From Lysobacter oculi (GTDB lineage Bacteria > Pseudomonadota > Gammaproteobacteria > Xanthomonadales > Xanthomonadaceae): a stretch of DNA of 64,000 nt. How positions within the stretch are numbered: position 1 is the stretch's first letter; each line of letters starts with the position of its first letter. The position numbers and the translations under genes were made by a program. The notes under the pieces are model-generated. The model did no database searches. It saw nothing but the letters and a program-made list of their open reading frames with translations, and was not told where the DNA came from. The stretch is taken from contig NZ_CP029556.1 of NCBI RefSeq assembly GCF_003293695.1, forward strand, positions 1,498,001-1,562,000, read 5' to 3'. Below, piece by piece: positions 1 to 64,000 of this stretch.

Positions 1-2152
1 CCTCCATTCGCTATCGGTGCTGGCAGCCTACGGGCTGTCGATCGACGTCACCAAGGACGGCGTCCGGGCCGCCGAGGCCAAGCGCGACAAGATCCATCAG
101 GACCACGTGGAGCTGCTGCAGGCATTCGTCTTGCAGAGGGGTGTTGGCGATTGGCCGCTGCAGCCGCCGCGGCCACAGGACGTCCAGGAACAATGGGATG
201 CGCTGATCGAACTTGGTCACGGCTTCGACCTCTCCAGGATGCGCCCACTCGACTCGGAGAGCGAATCCGACGCCCTCGTCATGCTGCAGGAGAAGATCCG
301 CAGCAATACACGCGCGGTCCGCAATTGGGGGTACTACCATCAGGTCAAGGACATCGGGCATCGGCTTCTGGCGCCGCTGGACGAGCGGATGCGATCCGTC
401 CTCGGATTCGCCGGTACCGAGCTGATCGCCGTCCTCGATAGCCTTGTCCGCGCGAACGAGGCGCGGATCACCGAACACCGAAGAAAGTTCTTCGGCGCTC
501 TCGGCAAGCCGAGCGTGCCCGAGATCGTGACCGCATACGCCGAGGCCATGCCTGCTGCCGATTGCAGCGGGCTTCTCGACTACTTCATCCGGAACGATTT
601 CAGCCCGCAGCAGGCCCGGGCCATGCTCCTGGCGCATTCCGAGCACGCGCTCGAGGCTTGCTTCACCCATGAAGCAGGCGAGGTTTCCGCAAGAGCCGGC
701 GTGGCTGTGGATCAGGTCAAGGCCATCTTCCAGGCATTGGGGATGCTTCCCGGCGAGTTGAACGACCGCACCCCAGAACTGTTCCTGCTCGACAACCCGG
801 TCTGGACGTCGCCTTGGATAACCCTTTCGGATGACACTATCTTCGCTTGCATCCCCCAGACCGGGTTCTCGTTCCTGTTCGAGATCGTTGAGCGGTTCGT
901 CGCGCCCAGTGAACAGCTCAAGATGGCCTGGCACGACCGGCGCGCCGCCTTCTTGGAGGCCGACGTTGCCGGCACTCTGTCGAGGGCCCTGCCCGGCGCC
1001 GCCGTGTACCGGAATCTGAGCTGGCAGGTATCCGGGACGGAACGGCACGGCGAAACCGATGTGCTGGTGGTGCTCGACAGCGTCGCGATCATCGTCGAGG
1101 CGAAGTCAGGATCGGTGTCCGCGCATAGCAAACGGGGCGCTCCGGACCGGCTCAAGTCGGAGATACGCGAGCTGCTGGAATCTCCGGCCCTGCAATCCCA
1201 GCGCCTGCACGCCGCGATGGAAGAGCACCGGTCCGGGGGGCGCCAGCTGGTCCTTTCCAAGCACGTCGACCTGTGGATGGTGCGGTATGTCATGCGGATG
1301 TCCGTCACGCTGGAGGACTTCAGCACGATCCAGTCCGACATCGGCAAGCTGCAGGCGCTCGGGCTGATCTCGAAGGATGTCGCGCCGGCGCCGACGTTGT
1401 GCTTGGCCGACCTCCATACCGTCGTCGAGATCCTGGATGCGCCGGTGATGTTTCTGCACTACCTGCACCGGCGGGTGCAGCTGGAAGGCAAGTTCTCGCA
1501 CGACTCCGACGAACTCGATCTGCTCGGCGCGTACCAGATAAACGGCCTGCTTTTTGGCCGGAAGGAAACCGATGGAACCCGCATCACCTTCTACCGGATG
1601 TCCGAGAAGATCGACCGCTACATGATGTCTCTCAGCGAAGGGATACGCACCGCGAAGCCCGGGCGGCGTCTGGACGGTCCTTGGGCAGGAATTCTCGAAC
1701 GCGTCCTCCAGGTGCGCTCCCATCGATGGCCGGAGATCGCCATCATGCTGCTGGATGCCGATGACCGTGCGCAGAAGACACTGGCGCGCGACATCCGGGA
1801 ACTCATCAAGAAGCATCGCTACCAGAAAACGACGCCTTACCAGAATATCCTCGTGTATCTTCCCGACGGCGTCGGCCTGAGCGCGATCACCGCCGTGGTG
1901 CTGCGCAAGGAGACCGTCGCGCATCGGCAGGAGATCGCCAGAGCGGCAGCGGAAAAGTCCTTCGAAGATCCGCGCCCCGTTCGCTGCTTGGTGCTCGTCT
2001 ACGACGCAGATGCCCCGACATTCCCGTACAATCACCTGATGTTGGCGGACCGTTTGCCGGCATCGGCCGGGGACGAGGTTGGCAACGCAGGGCCTCAGCT
2101 ACCAGATGGCACCTGCGACAGCCGGACGGAGCCGTCCGAGCACGCCTCATGA
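1..2152 (+). CDS. Large PD-(D/E)XK nuclease-like protein, 5' end cut by window edge
   Basis: The frame is open from the left edge of the window. The first in-frame start codon visible is a GTG at 17, but codons upstream are also open, so the true start may lie outside. Near the middle (numbered from the GTG at 17) is a stretch predicted as beta strands with E346-x-D348, a hydrophobic strand, then E361-A-K363. This is the D...ExK arrangement of PD-(D/E)XK or NERD-type nucleases. The rest, about 700 residues, is not recognised. The stop overlaps the start of the following DUF4238 gene by 4 bases (ATGA), so the two are probably translationally coupled. A role in nucleic acid cleavage, possibly phage or plasmid defence, is inferred from the motif and the island setting. 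The weak similarity and missing start limit confidence. Confidence 0.6.
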   Translation, partial: LHSLSVLAAYGLSIDVTKDGVRAAEAKRDKIHQDHVELLQAFVLQRGVGDWPLQPPRPQDVQEQWDALIELGHGFDLSRMRPLDSESESDALVMLQEKIRSNTRAVRNWGYYHQVKDIGHRLLAPLDERMRSVLGFAGTELIAVLDSLVRANEARITEHRRKFFGALGKPSVPEIVTAYAEAMPAADCSGLLDYFIRNDFSPQQARAMLLAHSEHALEACFTHEAGEVSARAGVAVDQVKAIFQALGMLPGELNDRTPELFLLDNPVWTSPWITLSDDTIFACIPQTGFSFLFEIVERFVAPSEQLKMAWHDRRAAFLEADVAGTLSRALPGAAVYRNLSWQVSGTERHGETDVLVVLDSVAIIVEAKSGSVSAHSKRGAPDRLKSEIRELLESPALQSQRLHAAMEEHRSGGRQLVLSKHVDLWMVRYVMRMSVTLEDFSTIQSDIGKLQALGLISKDVAPAPTLCLADLHTVVEILDAPVMFLHYLHRRVQLEGKFSHDSDELDLLGAYQINGLLFGRKETDGTRITFYRMSEKIDRYMMSLSEGIRTAKPGRRLDGPWAGILERVLQVRSHRWPEIAIMLLDADDRAQKTLARDIRELIKKHRYQKTTPYQNILVYLPDGVGLSAITAVVLRKETVAHRQEIARAAAEKSFEDPRPVRCLVLVYDADAPTFPYNHLMLADRLPASAGDEVGNAGPQLPDGTCDSRTEPSEHAS

Positions 2153-3198
2153 CGACAGCCTTCTCGACGACGACGGTGAAGCAGGCGCACGTAGCCAATC
2201 ACTACGTTCCCAGGCTCTACCTCAAGCAATGGTCCGCTTCGGGAATGATCCCTACGTACCGATTGCTGGTCCCGAACGAGTCCTGCTCGCTCTGGAAGCT
2301 GCAGTCTCTGAAGGGCATCGCTTATCACCAGCATCTCTATACCTATATCGCCGGAGACGAGGCCACCGACGAATTCGAGCGCTGGCTGGACAGCGAGTTC
2401 GAGGGTCCGGCCGAGGAGGCCATTGACCGCGTCGTTCGCGAAGACACGCTGACCCCCGAGCACTGGGCGCGTTTGGCGAGGTTCGCCGTAGCACAGGATG
2501 TGCGCACGCCTGCCCGGCTGAGGGAGTTCCTCGCGAGGCAGTCGGAGCAGATGCCCGACCTCTTGCAGCGCGTCGTCCAAGACTCCGTCCAGCAACTGGA
2601 GCAGGACGGATCTCCGGTCGGGCTTGGCTCGGCAGCACTTCAGGATGAATCCAAGGCGTTTCCGCTGAAGGTCACGATCGAACGCGAACCCGATGGTAGC
2701 GGGACGCTGAAGGCCACGACGCTGGTAGGAAGGAAGATGTGGATATGGAGCCAGCGCCACCTGCTCACGAGCACCATCCAGAAGCTTCCCCCAATCCGCT
2801 GGACAATCCTTCACGCACCCTCGGGCGTATCGTGGCCAACCTCGGACAACCCGCTTGTGCGACTGAATTTCTTCAACCCCACCAACTACAACTTCGGTGG
2901 CGGATGGGGCGTTCAGAACGGAGACATTCTCCTACCCTTGAGCCCCAAACACCTGCTTTACACCTGCATTGGCAGAAAACCGCGGCCCCGGGGAACCCCA
3001 CTGGACATGGGTACTGCGCTGCTTATCCGCCGGATTATCGTCGAGCACGCCGATCGCTACGTGTTTGCCGTGGAGCCGGGGGATATCCATTCGATTCGCC
3101 CGCGTATCGTTTCTCCGGAGGCTTGCAAGGCCGAGCGAGAAACATGGCAACGCTGGCATGACGATCAAAGCCACGCCGAGATCGCACTGGCACGGTAG
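2149..3198 (+). CDS. DUF4238 domain-containing protein
   Basis: The N-terminus carries the NHYVPRLYLKQW signature of DUF4238 proteins shortly after residue 15, and the length of 349 residues fits that family. The family has no established biochemical function. The ATG overlaps the stop of the upstream nuclease-like gene (ATGA), so they form one transcription unit. An HNH-type gene follows about 60 bases later on the same strand. No signal peptide or membrane segment is evident, so the protein is probably cytoplasmic. The tight coupling to a PD-(D/E)XK-like protein on a mobile island suggests a partner or accessory role there. That role is inference only. Confidence 0.75.
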   Translation: MTTAFSTTTVKQAHVANHYVPRLYLKQWSASGMIPTYRLLVPNESCSLWKLQSLKGIAYHQHLYTYIAGDEATDEFERWLDSEFEGPAEEAIDRVVREDTLTPEHWARLARFAVAQDVRTPARLREFLARQSEQMPDLLQRVVQDSVQQLEQDGSPVGLGSAALQDESKAFPLKVTIEREPDGSGTLKATTLVGRKMWIWSQRHLLTSTIQKLPPIRWTILHAPSGVSWPTSDNPLVRLNFFNPTNYNFGGGWGVQNGDILLPLSPKHLLYTCIGRKPRPRGTPLDMGTALLIRRIIVEHADRYVFAVEPGDIHSIRPRIVSPEACKAERETWQRWHDDQSHAEIALAR

Positions 3199-3259
3199 CG
3201 CCAATGGAGACGAATCAATGCGGCCAACTTCTGATCGCCAACATGTCGCTTAAATTGGC

Positions 3260-4108
3260 ATGCTGGAATCGAAGCCACGGCATTTCCACCTGGTCGGCAC
3301 AACCCCAATGGCAAGTACTCTCGTAGGCATCCCGCGCCTGATGCACCATACGTTCCCTCCATATGGGAGTTGCATCTACTGCGGCAGAACGGACGATCTG
3401 CGCACCGAGCACATCGTTCCGTACGGACTCGAAGGCAACCTGAAACTCCCCCGCTCCACGTGCGGCGAGTGCGCGGACCGCACCAGCAGGATCGAGCGGG
3501 CAGTCCTGCGCGGTGACTTCAGGGTGGTTCGTGTCTACCGCGGTCTGCAATCACGGCGGAAGCACGCCGGCGCGCCGGAGCTGTACGCGCTCAACATCAC
3601 CCGTGACGGGCAAGAGCAACAGGTTGAAGTGCCGCTGGACGAGTATCCCGTCGTCCTCCACTTCCCCATCTATCCACCGCCGCGAATCCTCACGACGTCA
3701 GAGAAACGGCCCGGCGTGGACATCAGGGGGGTCGACACGATCTCGTTCGGACCGAATCCACTTGAGGTGATGAAGAAGCTTGGCGCGCAGTCGATTGGCG
3801 CAACGCTTTCGCAGCGGCCCGCCGAGTTCGCTCGGATGATCGCCAAGATCGCCTACGCGATGGCGGCCGCCACCGGAACATTGAAACTGCTGGCCGAATC
3901 GTCGGAGCTGCCGGCCATGATACTGGGAGAAGACGATGCAATCGGTCATTTCGTCGGCACCATCGAAGAACCGAACGCCAGCCACCCCGAAATCCACCGC
4001 GTGCTGTTAATCGAAGACCGGGGCCGCGGCTTGCTGATCGGCGACGTGCAGATCTTCAGCGATTCGCACACCCCGAGGTACGGCGTCGTGATCGGAAAGC
4101 TTGCCTAG
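3260..4108 (+). CDS. HNH endonuclease-like protein
   Basis: The N-terminal part contains CIYC, then EHIVPYGLEGN, then CGEC, which is the zinc-ribbon HNH layout (C-x2-C, histidine in EHI, a GN pair, C-x2-C). The usual Asn after the last cysteine pair (CxxCN) is Ala here, so the site may be degenerate or belong to a variant group. The remaining 200 residues are not recognised. The start is uncertain: ATG codons at 3260, 3308 and 3341 all precede the zinc ribbon and none has a clear ribosome binding site. The gene is convergent with the KAP NTPase gene, and the two stop codons share a CTAG palindrome (4105-4108). It lies about 60 bases after the DUF4238 gene on the same strand. Confidence 0.65.
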   Translation: MLESKPRHFHLVGTTPMASTLVGIPRLMHHTFPPYGSCIYCGRTDDLRTEHIVPYGLEGNLKLPRSTCGECADRTSRIERAVLRGDFRVVRVYRGLQSRRKHAGAPELYALNITRDGQEQQVEVPLDEYPVVLHFPIYPPPRILTTSEKRPGVDIRGVDTISFGPNPLEVMKKLGAQSIGATLSQRPAEFARMIAKIAYAMAAATGTLKLLAESSELPAMILGEDDAIGHFVGTIEEPNASHPEIHRVLLIEDRGRGLLIGDVQIFSDSHTPRYGVVIGKLA

Positions 4109-6021
4109 CCGCCGTCGTCGCCACCTTGGGGTGCGACCCCAAGCACCTCATCCAGGCCGTGGATCAGGAGCCTTTGCAGTCGATCCTTTGAGATCGCCGA
4201 CATGCCCTCCGCCGCAGCTCGAATCCGGTCGCGGACCTCGACAGCCCAGGGCCGCTCGTCACTCAAGTCTTCATCGATCCGGCCGTGCTTATATCGAGCC
4301 TTGAGGGCAATCATTGCGTTCCGCTGGCCACGCGGCTCCAGCCCGAGGAACGCATCGACGAACCGAGCCGGATCCAGGGACGCCAGGACCGGGATGTCGT
4401 AGAACTCGTTATCTCCCTGATTCGTCAAGGAGACCCGACGTAGGAACAGGCCAGAATCCTCCTGCATGTTCGCCAACAACTCCTCGGCGATCGCGGGCCT
4501 GCGGTCGATATCGACAGCGCGGCGCTTTTCGTCCAGATAGTCGCGCAATCCAATGTACTCCTCCGACCGGGATTCGTGGAATCCCAGCCCGTCGTACGCG
4601 TCGAATGCCAGACCGAAATGGTCTTCGTGTCGATCCAGCGGCTCAAGCAGGCCGTTCGCGTACAGATAGTCCACGTATGCCCGACCGTCGGCGACTACCT
4701 GTTCGACACCATTTGCGATGCCTCCGATGCGCGAGAGCCAGAGCCGCAGTCCGAACACATGCAACACCTCTCCTGGAATCGTGTACTCGTGCGCGGCGAA
4801 TGCGCGCTCCATCTCTGCAAGCGCGCGATCGACCTCCTCCTCCGTCCGCTCATGCGAATGCCAGACAGTCCGCCAGGCAGGCTCCTGCGCAACCGTCACG
4901 AAGTACGAGCTCTGATCGAGCTCGTCACGTATCCGCTTCGGATCGACGACCCCCTTCACGATCAGGTCGATCAACGTGTCGTCCGACAGTGCGGTGGTGT
5001 CCAACTGCACTGTGGGATACCGCTTCTCCACCGCCAGTATCTCCGGCACTGGATCGCCCTCCTCGCGCGGCAAGTAGGCCGAAAGCAGATTGTTCTGGCG
5101 ATCCTGTATGTCGCCGGCCGACAGTCGCCCGGCCTTCACCTCGAAAGAAATCGCAAACAGCAGCCCCAGCAACGCCGTCAACGCTTTGTCGTGAGATCGG
5201 TGCCTATCGTCCAGAACGGCATAAAACCGCTCGAAGTCCCAGATTGCCTGCTGCAGTATCCGGAGATTGCCCAGCTCGGATTGGTGATAGATCTCGGAGA
5301 TGACGGACGCATTCGCCGCGACGGCTCCCCTTGCGCCGTCGTCTTTAACCGAAGCGATGAACGCAGCCTGCGCATCGTCAAAGGCCGATTGGACGTCAAA
5401 CATCCTTCCAACCACCTTCTCGCGAATGCGCTGGTAGTTCTCGTCCGCTATCTCGCTCTCGTTCGCAATGATGACGACCTTGCGACCTTCCTGTTCGACG
5501 AACACGTTGATGTAACCCATCACCGTGTTGATCGGCATCTGGCAACGCTCCAGGTCGTCGAATACATACAGATCAGACTTCGACCGATCGACGAAATCCT
5601 TTGACTCTAGATCGAGCTCCACATTGAAGTACTTCCCGACCATCTTGAGCGCACGGCCGCCAAGCGTGACGCCCTTCTTCTTTAGGACGGGATACATGGA
5701 TTGCAGAATGGCGTCGTCAATCTCATCGAGCGACCCGAGGCCATACAAGCTGACGTAGATGTATCGCGTCTTCTGACTATCGAGCGATTTGAGGAAGTTC
5801 TTGACTACGTATGTCTTCCCAATCCCCCACGGGCCGTTCAGTAGAACCGCGAACCCTGGCGGCGTCGAGAAAGACAGGTAGTAACGCAGGTATTCCTTGA
5901 CGTGATGGTTTCGGTCGTTGGCTGCAACGCCGCCCGAGGCATCCGCCGCGGGCTGGGACGCCGCGTCATCTGCCGCGACGCGGTTGGCCTTGGTCAGCCG
6001 TCTTCTACGCCAGTCAATCAT
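4105..6021 (-). CDS. KAP-family P-loop NTPase
   Basis: The protein has about 638 residues from the preferred ATG at 6021. Walker A is GPWGIGKT at residues 63-70, and a Walker B-like LYVFDDLERC lies near 151-160. Both match the KAP family of STAND-like NTPases. Unlike many KAP proteins, no obvious membrane helices are inserted between the two motifs, so it looks soluble. The frame stays open 120 bases further upstream, but that extension is Arg/Gly-rich without a start context. ATG 6021 is preceded by GGGGATA and leads into a basic N-terminus. KAP proteins are recurrent in bacterial conflict and mobile loci. The function here is not known. It is convergent with the HNH-type gene and overlaps it by 4 bases. 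Confidence 0.75.
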   Translation of the reverse strand: MIDWRRRRLTKANRVAADDAASQPAADASGGVAANDRNHHVKEYLRYYLSFSTPPGFAVLLNGPWGIGKTYVVKNFLKSLDSQKTRYIYVSLYGLGSLDEIDDAILQSMYPVLKKKGVTLGGRALKMVGKYFNVELDLESKDFVDRSKSDLYVFDDLERCQMPINTVMGYINVFVEQEGRKVVIIANESEIADENYQRIREKVVGRMFDVQSAFDDAQAAFIASVKDDGARGAVAANASVISEIYHQSELGNLRILQQAIWDFERFYAVLDDRHRSHDKALTALLGLLFAISFEVKAGRLSAGDIQDRQNNLLSAYLPREEGDPVPEILAVEKRYPTVQLDTTALSDDTLIDLIVKGVVDPKRIRDELDQSSYFVTVAQEPAWRTVWHSHERTEEEVDRALAEMERAFAAHEYTIPGEVLHVFGLRLWLSRIGGIANGVEQVVADGRAYVDYLYANGLLEPLDRHEDHFGLAFDAYDGLGFHESRSEEYIGLRDYLDEKRRAVDIDRRPAIAEELLANMQEDSGLFLRRVSLTNQGDNEFYDIPVLASLDPARFVDAFLGLEPRGQRNAMIALKARYKHGRIDEDLSDERPWAVEVRDRIRAAAEGMSAISKDRLQRLLIHGLDEVLGVAPQGGDDGG

Positions 6022-6339
6022 TGCGCTATCCCCATGTCGCCACCCTTTACTAACACGCCCCGAGCGGCGATTAGCCTCGCGGCACCCTAAGACGTCGCCC
6101 TCCGCGAAGCCTAGGGGTTTTCGTACCACATCCCCTTTCACCGGGGCTGACTAGTCGCATTCCGTGGATGTGGTCTGCGCCGCCACTAGAACCATAAGCT
6201 GAAATGATCTTAGGCTCCCGCGAAAGCGGGCTTTACTGCTTCCTGCATGGCCTTGCTCCAGCGGCCGCTATGGGTCGAGGCTGTGTGAAAACCCTGCCTC
6301 CACTGGCATGATCTGAGCACCGGTCGATGGGTGCTCTGC
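6022..6339. other. Non-coding stretch between KAP gene and transposase
   Basis: This stretch includes the upstream region of the KAP gene and, from 6276, the left end of the insertion sequence. A short strong hairpin with a GAAA tetraloop (CCCGC-GAAA-GCGGG, 6217-6230) is followed by CTTTACTGC. It could be a weak terminator, but no plus-strand gene lies immediately before it. No convincing promoter was seen. Confidence 0.4.
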
Positions 6340-7866
6340 ATGAAGCGATTTGTGGATGGCGTTGATCGTTCCCAGGGGCTTCTTCTCCCTGATCGGCTGG
6401 AAGACTACGTCCACGAAGACAACCCGGTGCGGGTGGTCGATGCCTTCGTCGAAGCGCTCGACCTGAGCGCGCTGGGCTTCGAGGCGGTCAATCGCGGGGC
6501 TGGTGGCCGTCCTGCCTATCACCCCGCCGCGCTGCTCAAGATCTACATCTACGGTTACCTCACTCGCATCCAGTCCAGCCGGCGCCTGGAACGGGAGGCG
6601 CAACGGAACCTGGAGCTGATCTGGCTGACCGGTCGACTGGCGCCGGACTTCAAGACCATCGCCGACTTCCGCAAGGACAACGGCGGCGCGATCACAGCCG
6701 TGTGCAGTCGGTTCGTCGCGCTGTGCCGGAACATGAAGGTCTTCTCGCATGCAATCGTCGCGATTGACGGCAGCAAGCTGAAGGCAGTGAACAGTCGGGA
6801 TCGCAACTTCACCGTCGGCAAGATCAAGGGGCGCCGGCAACAACTGGAGGACAGCGTTGCGCGTTACCTAGCCGAGCTGGACCGGTCAGATCGCGATCCC
6901 ACTTTGTTGCCAGAGGGCCGCGTTCCCCAGCTGAGAGACAAGCTGGCCAAGCTGCATGCGCAGATGGAGAAGCTCGACGAGATTGAAAAGCAGCTTGAGG
7001 CCACCCCCGATCACCAGATCTCGCTGACGGATCCCGACGCGAGATCAATGACCTCAAGTGGCCGTGGCACGGGCACGGTGGGCTACAACGTCCAGGCGGC
7101 GGTCGACGCCAAGCACCACCTGATCGTGGCATACGACGTGACAAACGACGGTCACGACCGTGCGCAACTCTCACGCATGGCGATGAAGGCCAAGGACGCC
7201 CTTGGCGCCGAGCATATGACGGCGCTGGCGGACCGTGGTTACTTCAGTGCCCCGGAGATCCTGGCGTGCGAGGAGGCAGGCGTCATCCCGTTGGTACCCA
7301 AGCCTCTGACATCCAACGCCAAGGCCGAAGGCCGGTTCGACAAACGCGATTTCGTCTACGACGAAGCCGCTGATGAGTACGAATGTCCGGCGGGCGAACG
7401 GGCGATCCACCGCTTTACGACAGAGGAGAAAGGGCTGACCTTGCACAAGTACTGGTCCTCCGCCTGCCCCCGCTGCCCAATCCGGAAGAAGTGCACGACT
7501 GCCAGCTACAGGCGTATCGGACGATGGGAGCACGAGCATGTGCTCGAACGAATGCAGATGCTGCTGGATGCCAGGCCGCAAACAGCGGTGGTGCGAAGGC
7601 AGACGGTGGAACATGTCTTCGGCACGCTGAAATCATGGCTCGGCACGACGCCGTTGCTGACGAAGACGCTACCGAAGGTCAAAACGGAGATCAGCCTGGC
7701 AGTTCTGGCCTACAACATGAAGCGGATGATCAAGATCATGGGCACCGAGGGCATGGTGCGGGCCATCGCAGCCTGAGCATCAAGTTCTTTTACTGCAGCG
7801 CTGGTTGCTCAAACTGGCTGCATCGTCGTCGGCAGCACCGCGCCCGGGAGTTTTTACACAGCCTCG
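6276..7866 (+). mobile_element. IS1182-family insertion sequence
   Basis: Near-perfect terminal inverted repeats bracket a transposase gene. The left end reads CGAGGCTGTGTGAAAAC (6276-6292). The right end (7850-7866) is its complement with a single mismatch (CGAGGCTGTGTAAAAAC). The element is about 1.59 kb, with one transposase frame filling most of it. If the ends start at GGCTGTG, the flanking tetranucleotides are TCGA on the left and TCGG on the right, which are similar but not an exact target duplication. The transposase is intact, so the copy may still be active. Confidence 0.85.
6340..7776 (+). CDS. IS1182-family DDE transposase
   Basis: About 478 residues from the ATG at 6340; a GTG at 6331 is an alternative start. 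The N-terminal region (YHPAALLKIYIYGYL followed by SSRRLEREAQRNLEL and DFKTIADFRKDN) is the conserved N-terminal domain of IS1182/IS5-like transposases. The catalytic acidic residues are plausibly the D in AIDGSK, the D in ALADRGYF and the E in VEHVFGTLKSW. The C-terminal part carries a Cys pattern (CP..CPIRKKC) typical of this group. The gene fills the space between the inverted repeats and shows no frameshift. It encodes the enzyme that moves the element. It has no apparent functional link to the neighbouring cargo. Confidence 0.93.
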   Translation: MKRFVDGVDRSQGLLLPDRLEDYVHEDNPVRVVDAFVEALDLSALGFEAVNRGAGGRPAYHPAALLKIYIYGYLTRIQSSRRLEREAQRNLELIWLTGRLAPDFKTIADFRKDNGGAITAVCSRFVALCRNMKVFSHAIVAIDGSKLKAVNSRDRNFTVGKIKGRRQQLEDSVARYLAELDRSDRDPTLLPEGRVPQLRDKLAKLHAQMEKLDEIEKQLEATPDHQISLTDPDARSMTSSGRGTGTVGYNVQAAVDAKHHLIVAYDVTNDGHDRAQLSRMAMKAKDALGAEHMTALADRGYFSAPEILACEEAGVIPLVPKPLTSNAKAEGRFDKRDFVYDEAADEYECPAGERAIHRFTTEEKGLTLHKYWSSACPRCPIRKKCTTASYRRIGRWEHEHVLERMQMLLDARPQTAVVRRQTVEHVFGTLKSWLGTTPLLTKTLPKVKTEISLAVLAYNMKRMIKIMGTEGMVRAIAA

Positions 7867-7920
7867 GCCGGAAACGGACAACGGTCAGCACCGGCCCGCA
7901 AGATTAAAAGCGGAATCATG

Positions 7921-7948
7921 ACGTGGAAACACCTGGGCGTTTCCACGT
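7921..7948. repeat. Perfect inverted repeat, 10-bp arms
   Basis: Arms ACGTGGAAAC (7921-7930) and GTTTCCACGT (7939-7948) are exact complements around the loop ACCTGGGC. It lies between the IS right end and the excisionase-like gene. No T-run follows on either strand, so a terminator is unlikely. Confidence 0.6.
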
Positions 7949-8140
7949 GAAGCAGAGTAATGGGGAGGCCAACATCTACAAGCATGGCGGGCACTCTCCA
8001 CAGGACGATCAACCTGTCCGATTCTTCATAAGAACTTTTGTCATGCACCCGAGTACGGAGCCCAACGCTTATCGCCCAACTTTTCGTGAAAGCGGGTAAG
8101 CAATGTGTTCTGTTTGGACGGCAAGCGCACAGACAGTCAG

Positions 8141-8155
8141 TGACATGAAATGTCA
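8141..8155. promoter_or_regulatory. Operator-like palindrome upstream of excisionase-like gene
   Basis: TGACAT and ATGTCA flank a 3-base centre, a perfect dyad of the size bound by small HTH dimers. It lies 110 bases before the HTH/excisionase-like gene. Its role as a binding site is inference. Confidence 0.3.
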
Positions 8156-8265
8156 GCAATGCTCTCGACTCACAGGATCAGCTGCAGGCTTAGGTTCGGA
8201 TTCAAGCCTTTTTTACCGTTCATTTCGCAACTTTGATGTAGGTACCTTGGGTGTAGTGTCTTTAC

Positions 8266-8697
8266 ATGGACACACATCCACGCCACCACACTTCAAGCCC
8301 GCTGCCGCGTTCGTCACTGGATGACGACTCATCGCAAACCAATTCGGTCACACGAGTATCTGGCTTGTCAGCCGAACTTCCCGAGCGACTTAGCGAATTA
8401 GAGGCAGCCCGATACCTCAAGAAATCCGTCATCACGTTGCGCAGGTACAGGCGAGACAGACGGATTGGCTATGGCCGCATCGGACGTGACGTCTACTTCA
8501 CAAAACAGCACCTAATGGCGTTTCTGGAGGCCAGCGAATGTCCCGCATCATTTACAGAATCACAGACGAGTACTCCCTTGTTTCCCGAAAAGGCACCGCG
8601 AACCTCTACCTCGAGTGGCGGGAAGGCGGACAGAAGGTCGCGCGCGCTACGGGCTGTAGCAGCCTTGACGATGCCAAACGACGCGCCCGCGAGCTGA
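8266..8697 (+). CDS. HTH excisionase-like protein (AlpA/HTH_17 type)
   Basis: Residues about 41-88 (LSELEAARYLKKS, then LRRYRRDRRIGYGRIGRDVYF and a following helix) match the winged/MerR-like HTH_17 fold used by excisionases and AlpA-type regulators. The remaining C-terminal 50 residues are low in predicted structure and overlap the start of the integrase gene by about 160 bases in another frame, so they may be dispensable. The gene is just upstream of the integrase on the same strand, the usual place for a recombination directionality factor. A DNA-binding role in excision or integrase control is inferred from fold and context. No strong ribosome binding site precedes the ATG. Confidence 0.75.
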   Translation: MDTHPRHHTSSPLPRSSLDDDSSQTNSVTRVSGLSAELPERLSELEAARYLKKSVITLRRYRRDRRIGYGRIGRDVYFTKQHLMAFLEASECPASFTESQTSTPLFPEKAPRTSTSSGGKADRRSRALRAVAALTMPNDAPAS

Positions 8698-9746
8698 TTC
8701 TCGAACTGGCCGAACTTCAGGACGAGCCTGCCGAGGAAGTGCCGATCATGGCGGTGCTTGATCGCTATTGGTTGAAGCATGGCGCCAATCTGCCCAGCAA
8801 GACCACTGTCAAGCGGGCCATCGCCCTGTGGCGCAAATTCTGGGGCGAGACGGCGACCGTCCCTGAGCTGACCATTGGGCGTCAGGAGGCATTCGTGGAC
8901 TGGTTGCGGGCTCGTGGCTACAGCGATGGATACCTGCGTCGCGTGGTCGGGGTCGGGCAGACCGCGCTGAATCGCGCCAGAAAGCGCCAGGAGCTCGACT
9001 CCGTCCCATTCATCGAACTACCGCCCGGTGGAGAGGCATTCCCGCACAGGGCCTCTAGGACTCAGCTGGTAACGCTGCTGAATACCCCCATGCCCCCTCA
9101 CGTCTGGACATACGTCCTCATCAGGCTCAACACGTGCTGCCGAGGTGATGCCGCGCTGGACTTGCAGCCCTATCTGGTGGATTTCGAGACGGGAATGGTC
9201 CGCCTCAACCCGGCAGGCCGTAGGCAGACCAAGAAACGTCGTCCGACCGTCCCGCTTACTAAGACGCTGGCCAAGCACCTCAAGGGTCACGAAGGCCCCT
9301 ACTACGCCGGCTGGCAGGGTCGTCGCACCCAGTCAATCAAGACAACTTGGCGCAAGATTCGGGCTGCGGCAAGGCTGCCCATATGGTTCGCACCCAAAGT
9401 ACTTCGGCACACCGTGGCCTCGGAACTGCGCCGGCGCGGTGTGCCGGAGTGGGACGTGAAGGGGTTGATGGGTCATACCGGCGGCGGGGTCACCGAGGGG
9501 TACGCCAAATTCGACGGCGCCAAGGTCAGTAAAGCCCTGGATGCATGGATGGCAGACCTTGCGAAAGACGTCCCGGCGCTGCGAAAGACGGGCGCAAAGC
9601 CTATCCAGGTGGTGCGCGGGGTCAGTACGGGGTCAGCCGCCTCACCAATGAAAACGGCGCATCCCGTAAAAGATGCGCCGTATCAACCACTTAAAGTGGT
9701 GGGCGGTACAGGGTTCGAACCTGTGACCCCTACCATGTCAAGGTAG
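8538..9746 (+). CDS. Tyrosine recombinase (site-specific integrase), reads into tRNA-Val
   Basis: 402 residues, the usual length for an island integrase. The start has a good GGAGG seven bases upstream. The N-terminal half holds an SAM-like core-binding domain. The catalytic set is visible: R202 (CCRGDAALD), K287-V-L-R290 in the box II position where HxxR is usual, H313 (GHTGG) and nucleophile Y322 (EGYAKF). The first box II residue is Lys, a tolerated variant. The last 16 codons (from residue 387) lie within the 3' half of tRNA-Val, giving the tail GGTGFEPVTPTM. The recombinase should act on the 3' end of that tRNA. The upstream excisionase-like gene overlaps its start. Confidence 0.93.
   Translation: MSRIIYRITDEYSLVSRKGTANLYLEWREGGQKVARATGCSSLDDAKRRARELILELAELQDEPAEEVPIMAVLDRYWLKHGANLPSKTTVKRAIALWRKFWGETATVPELTIGRQEAFVDWLRARGYSDGYLRRVVGVGQTALNRARKRQELDSVPFIELPPGGEAFPHRASRTQLVTLLNTPMPPHVWTYVLIRLNTCCRGDAALDLQPYLVDFETGMVRLNPAGRRQTKKRRPTVPLTKTLAKHLKGHEGPYYAGWQGRRTQSIKTTWRKIRAAARLPIWFAPKVLRHTVASELRRRGVPEWDVKGLMGHTGGGVTEGYAKFDGAKVSKALDAWMADLAKDVPALRKTGAKPIQVVRGVSTGSAASPMKTAHPVKDAPYQPLKVVGGTGFEPVTPTMSR
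9650..9681 (-). terminator. Rho-independent terminator of tRNA-Val, inside the integrase gene
   Basis: Read on the minus strand, ACGGCGCAT and ATGCGCCGT form a 9-bp stem around a 10-base loop (arms 9654-9662 and 9673-9681) followed by TTTTC. It lies 16 bases beyond the tRNA-Val 3' end and within the last codons of the integrase. The stem is perfect. Its function is inferred from position and the T-run. Confidence 0.65.
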
Positions 9747-9750
9747 TGCT
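9697..9750. other. Putative integrase-proximal attachment site (att) in the tRNA-Val 3' half
   Basis: The integrase frame ends inside this segment and the tRNA 3' end is the normal target of this enzyme class. The exact crossover cannot be placed because the partner att copy is not in the window. ACCACTT-A-AAGTGGT, an inverted repeat, sits at 9686-9700, at the tRNA boundary. Confidence 0.4.
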
Positions 9751-9771
9751 CTACCGCTGAGCTAACCGCCC
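9697..9771 (-). tRNA. tRNA-Val (anticodon GAC)
   Basis: A complete 75-nt cloverleaf can be folded by eye: acceptor GGGCGGT/ACCGCCC, D-arm GCTC/GAGC, anticodon stem CTACC/GGTAG with loop TTGACAT (anticodon GAC), T-arm ACAGG-TTCGAAC-CCTGT, discriminator A and an encoded CCA. It serves as the integration target of the island to its left. The type IV secretion locus begins 56 bases to its right. Confidence 0.97.
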
Positions 9772-9827
9772 ATAGGGAGCGGAATGGTAGTCGCCCCAAG
9801 GGTTCACTGCAAGTGCCGCGGGCGCGG

Positions 9828-10763
9828 CTAGGCGCCGCCGCCCACCGGGTTGCCTTGCTGGTCACGCGCCTGGCCCTGCCCGAACTGCGAGTAGGCGCTG
9901 AAGTTGGCCAGGGTGCCGTTGAAGAACATCGCCGCGATCGGTGGCGTGGCGATCAACAGCACGGTGAGGATCACGCCCAGCCCGGCCTGCTGCATGGCGA
10001 TGCTGTTGATGCCTTCGCCAGCGGCGGCACCGTTCATGATGATCTGGTACTTCACGAACATCGCCAAGGCGACCACCGCCACCATCTTCATCGCCACCGA
10101 CACCATGAAGGACAGGACGCCCAGCGAGAACGTGGTGCCGATGCCGTACTGCAGCCACTTGCCGAAGAGCGCCTTGGTGTTGTTGAACAACAGGCAGAGG
10201 ATGAACAACGGCCCCAGCCCGACAAACAGTGCCAGCGCCACCTTATAGGTCAGCAGCAATGCCCCGCCGATCACCGCCGGGCCGGCAACACCGAGCGTGC
10301 TCATCGTGGTGGCCTTGGTGAGTTGTTCCTTCCAGCTTTCGCCGACCGACAGCGAGGCGTAGCCGTCCATCAGCGCCGTGGTCGCCTGCATGAGCTGGAG
10401 GTTGCGGTCGATCTGCGAGGCGGGTGAGTCCTCATCGATGGCGACCAGACCCTGGATCGCCTTGGGCAGCGTATCGCTCAACAAACCCGAAATACTTTCG
10501 CCGCCGAACGAAAAACTCGTGGCGAGCAGCGTGATGAGCACTACCCTCATCGACTGGGTGACCAGCATCATCATCGGCTCGCGGGAACGCCCGGTCACGA
10601 TCAACCAGCCCTGGAACAGGATCCAGACCGTGATCATGGTCGTGCCGAACAGCAGTATCCACTGGATCAGCCCGGTCATCAGGTTGTGTCGGAAAGTTTC
10701 GATTTCCCCGTCAAGGAAACCGAAGATGGCCCTGAAAAACACCCACTGGCCTATGCCGTCCAT
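9828..10763 (-). CDS. virB6: Type IV secretion system inner-membrane protein VirB6
   Basis: 311 residues with at least five long hydrophobic segments (for example IQWILLFGTTMITVWILF, VALALFVGLGPLFILCLLF and LGVILTVLLIATPPIAAMFF). The region GLGPLFILCLLF followed by a conserved W is typical of the TrbL/VirB6 family. VirB6 is the polytopic component of the inner-membrane complex that helps pass substrate across the membrane. It is the last gene of the vir operon here, 40 bases after virB5. Its stop lies 56 bases from the tRNA-Val gene. The C-terminal tail is Gly/Gln-rich. Confidence 0.9.
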   Translation of the reverse strand: MDGIGQWVFFRAIFGFLDGEIETFRHNLMTGLIQWILLFGTTMITVWILFQGWLIVTGRSREPMMMLVTQSMRVVLITLLATSFSFGGESISGLLSDTLPKAIQGLVAIDEDSPASQIDRNLQLMQATTALMDGYASLSVGESWKEQLTKATTMSTLGVAGPAVIGGALLLTYKVALALFVGLGPLFILCLLFNNTKALFGKWLQYGIGTTFSLGVLSFMVSVAMKMVAVVALAMFVKYQIIMNGAAAGEGINSIAMQQAGLGVILTVLLIATPPIAAMFFNGTLANFSAYSQFGQGQARDQQGNPVGGGA

Positions 10764-10803
10764 TGCTTGAGTCCTTGTTCCATGCGCGGACAGGGCTCAC
10801 CCG

Positions 10804-11628
10804 TCACCGCCGTTTCGCCTTGACCAGATCACTGTCGAAAGCGAGTTCCATCACGATCAATGCCGCCGCGTTTCCGGCGAGTCGCCTGCCAGCCGAGGGG
10901 TTGCCATTGGCGGCATCCTGGCCGAGGCGTTCCTGTGACGACTTGAGGTAGGCGATCCTCGCCGCATAGGCATCGTCATAAGCCTTCTGCTGCTGCTGAT
11001 CGATCTGGATGAGCGCCAACAGCGCGAGCATCTTGTTGGTATTGCTCTGCAGCTCTCCAACATGCTCGCCATCGATCCGGGCGCGCTGGGTCTGGATGGC
11101 CTGCAGGCGTGCATAACGCTGCTCAGCGAGTTCACTCATCATCAAGCCGTATTTGAAACGCGCCTTTTCGGTCTCGACGATTTCCTTGCACAGCGTCCAC
11201 TGCTTGCCGGCATTGCCTTTGCCTTTGTCGGGCGCTGGCGGAAAAAGACGACGCACGCGATCGGTGATTTTCGGGAACTCCGGGATCTCCGGCTGTTTAG
11301 GCTCTGGACAACGGGCCTGCTCATCCATGCCCACCGACGACACCTGATCCTGCTCCTTGGCCGTGAACTTCCTGGGCGGATCCTTGAACCGGCCCTGCTG
11401 GGTCCCCTTCTTTGGCGCGTTCTCGAAGTCGCCCTGGCCGATGCGGTTCTGGCTGGCCAGCTTGTTGTCGACGTCATCGTCGTAAACGCGCCAGTCCGCG
11501 GATGCCGAGATGCTCAGGAGCAGCATGGCGACCAGACCCATCGACACGATGCGCCGGCCTATCCTGCGCACATCGATGCCGTACATCCCCAAGGCTTCAA
11601 TCGTGCCGGGGTAGCGACGCGTACTCAT
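10804..11628 (-). CDS. virB5: Type IV secretion system pilus-tip protein VirB5
   Basis: About 274 residues. The preferred ATG at 11628 overlaps the virB4 stop (ATGA) and has GGGAG eight bases upstream. A hydrophobic segment (IVSMGLVAMLLLSISASA) ending in an SASA cleavage site makes it a Sec-exported protein. The middle and C-terminal parts are predicted helical and coiled-coil (EIVETEKARFK through QIDQQQQKAYDD), the expected VirB5 architecture. VirB5 localises to the pilus tip and takes part in pilus assembly. Sequence similarity within this family is weak, so the call rests on position between virB4 and virB6 plus topology. Confidence 0.75.
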   Translation of the reverse strand: MSTRRYPGTIEALGMYGIDVRRIGRRIVSMGLVAMLLLSISASADWRVYDDDVDNKLASQNRIGQGDFENAPKKGTQQGRFKDPPRKFTAKEQDQVSSVGMDEQARCPEPKQPEIPEFPKITDRVRRLFPPAPDKGKGNAGKQWTLCKEIVETEKARFKYGLMMSELAEQRYARLQAIQTQRARIDGEHVGELQSNTNKMLALLALIQIDQQQQKAYDDAYAARIAYLKSSQERLGQDAANGNPSAGRRLAGNAAALIVMELAFDSDLVKAKRR

Positions 11629-14111
11629 GCGCATATCTCCCTCTTGTTCGCCCCTGATCGAGGCACGCGTGGAAGGGATTCTTCGCCCTTCAATCGCCGG
11701 CCGGGACCCTTGCGCCGCTCGTAGAAACCGGGGAGCCAGTGCTCCGGTCGAAGCTGATCGGTGCCCACGCCAAATGTCCCAGCCGTGTCATCCAGCACGG
11801 CATGCAGCACTTCGATGTTGTCGGTGCTGGCCGAGATCACCGCGAGGTGGTCGTCCATCCCGCGCAGATCCAACTGGCAGATGCTCGACGCATGTCCCTG
11901 CTTGACCAGGAAGGAACGCGAGCGCTCGTCCAGCCCGACCACGACCTCGTATTCCGCATCACTGAGCTTCAAGCCCTCCACATAATCCTGCCGGCTGGCA
12001 TTCGGGTTGGGCAGCAGGACCAGGGTCGCCGTCTGCTCGACCAATGCCGCGGCGATATCGCTTCGGAGCGCATCCTCGGGACTTTGTGTGGCAAAGATGC
12101 CCAGCCCGTTCTGCTTGCGGATGGTCTTCTGCTTGTTCTTGGCGAATTCCTTGAGGCCACCCTTGCCTTCCAGGATCTTCCAGAACTCGTCCATCACATA
12201 GATCAGCCGGCGGCCGTCGATGAGGGATTCCAATCGGTGCAACAGGTAGCGGATGACCGGCACGCGTACTTCTTCGTTTTCGATGAGGTCCGTGTAGTCG
12301 AAGCCGATGATCCGGCTGCGCGATAGATCGATGGTGTCGCGCGGGTTGTCAAAGACCCACCCCAGCGAGTTGCCACGCGTCCATTTGCGCAGGCGTGCAT
12401 ACAGGCCGTCATCGCCCATGTTGGGCAGGCTCTTCTGGAAGTTGGTCATGCTGCGGAGCGGCGCCGGCATGTCGAGCATCGCCTCCACGGCGCGGAAGAT
12501 GTCCTCCTCCTCGCGTGCGGAGTAGGACGGCTTGCCTGCCAGGATCTTCATCAGATCGGCGAGGAACTGGAGGTTGCCTTCATCCTTCTCGCACTGAAAG
12601 GGATTGAAGCCGGTGGGCGCCCCGCTTTCGAGCGCCAGGTAGTTGCCACCGCACGCGCGGACGAAGATCTCCGCACCCCGATCCTTGTCGAAGAAAAAGA
12701 TCGTCGGCGCCGGATCGAGCTTCTGCGTCTGGCTGAGAAGGAAGTTGATCAGCGCGGTTTTGCCTGTACCGGACTTGCCGATGACCATGGTGTTGCCGAT
12801 CGCCTTTTCGCCCAACGAATTCTCATTGGGCAAGGTGGCGTGGAAGTTGAAGTGATAGGCCTGCCCGTTGGTGGTCTGGAGCGTGGTGACGCATTCACCC
12901 CAGGGATTAAGTTCCTTCTTGCCGTTGGTGAAGTTGTGCAGGGGCGACAGCCCGAGGAAGTTGAGCGAACTCAGGTTGGCGATGCGGGTCCGGTAGCGCC
13001 AGTTCCCCGGGAACTGCGAGAAGAAGGCCGGAGCCACCGCGAGCGTCTCCTTGGTCGAGACAAAGCCGGCGTTCGACAACTCCGCGCGTGCCGACGCCAC
13101 CTGCTTCGACAGCGCTTCCTGGCTGTCGGCATAGAGGGTCATCATGAAGTGGTATTCGCCGAGCACGAAATTGCCCGAAGAAAGCTGGTCCATCGCCACA
13201 TCGAGCTCGGCGACCTGGCTGACCGCCCGGTCGCCCGACGAGATCATCATCCCCTTGGTGCGCTCGAGGGTCTTGAGCGCATCGTGACGGCCCATCGGAC
13301 TGAAGGAATGGGTAATGACGTAGCCGAAGTCCAGGTACTTCAGCCCATTGAGCACACCGGGGTGCGTGCCCTCCGGATACTCCTTGATATTGAGGATAGC
13401 GCCATACACCGTGCGGCCGTCCGGCGTGTTGATCATGAAGTCGCCGGTCCGGCTGGAAAACATCTGGCGGCTCACCGGCAGGTAGTCACGAACCGGTGCG
13501 GCGAGGACCGGCACCGGCTCATCCACGTGATTGAGCAGGTAGCCCTGCAGTTCGAGCAACTCCGAGAACACCACGCCGCTGTCCGCTTCGTACATGGCGA
13601 GTGGGCGCGGTGCGTATTCCTTCAACACCGCCTCTACGCTCGCCGACAGTTCATCGATGCGGTCCAGAGCTTCGCGTTGCTCGGCCTCCAGCCGGCCCAG
13701 ATTGCCGTGTTTCTCGTGCAACACCTTGCCGTCTGGTGAGGGGCGATAGAGCATCGTCAGGAACAGCTCGTTCTGCATCAGCTTCTGCGATGACAGCCGC
13801 TGGTGATAAAGGTCCGACATCGATTGGTTGAAATCCCCGGTGACGCGGGGGCGTGCATCGATGCGTTGCCGGCGGCGCACGTCGTGGACCCAGAACGCCA
13901 CGTTGACGTAATCCGGCGCGCGCAAGGACTGCAACAGGCGGTTGAAGGTGGCGTGCCTGTGTTCCAGCTCCCATGCCTCGCGCCCGACGAAAGGCATGCC
14001 GGCCAGCCGCCAGGCCACCATGAAGTCGCCGCCGGTGGTCTTGAGCACCCGGGCGGACACATGGGTCGAGAACGGCAGGAATTCGCTGGGCGAGGTGTCG
14101 GGCGTGAACAT
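11625..14111 (-). CDS. virB4: Type IV secretion ATPase VirB4
   Basis: 828 residues, the usual VirB4 length. Walker A is IGKSGTGKT at about residue 440-449 and Walker B is LIYVMDEF near 635, followed by the conserved FATQSPEDAL motif. The N-terminal domain (STHVSARVLKTTGGDFM) is the CagE/TrbE-type VirB4 N-domain. VirB4 is the large cytoplasmic ATPase that energises pilus biogenesis and substrate transfer. The gene follows virB3 by about 20 bases, has a GAGG before its ATG, and overlaps virB5. Confidence 0.96.
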   Translation of the reverse strand: MFTPDTSPSEFLPFSTHVSARVLKTTGGDFMVAWRLAGMPFVGREAWELEHRHATFNRLLQSLRAPDYVNVAFWVHDVRRRQRIDARPRVTGDFNQSMSDLYHQRLSSQKLMQNELFLTMLYRPSPDGKVLHEKHGNLGRLEAEQREALDRIDELSASVEAVLKEYAPRPLAMYEADSGVVFSELLELQGYLLNHVDEPVPVLAAPVRDYLPVSRQMFSSRTGDFMINTPDGRTVYGAILNIKEYPEGTHPGVLNGLKYLDFGYVITHSFSPMGRHDALKTLERTKGMMISSGDRAVSQVAELDVAMDQLSSGNFVLGEYHFMMTLYADSQEALSKQVASARAELSNAGFVSTKETLAVAPAFFSQFPGNWRYRTRIANLSSLNFLGLSPLHNFTNGKKELNPWGECVTTLQTTNGQAYHFNFHATLPNENSLGEKAIGNTMVIGKSGTGKTALINFLLSQTQKLDPAPTIFFFDKDRGAEIFVRACGGNYLALESGAPTGFNPFQCEKDEGNLQFLADLMKILAGKPSYSAREEEDIFRAVEAMLDMPAPLRSMTNFQKSLPNMGDDGLYARLRKWTRGNSLGWVFDNPRDTIDLSRSRIIGFDYTDLIENEEVRVPVIRYLLHRLESLIDGRRLIYVMDEFWKILEGKGGLKEFAKNKQKTIRKQNGLGIFATQSPEDALRSDIAAALVEQTATLVLLPNPNASRQDYVEGLKLSDAEYEVVVGLDERSRSFLVKQGHASSICQLDLRGMDDHLAVISASTDNIEVLHAVLDDTAGTFGVGTDQLRPEHWLPGFYERRKGPGRRLKGEESLPRVPRSGANKREICA

Positions 14112-14129
14112 GGGGACCTCAGGTCGACG

Positions 14130-14441
14130 TCAGGGCTTGCGGGCCGGCTTGCCGCGATAGGCATTGGGGTTGAACACCCAGAGACCGGCGTGCCGGTCCC
14201 TGTTGCGCATCCGCAATCGCATGCCGATGGAGAGCCCGAGCAGCCGGAAGATCATTTCGTCGCGCTTGGCCATCATCCGCATCAGGTGGATGACCACGGG
14301 CGCGAATACGAGCAGGAGCAGGTTGCCGCTGTACATCGCGACAAGCAGGACGCCCCCGGCACCGATGAAGAAGGGAATATAGGGAACCCCCATGAACATC
14401 GGTGGCCGGGTGCATCCCCGGAACACGGTGCTCTTATGCAT
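14130..14441 (-). CDS. virB3: Type IV secretion system inner-membrane protein VirB3
   Basis: 103 residues with a short N-terminus containing CTRPPMFMGVPY, then a hydrophobic hairpin (FFIGAGGVLLVAM and LLLLVFAPVVIHLM). This is the VirB3/TrbD pattern. It overlaps the end of virB2 by 8 bases and precedes virB4, its known functional partner in the inner-membrane complex. Length and position both fit. Confidence 0.9.
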   Translation of the reverse strand: MHKSTVFRGCTRPPMFMGVPYIPFFIGAGGVLLVAMYSGNLLLLVFAPVVIHLMRMMAKRDEMIFRLLGLSIGMRLRMRNRDRHAGLWVFNPNAYRGKPARKP

Positions 14442-14829
14442 TCAATGTGGGCGCGACATGGACCACCTGGGCGGTGGTGCAGTCCTCGCTGAAATCGCCG
14501 TTGCCGATCACCATGACCGCGATCTGGCCCGCCGCGCCGATCAGCAGGCCGCCGATCAGGATCGGCGCGACATCGGAAATGCGCTTATGGGCGAAGGCGA
14601 TCTGGTAGCCCGCGAAGATGATGGCGATGGTGACGATGAGGATCGACGCAACCTTGAGGATGGTATGCACATTGCCCATCACGCCACAGAGCTTGGTTTG
14701 CGCTTCGGTGCCGCCCGGCGACGGATCAAGGCCATGCGCCATCGCGGCCGGAATGATCAGCAGGTAGGCGAGCAGGATCAGCAGTGCAGACAGTTTCATG
14801 CGGCTCGGCAGCTTGGTCGGGAACTTCAT
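14434..14829 (-). CDS. virB2: Type IV secretion major pilin VirB2
   Basis: 131 residues. A signal peptide (LLILLAYLLIIPAAMA) is followed by a mature region with two hydrophobic helices separated by a short basic loop (FAHKRIS), the standard VirB2/TrbC pilin fold. Two cysteines flank the helices. The mature protein should polymerise into the secretion pilus. It lies between virB1 and virB3 and overlaps virB3 by 8 bases. Confidence 0.9.
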   Translation of the reverse strand: MKFPTKLPSRMKLSALLILLAYLLIIPAAMAHGLDPSPGGTEAQTKLCGVMGNVHTILKVASILIVTIAIIFAGYQIAFAHKRISDVAPILIGGLLIGAAGQIAVMVIGNGDFSEDCTTAQVVHVAPTLNA

Positions 14830-14871
14830 AGGTGTTGCATCCTTCTTCGCGGGTTGAGGGTTGGAACGGAA

Positions 14872-15627
14872 CTAGAAAACGAAGGCGTCGTCGCGGGATT
14901 CCGCAGGCGGAACGGGTGAACCGGGCTTCGGTGTTTCCATGCCGCCCAGGCGAATGGCGACGGGCGGCTCGCCGGCGGCAGGGGTCTGCCGGGTAATCAG
15001 CGAAGCCGCATCCGATGTGGGTGATGGGCTCTGACCCGACGCAGGTTGGCCCCTTCGCTCGACCAGACCCTGTACCGGTTCTGCACCCGGCCGCGCTTCA
15101 TCAACACTGGTGGTGTCCGTGCGCATCGCGGGCACAGGTCTGGACGGCCGGTTGACGATGACCGGGATGGCGAGCGCGGGACGCTTCGAACCCTGCTGGG
15201 CCAGCATCGAACGCTGGACCTTCTGCACGTAGCCGTGCCGATATCCGGTGGTGAAGTTGCCGGAGTAATAGCAACTGAAAGCCTTGCCCCAGTCGCCCCC
15301 GGCACGCGCATGGCATTCGCGGAGGATGCGCGAACCGGCCAGCAGGTTGATGCACGGCGTGAATGCCGCGCTGAAGCCCGGCACACCGAACTTCGGCAGG
15401 TTGTAGCGATTGACCTGGGCAAGACCGAGCGAAAAATTGATGCCGCGTGCTTCGAGCATCTCGGCGGTGGCCACGGCTTCGGCCAGGGTGCGTGGCTGCC
15501 GGGCCAGCCTTCCGCCCACCACGCCGATGGCATAGGGGTTGTAAGAAGACTCGACCTTGACGACGTGATGCATCACCGAGGCAGGCACCTCGACACGACA
15601 TCCCATCAATTCCATTCCCGGAAGCAT
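14872..15627 (-). CDS. virB1: VirB1 lytic transglycosylase of the type IV secretion system
   Basis: 251 residues. The N-terminal 150 form an SLT-type transglycosylase domain: the catalytic Glu is in VVKVESSYNPYAIG, followed by GLAQVNRYNLPKFG and a C-terminal AFSCYYSGNF motif. The remaining 100 residues are a Pro/Gly-rich tail. No clear signal peptide is present at the annotated ATG (15627), as is often so in VirB1 proteins. It would open the peptidoglycan locally for assembly of the secretion channel. A 100-base gap with inverted repeats separates it from virB11. Confidence 0.93.
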   Translation of the reverse strand: MLPGMELMGCRVEVPASVMHHVVKVESSYNPYAIGVVGGRLARQPRTLAEAVATAEMLEARGINFSLGLAQVNRYNLPKFGVPGFSAAFTPCINLLAGSRILRECHARAGGDWGKAFSCYYSGNFTTGYRHGYVQKVQRSMLAQQGSKRPALAIPVIVNRPSRPVPAMRTDTTSVDEARPGAEPVQGLVERRGQPASGQSPSPTSDAASLITRQTPAAGEPPVAIRLGGMETPKPGSPVPPAESRDDAFVF

Positions 15628-15651
15628 TCCCTTGTTCCTTCCATGTCCCCG

Positions 15652-15685
15652 CGCGAAATCATTTCGCGTGGTCGATTAATCCACG
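15652..15685. promoter_or_regulatory. Overlapping inverted repeats between virB11 and virB1
   Basis: CGCGAAAT-C-ATTTCGCG (15652-15668) is a perfect 8-bp dyad. It overlaps CGTGG-N9-CCACG (15667-15685), whose loop is TCGATTAAT. This is the largest gap inside the vir operon except around virD4. It could be an operator or promoter for the virB1-B6 half, or an RNA stem that reduces read-through from virB11. Only the repeats are directly visible. Confidence 0.4.
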
Positions 15686-15728
15686 GCTGCGAAGAGGCAG
15701 CCATCGGAAAACCACTCGCCGCCCTGCC

Positions 15729-16766
15729 CTACGCTTCGGGCGCGCGCTCAGGCATGAACTCGATGCCGGAGATGAAACGTTGCCCGGCATGCGCCTTGAT
15801 GTGCACGACGATGTCGATGGTCAGCATCAACAAGCGCTTGATGGTCGCGAATTCCAGCCCCGCGCCTTCGGGCGACGCCTTCACCATCAACGCCAGCTGA
15901 TCCCAGGTCTGCGCGGTGCTGCCCGCATGGCAACTGGTGATCGAACCCGGATGCCCCGACGCGCAGTTGCGGATGAAATAGAACGCCTCGTCGCCGCGCA
16001 GTTCGGCCAGCACGATGCGGTCCGGTTTCATGCGCAGACAGGCTTCCATGCACGACTTGGCGGTGATGTTGCTGCTGCTCTGCCCGCCTTTCGAATACAG
16101 CAGGTGCACCACGTTGGGCTGGGGAATGAACAGCTCGCGCGCGTCCTCGATGGTGACCAGCCGCTCGTCGCCCGGGATGTGGTCGACCAGCGCCTTCATG
16201 AAGGTGGTCTTGCCGCTGCCCGTCGCACCGGACACCACGATGTTCTTGCGATACGCCACCGCCTGCCTGAAGAAGCCGGCGTAATCGCGCTCGGTACGCA
16301 GCGCGGCCAGATGCGCATCGTGTTCGCTCAAATGCCCGCTGGATTCGATGATGCGCGAGAAGAAGCCATCCTCCTCGTACTGGCGCAAAGTGCGCGAGTG
16401 CCGCGAAGGCAGGCGGATGGTGATCGAGACCTTGCCCGGATCGCAGGCCGGCGGGATGACGAACTGGGCGCGCTGGCCGGTCGGGAATGTCAGCGACACC
16501 ATCGGGTCCGCATCGGTGATGCGTTGCCCGGTATTGCTTTCGTTGACGATCGCGGTGCAGAACTGGCGGGCACGCTCAAAGGTCAGCGTAGGCACCCCGA
16601 CACGCGCCCACCCTTCACGTGTTTCCAGATAGATCTCGCCGGGCCGGTTGATGCAGATTTCGGTGACCCGCTCCGACCCGAGGAAGTCATGGATACCGAG
16701 CACCCGGTACTGGTAGTCGAGGAATTCGTTCGAGATCCGCGCGACCGGCGAGGCATCCTCGTCCAC
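15729..16766 (-). CDS. virB11: Type IV secretion ATPase VirB11
   Basis: 345 residues, typical of VirB11/PulE-type hexameric ATPases. Walker A is GATGSGKTTFM at about residue 180. It is followed by the Asp box (VTIEDAREL), a Walker B-like LAELRGDEA and the His box (GHPGSITSCHAGS). The N-terminal domain (VTEICINRPGEIYLE) is also conserved. It acts at the cytoplasmic face with VirB4. The start appears to be GTG, nine bases after the virB10 stop. Confidence 0.96.
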   Translation of the reverse strand: MDEDASPVARISNEFLDYQYRVLGIHDFLGSERVTEICINRPGEIYLETREGWARVGVPTLTFERARQFCTAIVNESNTGQRITDADPMVSLTFPTGQRAQFVIPPACDPGKVSITIRLPSRHSRTLRQYEEDGFFSRIIESSGHLSEHDAHLAALRTERDYAGFFRQAVAYRKNIVVSGATGSGKTTFMKALVDHIPGDERLVTIEDARELFIPQPNVVHLLYSKGGQSSSNITAKSCMEACLRMKPDRIVLAELRGDEAFYFIRNCASGHPGSITSCHAGSTAQTWDQLALMVKASPEGAGLEFATIKRLLMLTIDIVVHIKAHAGQRFISGIEFMPERAPEA

Positions 16767-16775
16767 CGTGACGGC

Positions 16776-18011
16776 TCAGCGCCCGCGCAGGACGTCGCTG
16801 AAGTCGACATCCTGCGCCACGTACACATTGACCACGCTGCCCTGGTTCAGCGTCACCGTCGGCCGGCGGTTCGCGCTTTCCTGCAAGGCCTGCTGCGCCA
16901 GCTGCTGCACCGTCTGCGCGGTATTGCTCTGGAACGGCTGCGACATCACCACGCCCGATGACGGATAGACTGCGGTGGAATCCGGGCCATATTTTTCGCC
17001 GGCGTATTTGAAGAGGTCGCTGACCAGGCTGATCAGGAGCGCCGAGCTGATGCGGCTCCCCCAATGCGCGTCATAGCTGCCCGGATGGCCCGCGCCGCCG
17101 AGATTGTCGATGCCGGGGCTGGCCATCGTCACATCGAGACCGGTCGGCGTCACCGCGCGATCCCAGGCCACCGCGACGCGTCCGCGCGACACCTGCCCGC
17201 TGCCGTACTGCCCCAGCAGGCGCGTGCCCTTGGGCAGCAGCAGCTGGCGGCCGTTCACCGAATACACCGGCTCGCTGACGACGCAGGAGGTGTAGCCGGC
17301 GACGTCGGTGATGATCCGTGTCTCCAGCACGCAGCGCAGATAGGTGCCGCGCAGCATCAGCGTGTCCGGGTTGTACAGCCGCCGCGCACTGGACTTCGGG
17401 GCCGTCGTGGTGGCCAACGCGGGTGCCGCTGTGCTTTCCGGTGGCGTCGCGGGCATGCCCGGCTGTTCCGGCATCGTGCCTTGTGCGATGTCGCCCATGC
17501 CCGTGCGTCGTTCGATCAGCGTCGGGATGCGCCTGGCTTCCCGTGCCGACGCCGCCTCCGGTTCGACATCGTCATTGAACTGCCGCGGTGGCGAGGGAGG
17601 AAGCGGCGGCAGTGGCGGGCCTTCCTGGCTGAGTTCGATCGGCTCGGCGGATTCGCTCGGCGCGACGGGCAAAGCCGGTGTTGCGTCCGGCAGCTCAGGC
17701 GTGGTCACCGTTTCCGCCGGGCCCTGCTTCGACGCCTTGACCTCGCGGTTCGACAACGAATGCATGAACCAGAACGCCATCGACAGCAGCAGCCCGATGA
17801 TGCCGAACAGGAACAGCAAAGCCTTGCGGTTGAACTGCCGGACTTCGTTGACGGTCAGCGTGGGCGCGGCGGCATCCAGGTCGATGCCGGTCTCCGCTTC
17901 GGCCCTGTGCAGATAGGGATTTGCGGACACGGGCGCATCGGCGCTGGCGGGCGCGTCATCGGGCGGGTTGTGGCCGGGCCGGCCATGGTCAGGCGGATAG
18001 TGGCCGCTCAT
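16776..18011 (-). CDS. virB10: Type IV secretion core-complex protein VirB10
   Basis: 411 residues. A single N-terminal membrane helix (ALLFLFGIIGLLLSMAFWFM) follows a short cytoplasmic tail. After it come a Pro-rich periplasmic linker (PPLPPLPPSPP) and a C-terminal TrbI/VirB10 domain (MLRGTYLRCVLETRIITDVAGYTSC, GTRLLGQYGSG, GLDVTMASPG). VirB10 spans both membranes and forms the outer-membrane pore with VirB7 and VirB9. Its ATG overlaps the virB9 stop by 4 bases. Confidence 0.95.
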   Translation of the reverse strand: MSGHYPPDHGRPGHNPPDDAPASADAPVSANPYLHRAEAETGIDLDAAAPTLTVNEVRQFNRKALLFLFGIIGLLLSMAFWFMHSLSNREVKASKQGPAETVTTPELPDATPALPVAPSESAEPIELSQEGPPLPPLPPSPPRQFNDDVEPEAASAREARRIPTLIERRTGMGDIAQGTMPEQPGMPATPPESTAAPALATTTAPKSSARRLYNPDTLMLRGTYLRCVLETRIITDVAGYTSCVVSEPVYSVNGRQLLLPKGTRLLGQYGSGQVSRGRVAVAWDRAVTPTGLDVTMASPGIDNLGGAGHPGSYDAHWGSRISSALLISLVSDLFKYAGEKYGPDSTAVYPSSGVVMSQPFQSNTAQTVQQLAQQALQESANRRPTVTLNQGSVVNVYVAQDVDFSDVLRGR

Positions 18012-18748
18012 TTCGCACCTCCACGGCGCAGGCCAATGACGTTTCCGCCCTGCCGCATCAACAGATAGGGATAGACCCCGTGCACCACGATCGTGTTGCC
18101 CTGCACGGTGGTGTTGAGCGTGAATTCCTCCGAGCGTTCGCGTTCGCGCGCATAGACGGCGGGAAAGTTGCCGGTGGGTTGCCCGCGCATGTCGCCCAGC
18201 TCGATGTAGGTGAAGCGGCCATCGTCATAGACATGGACCGGGATCAGCCAGGCGGCGCGCGAGCGCGTGGCGTATTCGTAATCGAAGTGATAGCCACGCC
18301 CCGGCTGGAGGCCTTGCCCCGCCTCCGCCGGCTTGTCCTTCGCGGCCTGGGTGAAGCGGGTATCGCCCGGGTACTGGAACACCACCTTGTAGTTCACGCC
18401 CGACGCCTTGGCCTGGTCCAGTTCCCGCCAGTCACTCGCCACCACCTTCAACTCGAAGATGTAGGCATGGGTCTCGGTCCGCACCACCATGTTGGTGTCG
18501 GCATCCACGCTCTTGGGCCGCAGGTAGAAGACGTTGCCGCGACGGCTCACATCCCACGCACTGGTGAAGCCGAGGCTGTAGTCCTGCACGTTCTCGCTGG
18601 GGCTCAGCTCGATCATCGTGGTGAGGCCGAGCCCGGTCCGGATGGGGTAGATGCCATCGCTGACGTAGCGGTATTTCTTCATCACCTGCGCATGGGCGGC
18701 TCCCGCCTGCAGCATCAGCAAGACGGCCAAGGTGAGCAGCATCCTCAT
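18008..18748 (-). CDS. virB9: Type IV secretion core-complex protein VirB9
   Basis: 246 residues. The signal peptide (MLLTLAVLLMLQAGAAHA) is clear. The mature protein shows VirB9/CagX hallmarks: YPIRTGLGLTTMIEL near the N-terminus, WDVSRRGNVFYLRP in the middle and a C-terminal VHGVYPYLLMRQGGNVIGLRR segment that binds VirB7. ATG 18748 overlaps the virB8 stop. It forms the ring core with VirB7 and VirB10. Confidence 0.95.
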   Translation of the reverse strand: MRMLLTLAVLLMLQAGAAHAQVMKKYRYVSDGIYPIRTGLGLTTMIELSPSENVQDYSLGFTSAWDVSRRGNVFYLRPKSVDADTNMVVRTETHAYIFELKVVASDWRELDQAKASGVNYKVVFQYPGDTRFTQAAKDKPAEAGQGLQPGRGYHFDYEYATRSRAAWLIPVHVYDDGRFTYIELGDMRGQPTGNFPAVYARERERSEEFTLNTTVQGNTIVVHGVYPYLLMRQGGNVIGLRRGGAK

Positions 18749-19611
18749 GGCTGCACCTGCGTCGTCGCGGAGGTGCCCGCATCGGCCTGGATGCCCGCCT
18801 GAGCGGCTGGCGGCTGCACCTGCCCCGGCATTCCCGGCATGGCACTCGGCGGGACAACGCCCGCAAGGGTTTCGGTTGGAATCAAAGTCGCCGCATCGTT
18901 GTCGACGCGGTAGTTCTCGACCTGGAAACGCAACGGGTTTTCCACGCTGTCGGCATCGTTCATCTGGATCGCGGGCTTGTAGGTGAATTCCATGGTGGCC
19001 AGCTTGTTGTCGAGCACCCGGGTGGCGCCGGTCGATTTTTCGAACAGGACGCGCTGGAAACGCACGGTCGCGCCCTTCGGCGGCTTGCCGGGCGATGCCC
19101 CCAGAGGCGTCACGCTGAGAATGCGGATGCGCACCGCGCTGTTCTTGCCGTACAGGGCGAGCGGACTGGCCGGGTTGGATGCGCTGCGCTCGGCGCGCAC
19201 CTGGTCGCGGACATTGGGCGCGGACATGGTGAATACGGTGCGCCAGTCGCGTTCGTTGACCACGCCGGCGTCGTAGGACTCCCGCGCGAGCACGTAATGG
19301 ACGATGTTGCTGCGGTTGACCGCCTCGCTGGCGCGCATCTCGGTGAACGCGCTGCCGGTCGAAAGCCGTGCCAGCGATGCGGTGCCGGTGTAGGCATCGG
19401 CCATGATCAGATAGGGCTCGCGCTTTTGCAGATGCGGCATGAGGAAGATGAGCCCGCCGGCCATCACCAGCGTCAGCACCGACGACGCGCCCGCGACCCG
19501 CCACGCGCGCTTCTCGCTGCGCCGGGCCATGTCGGCGATCGTGGTTTCGTAATCGACCGCCCGCTTCACCGCCTTGTCGATCCGTTCGCTTGAGGTCGTG
19601 CGCTTCAGCAT
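18745..19611 (-). CDS. virB8: Type IV secretion inner-membrane protein VirB8
   Basis: 288 residues. A cytoplasmic N-terminus is followed by one membrane helix (SVLTLVMAGGLIFLM) and a periplasmic NTF2-like domain with the family pattern RESYDAGVVNERDW, VRIRILSVTPLG and TMEFTYKPA. The C-terminal 60 residues are Pro/Gln/Thr-rich, longer than in many VirB8 proteins. VirB8 nucleates the assembly. The gene overlaps virB9 by 4 bases and begins 40 bases after virB7. Confidence 0.94.
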   Translation of the reverse strand: MLKRTTSSERIDKAVKRAVDYETTIADMARRSEKRAWRVAGASSVLTLVMAGGLIFLMPHLQKREPYLIMADAYTGTASLARLSTGSAFTEMRASEAVNRSNIVHYVLARESYDAGVVNERDWRTVFTMSAPNVRDQVRAERSASNPASPLALYGKNSAVRIRILSVTPLGASPGKPPKGATVRFQRVLFEKSTGATRVLDNKLATMEFTYKPAIQMNDADSVENPLRFQVENYRVDNDAATLIPTETLAGVVPPSAMPGMPGQVQPPAAQAGIQADAGTSATTQVQP

Positions 19612-19651
19612 GGACGCTGCGCCTTTCCGGTCATCGCATGACGCGGCGCGT

Positions 19652-20074
19652 TCATTGCACGGCCCCAGAGGGTGGCACCGTGGCGCCCGCTGCGGGCGAT
19701 ACGACGATCCGGTCGCCCGCCAACGAAATCACCAGACCCTGCGTCGCGTACAGCGCGCCAAGCGCGGTCAGGGCTTCGGGCAGGTTGCCGGCATGCAGCC
19801 GGGCCACCGGCGCATGCAGTGTGTAATCGGTGTCGATGCCGTATTCCAGCGTCATCCCGCTTTCCTTCGCCCATCGCAGCAGCAATGCCTTGAGCGTGCC
19901 GTCCAGCGGCGTGGCGGCAAAGACCGTGTCCGGGCGAAGGGGAATGGCGCGGGTTTCCGCCGGAAAGCGGTTGACCGCATGCCAGTGGCCATGGAACTCC
20001 GGTGGCGGCGATGTCCGGCAAGCGCACAACATCGCCAGCAGAACGCAGATGAACAGCAACGGCGGCAACTTCAC
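19652..20074 (-). CDS. virB7: Outer-membrane lipoprotein VirB7 with N0-like domain
   Basis: 140 residues with a GTG start preceded by AAGGAG at six bases. A lipoprotein signal ends at MLCAC, so the mature protein starts at that last Cys. A classical VirB7 is only about 40-50 residues. Here a C-terminal domain (LDGTLKALLLRWAKESGMTLEY through LVISLAGDRIVV) has the secretin N0-domain pattern. Fusion of a VirB7 motif to N0 is a known trait of Xanthomonadaceae T4SS. It anchors VirB9 and VirB10 at the outer membrane. This gene is the strongest single marker of the locus type. Confidence 0.92.
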   Translation of the reverse strand: MKLPPLLFICVLLAMLCACRTSPPPEFHGHWHAVNRFPAETRAIPLRPDTVFAATPLDGTLKALLLRWAKESGMTLEYGIDTDYTLHAPVARLHAGNLPEALTALGALYATQGLVISLAGDRIVVSPAAGATVPPSGAVQ

Positions 20075-20107
20075 TTTCCACTCCTTGGACTGATCACGGC
20101 ACGGCCA

Positions 20108-20521
20108 TCAATGGCTGTTCGGTGTTTGGTCGGGCCGGCCCCTGCCTTCCCACCTGCCCTCGCTTGCGGCGGCGGGACAGACACGCATGTAGAGCTGGAC
20201 GGCCTGGATCTCGCGCCGGGTCCAGCCACGCAACATGCTCATGGGATACGGGCAGACCTGCATCGGGTACGGGCACCAGCCGGGCGTCGGCGCCCACAGG
20301 CCGATGACCGACTTGACCGGGTTCCAGGCCCGCGGCCGCTCCTTCATGCCCGATGTGCAGAACAGGAACGGGTCGTCATCGCGCAGCAGGCGGCCATTGC
20401 CCCTGAGCTCCGAGTAGCAGCCATGCGGCATCGAGATGCCGGCACAGGGCGGCGCGGGTCGCTGCTGGGCGAATGCGCCGGCACAGGCGAGCAGCAGCAA
20501 TGCGAACAGCCATGTCCTCAT
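20108..20521 (-). CDS. Unrecognised small secreted or lipoprotein, Cys-rich, in the vir operon
   Basis: About 137 residues from the preferred ATG at 20521; an ATG at 20533 is also possible. The N-terminus is a signal peptide (MRTWLFALLLLACAGAFA) that can be read as a lipoprotein signal (LLAC) or as type I cleavage at AFA. The mature part has about seven cysteines and a short internal repeat CPYPMQV-CPYPMSM. It ends Gly/Arg-rich. I do not recognise a family. It lies between virD4 and virB7 in the same orientation, 33 bases before virB7, so it is probably co-transcribed with virB7-B6. An accessory periplasmic or outer-membrane component, or an immunity protein, are both possible. Confidence 0.65.
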   Translation of the reverse strand: MRTWLFALLLLACAGAFAQQRPAPPCAGISMPHGCYSELRGNGRLLRDDDPFLFCTSGMKERPRAWNPVKSVIGLWAPTPGWCPYPMQVCPYPMSMLRGWTRREIQAVQLYMRVCPAAASEGRWEGRGRPDQTPNSH

Positions 20522-20843
20522 GTCGATGGTCATCCTTGGCCAACGAGGTCTGCGGGTAGCGCGGTCTTGACGAAGCCCGCGCCGCGAAGTGGCGGGAGAG
20601 TGCAGGACAGGCGGCATGCGTGCAAACCATCGGAACAACGAATCCCAACCCGCCCGCATGCATGCGGCTTTCAGGAAACCCCTTTGATTGCGGCGTGGCG
20701 AGCCTCCATACGGAATCCGCCCGGGTGCGGGTTGAAGATTTTCCTAGGCGGGTTTCGCCATTTCCGCAGCGACCATCCGGCATCCGCCCTAGCCGCTGGA
20801 CGCATGCGTCGCCCGGCCGCGCACCCGCATCAACGCGGCGACA
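20522..20843. other. Gap between virD4 and the downstream vir genes
   Basis: About 320 bases with no convincing gene. The frame of the downstream small gene stays open through part of it but lacks start signals. It probably carries the promoter of the virB7-B6 transcription unit, but I could not single out a clear -35/-10 pair or a terminator for virD4. Confidence 0.4.
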
Positions 20844-22538
20844 TCAGCCCATGACATCCAGCGTCGGTACCGGGACAGCCGGCAGCAGCCGGCGGGTGAA
20901 GCGCGCATCTTCGTAATAGCGGATCTTGCCCGCCATCACCGGGTGGGTCAGCCCTTCGCACAGGATCACTTCCCTGTCGGCGGCCATGGCCTTGAGCTCC
21001 TGCGGCAGCATCAGCGCGCGTCGTTCCTCGGCCTCGCTCACGGTCACGCTGCCCTGCGCACCCTGCGAGCGGCTGCGGTTGCGCTTCCTGAGCGTGGTGT
21101 AGCCGAGCATCTGCGAATAGTCCTCGGCGTCCTGCTGCACGCGCGGCGCGTAGATCACCTGCATCGCGTGGTTGGTGATGAGGGTGCGCGCGGTTTCCTT
21201 GCCGTAGGTCGCATCGAGCTGCGACATCGACTGGATGATCGGCAGCAGCCGCAGGTTGTAGCCGGCCATGTAACCGGCGGCGCTGGCGATGATCTCGACC
21301 TTGCCGATGCTGGTGAACTCGTCCATCAGTAACAGGCACTGGTGCTTGAGGCCCGCGTTGTCCTGCGGCAGTTCGCGGGTGTTGAGGCTGACCAACTGGC
21401 TGAAGAACAGGTTCACGATCAGCCGCGCTTCGGCGAGCTTGTCGGGCTGGATGCCGATGTAGACCGTCATGCGCCTGCGGCGTACTTCGGTGAGCCAGAA
21501 GTCGTTGCCGCTGGTGGCGGCATCGAGCACCGGATTGATCCACGCGTTCAACGGTTCCTTGAAGGTGCCGATGATCGAGGCGAAGGTTTCATTTGCCTGC
21601 GACAGCAGTGACGCGAACGCGGTGCGACACGCCGAGCCGATGAACGGCCGCGCCGCCAGCGATTGCAGGTGCGCGCGCAGATCGTTTCCATCGCCAGTGG
21701 ACAGCCGGTGGATGCGGCCCAGCGTCGGGAACGCCGCATGTGCTTCCGGCAGGCCGCAGGCGATCTCGTGGTCATGGTTGTCGAACAGATACAGCGCGAA
21801 GGCGAGGAAGGCATTGCGCGCCTGACCGACCCAGAATTTCTGGTCGTCCGCGCCATCTGGATACAGCATCGCCGCGATGCCCTGCAGGTCCGACACCCGG
21901 AATGCCGGATCGCGCGAGACATAACTCAGCGGATTCCAGCGATGCGTGCGCCGGTCTTCCGCGAACGGGTTGAAGAGGAAGACGTCCTGTCCCTGCGACG
22001 CACGCCAACCCGAAGTGAGGCGGAAATTCTCCTGCTTGATGTCGAGTACCACGACCGAATCGGAGTATTCGAGCAGGTTGGGGATGACGATGCCCACGCC
22101 CTTTCCCGAGCGCGTCGGCGCCGCGATGATCACGAACTGCTGGCCGGGGAAGCGCAGCAGCCGCCTGCCGTATCGCCCGACAACGATGCTCCGGCCTTCG
22201 TCCTCGTCGAACAGACCGCGCCGTGCCAGATCGCCCTTGCCGGCGAAGCGCGCATCGCCATGCAGGGCGCGTTGCGCGGGCTTCAGCGCTAGCACCAGCA
22301 GGCCGCTCCACAGCAGCAACGGCGTGCCGAAACCCAGCGCACCGGCGAGCTTGACCTTCCCCGCATAAGGCTGCATGCGCGAGGTATCGATCGCCTGCCA
22401 GTACGACCACCAGGTATCGAAGGCGAGCGGCGCACGCACGCCGATCAACATCTGCACGAACATGCCGGAGAAATACACGCCGGCCACCATCGCCACCAGC
22501 CACGCGCACAGAACAAACACGGACTTCCCTGTCTTCAT
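20844..22538 (-). CDS. virD4: Type IV coupling protein VirD4
   Basis: About 564 residues from ATG 22538, which has GGGAGG eight bases upstream; the frame opens at a GTG at 22547. Two N-terminal membrane helices (FVLCAWLVAMVAGVYFSGMF and LGFGTPLLLWSGLLVLAL) precede Walker A (APTRSGKGVG, about residue 145) and Walker B (LLLMDEFTSIG, about 405). These match TraG/VirD4 coupling proteins. In X-T4SS the coupling protein recruits effectors through their C-terminal XVIPCD domain. It is the first gene of the locus and is divergent from a small membrane-protein gene at 22657. Confidence 0.95.
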   Translation of the reverse strand: MKTGKSVFVLCAWLVAMVAGVYFSGMFVQMLIGVRAPLAFDTWWSYWQAIDTSRMQPYAGKVKLAGALGFGTPLLLWSGLLVLALKPAQRALHGDARFAGKGDLARRGLFDEDEGRSIVVGRYGRRLLRFPGQQFVIIAAPTRSGKGVGIVIPNLLEYSDSVVVLDIKQENFRLTSGWRASQGQDVFLFNPFAEDRRTHRWNPLSYVSRDPAFRVSDLQGIAAMLYPDGADDQKFWVGQARNAFLAFALYLFDNHDHEIACGLPEAHAAFPTLGRIHRLSTGDGNDLRAHLQSLAARPFIGSACRTAFASLLSQANETFASIIGTFKEPLNAWINPVLDAATSGNDFWLTEVRRRRMTVYIGIQPDKLAEARLIVNLFFSQLVSLNTRELPQDNAGLKHQCLLLMDEFTSIGKVEIIASAAGYMAGYNLRLLPIIQSMSQLDATYGKETARTLITNHAMQVIYAPRVQQDAEDYSQMLGYTTLRKRNRSRSQGAQGSVTVSEAEERRALMLPQELKAMAADREVILCEGLTHPVMAGKIRYYEDARFTRRLLPAVPVPTLDVMG

Positions 22539-22656
22539 GGCGATCACCTCCCTGGTCGGGCCGTCCTGGCCCTACGCCGCGGCGGATGGTGCCACGCTTC
22601 CCAACATGGAACCAGCGCCGTATCCTCGCCGCTGGCCAAGGATGTGCCACTTCCAC

Positions 22657-23157
22657 ATGGACTGGGATCTCTTCACCCTCATCCAGCAATCGCTGATCGT
22701 GCTCACGATCATCGGGCAGGCCTGGATCTCCTTCACCGTGATCCTTTCCGCGAAGGGCAGCGAGCGCTACGTGCGGCTCACCTCGTTCTGCACGGGCCTG
22801 CTGCTGTTCCTGCTGTGCCGCCCGCTGCACGTCACCTTCGCCGACCTGGTGCTGCGGATGCACCGGCTGCCCGGCAGCCTGTTCGACGCGATATTGATGG
22901 AAGGCCTGATGCCGATGCTGATCGGCATCCTGGTGTCGGAAGGCACGATCCTCGCGCTCCGGGTGCGCCATCCGGTGCCGGCGCGCTTCATGCTGACCGT
23001 CGCGGCCTTCACGCTGTCGCAGGCGGCGTATACCAACTTCGTGGTGCTGGCCACGCAGGTCACCTCGCTGGACCGCGCCTTCATCCCCAACATCTGCTAC
23101 GCCATCGCGGTGGGGATGTGGATGACGTGGCGTTACCGCGACGACGCCGCTGGCTGA
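22657..23157 (+). CDS. Unrecognised multi-pass membrane protein divergent from virD4
   Basis: About 166 residues from the ATG at 22657 (MDWDLFTLIQQ); an ATG at 22642 is close to AAGG and is an alternative. Most of the protein is hydrophobic, with about five membrane helices (LIVLTIIGQAWISFTVIL, FCTGLLLFLLC, LMPMLIGILV, FMLTVAAFTLSQAAYTNFVVLA, ICYAIAVGMWMTW). The open frame upstream overlaps virD4 antisense and is not coding. No family is recognised. It is followed by a clear terminator. Its proximity to virD4 may be chance or may mark an accessory membrane factor. Confidence 0.6.
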   Translation: MDWDLFTLIQQSLIVLTIIGQAWISFTVILSAKGSERYVRLTSFCTGLLLFLLCRPLHVTFADLVLRMHRLPGSLFDAILMEGLMPMLIGILVSEGTILALRVRHPVPARFMLTVAAFTLSQAAYTNFVVLATQVTSLDRAFIPNICYAIAVGMWMTWRYRDDAAG

Positions 23158-23187
23158 GGCTTCGCGTCATCGCCCATCGCGCAAAAA

Positions 23188-23214
23188 AGAAAGGCCACCG
23201 CGAAGGTGGCCTTT
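23188..23214. terminator. Bidirectional rho-independent terminator
   Basis: GGCCACC and GGTGGCC form a stem around a 5-base loop (23193-23211), with an A-rich tract on the left and TTT on the right. It lies between convergent genes: the membrane protein ending at 23157 and the LysM gene ending at 23233. The minus-strand U-tract (TTTCTTTTTT) is the stronger one, so it mainly ends the LysM transcript. Confidence 0.85.
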
Positions 23215-23232
23215 CGATGTTGCATTCGGCGA

Positions 23233-23730
23233 TCAGGCTTCGGCCGGAATCCGCAGCACCTGGCCCGGATAGATCTTGTCCGGATCCTTGAGCATCGGCT
23301 TGTTGGCTTCGAAGATCACCGGGTACTTGTTGGCATCGCCATACATTTCCTTGGCGATCTTGGACAGCGTGTCGCCCTTCTCCACCGTGTAGGTGCGCGA
23401 GCTCCACTCGCCGGTGCCGCCCGCGCCGACAACGGCGGAGGAACCGCCGGTCACCGCGCTGAAATCGGCGCCGCTGCTGGCGACGGTCATGCGGTCATCG
23501 ACCTTGTCCACGCCCTCGATGTTGCCGGCGACCAGCACGGCCTTCTCTCGGGTGGTGACGTCCTTGGCCTCGCCCTCGATGGTGGCGGTGCTGCCATCGA
23601 CCTCGACCTTCAGGCCGGAGATGTCCAGGCCGTAGCTGCCGATGTGCTTGATGATCGCGTCCTCGGCACGGGCTTCGCCCGGCTTGAAGATCTTCTCGCC
23701 CGCATTCTTGATGAAATCAAACATTCCCAT
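23233..23730 (-). CDS. lysM: BON-LysM protein LysM/Kbp (YgaU family)
   Basis: 165 residues. The N-terminus MGMFDFIKNAGEKIF, a BON domain (residues about 20-85) and a C-terminal LysM domain (YTVEKGDTLSKIAKEMYGD through VLRIPAEA) are the full YgaU/Kbp layout. The E. coli homologue is a cytoplasmic potassium-binding protein. The LysM domain in this family does not require export, and no signal peptide is present. GGAG lies seven bases before the ATG. It is transcribed alone, bounded by the terminator on its 3' side. Confidence 0.93.
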   Translation of the reverse strand: MGMFDFIKNAGEKIFKPGEARAEDAIIKHIGSYGLDISGLKVEVDGSTATIEGEAKDVTTREKAVLVAGNIEGVDKVDDRMTVASSGADFSAVTGGSSAVVGAGGTGEWSSRTYTVEKGDTLSKIAKEMYGDANKYPVIFEANKPMLKDPDKIYPGQVLRIPAEA

Positions 23731-23812
23731 GGGTTTCTCCTGTGTGGGGTGCGCAGCATCTCAGGCAAAAAGTTATGCCGGGGTCAAGGCTAGCCCAGCC
23801 CGGGGCGGCCGC

Positions 23813-25834
23813 CTAGAGGGTGGCCTCGCGCAGGCGCTGGAGCTCGTCGCGGACCCGGGCGGCATCCTCGAACTCCAGGTCGCGCGCGTGGCGATACATC
23901 TGGTCTTCCAGCTTGATGCGCGCGGCAACTTCCTTCGGCGTCATGCTGGCGTAGTCGACGCCGGTCTCCGCCACCCGGCGTGCCCGGCCCTTGCTCTCGC
24001 GCGCTTCTTCGGCGGCATCGGCGCGGGCGCCTTCCATCACATCGTCGATGGCACGCGCGACCGATTGCGGGGTGATGCCATGTTCCAGGTTGTGTTCCAC
24101 CTGCTTGGCACGGCGGCGGTCGGTTTCGTCCAGCGCACGCTGCATGGAATTGGTGATGCGGTCCGCGTAGAGGATCGCCTTGCCGCGCAGGTTGCGCGCG
24201 GCACGGCCGATGGTCTGGATGAGTGAGCCGGTAGAACGCAAGAAACCTTCCTTGTCGGCATCGAGGATCGCCACCAGCGAGACCTCGGGCATGTCCAGGC
24301 CTTCGCGCAACAGGTTGATGCCGACCAGCACGTCGAATTTGCCGAGGCGCAGGTCACGGATGATCTCGACGCGCTCCACCGTATCGATATCCGAATGCAG
24401 GTAGCGCACGCGCACGCCGTGCTCGGACAGGTAGTCGGTGAGGTTCTCGGCCATGCGCTTGGTGAGCGTGGTGACCAGCACGCGGTCGCCCATCGCGACA
24501 CGTTCGTGCACTTCGGATAGCAGGTCATCCACCTGCGTGGCGACCGGGCGGATTTCCACCGGCGGATCGATCAGGCCGGTCGGGCGCACCACCAGCTCGG
24601 CGATCTGGCCTTCGCCCTTCTCCAGCTCGTACGCACCCGGCGTGGCGGACACGAAGATCGCGCGCGGCGAACGCTCTTCCCACTCCTCGAAACGCAGCGG
24701 CCGGTTGTCGAGCGCCGAAGGCAGCCGGAAACCGAAGTTCACCAGCGTCTCCTTGCGCGCACGATCGCCGCGATACATGCCGCCGATCTGCGGCACGGTG
24801 ACGTGCGATTCGTCGACCACCAGCAGCGCGTCGGGTGGCAGGTAATCGAACAGCGTCGGCGGCGGCTCGCCGGGTGCACGACGCGTCATGTGCCGCGAGT
24901 AGTTCTCGATGCCGTTGCAGAACCCGACCTCAGCCATCATTTCGAGATCGAACTGCGTACGCTGCTGCAGGCGTTGCGCTTCGACCAGCTTGTTCTGCGC
25001 GTACAGCTGCTCAAGCCGCTCGGACAACTCGATCTTGATGGTGTCGATGGCGCTCAGCACGCTCTCGCGCGTGCTGGCGTAGTGCGTCTTCGGATAGACC
25101 GTATAGCGCGGGATCTTCCGCATGAGCGCGCCGGTCAACGGGTCGAACAGCGACAGCTGCTCGATCTCGCCATCGAACAGCTCGATGCGCAGCGCCTCGC
25201 TTTCCGACTCGGCGGGATGCACGTCGATCACTTCCCCACGCACGCGATAGGTACCGCGCCGCAACTCGGTGTCGTTGCGCGTGTACTGCAGGTCGGTGAG
25301 ATGGCGGATGAGGTCGCGTTGCTCGATGCGCTCGCCCTTGGCCAGGATCAGGCGAAGCTTGAGGTAGTCATCCGGATCGCCCAGGCCGTAGATGGCCGAC
25401 ACCGTCGCCACGATGATCGCATCGCGCCGCGACAGCAGCGCCTTGGTCGCCGACAGCCGCATCTGCTCGATGTGTTCGTTGGTCGAGCTGTCCTTTTCGA
25501 TGTAGGTGTCGGAGGACGGCACGTAGGCTTCGGGCTGGTAGTAGTCGTAATAGCTGACGAAATACTCGACCGCGTTGTGCGGGAAGAAGCTCTTGAACTC
25601 ACCATAGAGCTGCGCCGCCAGCGTCTTGTTCGGCGCCATGATCAACGTCGGTTTCTGCACCTGCTGGATGACGTTGGCGATGGTGTAGGTCTTGCCGGAA
25701 CCGGTGACACCCAGGAGCGTCTGGTGCGCGAGTCCGGCCTCGAAGCCATCGACGAGTTGCGCGATGGCCTGCGGCTGGTCGCCGGCGGGCTGGTAGGGGG
25801 AAACCAGGCGGAAGCCGGCGTCGGCATGGGTCAT
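23813..25834 (-). CDS. uvrB: Excinuclease ABC subunit UvrB
   Basis: About 673 residues. Helicase Walker A (GVTGSGKT) lies near residue 45, followed by the beta-hairpin ([20 protein letters not shown]), DESH box, motif V/VI region ([16 protein letters not shown]) and a C-terminal UVR domain ([21 protein letters not shown]). UvrB is the damage-verification subunit of nucleotide excision repair, working with UvrA and UvrC. I prefer ATG 25834 because GGAA lies five bases upstream; ATG 25840 is two codons longer and sits in a CATTCCGGAATG palindrome. No SOS box was recognised. Confidence 0.97.
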
Positions 25835-25985
25835 GGGCATTCCGGAATGATGCCAGAGGGTGGCGGAACGTCGACAAACCGGACGGTTCGTGCATCCCGA
25901 GTCCGACCCTGCGCGGTGGAGCAGGCCGATTCAGCTGCGGAAGCGCGCCCACCGAAGCTGGCTGCGGCCGATCCGGACCCCCACC

Positions 25986-26531
25986 ATGCCGCTGCCCACG
26001 CACCCACCCTTCGGTCACCGTATCCGTGGCATGACGCTCGTCGAGCTCGTCGTGACACTGGGGGTCGCTTCGATCATCGCAGCCATCGCGATGCCGGCGT
26101 TCGGCAGTCTGCTGCAGGCGGCCAGGGTCAGGAGCGCGGTGTCCGATTTGAGCACCGACCTGGCACTCGCCCGAATCAGCGCGATCAGCCGCAATCGGAG
26201 CTATGTCCTATGCCCCAGCGATGATGGCGTCCTCTGCCGCACCGATGGGCGATGGGATGGGGGCTGGATGGGGTTCCACGGCAGGGGCAATCCGCTGATC
26301 GTGCCGGTGACCGGCCCATCAACCGTTCGACAGCGCCGGGATGACGGGATCCGCATCATTTCCGGCTCTGGGCGCTCTTATGTCCGCTACCTGCCAGACG
26401 GTCGTAACTCGGGCACCAACCTGACCATCAACGTCTGCGCCGGGGACACGCTTGCCGCCCGGGTGGTGGTGAACAATGCAGGGCGGATCAGGTCGGAAAG
26501 GCTCAAGGCCTCCACTCCCTGCCCCGGCTGA
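25986..26531 (+). CDS. GspH/FimT-family pseudopilin
   Basis: 181 residues from ATG 25986. A prepilin peptidase site (RIRG-MTLVELVVTLGV) is followed by the hydrophobic N-terminal helix of type IV pseudopilins. The rest fits the GspH/FimT fold (LARISAISRNRSYVLC), with paired cysteines and a C-terminal VVNNAGRIRSERL strand. It stands alone between uvrB and tRNA-Asn, about 6 kb from the minor pilin operon, which has its own GspH-family member. It may be a minor pilin or a DNA-uptake pseudopilin. The upstream open frame lacks coding signals. Confidence 0.85.
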   Translation: MPLPTHPPFGHRIRGMTLVELVVTLGVASIIAAIAMPAFGSLLQAARVRSAVSDLSTDLALARISAISRNRSYVLCPSDDGVLCRTDGRWDGGWMGFHGRGNPLIVPVTGPSTVRQRRDDGIRIISGSGRSYVRYLPDGRNSGTNLTINVCAGDTLAARVVVNNAGRIRSERLKASTPCPG

Positions 26532-26590
26532 TTCCCGTCCCGACGCACTTGACCGGCTGCCTGCCTCGCCCTAGCATATGCGCCCACCCC

Positions 26591-26667
26591 GCCCGAATAG
26601 CTCAGCCGGTTAGAGCACTTGACTGTTAATCAGGGGGTCGTTGGTTCGAGTCCAACTTCGGGCGCCA
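26591..26667 (+). tRNA. tRNA-Asn (anticodon GTT)
   Basis: Full 77-nt cloverleaf: acceptor GCCCGAA/TTCGGGC, D-arm GCTC/GAGC, anticodon stem CTTGA/TCAGG with loop CTGTTAA (anticodon GTT), T-arm GTTGG-TTCGAGT-CCAAC, discriminator G and encoded CCA. It is followed within 15 bases by a strong terminator. Confidence 0.97.
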
Positions 26668-26677
26668 GATATATAAA

Positions 26678-26705
26678 AAGGCCTGCGTATCGCAGGCCGT
26701 TTTTA
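26678..26705. terminator. Bidirectional terminator after tRNA-Asn and pilE
   Basis: GGCCTGCG-TAT-CGCAGGCC (26680-26698) is followed by GTTTTTA on the plus strand and by TTTTTATATAT on the minus strand. It ends the tRNA-Asn transcript from the left and the pilE transcript from the right. Confidence 0.9.
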
Positions 26706-26749
26706 TTTCTGCCATCGGTCAGGATCGACCACTCGACCATACACTCAAA

Positions 26750-27163
26750 TCAGAAGCAATCGGCCACGCTGCTCGCGCTGCCGCTCTTGGTCTTGGTTCC
26801 TTTCTGGTCAATCCCAAGCGTGCCGCATTTTCCGTCGCTCTGGGCTGCCGTCGGAACGGCCTGCAAGGCATAGGTGCTTCCCGTTGCCGCGCCATTCAAG
26901 GCAATCCCGTAGTACTTGCTCGTCTCCTCTACGCAGGCAGTCGCGGGCAGAGCCGCACCGACATAAGTCATGTTGGTGGTCTGGTAGCGCTCCATGAACT
27001 GAGCCATCTCCAACATGCAACTCGCGCCCGCCGCACGACGGGACTTGATGATCCACTGCGTATAACTGGGGTAGGCAATCGAGGCGAGAATGCCCAGGAT
27101 CGCCACCACGATCATCAGCTCGATCAGCGTGAAACCTGCATGGGTACGCTTATTTGATTTCAT
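26750..27163 (-). CDS. pilE: Type IV pilin PilE
   Basis: 137 residues from the preferred ATG at 27163, giving a 10-residue leader ending at THAG-FTLIELMIVVAILGILASIAYP, the canonical class IVa prepilin site. ATG 27181 would give a 16-residue leader, which is less usual. The mature protein has a C-terminal disulfide region (ACVEETS, CGTLG and a final DCF). It is the last gene of the minor pilin operon, directly after pilY1. Length and position match the PilE minor pilin of Pseudomonas and Xanthomonas. Confidence 0.92.
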   Translation of the reverse strand: MKSNKRTHAGFTLIELMIVVAILGILASIAYPSYTQWIIKSRRAAGASCMLEMAQFMERYQTTNMTYVGAALPATACVEETSKYYGIALNGAATGSTYALQAVPTAAQSDGKCGTLGIDQKGTKTKSGSASSVADCF

Positions 27164-27182
27164 CAGAATCACCGCCTTCATC

Positions 27183-30100
27183 TCAATTATCCGCCGGCAC
27201 GACTTCGCGCCATGTCATACGCTGCGGAACACCACCAAGGGGCAAGCGGCGCTTGTAGCTCAACGGCGATCCACCGCCACCATCACCGACGGTAGCCAAC
27301 TGCGAAGTGACATTCACTTCCGTAGGCATGCCACCCACTATCCCCATGGATCCCACCAAACCGGTCGAGTTGTTCGCACCCGGGATTGTGGCATCGGTAT
27401 CGAAGAAGCTGTTCTGCTGAGGACTGGTACCCGTGAAGATATTCATTACGTTGAGATAGCCGCTGCCCAACGCACCGGAACAATCGCTACCCTGCGCAGG
27501 AATCACCGAAGTCAGCCACATGGCCGACCCCACGATCGAGGGCGACGTGATCACACGCTCTCCCGCGGAAGTAGCCGCCGGGATACCGAGATTGATGTAC
27601 CACCCCTTCTTGCTGGCGGGCAGGTCGGAGTAAACCTCGAATCCACGAACCGGCGCACCATTCATGGTGCCCGTGAACGGGATGGTGCGCGCCTGGAGCT
27701 CCGCACGCGTCACCAAGGCGCTGCTGTCCTTGATGCCATAGATGCTCTGGGTCTGCTCGACATAGCTTGCGTTACCCGGAAGATCAGACAGCGAAATCAG
27801 GCGTCCAGTACCGAAGCCGACAAAGACCTGACCATTGGCGTCGCGCGCCACGCCAATGCCGCCGGTGATCGGCTGGGCATTCGTTCCATCGGTGGCCTGG
27901 AACAGTTTCGTGCCGGCAGTGGGCATGGGATGAGTGGCATCGAGGACCGAAATATCCCACTTCCAGACCCGTCCGAGCAGATCCCCGCCGTACACGGTGT
28001 CCATGGTGCCGTTGTTATCGAGGTCGGCCAGTCCGGTGGACATCATGCCATTCCCGGTGGACGAATCCGTGGTGAGCTTGTAGGTCTGATCGATCATGCC
28101 CGTGCTGCTCAATTCATACACGAACAGGACAGCCTTGCCTCCGTTACTGTCAATGCCATTGGGCACGAAGGCGAAGATCTTCCGATTGCCCGACGCGTCC
28201 AGCTTGTTGCTTTGACGCAAACGGACGTTGCCAAACACGTAACCCATATCCGCATCCACGGTATCGCCCGTGCGATCCCACAGGAAGCCGGCGGTCGACA
28301 TGGTGGAGGGGCTGGTCACATCCAGCGCGAACACGCCCTTGGCACCACGCCCCGGTGCGCCAATCAGGATGTTTTTGCCATAACCCTGGCGACTCCTGGT
28401 GATGACGTCGATCTGGCCATCCATGAAATAGCGGTGCGCATATTCGGTACTGCTGAGCGTTTTCAGGTCGGCAGCCTTCATACCCTTCGGAATATATGAG
28501 AACAACACCTTGCCGTTGGTTGCATCAATGGCATGCATCATGCCGTCGTTCGCACCCACATACACCGTGCTTGTATCAGTGCTGTAAGAAGGGGAAGAAT
28601 CAACGATATCGCCAATCGGATAGGCGCGCGCACGGAGTGTTCCGTTGGTGCGACCCGTTTCCTTGCTTTGATCGCCGACGATGTAACGGATGTTGTCCGC
28701 ACCGGACACGGCGTCCAGGCCTGCCGTACGCTCGAAATCCGCTACGCCCGCGTAACTGGAATCAAACCGAACCGGAAGATCGTTATAGGTCGCGAGTACA
28801 AAACGGGTGGCGAAATCGGCATTCACCTGCCCCGAAGCGAAGGTATTGGACAACGTCCAGTTCGGAGTGGTCGACACCCCCGTCAGCGCGGCGTTGAATG
28901 GGCTGGCGGACATGTCGCCAATCCAGGAGCCCGAAGTGAACTTCGCAGAGAAGGTCAGGGTTCCTGCATCCGTCTTGGTCGAGCTGGATGCAATGTTGGA
29001 ACCCGACGCCGTGCGCTGGGAAATCGTATCCAAGGCCGCCTTGAGTGCATCAGCAAACGCGTCAGCATCACCCGCCACCACGAACTTACCGCGACCATTG
29101 AGTGTCGCATGCCATAGATCGTCGATACGATCCGCGTCCTCGGTGTCCGTCGGATCCGCCCAGGTGGCGGGCGGCGGATTATTCGGATTGAGCCTTCCCT
29201 GAAGCCCGATCGAGACACCAAACGTCACCATATGCTGCCATGTGGCCGGATCAGCAGTTGATGGACGCACGTTATTCGTCCACCCCGCCCCTGTCTTGAG
29301 ATCATTTTTCCAATAGTAATATGCAACATCTGCCAGCGTATTCGAATAATTATCCGAATACGTTGATCCTGAGTCTGCATTTCCGACATTACTCGTGTAC
29401 CCAGCGTCACTCGCCCTGTTGTTCCAGAAACCATCCGTGGTGAGCAGGGCATAGTTTTGGCGGCAGCTCAACATGCGCCCACTTGTATCCTTCCAAGGCG
29501 CATCCGTCATGAAGTAGCGCCCGGCACGATCCAAGGCGCCGTGCAACGGCGTGCCACTGTCCGCTCCCGCCCCCTGAAGCCGGGTATAAAAAGTGCTGCG
29601 GTTGGTTCCCTGGAACAAGCCGTCATCAGTCCCTACAGGAATGGGGAATGCCGGGTTGGAGCCGGAGACATTGCGATTGCTTCCGCCTCTGTTCCAGATC
29701 GTATCGAAACCCACACGATAGCGACTGCCCAGGCGGCCGAAAGCTTCCGAAGCACCGGCTTTCGCGGTCTTGGAACGCGAACGGAAGTACTGATACCAGT
29801 TGGCGAAATTCTGCAGCTCGTCGGCTTGGCTGCGTTGCGTGGTGACGCCCTGATCATTCACGTAGGACGGCGTTTCAGCGATCGCTCCCTGCCTTGATGC
29901 ATACACCGTCAAGTTTGCATTGGCCAAAGTCGAGGACGTCGAGTTGTTCTCAACGCGAATCGTCCTATTACCACTGCCGATACTGCCATCCAGAATGCAT
30001 TGCTCGTCGTTGTCGCTCCGATCATTGGCGAAGCACGACTCACTGCCACTCGGGCTGTAGACACGCAAACGTCCATTTCCCGACCCGCCGCTCAAATACA

Positions 30101-30749
30101 CTTCCAACTTTTCGGTGTTGTTTGGAACGTTCACGGTGATCTCGGTATGCGGACGCCCCCCGTTCCCGCCATATAGAGCGACCGTCTGAACCGTCGCGTT
30201 GTAAAGCTCCGTTCTGCTGTTTTTTATCGTGGCAACTACGTCATTGCCATCGATGCTCGTCAGAAAGTAGCGTGTGTAGTTGCTGGAGTTCGTGCCGGGA
30301 TCTGCCACACCAATCTTTGGAACGTAGTAAACACCATCTGCATTGTTAATCAGATTTTTCCAGCCATCGCTGGTATTCGGCGAAGTAGTGCTGGTGGCGG
30401 CAGATCTGTAGCTGGCATTCCCCAAGCGTTGATCAAGGTCGGTGCTTGCGGTGCGCCACGGAAGATAGGTTTTCGCGGGGTTGTAAAATAAAGTGTTGTT
30501 CGGATATGAACGATGCGAAATTTGATCATTCAAACTGCTCCGATCCGTCGGCATGGACACATAGTCCATCGATCCCGAGTCATCGAGAATCAACAGGATA
30601 TTCGGCGGAATACCATCGCCACCCGTAATGAGCGGGTTGTTGGGAAACGTCGCCGCATGAATGGGCATGCCGGCCAACGTACACACCATCGCGCACAGGA
30701 AAACCGGAGCGCGGCGGTGGAAAGATTGGGGCTTGGGAGTGATTTTCAT
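27183..30749 (-). CDS. pilY1: Type IV pilus tip adhesin PilY1
   Basis: 1188 residues. The signal peptide ends at MPIHA. Next is a von Willebrand A-type region whose MIDAS begins ILDDSGSMD (about residue 55). The C-terminal half is the PilY1 beta-propeller (IVDSSPSYSTDTSTVYVGANDGMMHA onward, fragments of the conserved blade). A calcium-binding loop DLDNNGTMD lies near residue 905-913. PilY1 sits at the pilus tip, controls extension and retraction and acts in adhesion. It follows pilX and precedes pilE, as in the standard operon. Confidence 0.96.
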   Translation of the reverse strand: MKITPKPQSFHRRAPVFLCAMVCTLAGMPIHAATFPNNPLITGGDGIPPNILLILDDSGSMDYVSMPTDRSSLNDQISHRSYPNNTLFYNPAKTYLPWRTASTDLDQRLGNASYRSAATSTTSPNTSDGWKNLINNADGVYYVPKIGVADPGTNSSNYTRYFLTSIDGNDVVATIKNSRTELYNATVQTVALYGGNGGRPHTEITVNVPNNTEKLEVYLSGGSGNGRLRVYSPSGSESCFANDRSDNDEQCILDGSIGSGNRTIRVENNSTSSTLANANLTVYASRQGAIAETPSYVNDQGVTTQRSQADELQNFANWYQYFRSRSKTAKAGASEAFGRLGSRYRVGFDTIWNRGGSNRNVSGSNPAFPIPVGTDDGLFQGTNRSTFYTRLQGAGADSGTPLHGALDRAGRYFMTDAPWKDTSGRMLSCRQNYALLTTDGFWNNRASDAGYTSNVGNADSGSTYSDNYSNTLADVAYYYWKNDLKTGAGWTNNVRPSTADPATWQHMVTFGVSIGLQGRLNPNNPPPATWADPTDTEDADRIDDLWHATLNGRGKFVVAGDADAFADALKAALDTISQRTASGSNIASSSTKTDAGTLTFSAKFTSGSWIGDMSASPFNAALTGVSTTPNWTLSNTFASGQVNADFATRFVLATYNDLPVRFDSSYAGVADFERTAGLDAVSGADNIRYIVGDQSKETGRTNGTLRARAYPIGDIVDSSPSYSTDTSTVYVGANDGMMHAIDATNGKVLFSYIPKGMKAADLKTLSSTEYAHRYFMDGQIDVITRSRQGYGKNILIGAPGRGAKGVFALDVTSPSTMSTAGFLWDRTGDTVDADMGYVFGNVRLRQSNKLDASGNRKIFAFVPNGIDSNGGKAVLFVYELSSTGMIDQTYKLTTDSSTGNGMMSTGLADLDNNGTMDTVYGGDLLGRVWKWDISVLDATHPMPTAGTKLFQATDGTNAQPITGGIGVARDANGQVFVGFGTGRLISLSDLPGNASYVEQTQSIYGIKDSSALVTRAELQARTIPFTGTMNGAPVRGFEVYSDLPASKKGWYINLGIPAATSAGERVITSPSIVGSAMWLTSVIPAQGSDCSGALGSGYLNVMNIFTGTSPQQNSFFDTDATIPGANNSTGLVGSMGIVGGMPTEVNVTSQLATVGDGGGGSPLSYKRRLPLGGVPQRMTWREVVPADN

Positions 30750-30762
30750 GATCTACGGCGCC

Positions 30763-31329
30763 TTATCGACGGTACAGCGTTTGCAGAACCACCTCTGCGC
30801 CATTGGGCGTGGTGGCATAGGACGTGATGCGGTAAACAGCCTGGTCAGGAGGCGATTCCACCGGCTCCTTGGAGCCATCGATGCTCTGCCCGCCTGCGGC
30901 GGCACCGCCCGTGGACATGCCGTAATCCTCGATCACGTATCGAGGCCTGATGGCCGTTGGGCCCGTGCCCAATGCGGTTCCCTGCCGATAGCCGGGCGTA
31001 CTCGTATTGGTCCAGAACCCGTCGACTTCCCACGGTGGCGTGGCCGCGACGTCAGGGCTGGCGCAACGCCCGTTTGTGCAACCACTCGAAGGTGCAACCG
31101 CGATTGCGCCATCCCGCACTGAAAGTTCCGCTTCGCGCAATCCAGCTTCTGCCGCCTGGAATGCCGCTGCACGCGCCATCGTATTGGCCGCCATGCGCTC
31201 CTGCATGAGTGCGCCACGCATGGATGCAAGACCCAGAAGGGTCACGATGATCAGGAGAAGAAGCACCACGATGAGCGCTGCACCACGCTGCGCGTCTTTC
31301 CTGGCCGTAATGGGCTTGAAGGTATTCAT
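30763..31329 (-). CDS. pilX: Type IV minor pilin PilX
   Basis: 188 residues. The N-terminus RGAALIVVLLLLIIVTLLGL is the PilX-type hydrophobic helix, with a non-canonical prepilin site (QRG-AALI). It continues with MAANTMARAAAFQAAEAGLREAE, the conserved PilX/PilX_N segment. Its ATG overlaps the pilW stop by 4 bases. With PilV, PilW, FimU and PilE it forms the priming tip complex of the pilus. Confidence 0.93.
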   Translation of the reverse strand: MNTFKPITARKDAQRGAALIVVLLLLIIVTLLGLASMRGALMQERMAANTMARAAAFQAAEAGLREAELSVRDGAIAVAPSSGCTNGRCASPDVAATPPWEVDGFWTNTSTPGYRQGTALGTGPTAIRPRYVIEDYGMSTGGAAAGGQSIDGSKEPVESPPDQAVYRITSYATTPNGAEVVLQTLYRR

Positions 31330-32330
31330 TGAATGTCCAGATGATTACGGAGCGCCACCACATCGACCATGGATCGACTCAGGGCTTGATTCCCCGTGCC
31401 ACGGATATCACTACTGGATTGCGCACCCTGCATCGCAGTCACTGTCATTGCCACGCGTACGGCAGTGACAAGGACCCATTGGCCCGCCGGCACGTTGTTG
31501 GCATCCACGAATGCAGTGGAGTTGCCAATCTTGTATGAAAGCTGGAGGTTACCCACGCCTTCAGCAATTTCGCTGGTCACGCCGTTGATGGTTCGATAGA
31601 GCGAACTGCCTCCGCGGGTGTTGTCAGCCACGAACCAGCGAATCGAGGCGGGTGTCACCACCATGGCCGGGGACCGGCCGCGCTCCGCGCTGGCACCGCA
31701 GGTCGTCTGGTCAACGCTCCTGAAGCAATAACCCACCGTGCCGGCAAGCGTGCTTGAGCACTTCGTGTAATCGGGATTGCGTGTGAAACCCTGGCCACAA
31801 TTGGCCGCACCATCGTGACCCACCACGGTGCCACCGCTGGTGATCTTGGTTGCCGAGAACAGGATGGCCGTATCTGCATTGCACGCCATCAAAGTCTGTC
31901 CGTTGGCCAAGCCTGCCGTGCTGCTCACGGTTAGATCAGCCGTAGGATTGGCATGGCCAGTAATCCTTGAACGGCCATTGGCAAAGTAGACGATCACACT
32001 GTCAGACGCACCACTTTCTGTACCGGTCAGACCCATCTGGAAGTTGGCCCATTCGGGGGCGGATCGATCGGACAGCAGATTGATGGGGCCATTCGCCGCA
32101 TTGAATCGAGTGCATGGGTTTGACCCGGCCTCACGCAGATCGCGTGAAAGCATTTCGAATGCTGCGCGCTGGTTTTCCTGGATGCGATTAATCGCTTCCG
32201 TGGAACCGTAAACACGCTTGTTCGAAAGGAAAATTCCTCCGGCTGCGGCGATTACCAGCAAGCCCAATACAAGCGAGATCATCAACTCGATGAGCGAAAA
32301 ACCAGCCTGGAACGAACGGCGCGGGCTCAT
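31326..32330 (-). CDS. pilW: Type IV minor pilin PilW
   Basis: 334 residues from ATG 32330, which overlaps the pilV stop (ATATGA). The prepilin site is FQAG-FSLIELMISLVLGLLVI, followed by the PilW signature AINRIQENQRAAFEMLSRDLREAG. Several cysteines in the globular part (NPCTRF, CNADT, CGQGF, CFRS) suggest disulfides. The open frame continues upstream of this start in the antisense of pilV and is not coding. It is translationally coupled to pilV and pilX. Confidence 0.94.
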   Translation of the reverse strand: MSPRRSFQAGFSLIELMISLVLGLLVIAAAGGIFLSNKRVYGSTEAINRIQENQRAAFEMLSRDLREAGSNPCTRFNAANGPINLLSDRSAPEWANFQMGLTGTESGASDSVIVYFANGRSRITGHANPTADLTVSSTAGLANGQTLMACNADTAILFSATKITSGGTVVGHDGAANCGQGFTRNPDYTKCSSTLAGTVGYCFRSVDQTTCGASAERGRSPAMVVTPASIRWFVADNTRGGSSLYRTINGVTSEIAEGVGNLQLSYKIGNSTAFVDANNVPAGQWVLVTAVRVAMTVTAMQGAQSSSDIRGTGNQALSRSMVDVVALRNHLDIQ

Positions 32331-32773
32331 ATGCGGCTCCGGATCACGAGTTCCTGGGTCTGGCTGCCGCCAGTGGCACGCTCGTCGTTCCATTGCACGC
32401 CCACCTCACAGATTTCCGTGTCGACTTCGCAGATGACCTTGCCGGTGGCATCGGGCGATACCGTCGTTTTCAGGTTGTCGAGCCAACCCTGCATCGTGCC
32501 TGCGGTGCCCTCGCCGTCACCCGCCTGATACGTGTTGGTGTTGTATCCACCGATGTTCGTGCGGTTGCCACGAATGATGTCGAACATCGAATACACCTGC
32601 ATGGATGCCTGGGTGCGGGCGGCGGAACTTCCGGAATTCTTCAATGTGATCGCCTGCAAGGCGGCGATACCAAGAATCCCGATGGCGAGCACCAATACCG
32701 CGATCAGCACTTCAAGCAAGCCGACGCCTGCCTGTGCGCGTCCCGCCTTGAACTCCTTGAACCTTGTTTTCAT
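32327..32773 (-). CDS. pilV: Type IV minor pilin PilV
   Basis: 148 residues from ATG 32773, with GAGGGA seven to eight bases upstream. The prepilin site QAG-VGLLEVLIAVLVLAIGILGIAALQ is the classical PilV N-terminus. It is short but complete. The long open frame before the ATG overlaps fimU in another frame and is not coding. It is the second gene of the minor pilin operon. Confidence 0.94.
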   Translation of the reverse strand: MKTRFKEFKAGRAQAGVGLLEVLIAVLVLAIGILGIAALQAITLKNSGSSAARTQASMQVYSMFDIIRGNRTNIGGYNTNTYQAGDGEGTAGTMQGWLDNLKTTVSPDATGKVICEVDTEICEVGVQWNDERATGGSQTQELVIRSRI

Positions 32774-32780
32774 TTTTCCC

Positions 32781-33329
32781 TCATCGCTCCGCAGGGTTTG
32801 AACAAGCGGAGGTCGCATTGCGCCTTGCGGACGAAATCCGCCCCATGGCCGCCGTGATGTCCATCGCGTTGTCGCCATTGATGTCGCTACCGCACACGGC
32901 CAGCGTGGCCGTGGTTGGCGCCGCTGCGCCCGTACCCGCCTTGGAAAAACCGGAAGGGCCGAACGTGATCCGGAAGTTGGCGCCTGAAAGATTCGGGCTG
33001 CCCTGGGCAGTGATTCCCCGGGGCAGGGTGAAATCCCGCAGCACGGCATTGCCGGCGGTCAGCACGATCCAACGCGTGCCCGCTGCGACATCACAGCTCG
33101 TGCCGTTCGCACTCGGGCAAACTGAAACCGTCTGGCGCCGCGATACAGCGGCCACCCGTGCCGTCTGCATGGAAGCGATCAGCTCGTTTCCCGCCGTAGC
33201 CAGGCGGCTCCTGCGGGTCATCTGCTGATAACTTGGTGCCGCGATCATCGCGATTATCGCCCCGATCGCCACCGTCACAACCAGCTCCACCAGCGTGAAG
33301 CCGCGTTGCCTGCTCCCCCGAGCACTCAT
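32781..33329 (-). CDS. fimU: Type IV minor pilin FimU (GspH family)
   Basis: 182 residues from ATG 33329; a GTG at 33338 is three codons earlier. The prepilin site is RQRG-FTLVELVVTVAIGAIIAMIAAP, and the rest fits the GspH/FimT fold (MQTARVAAVSRRQTVSVCPS). It is the first gene of the operon fimU-pilV-pilW-pilX-pilY1-pilE, and the gene order supports FimU rather than FimT. A short AT-rich TATAAAAGG lies 20 bases upstream, which may be part of the promoter. Confidence 0.88.
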   Translation of the reverse strand: MSARGSRQRGFTLVELVVTVAIGAIIAMIAAPSYQQMTRRSRLATAGNELIASMQTARVAAVSRRQTVSVCPSANGTSCDVAAGTRWIVLTAGNAVLRDFTLPRGITAQGSPNLSGANFRITFGPSGFSKAGTGAAAPTTATLAVCGSDINGDNAMDITAAMGRISSARRNATSACSNPAER

Positions 33330-33458
33330 CTCATCCACACCGAGCCCCTTTTATACGTGATCGCACCCTAGCGCGGACGTAGCTTAGCGGATGCTCCGGG
33401 CGACAAACGGCACCCGAGGCCGCGCCAGCGGTCATCCCCGTCAATCGTCGCGACTAAG

Positions 33459-34475
33459 ATGCAAGCCATGGCCAACCGCCTCCACCACCCCGTAGATACG
33501 CTGTTCCAGCCCACGACACTGCTGAGCGTTTTCACTGCGGGCGAGCTGTTGGCCATCATCCTCGCCTTGGCGCCCGAAACCGAAGGCGCCCGACTGATCC
33601 GTTTCGGCCTCCTGTCGTTCTCGATCCAATGGATCAGCCTGTTCTCGCTCGCCGTGCTGTACATGTTGCGTGGCCATGTGCGGACCTGGCCCGTATCGGC
33701 GCTGGTCGCGTTGGTGACGGGGTTGTTGCTTCTGATGACCGTGTTGTCAGGATGGCTGTCGCAGTGGCTGTTGCCGTCTACCGCACCACAGGGCTATGCG
33801 TGGTGGTCCACGAGCGTGCGCCTCTTCGGCTCCATGCTCTGCATGCTGTTGTTCGGGCTCATCGCGCTGCGCAGCCACTGGACCGCGCAGACCCAGGAAT
33901 ACCGGGCCAAGCAAGCCGAACTCGACGCCCTCCGTGCCCGCGTCAATCCCCACTTCCTCTTCAACACGCTCAATACCGCAACGGCCCTGGTGCACGACCA
34001 GCCGGACCAAGCAGAGCACGTCCTGCTTGACCTGTCCGATCTCTTCCGTGCCGCGCTGTCCGGCAACGAGGAGACTTCTCTGGAGCAGGAACTCCTGCTG
34101 ACCCGGCGATATCTGGAGATCGAACAGCTGCGCCTTGGCGATCGCCTGTCGGTGAGCTGGCACCTTCCCGTGCCGCTACCGAACATCAACGTACCGACAC
34201 TCGCCCTGCAGACATTAGCCGAAAACGCCATCCATCACGGCATCGAAGCACGTCCGGGCACCGGCGACGTAATCATCGACGTGATACCGGATACCAACGC
34301 AGTCATCCTGCGCGTCAGCAACCCGTTGGCCGGGGAATCACCGGCCACGCCACGCCATCAGGTCGGGTTGGCGGCCAGCCGCGCCCGCATCGAAGCGATG
34401 ACCGCCGGGCTGGGGGAACTGCGCACCCGGCAGGATGCAGGGCGCTTCATCGCCGAGATCATCCTGCCCATTTAG
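33459..34475 (+). CDS. LytS/AlgZ-type sensor histidine kinase (orphan)
   Basis: 338 residues. Four hydrophobic segments occupy the first 135 residues. They are followed by the His_kinase box ARVNPHFLFNTLNT (phospho-acceptor His near residue 165) and a degenerate HATPase domain (LALQTLAENAIHHGIE and GLAASRARIEAM). This is the LytS/AlgZ/FimS architecture. In Pseudomonas and relatives AlgZ pairs with AlgR and controls the fimU-pilVWXY1E operon. Here the kinase lies divergently next to that operon, but no response regulator gene follows (ppnN is next, on the other strand). Its partner must be encoded elsewhere. Confidence 0.88.
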   Translation: MQAMANRLHHPVDTLFQPTTLLSVFTAGELLAIILALAPETEGARLIRFGLLSFSIQWISLFSLAVLYMLRGHVRTWPVSALVALVTGLLLLMTVLSGWLSQWLLPSTAPQGYAWWSTSVRLFGSMLCMLLFGLIALRSHWTAQTQEYRAKQAELDALRARVNPHFLFNTLNTATALVHDQPDQAEHVLLDLSDLFRAALSGNEETSLEQELLLTRRYLEIEQLRLGDRLSVSWHLPVPLPNINVPTLALQTLAENAIHHGIEARPGTGDVIIDVIPDTNAVILRVSNPLAGESPATPRHQVGLAASRARIEAMTAGLGELRTRQDAGRFIAEIILPI

Positions 34476-34490
34476 CCGCGTTTCGCCCGA

Positions 34491-35897
34491 TCAGGCGACC
34501 ACGCGATAGCAGGGCTTGTACTCGCCGGCGATCTTCATGCGGCGCTGCTCGACGAACGCCCGCAGCAGCGCGTCCAGCGACGCCATCATGTCCGGCGCGC
34601 CATGGATCTCGAACGGACCGAACTGCTCGATGCGGCGCATACCCGGCTCTTTCACGTTGCCGGCGACGATGCCTGAGAACGCGCGACGCAGATCGGCCGC
34701 GAGTTCGTGCGGCTTGCGCCCATGGTGCAGGTCCAGGCCGGCCATCTCTTCGTGCGTGGGCTCGAACGGCTGCTGGAATTCCAGCGGCACATGCAGGCGC
34801 CAGTTGAAGAAGAACGAATCCTTCTGTGCGATGCGCTGCTCGCGCACGCGACGGATCCCGCGCGACATGTGCTTCGCCACTTCCTCGCAATCACCGGTGA
34901 TGATGCGGTAGCGCTGCGCGGCCTCGTCGCCGAGCGTGAGGCGGATGAAGCGGTCGATCTGCTCGAAATACGGCGCCGCCGACGTAGGCCCGGTGAACAC
35001 CAGCGGGAACTCGATGTCCTTGTTCTCCTCGCGCAGCAGGATGCCGAGCAGGTACAGGATTTCCTCGGCGGTGCCGACGCCGCCCGGGAACACGATGATC
35101 CCGTGCGCCATGCGGACGAAGGCCTCAAGGCGCTTCTCGATGTCCGGCATGATCACCAGGTGGTTGACGATCGGGTTCGGCGATTCCGCCGCGATGATCC
35201 CCGGCTCAGTGATGCCGATGTAGCGCGAACGCGGCTTGCGCTGCTTGGCGTGCGCGATGGTCGCGCCCTTCATCGGCCCCTTCATCGCACCCGGGCCGCA
35301 GCCGGTGCAGATGTCGATGCCGCGCAGGCCGAGCTGGTAGCCGACCTCCTTGGTGTAGAGATATTCGTCGCGCGAGATGGAGTGACCACCCCAGCAGACG
35401 ACGAGATTGGGCTCGATGGGTTGCAGCACGCGCGCATTACGCAGCACGCGGAACACCGAGTCAGTGATGCCGCCGGTCGTTTCGAGTTCGTCCGCATATT
35501 CCGGGCCGAGCTCGATGGCCGCATAGGCCAGGTCGCGCACCGTGGCGAACAGCAGCTCGGCGACACCGCGGATGATCTTGCCGTCGACGAAAGCCATCGC
35601 CGGCGCGTTGTGCAGGTCGATGCGGATGCCGCGATCCTGCTGCAGCACTTCGATGTCGAAGTCGGGATACAGCTCGCGCGCGGCACGCGGGTCGTCGGAG
35701 GCGCTGCCGCTGGTCAACACGGCCAGCGCGCAGCGGCGCAGCAGCTCGTGCATGCCGCCGCCCGAGGCGTCCTTGAGGCGCGCGACTTCCTCGCGGGAGA
35801 GCACATCCAGCCCACCCTTCGGGTAGATGCTGGCGCTGGCGGTGGGCAGGGTGGCCTCGATGTGGGGGCCGGCGGGATTCTGGGCGTCGTTGTGCAT
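34491..35897 (-). CDS. ppnN: Pyrimidine/purine nucleotide 5'-monophosphate nucleosidase PpnN
   Basis: 468 residues, as in E. coli PpnN (YgdH). The LOG-family motif PGGVGTAEEILYL lies near residue 272, and GCGPGAMKGPMKGAT is the conserved phosphate-binding segment. Extra N- and C-terminal domains distinguish PpnN from short LOG proteins. The enzyme cleaves nucleoside monophosphates to base and ribose 5-phosphate and responds to (p)ppGpp in E. coli. It is a single gene, separated from the upstream receptor gene by a terminator. Confidence 0.93.
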   Translation of the reverse strand: MHNDAQNPAGPHIEATLPTASASIYPKGGLDVLSREEVARLKDASGGGMHELLRRCALAVLTSGSASDDPRAARELYPDFDIEVLQQDRGIRIDLHNAPAMAFVDGKIIRGVAELLFATVRDLAYAAIELGPEYADELETTGGITDSVFRVLRNARVLQPIEPNLVVCWGGHSISRDEYLYTKEVGYQLGLRGIDICTGCGPGAMKGPMKGATIAHAKQRKPRSRYIGITEPGIIAAESPNPIVNHLVIMPDIEKRLEAFVRMAHGIIVFPGGVGTAEEILYLLGILLREENKDIEFPLVFTGPTSAAPYFEQIDRFIRLTLGDEAAQRYRIITGDCEEVAKHMSRGIRRVREQRIAQKDSFFFNWRLHVPLEFQQPFEPTHEEMAGLDLHHGRKPHELAADLRRAFSGIVAGNVKEPGMRRIEQFGPFEIHGAPDMMASLDALLRAFVEQRRMKIAGEYKPCYRVVA

Positions 35898-35944
35898 CCG
35901 GCGACTTTAGCGCAGCCGCTTCGCCTCCGACACCCGCGGAAACG

Positions 35945-35972
35945 AAAACGGCCGGGTTTCCCCGGCCGTTTC
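35945..35972 (-). terminator. Terminator of the Oar-like receptor gene
   Basis: AAACGGCCGGG (35946-35956) and CCCGGCCGTTT (35961-35971) form an 11-bp perfect stem with a TTTC loop. On the minus strand it is followed by TCGTTT. It lies 23 bases after the receptor stop. Confidence 0.85.
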
Positions 35973-35994
35973 GTAATGCATTGCGACGTTTCGA

Positions 35995-38900
35995 TCAGAA
36001 GCTGTAGCGGACCGTCATCAGCAGCGACCAGCGCTGCGACGGGGTCTGCGACTCGTTGACCGGAATTTCAGCCGGCGTGTAGACGCCCGCACCACCGTAC
36101 TTCGCATCGTTGATGTCATAGATCCACTTGCCGGTCGCCGGGTTGTAACCCGCCGTGTCGGCCAGGTAACGCTCCAGCGGGAACGACGCACGACGCTCCA
36201 CGCCCCACTTCTTGTTCAGCAGGTTGGTGAAGTTGAAGACGTCCAGGCGGATCTCACCCTTGTGGCCCTTGAAGAAGCCCGGGATCTGCTGGCGGATGCT
36301 CAGGTCGAGCTGGTTGAGCCAGTTCGAGCGCGCACCATTGCGGGTGAACACCTTGCCCATGTACTCGCTCAGGTACTTATCGTTCTGGATGTAGGCCATG
36401 AACGCGTCCTTCTGGGCCTGGGTGACGTCGGCGGTGAACTCGACGTCGCTCAACGAACCCGGCACGAAGGCCAGATCACGGAAGTAGCCGTCGTTGTTGG
36501 CGTCGTTGCCGAAGGCCCAGCTGTACGGCGCGCCGCTGTGGCCGTCGTAGAACGCGCTGATCGAGGTCTCGTAGTCACCGAACAGCTTGTCGGCCCAGGT
36601 GATCGAGGCGATCAGGCGCTTCGGGATCGAGTAGTTCGAAACCGCGGCCATCTCCTCGTTCGGGTTGTACCAGTAGTTGTTGTTGTAGTTCGAGTTGGCG
36701 ACGCTCGATGTGCCCGGGTTGACTTCGGTGGACTGGCTGAACGTACCGCCCACCATCCACGACCAATGCTCGCGCATCGGCTTCTTGAGCGAGACGCTCC
36801 AGCTGGTCGCGCTGCCCTTGTCGGTGTTGGTCAGGTAGATGACGGTGCTGCTGCCGCTGTTGCCGAACGACGGGTTGGCGTTCCAGCGCTGGTTGGCCGA
36901 AGTCGGGATCTGGGTCGGGAAGCGCGAGTAGCTGTAGCGGCCATCCGGCAGCACGCCGGTCGGGGCGCCCAGGTTGAGGTTCTGGTAGAAGATGCCCTTC
37001 TCGACGTTGATGTGCTCGACGTCGAAGGTGAAGACGGTGCCCCACCACGGGGTCTCGGCATCGAAGCCCAGGCTGGTCTTCCAGACGGTCGGCAGCTCGA
37101 AGTTCGGGTCGACGACATCCACCGCCATGCGCGCGCTGCCGGTGCCCGGCTTGCTAGCAGTGCCCGACGGCACCTGGCCGTACGGATCGGCGATGAAGTT
37201 GGCGGCCGTGGTGTAGCTGGCGCGGGCGACGCCGTTGCCGGAGTACGGGTTCGCCACCCACACCGCCGGGGTGTTGGAGATGAAGCGGCCGATACCACCA
37301 CGGAACTGCAGCATCAGGTCCGTATCGAAGGTGTAGTTGAACGAAGCACGCGGCTGCAGCACGCTCAGGCCGTCGATGGTGCCCTGGTTGGTGAAGCCGA
37401 AGCCACCCTTGGCTGCGTTCGGGTTGTTCGCGTTGATGATCGAGGTGGCGCACTGGGCGAACACCACCGGAGTGCCCGGTGCCGCGGCGAAGCACGGGTT
37501 GAACGTCGGCAGCGGATCAACGCTGACCGTGTCATAGCGCAGGCCGTACTGGATCGACAGGTTGTCGTTGACCTGCCAGGTGTCCTGCAGGAACGCGCCG
37601 TACTGCTTCATCGTGAAGCGTGCGGCGATGTTGTCCAGCGAGTAGCCCGGCGCCGGGATGTTCAGCGTGTAGCTGTCGACCGGCGTGCCGGCCTGCCATG
37701 CGGCGATGCTGTTGAAGGTGTAGCTGCCGAAGTAACCCTGCAGGAACAGGTTGTAGAGCTTGTCGGACTGGTAGTCGACGCCGCCCTTCAGCTCGTGGTC
37801 GCCCAGGTACAGGTTGCCGGCCAGGTAGGCGTTGGTGCTCTCGACTTCCAGGCGGTTCGCCTGGGTGCTGAACTCGGTGCCGAAGCGCACGCCCGGGCCG
37901 TTGCGCACGGTGTTGACCGTGACGTTCGGCTGCGCGCCGCCGACCAGCGGATCGCGGTTCTGGGTGAACTTGCTGCGGCCGAACGAGAATTCGGTCGAGA
38001 AGTTCTCGGTCCAGTTGTCATACAGGCTGAAGGTCGCGCTGCTGTTCTTCTTGTCCAGCACGTACCAGTTGCTGGACAGGCTGAGCATGTTGGCGCTGCC
38101 GGCGACGATGATCGGCTCGACTTCCTTGGTCTGGCTCACGCGCAGGCTGGCGCGGTGGTCACTGTTGATGTTCCAGTCGATCTTGGCCAGCGCACGCTTC
38201 GACGTCATGTCGGTGTTCGAGGCCTCGACGCCGCCCGGGGTCAGGCCCTTGGCCTTGGCGATGGCGACGATCTGGTCAAGCGTGGCCTGGTCGATGTTCG
38301 CTTCGTTGGTGGCGCCCGAACCCTTCACGCCCCAGATCGCGCCCGGCGACTTCTGGTGGGTTTCCTCGTAGGAGGCGAAGAAGAACAGGGTGTCCTTGAT
38401 GATCGGGCCGCCGACCGTGGCACCACCGGTCCAGGTGCGCTCGAAGCCGCTCCACTTCTTGCCGGCCTGGTTCTCGCCGATCATCGAATCGGCGTTCTGG
38501 AACGAGTAGTACAGCGAACCGTGCAGGTTGTTGGTACCGCTCTTGGTGACCGCATTGACGTTGGCGCCCACGCCACGACGGGTGGACACGTCGTAGTTGG
38601 CGGTGGAGATGCTGTATTCCTCGATCGCGTCCGGCGAAATCGGCGAGCCCTTGGTCGGCAGGCCGTTGTCGTTCAGGCCGAAGGGGTCACCGGCGTTGAC
38701 GGTATCGACGGTGATCGAGTTGTAGCGGAAGTTCTGGCCGACGGCCGAGAACGCGCCGCGGTCGCGGTCGGTCACGACGATGCGCGGATCGGCACGCACG
38801 ATGTTCTGGATGGAGCGGTTCGGCGCCGGCAGGTTCTGCAGGTCGCGCTGCGACAGGTTGGTCGAGACACCCTTGTTGTCCTGGGTGAACACCGAAGCCT

Positions 38901-39302
38901 CGGCGGTACCGACGACGGTCACCGTGTCCAGGTTGCCGGTCGTGGCGCCCGCGCTGCCCAGCTGCGCGCGTTGACGGTGGCGGCCTGGTCAAGCGGCAGG
39001 TAGACGTTGTTCTCGGTGTCGCTGCCCTCGCCCGCCTTGTTGACGGTGATGGTGTACGGACCACCGACGCGCAGGCCGCGCGCGCTGTAGCGACCGTTCG
39101 CATCGGTCGTCACGCGGCTGACCGTGCCGGACTGGACGTGGGTGATGGTCACTTCGGCGCCGGAGACCGGCTGGCCGTTGGTGCCCGTCACCTGCCCGCC
39201 CACACCGGACGAGGTGCTCTGCGCGAACACGGGGGCCGCGGCCAGCGCGGCGATCAGTCCAAGCGCGAGCTTGGAACGGCGAAGGGTATGCGTGCGATTC
39301 AT
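35995..39302 (-). pseudogene. Oar-like TonB-dependent outer-membrane receptor with frameshift
   Basis: Two adjacent frames make one gene. The upstream part (38919-39302) has a signal peptide (IAALAAAPVFA) and a carboxypeptidase-regulatory-like domain (GQVTGTNGQPVSGAEVTITH). The downstream part (35995-38922, 975 residues) has the plug (GVSTNLSQRDLQNLPAPNRS, DAIEEYSI) and a long barrel ending in an aromatic residue (MTVRYSF), as Oar-like proteins do. The reading frame changes at a GC repeat, GCGCGCG at 38964-38970: the protein sense runs TVNA then QLGSAGATTGNL only if one base is gained or two removed. It may be a pseudogene, a slipped repeat or an assembly error. Such receptors import ligands or bind proteins at the outer membrane. 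A terminator follows. Confidence 0.88.
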
Positions 39303-39526
39303 CGCGTCTGCCTCGACAAGGTTGAGCTGGAACGAACGAAAGCCCGGGACAGAGGACGTCAGTACCGGGCCGAAGGGTTAACAACAGATTAACACGGTAT
39401 CCACGCCGCGTGACAGTGCCATGACAGGCCGCAGGTCATTGAAATAACGGAAAAAACCGTTCCAGATTCGGACTTGTCTTCGTCACGAAAATGAATGCGG
39501 GTTTCGCGCACCCGCGCCTGCCCGGC

Positions 39527-40132
39527 TCAGCCGCCTGCGGCGGGAAGACTGGTCAGGTACTGGCCCATGCCATCCAGGAACATCTGCACCGAAATGGCGA
39601 CCAGCAGCATGCCCATCAGGCGCTCGACCGCGGTCAGCACGCGGCGGCCGAGCAGGCGGTACAACAGCGGCGCCATCATCAGGATCGCCGCCGAACCCAG
39701 CCAGGCGATGAAGAGCGCCAGGCTCCATTCGCCCATCCGGTCGGGGTACTGGGTGCCCATCAGCATGACCGCGGCCATGCCGGACGGCCCGGCGATCATC
39801 GGGATAGCGACCGGGACGATGAAGGGCTCGCCATCCGGCAGTTCACCCATCACGCCCTCGGCGGTCGGGAAGATCATCCGGATGCCGATCAGGAACAGCA
39901 CGATGCCGCCGGCGATCGACACCGACTCCTGCCGCAGGTGCATCGCGTCCAGCGCGTACTTGCCGAACCACAGGAACAGCAGCAGCACGCCCAGCGCGAT
40001 CAGCAGTTCGCGGGCGATCACCACCAGCTGGCGGCGCGGCGGCAGCGAACGCAGCAGGCTCAACACCACCGGCACGTTGCCCAGTGGGTCGAGGATCAGG
40101 AACAGCAGCAGGGCGGCCGAGGCGATGGTCAT
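39527..40132 (-). CDS. MarC-family (YhgN-like) inner-membrane protein
   Basis: 201 residues with six hydrophobic segments. The first ends in the family motif LILDPLGNVPV, and the middle carries IPMIAGPSGMAAVML, typical of MarC/YhgN/UPF0056 proteins. The function is not firmly known, as the early link to multiple antibiotic resistance was not confirmed. It begins 30 bases after the SDR gene stop and could be co-transcribed with grxD and the SDR gene. Confidence 0.9.
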   Translation of the reverse strand: MTIASAALLLFLILDPLGNVPVVLSLLRSLPPRRQLVVIARELLIALGVLLLFLWFGKYALDAMHLRQESVSIAGGIVLFLIGIRMIFPTAEGVMGELPDGEPFIVPVAIPMIAGPSGMAAVMLMGTQYPDRMGEWSLALFIAWLGSAAILMMAPLLYRLLGRRVLTAVERLMGMLLVAISVQMFLDGMGQYLTSLPAAGG

Positions 40133-40162
40133 GGGCGATGCAGGCGTCGGATCGGGGCCATG

Positions 40163-40939
40163 TCAGGCGGACAGCGTGGGCAGCACCACGCGTTGCGGCG
40201 CGGGTTCGGGCGCCATGACCCGGTCGATGCGGCCGTTCCACTGCGCACCGGCGGCGGACAGCAGGCGCACGCAGTCATCGGCGTAGGCGACGGGCTCGCG
40301 CAGGCGCGGGTCGATGTCCTCGACGGTGGATTTGGCACGCAGGCCGCTGCGCATCGGGCCGGGTTGCAGGCCGCTGATGCGCACCCTGGCGCCTTCCATC
40401 TCCTTCGCCCACATCGGCACCAGCGCGGCGCGGGCCTGCTGGCTCACGGCGTACGGGCCCCAGAACGGCTTGCCGACGTGGTCGGCATCGTCCACGACGA
40501 ACACGACCGAAGCGTCATCCGACAGTTTCAGCACCGGCAGCAGTGCGCTGGTCAGCCACATCGGCGCGGTGACGTTGATCTGGAAGGCGCGGGCGATGTT
40601 GGCCGGGTCGGTGTATTCGAGCGGGGTCAGGCCGCGGAATTCGGCGGCGCAGTGCAGCAGGCCGTCGAGCCGGCCGAAGGCGTCCTTGAGGCGCGATGCC
40701 AGCTCCAGGTGGTCGTCGGGCGATGCGCCTTCCAGGTCCATCGGGTAGAGCAGCGGCTCGGGGCCGGCCTTGGCGACGGCGTCGTAGACCTTGTTTAGCC
40801 GGCGCACGTTGCGGCCGAGCAGGACGAGGGTCGCGCCGGCGCGTGCGCAGGCGATCGAAGCCGCCTCGCCCAATCCACCGGTGGCACCGGCGACGAGGAT
40901 GACGCGGCCGTCCAGCGGCTTGTCCACGCCCGGATTCAC
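40163..40939 (-). CDS. SDR-fold oxidoreductase-like protein (YciK-like), catalytic residues altered
   Basis: 258 residues from a GTG that overlaps the grxD stop (GTGA), so it is probably translationally coupled to grxD. A later GTG at 40927 is possible. The Rossmann signature AGATGGLGEAA lies near residue 14, and NVT and LHCAAE segments follow, as in the YciK-like short-chain dehydrogenases. The expected YxxxK is YAVSQ, with Gln in place of the catalytic Lys. The strand that normally supplies the catalytic Ser reads VVFVVDDADHVG, without a Ser at the usual place. It may therefore bind cofactor without redox activity, or use a variant chemistry. Confidence 0.82.
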   Translation of the reverse strand: MNPGVDKPLDGRVILVAGATGGLGEAASIACARAGATLVLLGRNVRRLNKVYDAVAKAGPEPLLYPMDLEGASPDDHLELASRLKDAFGRLDGLLHCAAEFRGLTPLEYTDPANIARAFQINVTAPMWLTSALLPVLKLSDDASVVFVVDDADHVGKPFWGPYAVSQQARAALVPMWAKEMEGARVRISGLQPGPMRSGLRAKSTVEDIDPRLREPVAYADDCVRLLSAAGAQWNGRIDRVMAPEPAPQRVVLPTLSA

Positions 40940-41256
40940 GCCTTGCCGGCTTCCGCGACGATGCGGGCCAGCTCGCCCGATTCGTACAGTTCGATGGTGA
41001 TGTCGCAGCCGCCGATCAGCTCGCCGTTGACGAACAGCTGCGGGAAGGTCGGCCAGTTGGAATAGCGCGGCAGGTTGGCGCGGATTTCCGGGTCTTCCAG
41101 CACGTTGACGCTGTGCAGCTGCTCGGCGCCGGCGGCCTTGAGGGCCTGCACGGTGCGGCTGGAGAAACCGCACATCGGGAACTGCGGCGTGCCCTTCATG
41201 AACAGCACGATGGGATGGGTTTCGACTTCGTTCTTGATGCGTTCGACGACCGACAT
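40936..41256 (-). CDS. grxD: Monothiol glutaredoxin GrxD (Grx4)
   Basis: 106 residues from ATG 41256, preceded by GAGGAAAC. The active site is CGFS (PMCGFSSRT), and the family features KGTPQFP, WPTFPQLFVNGELIGGCDI are present. CGFS glutaredoxins bind and deliver [2Fe-2S] clusters, usually with BolA proteins. The gene is divergent from sodB with about 108 bases between the starts. The frame upstream of the ATG is open but has no coding features. Confidence 0.96.
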   Translation of the reverse strand: MSVVERIKNEVETHPIVLFMKGTPQFPMCGFSSRTVQALKAAGAEQLHSVNVLEDPEIRANLPRYSNWPTFPQLFVNGELIGGCDITIELYESGELARIVAEAGKA

Positions 41257-41363
41257 GGGGGTTTCCTCGCCGCCCTTTGACGGGCCGGCAACAGCGTGGG
41301 GATTTAGAATGAACAGTGTACCGGCACCCGCCTGCCGTTCCCAATCAACCAAAGGAGCCAGAC

Positions 41364-41942
41364 ATGGCCATCGAGCTGCCCGCCCTTCCCTACGACCGCA
41401 CCGCGCTGGAGCCGCATATCTCCGGCGAGACCATCGACTACCACTACGGCAAGCACCACAAGGCCTACGTCGACAACCTCAACAAGATGATCGAGGGCAC
41501 CGAGTTCGCCGACATGTCGCTGGAAGACATCATCCGCAAGTCGCAGGGCGGCATGTTCAACAACGCCGCGCAGGTCTGGAACCACACCTTCTACTGGAAC
41601 TGCCTGTCGCCCGAAGGCGGCGGCGAGCCGACCGGCAAGCTGGCCGACGCGATCAACGCGGCGTTCGGTGACTTCGCCAAGTTCAAGGAAGAGTTCACCA
41701 AGACCGCCGTCAGCACCTTCGGTTCCGGCTGGGGCTGGCTGGTGCAGCGCAAGGACGGCACCGTCGCGCTGGTGAGCACGTCGAACGCCGGCACGCCGCT
41801 GACCGGCGAGGACACCGCGCTGCTGACCTGCGATGTGTGGGAACACGCCTATTACATCGACTACCGCAACGCCCGCCCGACGTACCTGGAGCACTTCTGG
41901 AACCTGGTGAACTGGGACTTCGTCGCCAGGAACATGAAGTAA
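41364..41942 (+). CDS. sodB: Superoxide dismutase [Fe]
   Basis: 192 residues. AAAGGAG lies eight bases before ATG 41364. Metal ligands are visible in [22 protein letters not shown] and the C-terminal [13 protein letters not shown]. The [19 protein letters not shown] segment is typical of iron-type enzymes. It converts superoxide to hydrogen peroxide and oxygen in the cytoplasm. A TTGACG (41278-41283) lies upstream and a TAGAAT at 41305-41310, but their spacing of 21 bases is longer than usual. A strong terminator follows. Confidence 0.97.
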
Positions 41943-41961
41943 GCGGTTTCGATGCGGGAAA

Positions 41962-41987
41962 AAAAGCCGGCGCAAGCCGGCTTTTTC
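41962..41987. terminator. Terminator after sodB
   Basis: AAAAAGCCGGC-GCAA-GCCGGCTTTTT: a 6-bp GC stem flanked by an A-run and a T-run. It ends sodB, and the left A-run makes it work also for the convergent lipoprotein gene. Confidence 0.9.
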
Positions 41988-42010
41988 GTGGGCGGGGATG
42001 TGGCGGCGGA

Positions 42011-42643
42011 CTATTTCAGGTCGTAGCCGTATTTCGCCGCCAGCTTGCCGTCATCGCCATATTCGCCGTGGCAGGTGGCGAAGTAGAGATTGGCCACGCC
42101 CTGCTCCACGCCCGAGACGCCCTGCGGATTGAGCCTGAGCGTGCGCGCATCGCCTTCGTAGGCGACCTTGGGCGCCTCGCGCGAACAGGCGACCGTGGCC
42201 GCGGCGGATTTCGCATCCCACTTGATATCGACGCCCTCGGCATTTGCGGGATACGGGTCCTGCCCGTGGCTGGATTCGCCGCCGGTGAGTCGCAGCCGGT
42301 AGCGCGGCGGTGCGGCGTCTTCCCGCACGACTTCGTCGAAGCGATACCACCAGCAGCCGCCCATCCGGCAGTTGGCGCGGATGACCGTGCCCTTCGAGGG
42401 TGCGGCGGCGAAGTCGGTGGATGGCGTGGCCGGCGGTGTCGCGGGGACTTCCGCAGGCGGAGGCGTGGCATCCGACGCGGGTGGCGGCGTCGAAGGCGCT
42501 TCAGCCGGCGCGTCAGGCGCGGTGGTCTGCGCGTCGCCTGCAGGCGCGCGCGTGGTTGATGGGGGATCGGAGGGCGCATGGCAGCCGGCCAGCGAACCAG
42601 CGGCCAAGACGGCAATGAGAATCAGCGGGCCATGGAGGTCCAT
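42011..42643 (-). CDS. Hypothetical lipoprotein with Pro/Ala-rich linker
   Basis: 210 residues. The signal ends in a lipobox (GSLAGC, Cys at residue 21). About 55 residues of Pro/Ala/Thr-rich spacer follow. A C-terminal globular part of about 125 residues holds CRMGGCWWYRFDEV, a paired-Cys segment, and two more cysteines (ACSRE, ATCHGEYGD). I do not recognise the domain. It is probably anchored in the outer membrane by its lipid and reaches into the periplasm. It is transcribed alone, convergent with sodB and just downstream of purK. Confidence 0.82.
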   Translation of the reverse strand: MDLHGPLILIAVLAAGSLAGCHAPSDPPSTTRAPAGDAQTTAPDAPAEAPSTPPPASDATPPPAEVPATPPATPSTDFAAAPSKGTVIRANCRMGGCWWYRFDEVVREDAAPPRYRLRLTGGESSHGQDPYPANAEGVDIKWDAKSAAATVACSREAPKVAYEGDARTLRLNPQGVSGVEQGVANLYFATCHGEYGDDGKLAAKYGYDLK

Positions 42644-42662
42644 GCCCGAAGCCTCGCGCGGC

Positions 42663-43805
42663 TCAGGTCTGCAGGGCGTGAATCACCGGCAGCACCTGCG
42701 CTTCACGGCCCAGCGCGGCACCGACGCGTTGCAGCGCGTCCGCGAGTTCCGCCTGCGCATCGGCGCGCAGCGTGGCGTGGCCGACCTTGCGCCCGGCACG
42801 CGCGGATTTGCCGTAGTCGTGCCAGTGGCCGCCGGGTTCGCGCAGCACGGCGTCGGCATCCGGCATCTCGCCGATCCAGTTGAGCATGCAGGCGTGGCCG
42901 ACCATGCGGGTGTCGCCCAGCGGCAGGCCGAGCACGGCGCGCAGGTGGTTCTGGAACTGCGAGATTTCCGCGCCTTCGATCGTCCAGTGGCCGGAGTTGT
43001 GCACGCGCGGCGCGATCTCGTTGGCGAGCAGCTCGCCGTCGCGGCAGAACAGCTCCAGCGCGAACACGCCGACGTAGTCCATCGCCTCGGCCAACGCGCG
43101 TGCGTGAGCGATCGCCTTGGCCGCCATCGCCGCGTCCACGCGGGCCGGCGCCAGGCTGGCCGACAACACGCCATCAACATGCCAGTTCTCGGTCAGCGGC
43201 CAGCTGCGGAACTCGCCATCGCGGCCACGCACGGCCACCACCGACAGCTCGCGCTGGAACGGCACGAAGGCTTCCAGGATCAGGCCGACGCGGGCCGCCT
43301 GCTCGCCCAGCGCGTCCCACGCCGCATCGACATCGGCCATCGTCTTGATGCGGAACTGGCCCTTGCCGTCATAGCCGAGCCGGCGGGTCTTGAGAATGCA
43401 GGGCGTGCCGAGTTCCGCGACCGCCGCATCCAGCGCGGCACGGTCGGGCACATCGACGAAACCCGGCACCGGGATGCCGAGTTCGCGGAACAGGGTCTTC
43501 TCGGCGAGGCGGTCCTGCGACACGGCCAGTGCGCGCGGGCTCGGGAACACCGGCACGCGTGCGGACAGCCACTCGGCGGAACTGGCCGGCACGTTTTCGA
43601 AATCGAAGGTGGCGACATCGATGCGTGAAGCGAATTCGGCCAGCGCGGCTTCGTCGGTGTAATCGCCCACCACCATCGGCGCGAACTGCCCGGCGCAGGC
43701 ATCGGCCACGTTGTCGAGGACGAGGAAGCGCAGGCCGAGCGGCGCGCCGGACAGCGCCATCATCCGGGCCAGCTGCCCGCCGCCAAGAATCCCGACCGTG
43801 GTCAT
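42663..43805 (-). CDS. purK: N5-carboxyaminoimidazole ribonucleotide synthase PurK
   Basis: 380 residues with an ATP-grasp fold. The N-terminus is [21 protein letters not shown], and the motifs [17 protein letters not shown] and [14 protein letters not shown] are diagnostic. It carboxylates AIR to N5-CAIR with ATP in purine synthesis. Its ATG overlaps the purE stop by 4 bases, so the two enzymes of successive steps are coupled. Confidence 0.97.
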
Positions 43806-44314
43806 TTCGCCTCGATGCGCGGGTCGTCGGCCGCGGTCACCGCTTCGGTTTGCGTGCGGCGGAAGGCGTCGAGCGCGGCGGCGATGGCGGCATCGTCGGC
43901 GGCCAGCATCGCGGCGGCAAACAGCGCGGCATTGGCGGCACCGGCATTGCCGATGGCGAAGGTCGCGACCGGAATTCCCGCCGGCATCTGCACGATCGAC
44001 AGCAGCGAATCCATGCCGTTGAGCGCCTTCGACTGCACCGGCACGCCGAGCACCGGCACCGCGGTCTTGGCGGCCAGCATCCCTGGCAGATGAGCCGCCC
44101 CACCGGCGCCGGCGATGATCGCGCGCAGGCCACGCGACGCGGCGGTTTCGGCATATTCGAACAGCACGTCAGGCGTGCGATGCGCGGAGACCACGCGTAC
44201 TTCGTGCGGCACGCCCAGCGCTTCAAGCTTCTGCGCGGCGTGCTGCATCGTTTCCCAGTCCGAGCGCGAGCCCATCACGATGCCCACGCGGGGCGCTTGG
44301 TCGGCGGCGTTCAT
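43802..44314 (-). CDS. purE: N5-carboxyaminoimidazole ribonucleotide mutase PurE
   Basis: 170 residues. [23 protein letters not shown] and [14 protein letters not shown] are the three conserved PurE blocks. It isomerises N5-CAIR to CAIR, the step after PurK. It is first in the purEK pair and divergent from the Trm112 gene, with about 55 bases between the starts. Confidence 0.97.
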
Positions 44315-44370
44315 GGAGGTCCCCGTGCCTAAAGACGTATTCTAACGACCCCGCCACGCGATGCCACGCC

Positions 44371-44634
44371 ATGGACAAGAAGCTGCTCGACATCCTCGCC
44401 TGCCCGGTCACCCGCCAGCCGCTGGCCCTGCTCGACGGCGACCGGCTGAAGACGCTCAACGCGGCCATCGCCACCGGCGGCGTGCGCTTCGGCGAGCACG
44501 CGCAGGCCGAGGCATTGCGCGAAGCGCTCATCACCCGCGACGGCAGGCGCATCTACCGCATCGACGACGGCATCCCGGTACTGCTGCCCGAGGAAGGGCT
44601 GGAGGCGGCTTCCATCGACGGCCTCGCGGCATGA
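44371..44634 (+). CDS. Trm112 family protein (YcaR-like)
   Basis: 87 residues. The N-terminus MDKKLLDILACPVTRQPL and the C-terminal YRIDDGIPVLLPEE match the bacterial Trm112/UPF0434 family. The usual second Cys of the N-terminal motif (CPxC) is Thr here, so zinc binding is doubtful. Longer than the usual 60 residues, it has an insertion in the middle. Its stop overlaps the nadC start (ATGA). The molecular role in bacteria is not settled. Confidence 0.88.
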   Translation: MDKKLLDILACPVTRQPLALLDGDRLKTLNAAIATGGVRFGEHAQAEALREALITRDGRRIYRIDDGIPVLLPEEGLEAASIDGLAA

Positions 44635-45513
44635 CCATGACGCCGCAGGTGGTCCCGCCCGATCAGGCGATGGTCGAAGACGACATCCGCCGGGCGCTGG
44701 CCGAAGACGTCCGCGAAGGCGACGTCACCGCCGGCCTGCTGCCCGACGGCCGCGACATCGCCTACCTGCTGTGCAAGGAGGATGCGGTGATCGCCGGCCG
44801 GCCGTGGTTCGACGCGACGCATCGCGCGCTGGACCCGCACGTGCGCATCGACTGGCGCATCGACGAAGGCGACCGCGTGCCCAAGGGCACCGTCATCGCC
44901 ACGCTGGAAGGCCGGAGCCGCGCGCTGGTCACCGCCGAGCGCACCGCGCTCAACTTCCTGCAGACGCTCTCGGGCACGGCCACCACCACCGCGCAGTACG
45001 TTGGATGCGGTCGCCGGCACCGGCGCCAAGATCCTCGACACCCGCAAGACCATCCCCGGCCTGCGCATGGCGCAGAAATACGCAGTGCGGATGGGCGGTG
45101 GCTTCAACCACCGCATCGGCCTGTTCGACGCGGTGATGTTGAAGGAAAACCACATCCGCGCCTTCGGCTCGCTGGCCGCCGCCGCGCGCGAGGCGACGAC
45201 GCGACATCCCGGCCTGCCACTGATCGTGGAAGTGGAAACCCTCGACCAGCTGCGCGACGCGCTGACGGTCGGCTGCACGCGCGTCCTCATCGACGACTTC
45301 GACGCCGCCACCCGCCGCGAGGCGGTGCGCATCGCCCGCGACGAATTCGCTGGCCGTATCCCGCTGGAAGTGTCCGGCGGCGTGGACATGACCACGTTGC
45401 GCGGCATCGCCGAGGACGGCGTCGACTACATCTCCATCGGCGGCCTGACCAAGCACGTCCACGCCATCGACCTGTCGATGAAGCTCGGGCCGCCGCCGTC
45501 CACGGCAGCTTGA
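44631..45513 (+). pseudogene. nadC: Nicotinate-nucleotide pyrophosphorylase NadC, frameshifted
   Basis: Two frames together give a complete NadC. The first holds DIRRALAEDVREGDVT and ALNFLQTLSGTATTTAQYV. The second continues with DAVAGTGAKILDTRKTIPGLR, the MLKENHI motif and the C-terminal SGGVDMTTLRGIAEDGVDYIS. The shift is caused by one extra T at 45001-45002 (GTTGGATGCG where GTGGATGCG restores the frame). NadC makes nicotinate mononucleotide from quinolinate in de novo NAD synthesis. The gene begins by overlapping the Trm112 stop. Everything else is well conserved, so a sequencing error is as likely as a real mutation. Confidence 0.9.
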
Positions 45514-45557
45514 GCCGATTCGTGGCAGCCTGTCCCGCCCACGACCGGAAGCCCTTC

Positions 45558-46545
45558 ATGACGAAGCACCTGACCCGGCCCGCCCTCATCACCCTGGCCG
45601 TTTCGATGTTGGCCGCCTGCGCCAGCACGCCGCCCAAGCCCGCACCCAAACCGGATGGCGTGCCGGTCGCGCCCGCACAGCCGCAGACGCCGCCGATGCA
45701 GAGCCAGACGCCGGCCTATCGCGTGCCGCCGATGCAGTTCCCGATGGGCACCTCGACGGCATCGAAGATCACCCAGATCGCCCTGCGCGAGCACGTCGCC
45801 TGGTACCAGCCCTTCATCGACACCAATGGCCGGCTGGCCAGCCGCCGCGTCGGTGAGTCCGAACGCGCCAGGCTCAAACGACGGCGACGAGCCGTGGGCA
45901 CGCGTCGCCGCCTACTGGCGCGACAGCGGCACCCTGCAGGAGATGGTCAACAGCAACCAGGCCGGCGCCTACCAGTGCCAGAACCCGTACGGCTCCACCT
46001 TCGCACGCAGCGAGTGCCGCGCCTTCGTCAGCGACGTGGCATGGTCGGCGGCCTTCGTGTCCTACGTGATGGCACAGGCCGGCGTGCAGGGCTTCCGCCT
46101 GTCGCCACGCCACATCGACTACATCCGCGCCGCGTCCAGTGGCTCGGCCACCAGCCCCTACAGCTTCCAGGACCCGAACCAGACCCCGATCCAGCCCGGC
46201 GACATGCTCTGCTACGTGCGCAACAGCAGCAGCGTGGTCGGCTTCGGCGGGCTGAAAACTTTCTTGGCCAATTCGGGCGGCGGCCTGCTATCGCATTGCG
46301 ACATCGCGGTCTCGCTCAACGGCAACCAGGTCTGGCTGGTCGGCGGCAACGTCGCCAACATGGTGACGATGCGCAAGCTCACGCTCGATGCCGGCGGCCG
46401 CGCATTGTTGCCGCGACCGATCAGCACGCAGTGGGTCGGCTCCGACGAGGACGGCCAGGACGCCTCCTGCTCGCCCGCCAACGAGGCGTCGTGCAGCATG
46501 AACCGGCAGAACTGGGCCGTGCTGCTCAAGCTCACCCGCCCCTGA
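45558..46545 (+). pseudogene. DUF2272 domain-containing lipoprotein, frameshifted
   Basis: The first frame starts at ATG 45558 (GGAAG upstream), with a lipoprotein signal ending MLAAC, a Pro/Gln-rich spacer and the start of the domain (ALREHVAWYQPFIDTNGRLASRRVGESE). The second frame continues with DGDEPWARVAAYWRD, CRAFVSDVAWSAAFVSYVMAQAG and QPGDMLCYVR, the DUF2272 core. The frame is restored if one A is removed from AAA at 45876-45878. DUF2272 proteins resemble the CHAP/NlpC superfamily. The function is unproven. As with nadC nearby, the indel is in a short homopolymer and may be a sequence error. Confidence 0.85.
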
Positions 46546-46552
46546 GCCCGGC

Positions 46553-46897
46553 ATGGACATGGACTGGCTGCTCTGGCTGTTGATCGCGGTGGTGGTGGGC
46601 GGCGCATGGTTCAACAGCGCACGCCGCGCCGCCGAGATCGCCCACGAAGTCGGCCAGCGCGCCTGCCGGCGCAACGGCGTGCAATGGCTGGATGAAAGCG
46701 TGCACACCACCGGCATGCGCATCCGCCGCAAACCCGACGGCTGGCTCGGGCTGGAACGCAGCTACCGCTTCGAATACTCGCGCGACGGCAGCGACCGCCA
46801 TGCCGGCAACCTGTCGCTGCTAGGCGGCGAACTGGTGCGTTTCGTCGGGCCGGTCCGCGAGGACGGCCAGGTCAACAGCCTCAACCTCGACGACTGA
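46553..46897 (+). CDS. DUF3301 domain-containing membrane protein
   Basis: 114 residues. One N-terminal helix (WLLWLLIAVVVGGAWF) is followed by RRAAEIAHEVGQRACRRNGVQWLDESV and a C-terminal WLGLERSYRFEYSRDG segment, the DUF3301 pattern. The function is unknown. It begins 7 bases after the DUF2272 gene and is convergent with sspB, leaving only 6 bases between their stops. Intact frame. Confidence 0.9.
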   Translation: MDMDWLLWLLIAVVVGGAWFNSARRAAEIAHEVGQRACRRNGVQWLDESVHTTGMRIRRKPDGWLGLERSYRFEYSRDGSDRHAGNLSLLGGELVRFVGPVREDGQVNSLNLDD

Positions 46898-46903
46898 GGC
46901 GGC

Positions 46904-47404
46904 TTACTTCACCACGCGCAATTGCGGGCGCTTCGGACCGCCAGGCGCGGGTTCGTCCGGCGGCGACGGGTCGTCGCCCTCGCCTTCGCCGGATGGTGCC
47001 GGCACCGCCGACAGGGTCGGGCGCGGGCGTTCGGGTGCCGGGGTATCGGATGCAGCGGGGGTGGACGAAGCGGCTTCCTCATCCACTTCCTCCGCCGGCA
47101 GCGCCATGCCTTGCCCGGTCTCGCGCGAATAGATCGCCAGCACCGCCGCGACCGGCACGAAGACTTCGTGAGCGACGCCGCCGAAGCGCGCGCCGAAGGT
47201 GATGTAGTCGTTGCCGAGGCTGAGCTGCCCCACCGCGCGGTCGGCGATATTGAGCACCACCTTGCCGTCCTTCGCGGTGCCCGGCGGCACGTGCACGCCG
47301 GGATAGGCGGCATCGACCAGCAGGTGCGGCGTCATCCCGTTGTCGCTGATCCACTCGTGGATAGCGCGCAGCAGGTAGGGGCGCTGGCTGCTGACCGCCG
47401 CCAC
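46904..47404 (-). CDS. sspB: ClpXP protease specificity-enhancing factor SspB
   Basis: 166 residues from a GTG at 47404 with GTGGGG eight bases upstream. The core RPYLLRAIHEWISDNGMTPHLL, VVLNIADRAVGQL and FGARFGGVAHEVFVPV is diagnostic of SspB. The C-terminal 60 residues are acidic/Pro-rich and end in RPQLRVVK, the ClpX-binding tail. SspB delivers ssrA-tagged proteins to ClpXP. It follows sspA as in E. coli. Because of the frameshift in sspA its frame is open into sspA, but it should be translated from its own start. Confidence 0.93.
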   Translation of the reverse strand: MAAVSSQRPYLLRAIHEWISDNGMTPHLLVDAAYPGVHVPPGTAKDGKVVLNIADRAVGQLSLGNDYITFGARFGGVAHEVFVPVAAVLAIYSRETGQGMALPAEEVDEEAASSTPAASDTPAPERPRPTLSAVPAPSGEGEGDDPSPPDEPAPGGPKRPQLRVVK

Positions 47405-47418
47405 CGGCGAATCCCCAC

Positions 47419-48055
47419 TCACGCGGGGATGTCGCGCAGCTTCTTTTCTTCCTCGGTCAGGCTGCGCACGAAGCCCGGGTTGCGGAATGCGGTTGCCGTA
47501 GTCCTCGATCGCCTTGCCGCCGTCCTTCGGCAGCGCCACGCCGAGCGAATCCAGGCGCCAGATAATCGGCGCGATGGCGCAGTCGGCCAGGCTCATTTCG
47601 GTGTTGAGGAAGAACTTGCTCGCCTTGAACAGCGGCACCGACTGCACCAGCAGCTCGCTGAGGCGCTTCTTGGCGGCATTGGACTGGGTCTTGTTGCCGA
47701 GCTGCATGGCCTGCACCTGCGGCACCCAGTCGTGCTCGATACGCAGCATGGCCAGGCGCAGGCGCGCACGCGACAGCGGATCGATCGGCATCAGCGGCGG
47801 GTGCGGGTAGCGCTCGTCGATGTACTCGCTCACCACCGAGGCCGCGTACAGCACCAGGTCGCGCTCGACCAGGGTCGGCACCGAGTGGTAGGGGTTGAGG
47901 TCGATGAGATCCTCGGGCGGACGCGTCGGATCGGGGATGAAGTCGTAGCTCACGCCCTTCGCCGCCAGCACCAGCCGGACGCGGTGCGAAAGCACGTCGT
48001 CAACGCCGGAGAACAGCGTCAGGTTGTTACGAACCCGCGAGGTTGTCGCCATCAT
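47419..48055 (-). pseudogene. sspA: Stringent starvation protein A SspA, frameshifted near the C-terminus
   Basis: A GST-fold protein of about 210 residues. It has the N-terminal thioredoxin-like part (LTLFSGVDDVLSHRVRLVLAAKG), the PHPPLMPIDPLSRARLR linker and the helical C-domain (NTEMSLADCAIAPIIWRL). After EDYGN the frame is lost. Removing one G from the pair at 47491-47492 (window strand) restores AFRNPGFVRSLTEEEKKLRDIPA and a stop at 47419. AAAGGAG lies nine bases before ATG 48055. SspA binds RNA polymerase in starvation and acid response. Without the correction the frame runs into sspB as an artificial fusion. Confidence 0.9.
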
Positions 48056-48117
48056 CGTCATCATCTCCTTTCCTGCCGCCCCATATGCGACGCGGGCCAT
48101 CAGGCCCGCGTCCGGTC

Positions 48118-48861
48118 TCAGTGCACGTCCTTCCAGTATTCCTTCTTGAGCAGCCATGCCATGAAGGTGAAGAAGGCCAGGAACAGCAGCACCCAGACAC
48201 CCAGGTTCTGCCGCTTCAGTCCGGCCGGCTCGCCGGTATAGGCCAGGAAGGCGCTGATGTCGCGCACTACCTGGTCGAATTCCGCCGGCTTCAGCCGCCC
48301 CGGCTGGGTCACCGTCAGGCCGGTCACCGGGCGCTCGCCACCCGCTTCGGCGGCACCGAACTCGGGGTGCTGCAGGCCCTGCAGTTCCCACAGCGGGTTC
48401 GGCATCGACGCGTTCGGGAACAGCGTGTTGTTCCAGCCCAGCGGGCGCGCGTCATCCAGGTAGAAGGACTTGAGGTAGGTGTAGACCCAGTCCGGACCGC
48501 GCACGCGCGAGATCACCGACAGGTCCGGCGGTGCCTTGCCGAACGCTTCCTTGCCCAACTCCGGACTCATGCCGGTGTTGATGGTCTCGCCGATCTGGAC
48601 GCCGTCCTTGAACATCAGGTTCTGCTTGACCTCGTCCTCGGTCAGGCCCAGGTCCTCGCCGATGCGCGAATAGCGCATGTACTTCAGCGAGTGGCAGCCG
48701 GAGCAGTAGCTCATGTAGTACTTGGCACCACGCTGCAGCGAGGCCTGGTCGTTCAGATCGACGCCCGACTGCTGCAGTGCGCCGCCTTCGGAGGCCTGCA
48801 CGCCGCCCGCGAACAGCAGGCCGGCCAGCAGCGCGGCAAGAGTGAGATGCAGCTTCTTCAT
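48118..48861 (-). CDS. petC: Cytochrome c1 of the bc1 complex
   Basis: 247 residues. A signal peptide (LAALLAGLLFAGGVQA), a heme c site CSGCHSLKYMRYSRIGEDLG, the distal Met-containing segment and a C-terminal anchor (LLFLAFFTFMAWLL) are all present. It receives electrons from the Rieske protein and passes them to soluble cytochrome c. It is the last gene of petABC, one base after petB. Confidence 0.96.
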   Translation of the reverse strand: MKKLHLTLAALLAGLLFAGGVQASEGGALQQSGVDLNDQASLQRGAKYYMSYCSGCHSLKYMRYSRIGEDLGLTEDEVKQNLMFKDGVQIGETINTGMSPELGKEAFGKAPPDLSVISRVRGPDWVYTYLKSFYLDDARPLGWNNTLFPNASMPNPLWELQGLQHPEFGAAEAGGERPVTGLTVTQPGRLKPAEFDQVVRDISAFLAYTGEPAGLKRQNLGVWVLLFLAFFTFMAWLLKKEYWKDVH

Positions 48862-48862
48862 G

Positions 48863-50134
48863 TCAGTGCCCCCCCGTGACGCGCTCAGGCACAGGCTTGG
48901 TCTTGTCGAGCTTGGTCCAGATGGGCATGGTCAGGAAGAAGAGGAAGTAGAAGACGGTCAGCACACGGCCGATGATGGTCTCGACCGGGTCGGTACCCGG
49001 ACCGGCGCCGATCTTGGCCAGCCAGAGGAAGGTGAAGGCGAACGCCAGCAGCATCACCCACGAGAACCAGCCGCGGTAGCGGTAGGACTTGACCGGCGAG
49101 CGGTCCAGCCACGGCAGCAGGAACAGCACGGCGATCGCGCCACCCATCACCAGCACGCCCCACAGCTTGATGCCGAAGAACGAGGGCACCACGCGCAACA
49201 TCGCGTAATACGGGGTGAAGTACCACACCGGCTTGATGTGGGCCGGCGTCACCAGCGGATCGGCCGCGGTGAAGTTGTCGTGCTCCAGGAACCAGCCGCC
49301 GAACGCCGGCGCGAAGAAGATCACGAACGCGGCGACCATCAGGAAGCAGCCGACGAAGAAGGTGTCCTTCACCGTGTAGTACGGGTGGAAGGGGACGCCA
49401 TCGGCCGGTGCGGTCGGCGACCAGCGGTTGCCCTTCGGCCCCTTCTTGATCTCTATGCCGTCCGGGTTGTTCGAGCCCACTTCGTGCAGCGCGCCCAGGT
49501 GCAGGACCACCAGCAGCAGCAGGACCAGCGGCATCGCGATGACGTGCAGCGCGAAGAAGCGGTTCAGCGTGGCGTCGCCGGGGTTGTAATCGCCCATGAT
49601 CCACTCGGTCAGGCCGCCGCCGATCACCGGGATCGCGCCGAACAACGAGATGATCACCTTGGCGCCCCAGAACGACATCTGGCCCCACGGCAGCACATAG
49701 CCCATGAAGGCCTCGGCCATCAGCACCAGGTAGATCAGCATGCCGAGGATCCAGACCAGCTCGCGCGGCTTGCGGTAGCTGCCGTACATCAGCCCGCGGA
49801 ACATGTGCAGGTAGATGACGACGAAGAACAGCGAGGCGCCGGTGCTGTGCATGTAGCGGATCAGCCAGCCCCATTCGACATCGCGCATGATGTACTCGAC
49901 CGAGTCGAAGGCCTCGGCGGCGCTCGGCTTGAAGTGCATCGTCAGGAAGATGCCGGTCAGGATCTGGTTGACCAGCACGACCGTCGCCAGGATGCCGAAG
50001 ATGTACCAGATGTTGAAGTTCTTCGGCGCGTAGTACTGGGTCATGTGCTTGCGGTAGAACGGCATGAAGCCGGGCGCGCGCTCGTTGAACCAGTCCATCA
50101 GGTTGTTGATGTTGCGGGTGATGACGTTCGACAT
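48863..50134 (-). CDS. petB: Cytochrome b of the bc1 complex
   Basis: 423 residues with eight or nine membrane helices. Heme b ligands lie in WLIRYMHSTGASLFFVVIYLHMFRG and in RFFALHVIAMPLVLLLLVVLH. The Qo-site motif, PEWY in mitochondria, is PVWY here (HIKPVWYFTPYY), a variant known in several proteobacteria. It oxidises ubiquinol at Qo and reduces quinone at Qi. It lies between petA and petC, with 3 bases or less to each. Confidence 0.97.
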   Translation of the reverse strand: MSNVITRNINNLMDWFNERAPGFMPFYRKHMTQYYAPKNFNIWYIFGILATVVLVNQILTGIFLTMHFKPSAAEAFDSVEYIMRDVEWGWLIRYMHSTGASLFFVVIYLHMFRGLMYGSYRKPRELVWILGMLIYLVLMAEAFMGYVLPWGQMSFWGAKVIISLFGAIPVIGGGLTEWIMGDYNPGDATLNRFFALHVIAMPLVLLLLVVLHLGALHEVGSNNPDGIEIKKGPKGNRWSPTAPADGVPFHPYYTVKDTFFVGCFLMVAAFVIFFAPAFGGWFLEHDNFTAADPLVTPAHIKPVWYFTPYYAMLRVVPSFFGIKLWGVLVMGGAIAVLFLLPWLDRSPVKSYRYRGWFSWVMLLAFAFTFLWLAKIGAGPGTDPVETIIGRVLTVFYFLFFLTMPIWTKLDKTKPVPERVTGGH

Positions 50135-50137
50135 GGC

Positions 50138-50749
50138 TTACGCGGCTCCCGTCGGCGCGACGCCGATCACCAGGGTGTTGTCGTCCTGGAAGTGGTAGGG
50201 CGGCACCGGCAACGCCAGCGGCGCCGGCTGCGCCTTGAACACGCGGCCGGCGATGTCGTACTTGGACTTGTGGCAGGGGCAGAAGTAGCCGCCCTTCCAC
50301 TCCGCGTCGAACGGCTGCGGCTTCACTTCCGGCAAGAACTCCGGCGCGCAGCCCAGATGCGTGCAGACGCCGACCAGCACCAGGATTTCCGGCTTGATCG
50401 AGCGGTATTCATTCTTGGCGAAGGCGGGCGTCTGGTCCGCGTTGGTCGAATCCGGATCGACCACCAGTTCGTTCATGCCCTTCAGCGTGGCAACCATGGC
50501 GGCGGTGCGGCGCGCGATGAAGATAGGCTGGCCCCGCCACATCACCACGACCTGCTGGCCTTCTCCGATGTCTTCGAGGGTGCGGATCGTCGGTGCGCCG
50601 GCGAGCTTCGCGCGGGCACTGGGATTCCAGCTCTTGATGAACGGGACGGCGGCAAAACCGGCACCGACCGCGCCGACCACTGCGGTGGTGGCGGTCAGAA
50701 ACCTGCGGCGACCCGGGTTGTCCGGGCTGTGGACCTCATCGTTGGCCAT
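50138..50749 (-). CDS. petA: Ubiquinol-cytochrome c reductase Rieske iron-sulfur subunit
   Basis: 203 residues from ATG 50749. The N-terminus has a Tat-type signal/anchor (GRRRFLTATTAVVGAVGAGFAAV). The [2Fe-2S] ligands are in CTHLGCAP and CPCHKSKYD, spaced as in the family. It moves between cytochrome b and cytochrome c1. It is first in the petABC operon, and a promoter-like pair lies about 70-100 bases upstream. Confidence 0.96.
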   Translation of the reverse strand: MANDEVHSPDNPGRRRFLTATTAVVGAVGAGFAAVPFIKSWNPSARAKLAGAPTIRTLEDIGEGQQVVVMWRGQPIFIARRTAAMVATLKGMNELVVDPDSTNADQTPAFAKNEYRSIKPEILVLVGVCTHLGCAPEFLPEVKPQPFDAEWKGGYFCPCHKSKYDIAGRVFKAQPAPLALPVPPYHFQDDNTLVIGVAPTGAA

Positions 50750-50819
50750 TCGGCGCTCCGATAGTTGATGCTGGCGAATGCTGGCGACCACCCACGCGGG
50801 GCGGCCACAAAGACGGCAA

Positions 50820-50849
50820 AGTGTAACGGAACGTTAAATGGCAGGACAA
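50820..50849 (-). promoter_or_regulatory. Putative sigma70-type promoter of petABC
   Basis: On the minus strand TTGTCC (50844-50849) and TACACT (50820-50825) are separated by 18 bases, about 70 bases before the petA ATG. The spacer contains AACG-TTC-CGTT, a small dyad. The match is fair, and function is inferred. Confidence 0.45.
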
Positions 50850-50872
50850 TATCGGCCGGCCCCGCGACGTGT

Positions 50873-51754
50873 TCAGCGGGCGGCGACCTGGCCGCGGTAG
50901 CGGTCCGCCAGCGTGCGCACCCGCTCCACGTAGCGACGGGTCTCACTGTAGGGCGGGACGCCCTTGTACTTGTCCACCGCGCCCTCGCCGGCGTTGTAGC
51001 CGGCGGCGGCCAAGGTCAGGTCGCCGTTGAAGCGGCGCAGCAGCCAGGCCAGGTACTGCACGCCACCCTGGATGTTCTGGCGGGCGTCGAAGGCATTGGT
51101 GACGCCGAAGCGGCGCGCGGTCGCCGGCATCAGCTGCATCAGGCCCTGCGCGCCGACGCGCGACAGCGCGTTCGGGTTGTAGGCCGATTCGGCGTGGATG
51201 ATGGCGCGGACGATCGCCTGGTCGACCCCGTGGATGCGCGAGGCCTCGGCGATTTCCGCCTGATAGGCATTGGTGTTGAGGCGCAGGGTGCCGAAGTTCA
51301 CCCTCGGCTTGGCCCCGCAGGCGAAGCAGGCCTCGATGTAACTGAAAGGAATCGAGCGCAGCGACGAGGCGGCGACCCCGCGCGGCGGCGTGGTGCTGGC
51401 ATAGGTCACGCCATCGCGCTTGTAGGTATAGACCCGGCCACTGACCCGGCGCCCGCCGGACTGCGGCACGGCGGCGGGCACGCTGGCCGCCGGCGCGGCA
51501 CTCAATGCCGCCTGCGCGCTGGAAGGCGTGACCGGGCTGATGGTCGCGGCCGCGGCGGAGGCCATCGGCTGCCAGCTGGAGTTGCGCTGCTTGCTGTACT
51601 GGGCCACCGCACTGCAGCTGGCACCGGGTACGCGCTTGCTGGAATAGCTGCGGCTGCCGTCGGGGGCTTCGCAGCGATACAGGGTGCCGGCCAGCGCGTC
51701 GTTCGCGCCCAGCCACCCCAATGCCGCACATACCAGCCAGCCCGCGATCCGCAT
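50873..51754 (-). CDS. DUF4124 and SLT-domain lytic transglycosylase
   Basis: 293 residues from ATG 51754, with GGGGAGA upstream. Signal peptide (LVCAALGWLGANDALA), then a DUF4124 domain (LYRCEAPDGSRSYSSKRVPGASC), an Ala/Pro-rich linker and a C-terminal SLT domain. The last has the catalytic Glu in AIIHAESAYNPNALS, GAQGLMQLMPATA and AAGYNAGEGAVDKY. It should cleave peptidoglycan to 1,6-anhydromuropeptides in the periplasm. The open frame continues upstream antisense to miaB and is not coding. It is a stand-alone gene between petABC and miaB. Confidence 0.93.
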   Translation of the reverse strand: MRIAGWLVCAALGWLGANDALAGTLYRCEAPDGSRSYSSKRVPGASCSAVAQYSKQRNSSWQPMASAAAATISPVTPSSAQAALSAAPAASVPAAVPQSGGRRVSGRVYTYKRDGVTYASTTPPRGVAASSLRSIPFSYIEACFACGAKPRVNFGTLRLNTNAYQAEIAEASRIHGVDQAIVRAIIHAESAYNPNALSRVGAQGLMQLMPATARRFGVTNAFDARQNIQGGVQYLAWLLRRFNGDLTLAAAGYNAGEGAVDKYKGVPPYSETRRYVERVRTLADRYRGQVAAR

Positions 51755-51911
51755 CCGCTCGGTCTCCCCGTGAATCAGGACCGCCAACAAGTGGCGGCAA
51801 GTCATTGCCTTGAAAGGCTTTCCCAACATAACACCGAAGGGATTGCCTACACTAGCGCCTTCATCCCACTTCCAGTCCGGCCCGGAATCACCACCGCGCC
51901 CCGGAGCACCC

Positions 51912-53315
51912 ATGTCCGAACGCCTCACCCTTGCCGTGCTCGATGCCGGCCAGCCACCCCGCCCCGCCACCGGCGCGCCCAAGGGCAAGCTCTTCATCCA
52001 GACCCACGGTTGCCAGATGAACGAGTACGATTCGGCGAAGATGGCCGACGTTCTGGCTGAGCACGAAGGCCTCGAACTCACCACGAACGCCGAAGAAGCC
52101 GACGTGATCCTGGTCAATACCTGCTCGATCCGCGAAAAAGCGCAGGAAAAAGTCTTCAGCCAGCTGGGCCGTTGGCGGACGTTGAAGGACGGCGACAGGC
52201 CGGTGCTGATCGGCGTCGGTGGCTGCGTGGCGTCGCAGGAGGGCGAAGGCATCGTCAAGCGCGCGCCCTTCGTCGACCTGGTGTTCGGGCCGCAGACCCT
52301 GCATCGCCTGCCGGAGCTGATCCGCGCCCGCCGCGAATCCGGCCGTGCCCAGGTCGACATCAGCTTCCCCGAGATCGAAAAGTTCGACGCCCTGCCCGAG
52401 CCGCGCGCCGACGGCCCGACCGCCTTCGTCTCGATCATGGAAGGCTGCTCCAAGTACTGCTCGTTCTGCGTGGTGCCCTACACCCGCGGCGAGGAGGTCA
52501 GCCGCCCGTTCGAGGACGTGCTGGTGGAAGTGGCCCAACTGGCCACGCAGGGCGTGCGCGAGATCAACCTGCTCGGGCAGAACGTCAACGCCTATCGCGG
52601 GCCGATCACTGATTCCGACGAAACCGCCGACCTCGCCCTGCTGATCCGCGCCATCGCCGGGATCGACGGCGTCGAACGCATCCGCTTCACCACCTCGCAT
52701 CCGCTGGAGTTCAGCGACTCGCTGATCGAGGCCTACCGCGATGTGCCCAAGCTGGCCAACTACCTGCATCTGCCGGTGCAGTCGGGCAGCGACCGCATCC
52801 TGTCGGCGATGAAGCGCGGCTACACGGCGCTGGAGTTCAAGCAGAAGGTGCGCAAGCTGCGCGCGGTGCGTCCGGACATCTCGATCTCGTCCGATTTCAT
52901 CGTCGGCTTCCCCGGCGAGACCGAAGCCGACTTCGACAAGACCATGAAGCTGATCGAGGACGTCGGCTTCGACCAGTCGTTCTCCTTCATCTATTCGCGT
53001 CGCCCCGGCACGCCGGCGGCGGATCTCTCCGATGACGTAACCGATGCCGAGAAGCACGCCCGTCTGTCGCGGCTGCAGGCGCACATCAACGCGCACAGCC
53101 TTGAAATCTCGAAGGCGATGGTCGGCTCGACGCAGCGCGTGCTGGTGACCGGCACATCGCGCAAGGACGCGAACGAGCTGACCGGCAAGACCGAGAACAT
53201 GCGCCAGGTGAATTTCGCCGGCCCGGCGCGGCTGATCGGCGGCTTCGTCGATGTGGTCATCACCGACGCGCTGCCGAATTCGCTGCGCGGCCGGGTGGCG
53301 ACGGTCGACGCCTGA
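51912..53315 (+). CDS. miaB: tRNA-2-methylthio-N6-dimethylallyladenosine synthase MiaB
   Basis: 467 residues from ATG 51912 (CGGAG upstream). N-terminal cluster cysteines lie in [18 protein letters not shown] and GGCVASQEG. The radical SAM motif GCSKYCSFC lies near residue 177-185, and a C-terminal TRAM domain follows. MiaB adds the methylthio group to A37 of tRNAs reading codons that start with U. It heads the cluster miaB-phoH-ybeY-corC. Confidence 0.97.
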
Positions 53316-53387
53316 GCGCGCCGCAACTCACGCGCGCCAAACCCGCCGCGCGTTAGCGTTTCCCCCTCCCCCATCCCCGCGAAACCG

Positions 53388-54386
53388 ATGCCGCATCACG
53401 ATTTCACCCTGGAACCCGCCGACACCGAACGCCTCGCCAACCTGGCCGGGCCGTTCGACGCCCACCTGCGACAGCTGGAGCTGCGGCTGGGCGTGGAGAT
53501 CGCCAACCGCGGCAACATCTTCCGGGTCAGCGGCGACGACGGGCATGCGCTGGTCATCGCCGAAAAGGTGCTGCGCGAGCTGTATGCCGAAGCCGCCACC
53601 GAGACCTTCGACGGCCACGCCTTGAACCTGCGGCTGGCCGGCCTGATCGGCGAGCCGGATGCGCCCGCGTCGCGCGAGGGCGACTACATCCCGCAGGACA
53701 TCGCGGTACGGGTCAAGCGCGGGACCATCAAGGGGCGCGGCGGCAACCAGAAGCAGTACCTGCACAAGATCGCCACCCACGACATCAATTTCGGCATCGG
53801 CCCGGCCGGCACCGGCAAGACCTTCCTGGCGGTGGCGATGGCGGTGGATGCGCTGAACGAATCGCGCGTGCAGCGGCTGATTTTGGTGCGTCCGGCGGTG
53901 GAAGCCGGCGAGAAGCTCGGCTTCCTGCCCGGTGACCTGACCCAGAAGGTCGATCCGTACCTGCGCCCGCTCTACGACGCGCTCTACGAGATGCTCGGCG
54001 TGGAAAAGGTGGTGAAGCTGCTGGAGAAGAACGTCATCGAAATCGCGCCGCTGGCCTATATGCGCGGCCGCACGCTCAACGATGCCTTCGTGATCCTGGA
54101 CGAGGCGCAGAACACCACCATCGAACAGATGAAAATGTTCCTGACCCGCCTGGGCTTCGGTTCCACCGCGGTGGTGACCGGCGACATGACCCAGGTCGAC
54201 CTGCCCAAGCACGTCAAGTCGGGCCTGAAGGATGCGATCGAAGTGCTGCGCGGCGTGGATGGCGTGAGCTTCACCTTCTTCGAATCGCGCGACGTGGTGC
54301 GGCACCCGCTGGTGGCGCGCATCGTCAACGCCTACGAGGCGCGCGACGCCCGTGACGAGGCGACCGGCCCGGCCGCGAACGGCTAG
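53388..54386 (+). CDS. ybeZ: PhoH-like ATPase YbeZ
   Basis: 332 residues. Walker A GPAGTGKT near residue 138, Walker [11 protein letters not shown] and the GDMTQVDLP segment match PhoH-like proteins. The N-terminal 110 residues include a KH-like region. YbeZ works with the endoribonuclease YbeY in rRNA processing and ribosome quality control. The next gene is ybeY, in line with that partnership. Confidence 0.95.
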
Positions 54387-54463
54387 ACTCGAATCCCGCG
54401 GCAACGGACTTCCCCCATGCGCCAGACCGTGACTGCCCTGCATCCCGCCGGAGAGACATCGCC

Positions 54464-54940
54464 ATGACCCGCGGCCCGCTCACGCTCGATGTCGCCGTCA
54501 GCTACGCGTGCCCGCGCAAGGGCGTGCCCGCGGCCACCAGTTTCCGGCGCTGGGTGGCGCTGGCGCTCGACAGCCGCATCCGCGAAGCCGACCTGGCGCT
54601 GCGCCTTGTGGATGAGGAGGAAGGCCGCGCCTTCAACCGCCACTATCGCGGCCGGGACTACGCCACCAACGTGCTGAGTTTCCCGGCCGAACGCCCGCCG
54701 GGCCTGCCGGAGAACGCGCATTTCCCGCTGCTGGGCGACCTGGTGATCTGTGCGCCGGTCGTCGCCCGCGAGGCCGCCGAGCAGGGCAAGCCGCTGGCCG
54801 CGCACTACGCCCACCTCACCGTGCACGGCTGCCTGCACCTGCTGGGCTGGGACCACGAGAACGATGCCGACGCGCAGGCGATGGAACAGCTGGAACGCGA
54901 GATCCTGTCCGGTCTCGGCATCGACGATCCCTACCGCTGA
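54464..54940 (+). CDS. ybeY: Endoribonuclease YbeY (rRNA maturation factor)
   Basis: 158 residues. The zinc motif [14 protein letters not shown] (H-x3-H-x5-H) is near the C-terminus, with TNVLSFP upstream, both diagnostic. GGAGAG lies before ATG 54464. It acts in 16S rRNA 3' maturation. It is third in the miaB cluster. Confidence 0.96.
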
Positions 54941-55012
54941 GCCTGTCATCGGCCGCGACCATGCGGCACGGTAGACTGCCGCCAACCCCCACGAGCCCGC
55001 CGCCCCCGCTCC

Positions 55013-55867
55013 ATGTCCGAAGAACCCGACAGTACCGGCACCCCGAACGAATCCCGCAGCTGGCTGCGCCGCCTCGGTGCCGCCTTCTCCGGCGAACCGA
55101 CCACCCGTGGCGATGTGCTGGAATTCCTGCGCGATGCCGAGGCCGATGGCCTGCTGGATGCCGATACGGTGCGGATGATGGAAGGCGCGATCGCGGTCTC
55201 CGAACTGACCGTGGGCGACGTGATGATCCCGCGCGCGCAGATGACCATGATCCAGGTCGATGAGGACATGCGCAGCGTGATGGCGACGGCGGTGGAATCC
55301 GGCCATTCGCGTTTCCCGGTGCATGGCGAGGACAAGGACCAGATCCTCGGCATCCTGCTGGCCAAGGACCTGCTGAAGGCGGTGGTCGCCGACGGCGCGG
55401 TGAGCCTGCACGACCTGCTGCGCCCGGCCTTCCTGATCCCCGAATCCAAGCGCCTCGACCTGCTGCTGCGCGAGTTCCGGCTGTCGCGCAACCACATGGC
55501 CATCGTCATCGACGAATACGGCGGCGTGGCCGGCGTGGTCACCATCGAGGACGTGCTGGAACAGATCGTCGGTGACATCGACGACGAGCACGACGAGGCC
55601 GAGGAAGGCGCCGACCAGATCGCCGCGCAGCCCGACGGCCAGTACGTGGTGGACGCGCTGACGCCGATCGAGGACTTCAACGAACGCTTCGGCGCCGACT
55701 TCAACGACGACGAATACGACACCATCGGCGGGCTGGTCACCGCCGCCATCGGCCACTTGCCGGAAGCCGGCGAGGAGCTGACGATGGGCCGCTTCGTGTT
55801 CCGCGTCGCCAATGCCGATGCGCGCCGTGTGCATGCCTTCCACGTCGGCGTGCTCGGCGATGCGTGA
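55013..55867 (+). CDS. corC: CorC/HlyC family CBS-domain protein (YbeX)
   Basis: 284 residues. Two CBS domains (VGDVMIPRAQMTMIQ onward and LHDLLRPAFLIPESKRL) are followed by VIDEYGGVAGVVTIEDVLEQIVGDI and a C-terminal CorC_HlyC domain. No membrane helix, as in YbeX. It is linked to Mg/Co efflux and to ribosome metabolism in E. coli. Its stop overlaps the DUF4105 gene by 8 bases, and a corA gene comes two genes later. Confidence 0.95.
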   Translation: MSEEPDSTGTPNESRSWLRRLGAAFSGEPTTRGDVLEFLRDAEADGLLDADTVRMMEGAIAVSELTVGDVMIPRAQMTMIQVDEDMRSVMATAVESGHSRFPVHGEDKDQILGILLAKDLLKAVVADGAVSLHDLLRPAFLIPESKRLDLLLREFRLSRNHMAIVIDEYGGVAGVVTIEDVLEQIVGDIDDEHDEAEEGADQIAAQPDGQYVVDALTPIEDFNERFGADFNDDEYDTIGGLVTAAIGHLPEAGEELTMGRFVFRVANADARRVHAFHVGVLGDA

Positions 55868-57059
55868 GGCCACGCGCGCGGGCTTCGGCCTGCTGCTGGC
55901 GCTGCTGTTGGCCCTGATCGCGCTGCCGGCGCTGGCCGCGCCGCGCATCGGGGTGATGACGATGCAACCGGGCGAAGTGTTCTGGGAACGCTTCGGCCAC
56001 GACGCGATCATCGTTGACGACCCGGCGCGCGGCGGCCCGGTCTCGTACAACTTCGGCTTCTTCGACATGGGCGAACCGGATTTCGTCGCGCGCTTCGTGC
56101 GCGGGCAGATGCGCTATTCGCTGGTCGCGCTGCCGCTGGAGCAGGACCTGGACGTCTACCGGCAGGAAGGCCGCGGCGTGCGCGTGCAGTGGCTGGACTT
56201 CACGCCCGCGCAGGCCGAACAGCTGGCGCGGGCGCTGGAGATCAACGCGCTGCCCGAGAACGCGCACTACCACTACGACTATTTCCGCGACAACTGCACC
56301 ACCCGCGTGCGCGACGCGCTCGACCGTGCGCTCGGCGGCACGCTGGCACCGCAGCTGGCGGCGAGCTCGCAGGGCAATACCTATCGAGAGGAAGCGGCGC
56401 GGTTGTCACGCCCGGCAGCGTGGATGTGGCTGGCCTTCCAGCTCGGCCTGGGGCCGGATGCCGACCGCCCCTTGTCGCGCTGGGACGAAGCCTTCATCCC
56501 GATGCGGCTCGCCGAGAGCCTGGCCCAGGCCCGGACCGCGGCCGGCACGCCACTGGTCATCACCGAGGAGCCGCTGCTGCCGCATCGCCTCGGTCCCGAG
56601 CCGGAGGCCCGCGCGCAACCGGTGCTGGCCTGGACGCTGTGCGGCATCGCGCTGGCCGGCCTGCTGATGCTGGCGGGGCGTCGCCGGCCACGGCTGGCGG
56701 CCGGCATCGCGCTGGGCTTCTGGCTGCTCGGCGGCCTGCTCGGCGCGCTGATGCTCTACCTGTGGCTGGGCAGCGCGCACTGGGCCGGCTGGCGCAACCA
56801 CAACCTGCTGCTGATGAATCCGCTGGCGTGGCTGCTGCTGCCGGGCGCATGGGCGATGCTGCGCGGGCGCCTGCCCTCGCCGCGGTTCCGGGGGATGCTG
56901 GCGATGGTCGCGGGCATCGCGCTGTTGACGCTGCCGCTGTCCTGGCTCGGCATCGACCGCCAGCAGAACGCGATGTGGATCGGGCTGCTGTTGCCGTTGC
57001 ACCTCGCCTTTGCCTGGCTGTGGGCGCGAAGCCGCGGCGGTGCGAGAATCGCGCGATGA
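55860..57059 (+). CDS. DUF4105 domain-containing membrane protein
   Basis: 399 residues from ATG 55860, which overlaps the corC stop. A signal peptide (LLALLLALIALPALAA) precedes the DUF4105 domain (GEVFWERFGHDAIIVDDP, YHYDYFRDNCTTRVRDAL). A C-terminal block of about five membrane helices follows. The His and Cys of FGHD and DNC recall papain-like/NlpC-type peptidases, but the activity is unknown. Its stop overlaps the corA start (ATGA). Confidence 0.88.
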   Translation: MREATRAGFGLLLALLLALIALPALAAPRIGVMTMQPGEVFWERFGHDAIIVDDPARGGPVSYNFGFFDMGEPDFVARFVRGQMRYSLVALPLEQDLDVYRQEGRGVRVQWLDFTPAQAEQLARALEINALPENAHYHYDYFRDNCTTRVRDALDRALGGTLAPQLAASSQGNTYREEAARLSRPAAWMWLAFQLGLGPDADRPLSRWDEAFIPMRLAESLAQARTAAGTPLVITEEPLLPHRLGPEPEARAQPVLAWTLCGIALAGLLMLAGRRRPRLAAGIALGFWLLGGLLGALMLYLWLGSAHWAGWRNHNLLLMNPLAWLLLPGAWAMLRGRLPSPRFRGMLAMVAGIALLTLPLSWLGIDRQQNAMWIGLLLPLHLAFAWLWARSRGGARIAR

Positions 57060-58048
57060 ACGCCGCCATCGCCCAACCCGCCTGCGTCGTCAACTGCGCG
57101 GTCTACCGCGATGGCCGCCGCGAGGACATCCCCTTGGACGCGATCAGCGACGTGCTGGCGGTGGAAGACGGCAGCTTTGTCTGGGTCGGCCTGTACGAGC
57201 CCGGCGAGGACCTGCTCGACAAGCTGCAGGAGGAATTCGGCCTGCACGACCTCGCCATCGAGGACGCCCACAACGCGCACCAGCGCCCGAAGATCGAAGC
57301 CTTCGGCAACACGCTGTTCGTCGCCGTCCACACCGCGCAGCTGGTGGACGACCACGTCCGCTTCGGCGAGACGCATGTGTTCTTCGGCAAGCGCTTCCTG
57401 ATCACCGTGCGCCACGGGGCATCGCTCACGTTCGCCATCGTCCGCGAGAAGCTGGAACGCGAACCGGAGATCCTCAAGCTGGGGCCTTCGGTCGCGCTGC
57501 ACGGCGTGCTCGACTTCATCGTCGACAACTACGAGCCGATCGTCGACGACTTCGAGGAAGAACTCGACGACCTGGAACATGCCATCTTCGCCGACGATTT
57601 CCGCAAGGAAATCGTGCAGCGCCTGTACACCCTGCGCAAGGAACTGACCCAGATGCGCACCGCGGTGGCGCCGATGCAGGACATCCTCTCGCAGATCATG
57701 CGCTCCGAGACGCTCGGCATCCCGGACGAGGCCAAGCCGTATTTCCGCGACGTCCGCGACCATGCGGGGCGCACCATCGACGTCATCGACGTGCTGCGCG
57801 AGACCGCCGGCGCCGCGATGAGCGTGAACCTGTCGCTGGTGAACTACGCGCAGGGCGAAGTGGTGAAGAAGCTCGCCGGCTGGGCCGGTCTTCTGGCCGT
57901 GCCCACGCTCGTCGCAAGCTGGTACGGCATGAACTTCGAGCACATGCCGGAACTGGCCCGCCCCTATGCCTACCCGATCCTGATCGGGGTGGTCGCCGTG
58001 GCCTGCATCGTGCTCTACCGCTACCTCAAGAAGGTGCGCTGGCTCTGA
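57056..58048 (+). CDS. corA: Magnesium/cobalt transporter CorA
   Basis: 330 residues. A long acidic, helical cytoplasmic domain is followed by two C-terminal helices bearing the signature YGMNFEHMPEL (GMN motif) and ending in a basic tail KKVRW. It forms a pentameric Mg channel. The ATG overlaps the DUF4105 gene, placing it at the end of the miaB-corC transcription unit. Cation transport may link it with corC. Confidence 0.95.
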   Translation: MNAAIAQPACVVNCAVYRDGRREDIPLDAISDVLAVEDGSFVWVGLYEPGEDLLDKLQEEFGLHDLAIEDAHNAHQRPKIEAFGNTLFVAVHTAQLVDDHVRFGETHVFFGKRFLITVRHGASLTFAIVREKLEREPEILKLGPSVALHGVLDFIVDNYEPIVDDFEEELDDLEHAIFADDFRKEIVQRLYTLRKELTQMRTAVAPMQDILSQIMRSETLGIPDEAKPYFRDVRDHAGRTIDVIDVLRETAGAAMSVNLSLVNYAQGEVVKKLAGWAGLLAVPTLVASWYGMNFEHMPELARPYAYPILIGVVAVACIVLYRYLKKVRWL

Positions 58049-58069
58049 CCCGCGCCACCGGCCGACGCA

Positions 58070-59368
58070 TCACGCGCCGGCCAGCGACTTCAGGATGATG
58101 CCCAGCACCCAGGCCAGCAGCGTGCCGGTGACGTAACCCAGCGCGCCCAGCAGCGCGCCCACCGGCGCGAGCGCGGGATGGAAGGCCGAGGCCACCACCG
58201 GCGCCGAAGCCGGCCCGCCGACATTGCTCTGCGAGCCGATGGCGAAATAGAAGAACGGCACGTGCAGCAGCCGGCCCAGCAGCCACAGCAGCACGATGTG
58301 GAAGCCGAGCCAGACGATGCCGAGCAGGAACAGCAGCGGCTTGTCGAACAGCGCCAGGATGTCCATCTGCATGCCGATCGCGGCGATCAGGAAGTACAGC
58401 AGCAGCGCGCCGATGGTCGAGGCGCCGGCGCCATCCAGCCTGCGCGCGCGGGTGAAGCTGAGGCCGAGCCCGGCGAAGGTGCAGATCATCACGATCCACA
58501 CGAAGGGCTCGTGCAGGCCGACGCGGCTGGCCAGCGGAAATTGCTGGCCGACCCATGCCGACAGCGGCGTGGCGATGAAATGCGCCAGCCCGACGATGCC
58601 GAACGCCAGCCCGACGATCAGCATGAGGTCGGTGAGCGTGGGGATGCGCGCGTGCTGCGCGTGGTAGGCGGAGACGCGCTCCTTGAGGTCGTCGAGCGCG
58701 GAGACATCGGCGCCGCTGCGGGCATCGATGGCCTGCGCGCGGCCGGCCAGGAAGATCAGCACCGCCATCCACACATAGCCCACGCCGACATCCACCACCG
58801 CGAATTGCCCGAAGGTGGTGGCATCGACATTGAAGATTTCCTTCATCGCCAGCATGTTGGCGCCGCCGCCGATCCAGCTGCCGGCCAACGCGGCCATGCC
58901 GGCCCAGGTGTCGCCGGCCATGGTGTCGGGGAACACCGCGCGCATCGCCAGGAAGGCGATCACGCCACCAAGCATGATGCTGAAGGACGCGCCCAGATAC
59001 ATCGCCACCAGTTTCGGGCCCAGCCGCAGCACGGCCTTCAGGTCCACGGTGAGCGTGAGCAGCACCAGCGCCGCCGGCAGCAGCACCCGGCTGGCGACCG
59101 GGTTGTAGAGCTTGCTGTGCTCGCCATCGATCAGCCCGAAGCTGTTGTAGAGGCCAGGGATGAAATAGCAGAGCAGCAGCGGCGGGACGATGGCGTAGAA
59201 CTTCTTCCAGAACCCCTGCGTGCGCGAGGCCGACCAGAACACGGCGCCCAGCGTGGCCGCGATCAGGCCGAAGATGACGATGTCATTGGTGATCAGCGCC
59301 GTGGATGCCGGCGCTTCCGCCACGCCAGCCGCGGCGGGTGCGGCCAGCGCGGTCAGGGAAACCGCCAC
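58070..59368 (-). CDS. DUF819 family membrane protein
   Basis: 432 residues from a GTG start just after the S9 peptidase stop. About 11 hydrophobic segments are present, with GSWIGGGANMLAMKEI, FAIGSQSNVGGPASAPVVASAF and DMEI-like GMQMDILAL features typical of DUF819/YjcL proteins. This is a predicted transporter-like fold of unknown substrate. It is closely spaced after the upstream peptidase gene, so likely co-transcribed. Confidence 0.9.
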   Translation of the reverse strand: MAVSLTALAAPAAAGVAEAPASTALITNDIVIFGLIAATLGAVFWSASRTQGFWKKFYAIVPPLLLCYFIPGLYNSFGLIDGEHSKLYNPVASRVLLPAALVLLTLTVDLKAVLRLGPKLVAMYLGASFSIMLGGVIAFLAMRAVFPDTMAGDTWAGMAALAGSWIGGGANMLAMKEIFNVDATTFGQFAVVDVGVGYVWMAVLIFLAGRAQAIDARSGADVSALDDLKERVSAYHAQHARIPTLTDLMLIVGLAFGIVGLAHFIATPLSAWVGQQFPLASRVGLHEPFVWIVMICTFAGLGLSFTRARRLDGAGASTIGALLLYFLIAAIGMQMDILALFDKPLLFLLGIVWLGFHIVLLWLLGRLLHVPFFYFAIGSQSNVGGPASAPVVASAFHPALAPVGALLGALGYVTGTLLAWVLGIILKSLAGA

Positions 59369-59370
59369 CC

Positions 59371-61431
<2,061 letters not shown>

Positions 61432-61462
61432 GTGTCAGATCCTTCGGAAACCCAAGCGTACG

Positions 61463-63448
61463 TCATTGGGCGGGGGCGTTGCCCAGATGCTGGCCCAGGA
61501 AGGCGAGCAGCCGCGTGTAGAACTGGGCCTGGTTTTCGGCTGAATAGAAGCCGTGGCCTTCCTTCGCGAAGTACACCGTCTCCACCGGTACCTGCGCCCG
61601 CTTCAGCGCACTGACCATGGCGCGTGACTGGCGCGAGGGCGCGATGTCGTCGCCGCCGGCCCAGGCGATCAGCACCGGCACCTTGATCGAACCGGCCAGA
61701 TAGGTGGGCGACGTGGCCTGCAGCCGGGCGGAGTCATCCCCCACCCATTCACGGAACCAGGTCCGCGCCGATTTGTTGCCGACGTCGGTGTCGTCGCGGA
61801 TCATCATGTTGAGGTCGTAGACGCCGACCGCGCCCACCGCGCACTTGTAGAGCGCGGGCTCCTTCGCCACACCCATCAGCGCGGCGTAACCGCCGTAGCT
61901 GGCCCCGTAGATGCAGGCGCGGGAAGGATCGATCGCCGGGTTCTGGAACGCCCAGCGGGTGGCATCGGTCAGGTCGTCCTGCATCTTGCCGCCCCACTCG
62001 CGCGCACCGGCATGCATGTAAGCCTTGCCGTGGTTGCTGGAGCCGCGGTAGTTGACCTGCAGCACCGCGTAACCCGCGCTGGCCAGCAGCTGCACGTCGT
62101 TGTCGAAGCCCCAGGTGTCGTGGATGCCGAACGGCCCGCCATGCGGCATCACCACCAGCGGCGCGCGCCCCGGCTTGGCCGGCAGCGTGAGGAAGCCGTG
62201 CAGCTCCATGCCGTCGCGCGCCTTGAAGCTGAAGGCCTTCATCGGACGCATCGCTTCGGGGTCGATCAGCTTCTGCCGCGCCGAGAGGAAATCCGCCTTG
62301 CGGGTCACCGCATCGAACCCGTAATACGAGCCCGGATCCACGTCGCTGCGCACGAACAGCAGCTTGCGATTGCCGTCGTGGGTGGACGAGGCAATCGACA
62401 TCAGGTTGTCGGGGAATGCCGCCTGCAACTTGGCATGCTGCGCGGCGGCCGGCACGTTCGGGTCGAAGTAGACGATGCGCGCGCCCTCGGCCCCGAAGCG
62501 CACCCCGATCATTTCGAAGCTGCCATCGCGATAGATCGGCACCGGGTCGAACTTCGCATCACTGGCGACGGTCTTGCGTTCGCCGCTCACGGTGTCGTAG
62601 GCGACCACGGTGTCCGGGCCGTTTTCCTGTTCAACCTGCAGGTAGGCGATGCGGTCGCCGCTGGCGAAACCGAGCGGGCTTTCGAGGTGGCCGAGCTTGG
62701 CTTCATCGCTGACCAGCGTCCACTCTCCGCCTTCGGCCTTGCGGTGGTAGAGCTTGCTGAGGTTGTCGTCGGTGCTGGCGCGCGCGAAACGCACGCGCGA
62801 GGCCGTATCGGCCATGAAGCGCGCACGTGGCATCGGCGCCAACACTTCGGTGACGCGCCGACCGCTGTAGACGTTCATCCGGTCCACGCGCGCCAGCGGG
62901 TCGCGGCTCTCGTACGGCCAGACGTAGACCAGCGCCTCGTCGTCGTTGTCGGGCAGCGAATCCAGCAGGTACACGGCGGAATATTCCTCCTTCGCCGAAC
63001 CGCCGATGCGCGTGCCGACCGCCGCGCCACTCACGCGGTAGCCCGCCAGCAGGGCCTGCTTGGTGCCGTCCAGGTTGACGCCGTACAGCTCGCCGGTCGC
63101 GGTCGGCTTGATCTCGCCATCCAGGTTGCGGCCGATCGACACCAGCAGCCGCTCCCTGTTCACCCACTCGACGCCGATGACCTGGTTGTTGTTCGGCAGC
63201 CGCATGTTGAGCGTGGTCTTGCCGTCGGCCAGGCGCATGACGATCACACCGGTGGTGTTGCCGCGCCGGGTGATGCCCGCTATGTGGGTGCCATCGGGCG
63301 AATACTGCAGGTCGCTCAGGGTGTCGTGGTGCACGAACGGCGCGACGCGCGGGTCGGTTGCGTTGTCCTTCGCGATGCCATTCCCGGCGATCGCCATGCC
63401 GATCAGAAGTGCCGCCACCAGGCGTGCCGGCAGTCGAAGATTCCCCAT
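61463..63448 (-). CDS. S9 family prolyl oligopeptidase-like peptidase (second)
   Basis: 661 residues. Signal peptide (LVAALLIGMAIAGNGIA), a less regular propeller domain, then the hydrolase domain with Ser in GASYGGYAALMG (near residue 518), Asp in WAGGDDIAP (near 600) and His in EGHGFYS (near 632). About 30 bases separate it from the first S9 gene. The two proteins differ clearly, so they are not a recent duplication. Substrates are unknown. Both fit the proteolytic lifestyle of this family. Confidence 0.94.
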   Translation of the reverse strand: MGNLRLPARLVAALLIGMAIAGNGIAKDNATDPRVAPFVHHDTLSDLQYSPDGTHIAGITRRGNTTGVIVMRLADGKTTLNMRLPNNNQVIGVEWVNRERLLVSIGRNLDGEIKPTATGELYGVNLDGTKQALLAGYRVSGAAVGTRIGGSAKEEYSAVYLLDSLPDNDDEALVYVWPYESRDPLARVDRMNVYSGRRVTEVLAPMPRARFMADTASRVRFARASTDDNLSKLYHRKAEGGEWTLVSDEAKLGHLESPLGFASGDRIAYLQVEQENGPDTVVAYDTVSGERKTVASDAKFDPVPIYRDGSFEMIGVRFGAEGARIVYFDPNVPAAAQHAKLQAAFPDNLMSIASSTHDGNRKLLFVRSDVDPGSYYGFDAVTRKADFLSARQKLIDPEAMRPMKAFSFKARDGMELHGFLTLPAKPGRAPLVVMPHGGPFGIHDTWGFDNDVQLLASAGYAVLQVNYRGSSNHGKAYMHAGAREWGGKMQDDLTDATRWAFQNPAIDPSRACIYGASYGGYAALMGVAKEPALYKCAVGAVGVYDLNMMIRDDTDVGNKSARTWFREWVGDDSARLQATSPTYLAGSIKVPVLIAWAGGDDIAPSRQSRAMVSALKRAQVPVETVYFAKEGHGFYSAENQAQFYTRLLAFLGQHLGNAPAQ

Positions 63449-63477
63449 CTACACAGATCCCATTGCTTGAAAGGTAT

Positions 63478-63499
63478 CGGGTGCGGCGGTCCGCACCCG
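63478..63499 (-). terminator. Strong hairpin between OPT gene and second S9 gene
   Basis: CGGGTGCGG (63478-63486) and CCGCACCCG (63491-63499) form a perfect 9-bp stem with a 4-base loop. On the minus strand it is followed by ATACCTTTC, a weak U-tract. It lies between the OPT transporter stop and the S9 start, so it may act as an intrinsic terminator. Confidence 0.5.
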
Positions 63500-63535
63500 G
63501 CTCAGGTCATTGGCTGACGGCATGCCGCCCGTGGA

Positions 63536-64000
63536 TCAGCGCGGGCCACCCTCGGCTTCACCGAGGACCGGCTGCGGCTTCATCGCGGTGCGATAGAGCA
63601 GCCAGGCGACGATGGCCAGCACGGCAAGCCCAACCCACTTCACCAGCGGCAGGTCGATGCCGAGCGACAGCACGTCGGCGCTGCCACTGGCGACGATCGG
63701 CACGGCGATGAAGATGCCCATCAGCGCCTCGCCGGTGATCAGGCCTGCGGCGAACAGCGTGCCGGGGCGGTGGATGCGGTCGCGGACGTCCTCGTGCGCA
63801 CCGAGTGCGCCGTGGCGTTTCTCGACGAAGTACGCGAGCAGGCCGCCGAGGAAGATCGGCACCATCAGTTCCAGCGGCAGGTAGATGCCGATGGCGGCGG
63901 CCAGCACCGGCACGCGGAAGGACTTGCCGGTTGCCTTCAGCCATTCGTCGATGGCGATGATGACGGCGCCGATCACCGCACCGATGGCGATGATGGTCCA
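63536..64000 (-). CDS. OPT-family oligopeptide transporter, 5' part outside window
   Basis: The visible 154 residues are the C-terminal end. They are very hydrophobic, with AIGIYLPLELMVPIFLGGLLAYF, GTLFAAGLITGEALMGIFIAVPI and a last helix LAVLAIVAWLLYRTAM, followed by a short soluble tail. GLITGEALMG is typical of OPT (oligopeptide) transporters. The frame is open through the right edge. A peptide importer beside two exported S9 peptidases fits uptake of peptide breakdown products, which is inference. Confidence 0.85.
   Translation of the reverse strand, partial: WTIIAIGAVIGAVIIAIDEWLKATGKSFRVPVLAAAIGIYLPLELMVPIFLGGLLAYFVEKRHGALGAHEDVRDRIHRPGTLFAAGLITGEALMGIFIAVPIVASGSADVLSLGIDLPLVKWVGLAVLAIVAWLLYRTAMKPQPVLGEAEGGPR

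Follow-up and report, generated by a model that had tools for sequence, protein, structure and literature searches.

Single-protein defence nucleases are easily tested and widely distributed. One of them, Upx, is said to come, as does the Qat system, from Gao et al. 2020, and PADLOC-DB contains a model of Shedu (SduA). A study of DUF4238 by Rousset and colleagues appeared in Cell Host Microbe in 2022. In that study, one protein with the DUF4238 domain was enough to make cells strongly resistant to phage T7 (PMC9122126), and DUF4238 is listed as a defence system in three further papers (PMC10855318, PMC11291487, PMC12629846). Upx, a defence nuclease going by the title of its PDB entry, 9wuf, has about 1270 aa and an E-x-K motif near the C-terminus.

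The window analysed here, 64,000 nucleotides in length (C1:1498001-1562000 of a 2.59-Mb one-contig genome), opens with four genes, encoding a large protein that I call BIG, a DUF4238 protein, an HNH-like protein and a KAP NTPase. The first-pass annotation proposed them as a candidate new defence module, with KAP as a doubtful member. I propose, with a probability of about 0.7, that the block is instead part of a tRNA-Val-inserted island of independent defence genes: DUF4238, KAP/PDC-S49, an upstream Qat system, type I restriction and BIG itself, the last as a likely single-protein defence nuclease. BIG differs from Upx in being 788 aa long and in having its motif mid-protein.

A presumed island at tRNA-Val

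Read from the left, the gene order is M, S and R genes of type I restriction, a metallopeptidase-like gene, QatA-B-C-D, a short gene on the opposite strand, IS1182 (-), BIG (+), DUF4238 (+), HNH-like (+), KAP (-), IS1182 (+), an integrase and tRNA-Val. HsdR, Qat, DUF4238, KAP and the right IS1182 were named from profiles; the M and S genes, metallopeptidase and integrase were named by eye, and the left IS from its likeness to the right one. Negative positions (Table 1) lie before the window start, with a position 0 counted, and L002 denotes the 15 kb upstream of the window. All four reading frames are where the first-pass annotation had placed them, on the same strands, and the end it gave to KAP is an in-frame ATG. 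It had also seen correctly that the window edge cuts the first gene, which has 788 codons in all.

Table 1. Features of the locus, in window positions
Feature	Position	Strand	Basis or remark
IS1182 second copy, inverted, on the opposite side of the cluster	-1964..-519	-	elements 91% identical
BIG, 788-aa stand-alone PD-(D/E)XK protein	-214..2152	+	gene start 215 bases before window; ORF, relatives and AF2 model
PD-(D/E)XK core of BIG	911..1231	+	AF2 model and residue conservation
DUF4238 protein, known single-gene anti-phage domain	2149..3198	+	PF14022, E 7.5e-25
HNH_5-like zinc-ribbon protein	3260..4108	+	below Pfam cut-off
P-loop NTPase of the KAP type; PDC-S49, a single-gene candidate in PADLOC	4105..6141	-	PADLOC E 4.7e-214; likely start ATG 6021
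IS1182-family transposase, right copy	6331..7776	+	profile match
Tyrosine-integrase-like gene, overlaps tRNA-Val	8538..9746	+	by eye
tRNA-Val	9697-9771		
Presumed island end, 48 bp of tRNA-Val	9697..9744	.	exact repeat at C1:1433069-1433116

Taking the exact repeat at C1:1433069-1433116 as the other end, the presumed island would be 74.7 kb long, and the integrase would lie at the right. There is a further exact copy, offset by one base, at C1:1416472-1416519, and the presence of two upstream copies, separated by 16.6 kb, suggests tandem islands. An integrase-bearing island had been claimed at the outset, as had a defence locus on a mobile element, and both descriptions hold up: the first by the integrase-like gene and the repeats of the tRNA end, the second by those repeats together with DUF4238, PDC-S49 and the upstream Qat genes and HsdR.

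The type I restriction genes and the small metallopeptidase-like gene occupy L002:1-7100 (window -15000..-7900) on the same island. The four Qat genes stand in order, each with a PADLOC match, and QatB, QatC and QatD exceed the NCBIfam cut-off, with QatA at 417.5 bits against 600. The first part of QatA, up to Walker A, appears in a different frame from the remainder (L002:7000-9033; window -8000..-5967), so that this Qat system, as read from its sequence, may be broken or may contain a sequencing error. The short gene between QatD and the IS (L002:12078-12872) has a weak, sub-threshold match to MobI (E 0.024). After the tRNA, at 9800-20000 and outside the presumed island, there are VirB-like type IV secretion genes, as judged by eye.

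Five copies of IS1182 lie within the presumed island, and the genome as a whole has at least nine that are near full length. The right copy (6300-7880) is nearly identical to C1:1433284-1434854, a pair that sits near both island ends. It would be natural to see a recent composite transposon in the two inverted copies that flank the cluster. This is unlikely, because the two are only 91% identical, the outermost bases at the right copy's inner end are mismatched, and the right copy has its twin at the far end of the island; nor is a target duplication apparent by eye.

A putative nuclease family without a name

The PD-(D/E)XK signature that the first-pass annotation had read in the large protein proves to be well founded. 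Its E346/D348/E361/K363, numbered from a GTG at 17, are E423/D425/E438/K440 of the full protein. In 27 aligned members, E391, D425 and K440 are kept without exception (27/27 each), and E423 and E438 in 26/27, with one gap at the former and one Q at the latter. For the 716 residues that fall within the window, AF2 (pLDDT 84.9, pTM 0.85) predicts the PD-(D/E)XK core fold, with a helix at 304-329, strands at 334-368 and a helix at 381-410 in model numbering; the motifs in full-length numbering are E391, E423-x-D425, E438-x-K440 and Q470-x2-R473. The last 29 residues of BIG are modelled poorly and extend past the end of most aligned relatives.

None of the three libraries searched (Pfam, PADLOC and NCBIfam) has a name for BIG. 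NCBIfam gave no match to BIG of the window at E ≤ 1, this single member being the one tried. PADLOC gave no good match: the best for the window protein had E 0.023, and the 27 members brought up two families with one weak match each. The name Shedu is absent among the PADLOC matches of BIG and its 27 members. In Pfam, NERD (PF08378) matches the nuclease core weakly (E 0.013, 16.4 bits against a cut-off of 22.1), and only 2 of the 27 members match it at E ≤ 0.01. No paper on BIG was found in the literature on the NERD domain and single-gene antiphage nucleases, among the matches listed.

Relatives of BIG are scattered. They were found in 18 plasmid records, in 6 of 368 further genomes drawn from the class, in 1 genome among 148 close relatives, in 29 loci from a scan of one genome per species and one viral contig, and in no phage records. 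Going by their record titles, the hosts include alpha-, beta- and gammaproteobacteria, Desulfobacterales, Sulfurospirillum, Nitrospirales, Gemmatimonadetes, Acidobacteria, Magasanikbacteria, Bacillota, actinobacteria, Pontibacter and a haloarchaeon, several of them metagenome assemblies; the most distant relatives, including the actinobacterial, Pontibacter and haloarchaeal ones, match over only 38-57% of the length. Three relatives are split into two frames and have probably decayed (L031:9785-12109, L052:9011-11197 and L053:9929-12169).

What accompanies BIG elsewhere is not what accompanies it here. Flanks were taken from 41 loci (40 places, L018 and L041 being on the same contig), among them 4 of the 18 plasmid records. 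Their 646 predicted proteins of at least 80 aa contain no match to DUF4238 (by profile), HNH or KAP at E ≤ 0.05, or by blastp at 1e-4, and no other protein cluster stands beside BIG in more than 4 of the loci. BIG is as a rule a stand-alone gene, found without the other three genes of the window.

Then there is the character of the neighbours. For 32 BIG relatives, the flanking genes of 130 aa or more were taken, at most two from each side; L018, being a duplicate, was left out, as were eight relatives that scored no more than 85 bits in blastp or gave no score. The resulting 115 proteins matched 185 PADLOC families at E ≤ 1e-10 and 28 at E ≤ 1e-45, against 9 and none in a small control of 115 proteins, drawn from 140 and encoded in 18 random stretches of 10 kb in three genomes, with 42,756 residues against 49,401; the count is of families, which overlap, not of proteins, and generic helicases are present in both sets. 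When 10 large neighbours picked by hand were scanned singly at 1e-10, five matched PADLOC (a type IIG enzyme, a RecD-like helicase, MzaA, Upx and Dsr1) and five did not. Defence is a recurring theme among the neighbours of BIG.

An alternative view is that BIG serves the mobile element or the cell in some other way, in plasmid competition, recombination or repair, and it is true that plasmids carry some of the relatives, with replication or resolvase-like genes close by in some cases. I consider this unlikely, given the defence theme just described and the sporadic occurrence of the family, which in a class-level draw of 369 genomes was found in 7 at E ≤ 0.001, its own included.

Does BIG belong with Upx?

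A defence nuclease, as I prefer to read BIG, invites comparison with Upx. A true Upx (L035:1473-5264) and a BIG relative (6193-8562) lie divergently on one contig, about 0.9 kb apart. That Upx is 1263 aa long with its motif at about 1151-1170; the motif of BIG is at 423-440. A structural match of BIG falls on the N-terminal part of Upx whereas a weak profile match covers residues 966-1208 in its C-terminal part, so the two hints disagree. Foldseek with the BIG model found no match under E 0.001. A profile built from two Upx sequences scored 33.6 against BIG, with an hhalign probability of 4.6%, where 100 column-shuffled decoys reached a maximum of 23.5. When Upx was entered as a single sequence, its score was 23.9. 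This placed it tenth among 247 proteins, with BIG itself first, and below others such as HsdR, also a nuclease, at 28.9. The profile match is not significant in this fair control, and I reject it as sequence proof of kinship. The Upx model in PADLOC matched neither BIG at E ≤ 1 nor the 27 members at E ≤ 0.01, and Upx was absent from the results of a profile search of PDB sequences, even at E values up to 10.

Searches for Upx itself added little. Each of two queries found 6 plasmid records, of which one place covers 80% of the query (the second query's own record). The viral-contig scan gave no Upx relatives, and a Salmonella fragment of Upx had no match in E. coli by megablast. An extra search of 239 genomes found none, with the control genomes silent too, and so says nothing about absence. 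The literature searched yielded no paper on the structure of Upx.

On one reading, bolder and less likely than not, BIG would be the compact form of a wider, Upx-like class of single-protein immune nucleases, having a helical sensor half and one PD-(D/E)XK module; Upx would be its longer form, extended by a second nuclease module. On the reading that I favour, that of independent defence genes, I infer for BIG an anti-phage role, DNA as the substrate and sensing by the N-terminal part. The helices that precede the core (model residues 1-300, roughly 73-372 in full-length numbering) would recognise a sign of infection or a feature of nucleic acid, for example a DNA end, and recognition would release the PD-(D/E)XK centre (E391, D425, E438, K440) to cut DNA. 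This division into a helical half that senses and a nuclease half that cuts is drawn by analogy with Shedu, as described in PMC12904381.

Probably independent neighbours

The DUF4238 and KAP genes carry the domains that the first-pass annotation gave them, at 88.3 bits against a PF14022 cut-off of 27 and at 54.1 against 20 for KAP_NTPase. The HNH-type gene fared less well: the reading frame exists and its product is zinc-ribbon and HNH_5-like, but it scores 21.2 bits against a cut-off of 27.5.

The nearest DUF4238 relatives found are 62, 59, 59 and 56% identical, all in virus-classed contigs, and two of the relatives (L061 and L062) have tail-type genes nearby that look P2-like by eye. In the taxonomic family, 19 of 198 genomes, its own included, have DUF4238 at E ≤ 0.001, 17 of them over the cut-off. 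Phage records gave no match. Viral-contig scans with the single DUF4238, HNH or KAP protein found no relatives; an alignment query did find those of DUF4238. The flanks of DUF4238 in 7 viral-contig loci and 2 plasmid regions, some of them short, contain no BIG, HNH or KAP. The gene is, judging from sequence, most likely a single-gene system without partner genes, with protection as the predicted effect. KAP fits nearly the whole PDC-S49 profile (ORF residues 75-668 on 3-614 of 624), with no difference seen; PDC-S49 is a PADLOC candidate only, and no literature on it by name was found. KAP relatives are in 42 plasmid records and in 1 of 17 genomes of the genus, its own. For the HNH-like protein, three partial plasmid matches were all that the searches brought up.

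BIG, DUF4238 and HNH, closely spaced on one strand, possibly form a local operon in this genome. That they work together as a lineage-specific operon, assembled by chance on the island, is quite unlikely. The BIG stop and the DUF4238 frame do share an ATGA, 61 bases separate the latter from the HNH frame, and no match to the HNH protein turned up among the 368 further genomes searched in the class. But a start of DUF4238 at a GTG at 2176 agrees better with its relatives than one at the ATG at 2149, and with it the overlap would vanish; BIG and DUF4238 each occur without the other in the loci examined; and a DUF4238 protein acts alone elsewhere (PMC9122126). The BIG/DUF4238 junction, at 2060-2176, looks, from its sequence, as if it were recent.

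A true four-gene system that includes the KAP NTPase is very hard to credit, for all that the genes are adjacent and lie between two IS1182 copies: KAP is convergent and catalogued as a single-gene candidate, BIG, DUF4238 and HNH were absent by tblastn from 3/3 KAP plasmid regions viewed (of the 42 records), and the 646 proteins of the 41 loci with BIG relatives include no KAP. The first-pass annotation had staked its module on co-occurrence in other genomes, and in the loci and genomes searched there was none. In one draw of 369 genomes of the same class, at E ≤ 0.001, BIG was found in 7, DUF4238 in 2 and HNH in 1, each count including their own genome, and no other genome had two of them. 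The four were together in no other locus examined, and two of them are known or catalogued single-gene systems.

A plausible four-gene system is thereby corrected as unsupported, and the valuable part of the locus is BIG, an unnamed, stand-alone family of putative nucleases kept across distant phyla and accompanied by known defence genes. Having no fitting model in the libraries searched, it is overlooked by annotation that uses them. Should BIG protect by itself, it would add a system of a single gene, and through its possible structural resemblance to Upx the sensing of infection by such proteins becomes directly testable. If it is indeed a compact member of an Upx-like class, then a family that extends over several bacterial phyla to haloarchaea, unnamed in those libraries, would be a new and widespread one-gene defence system.
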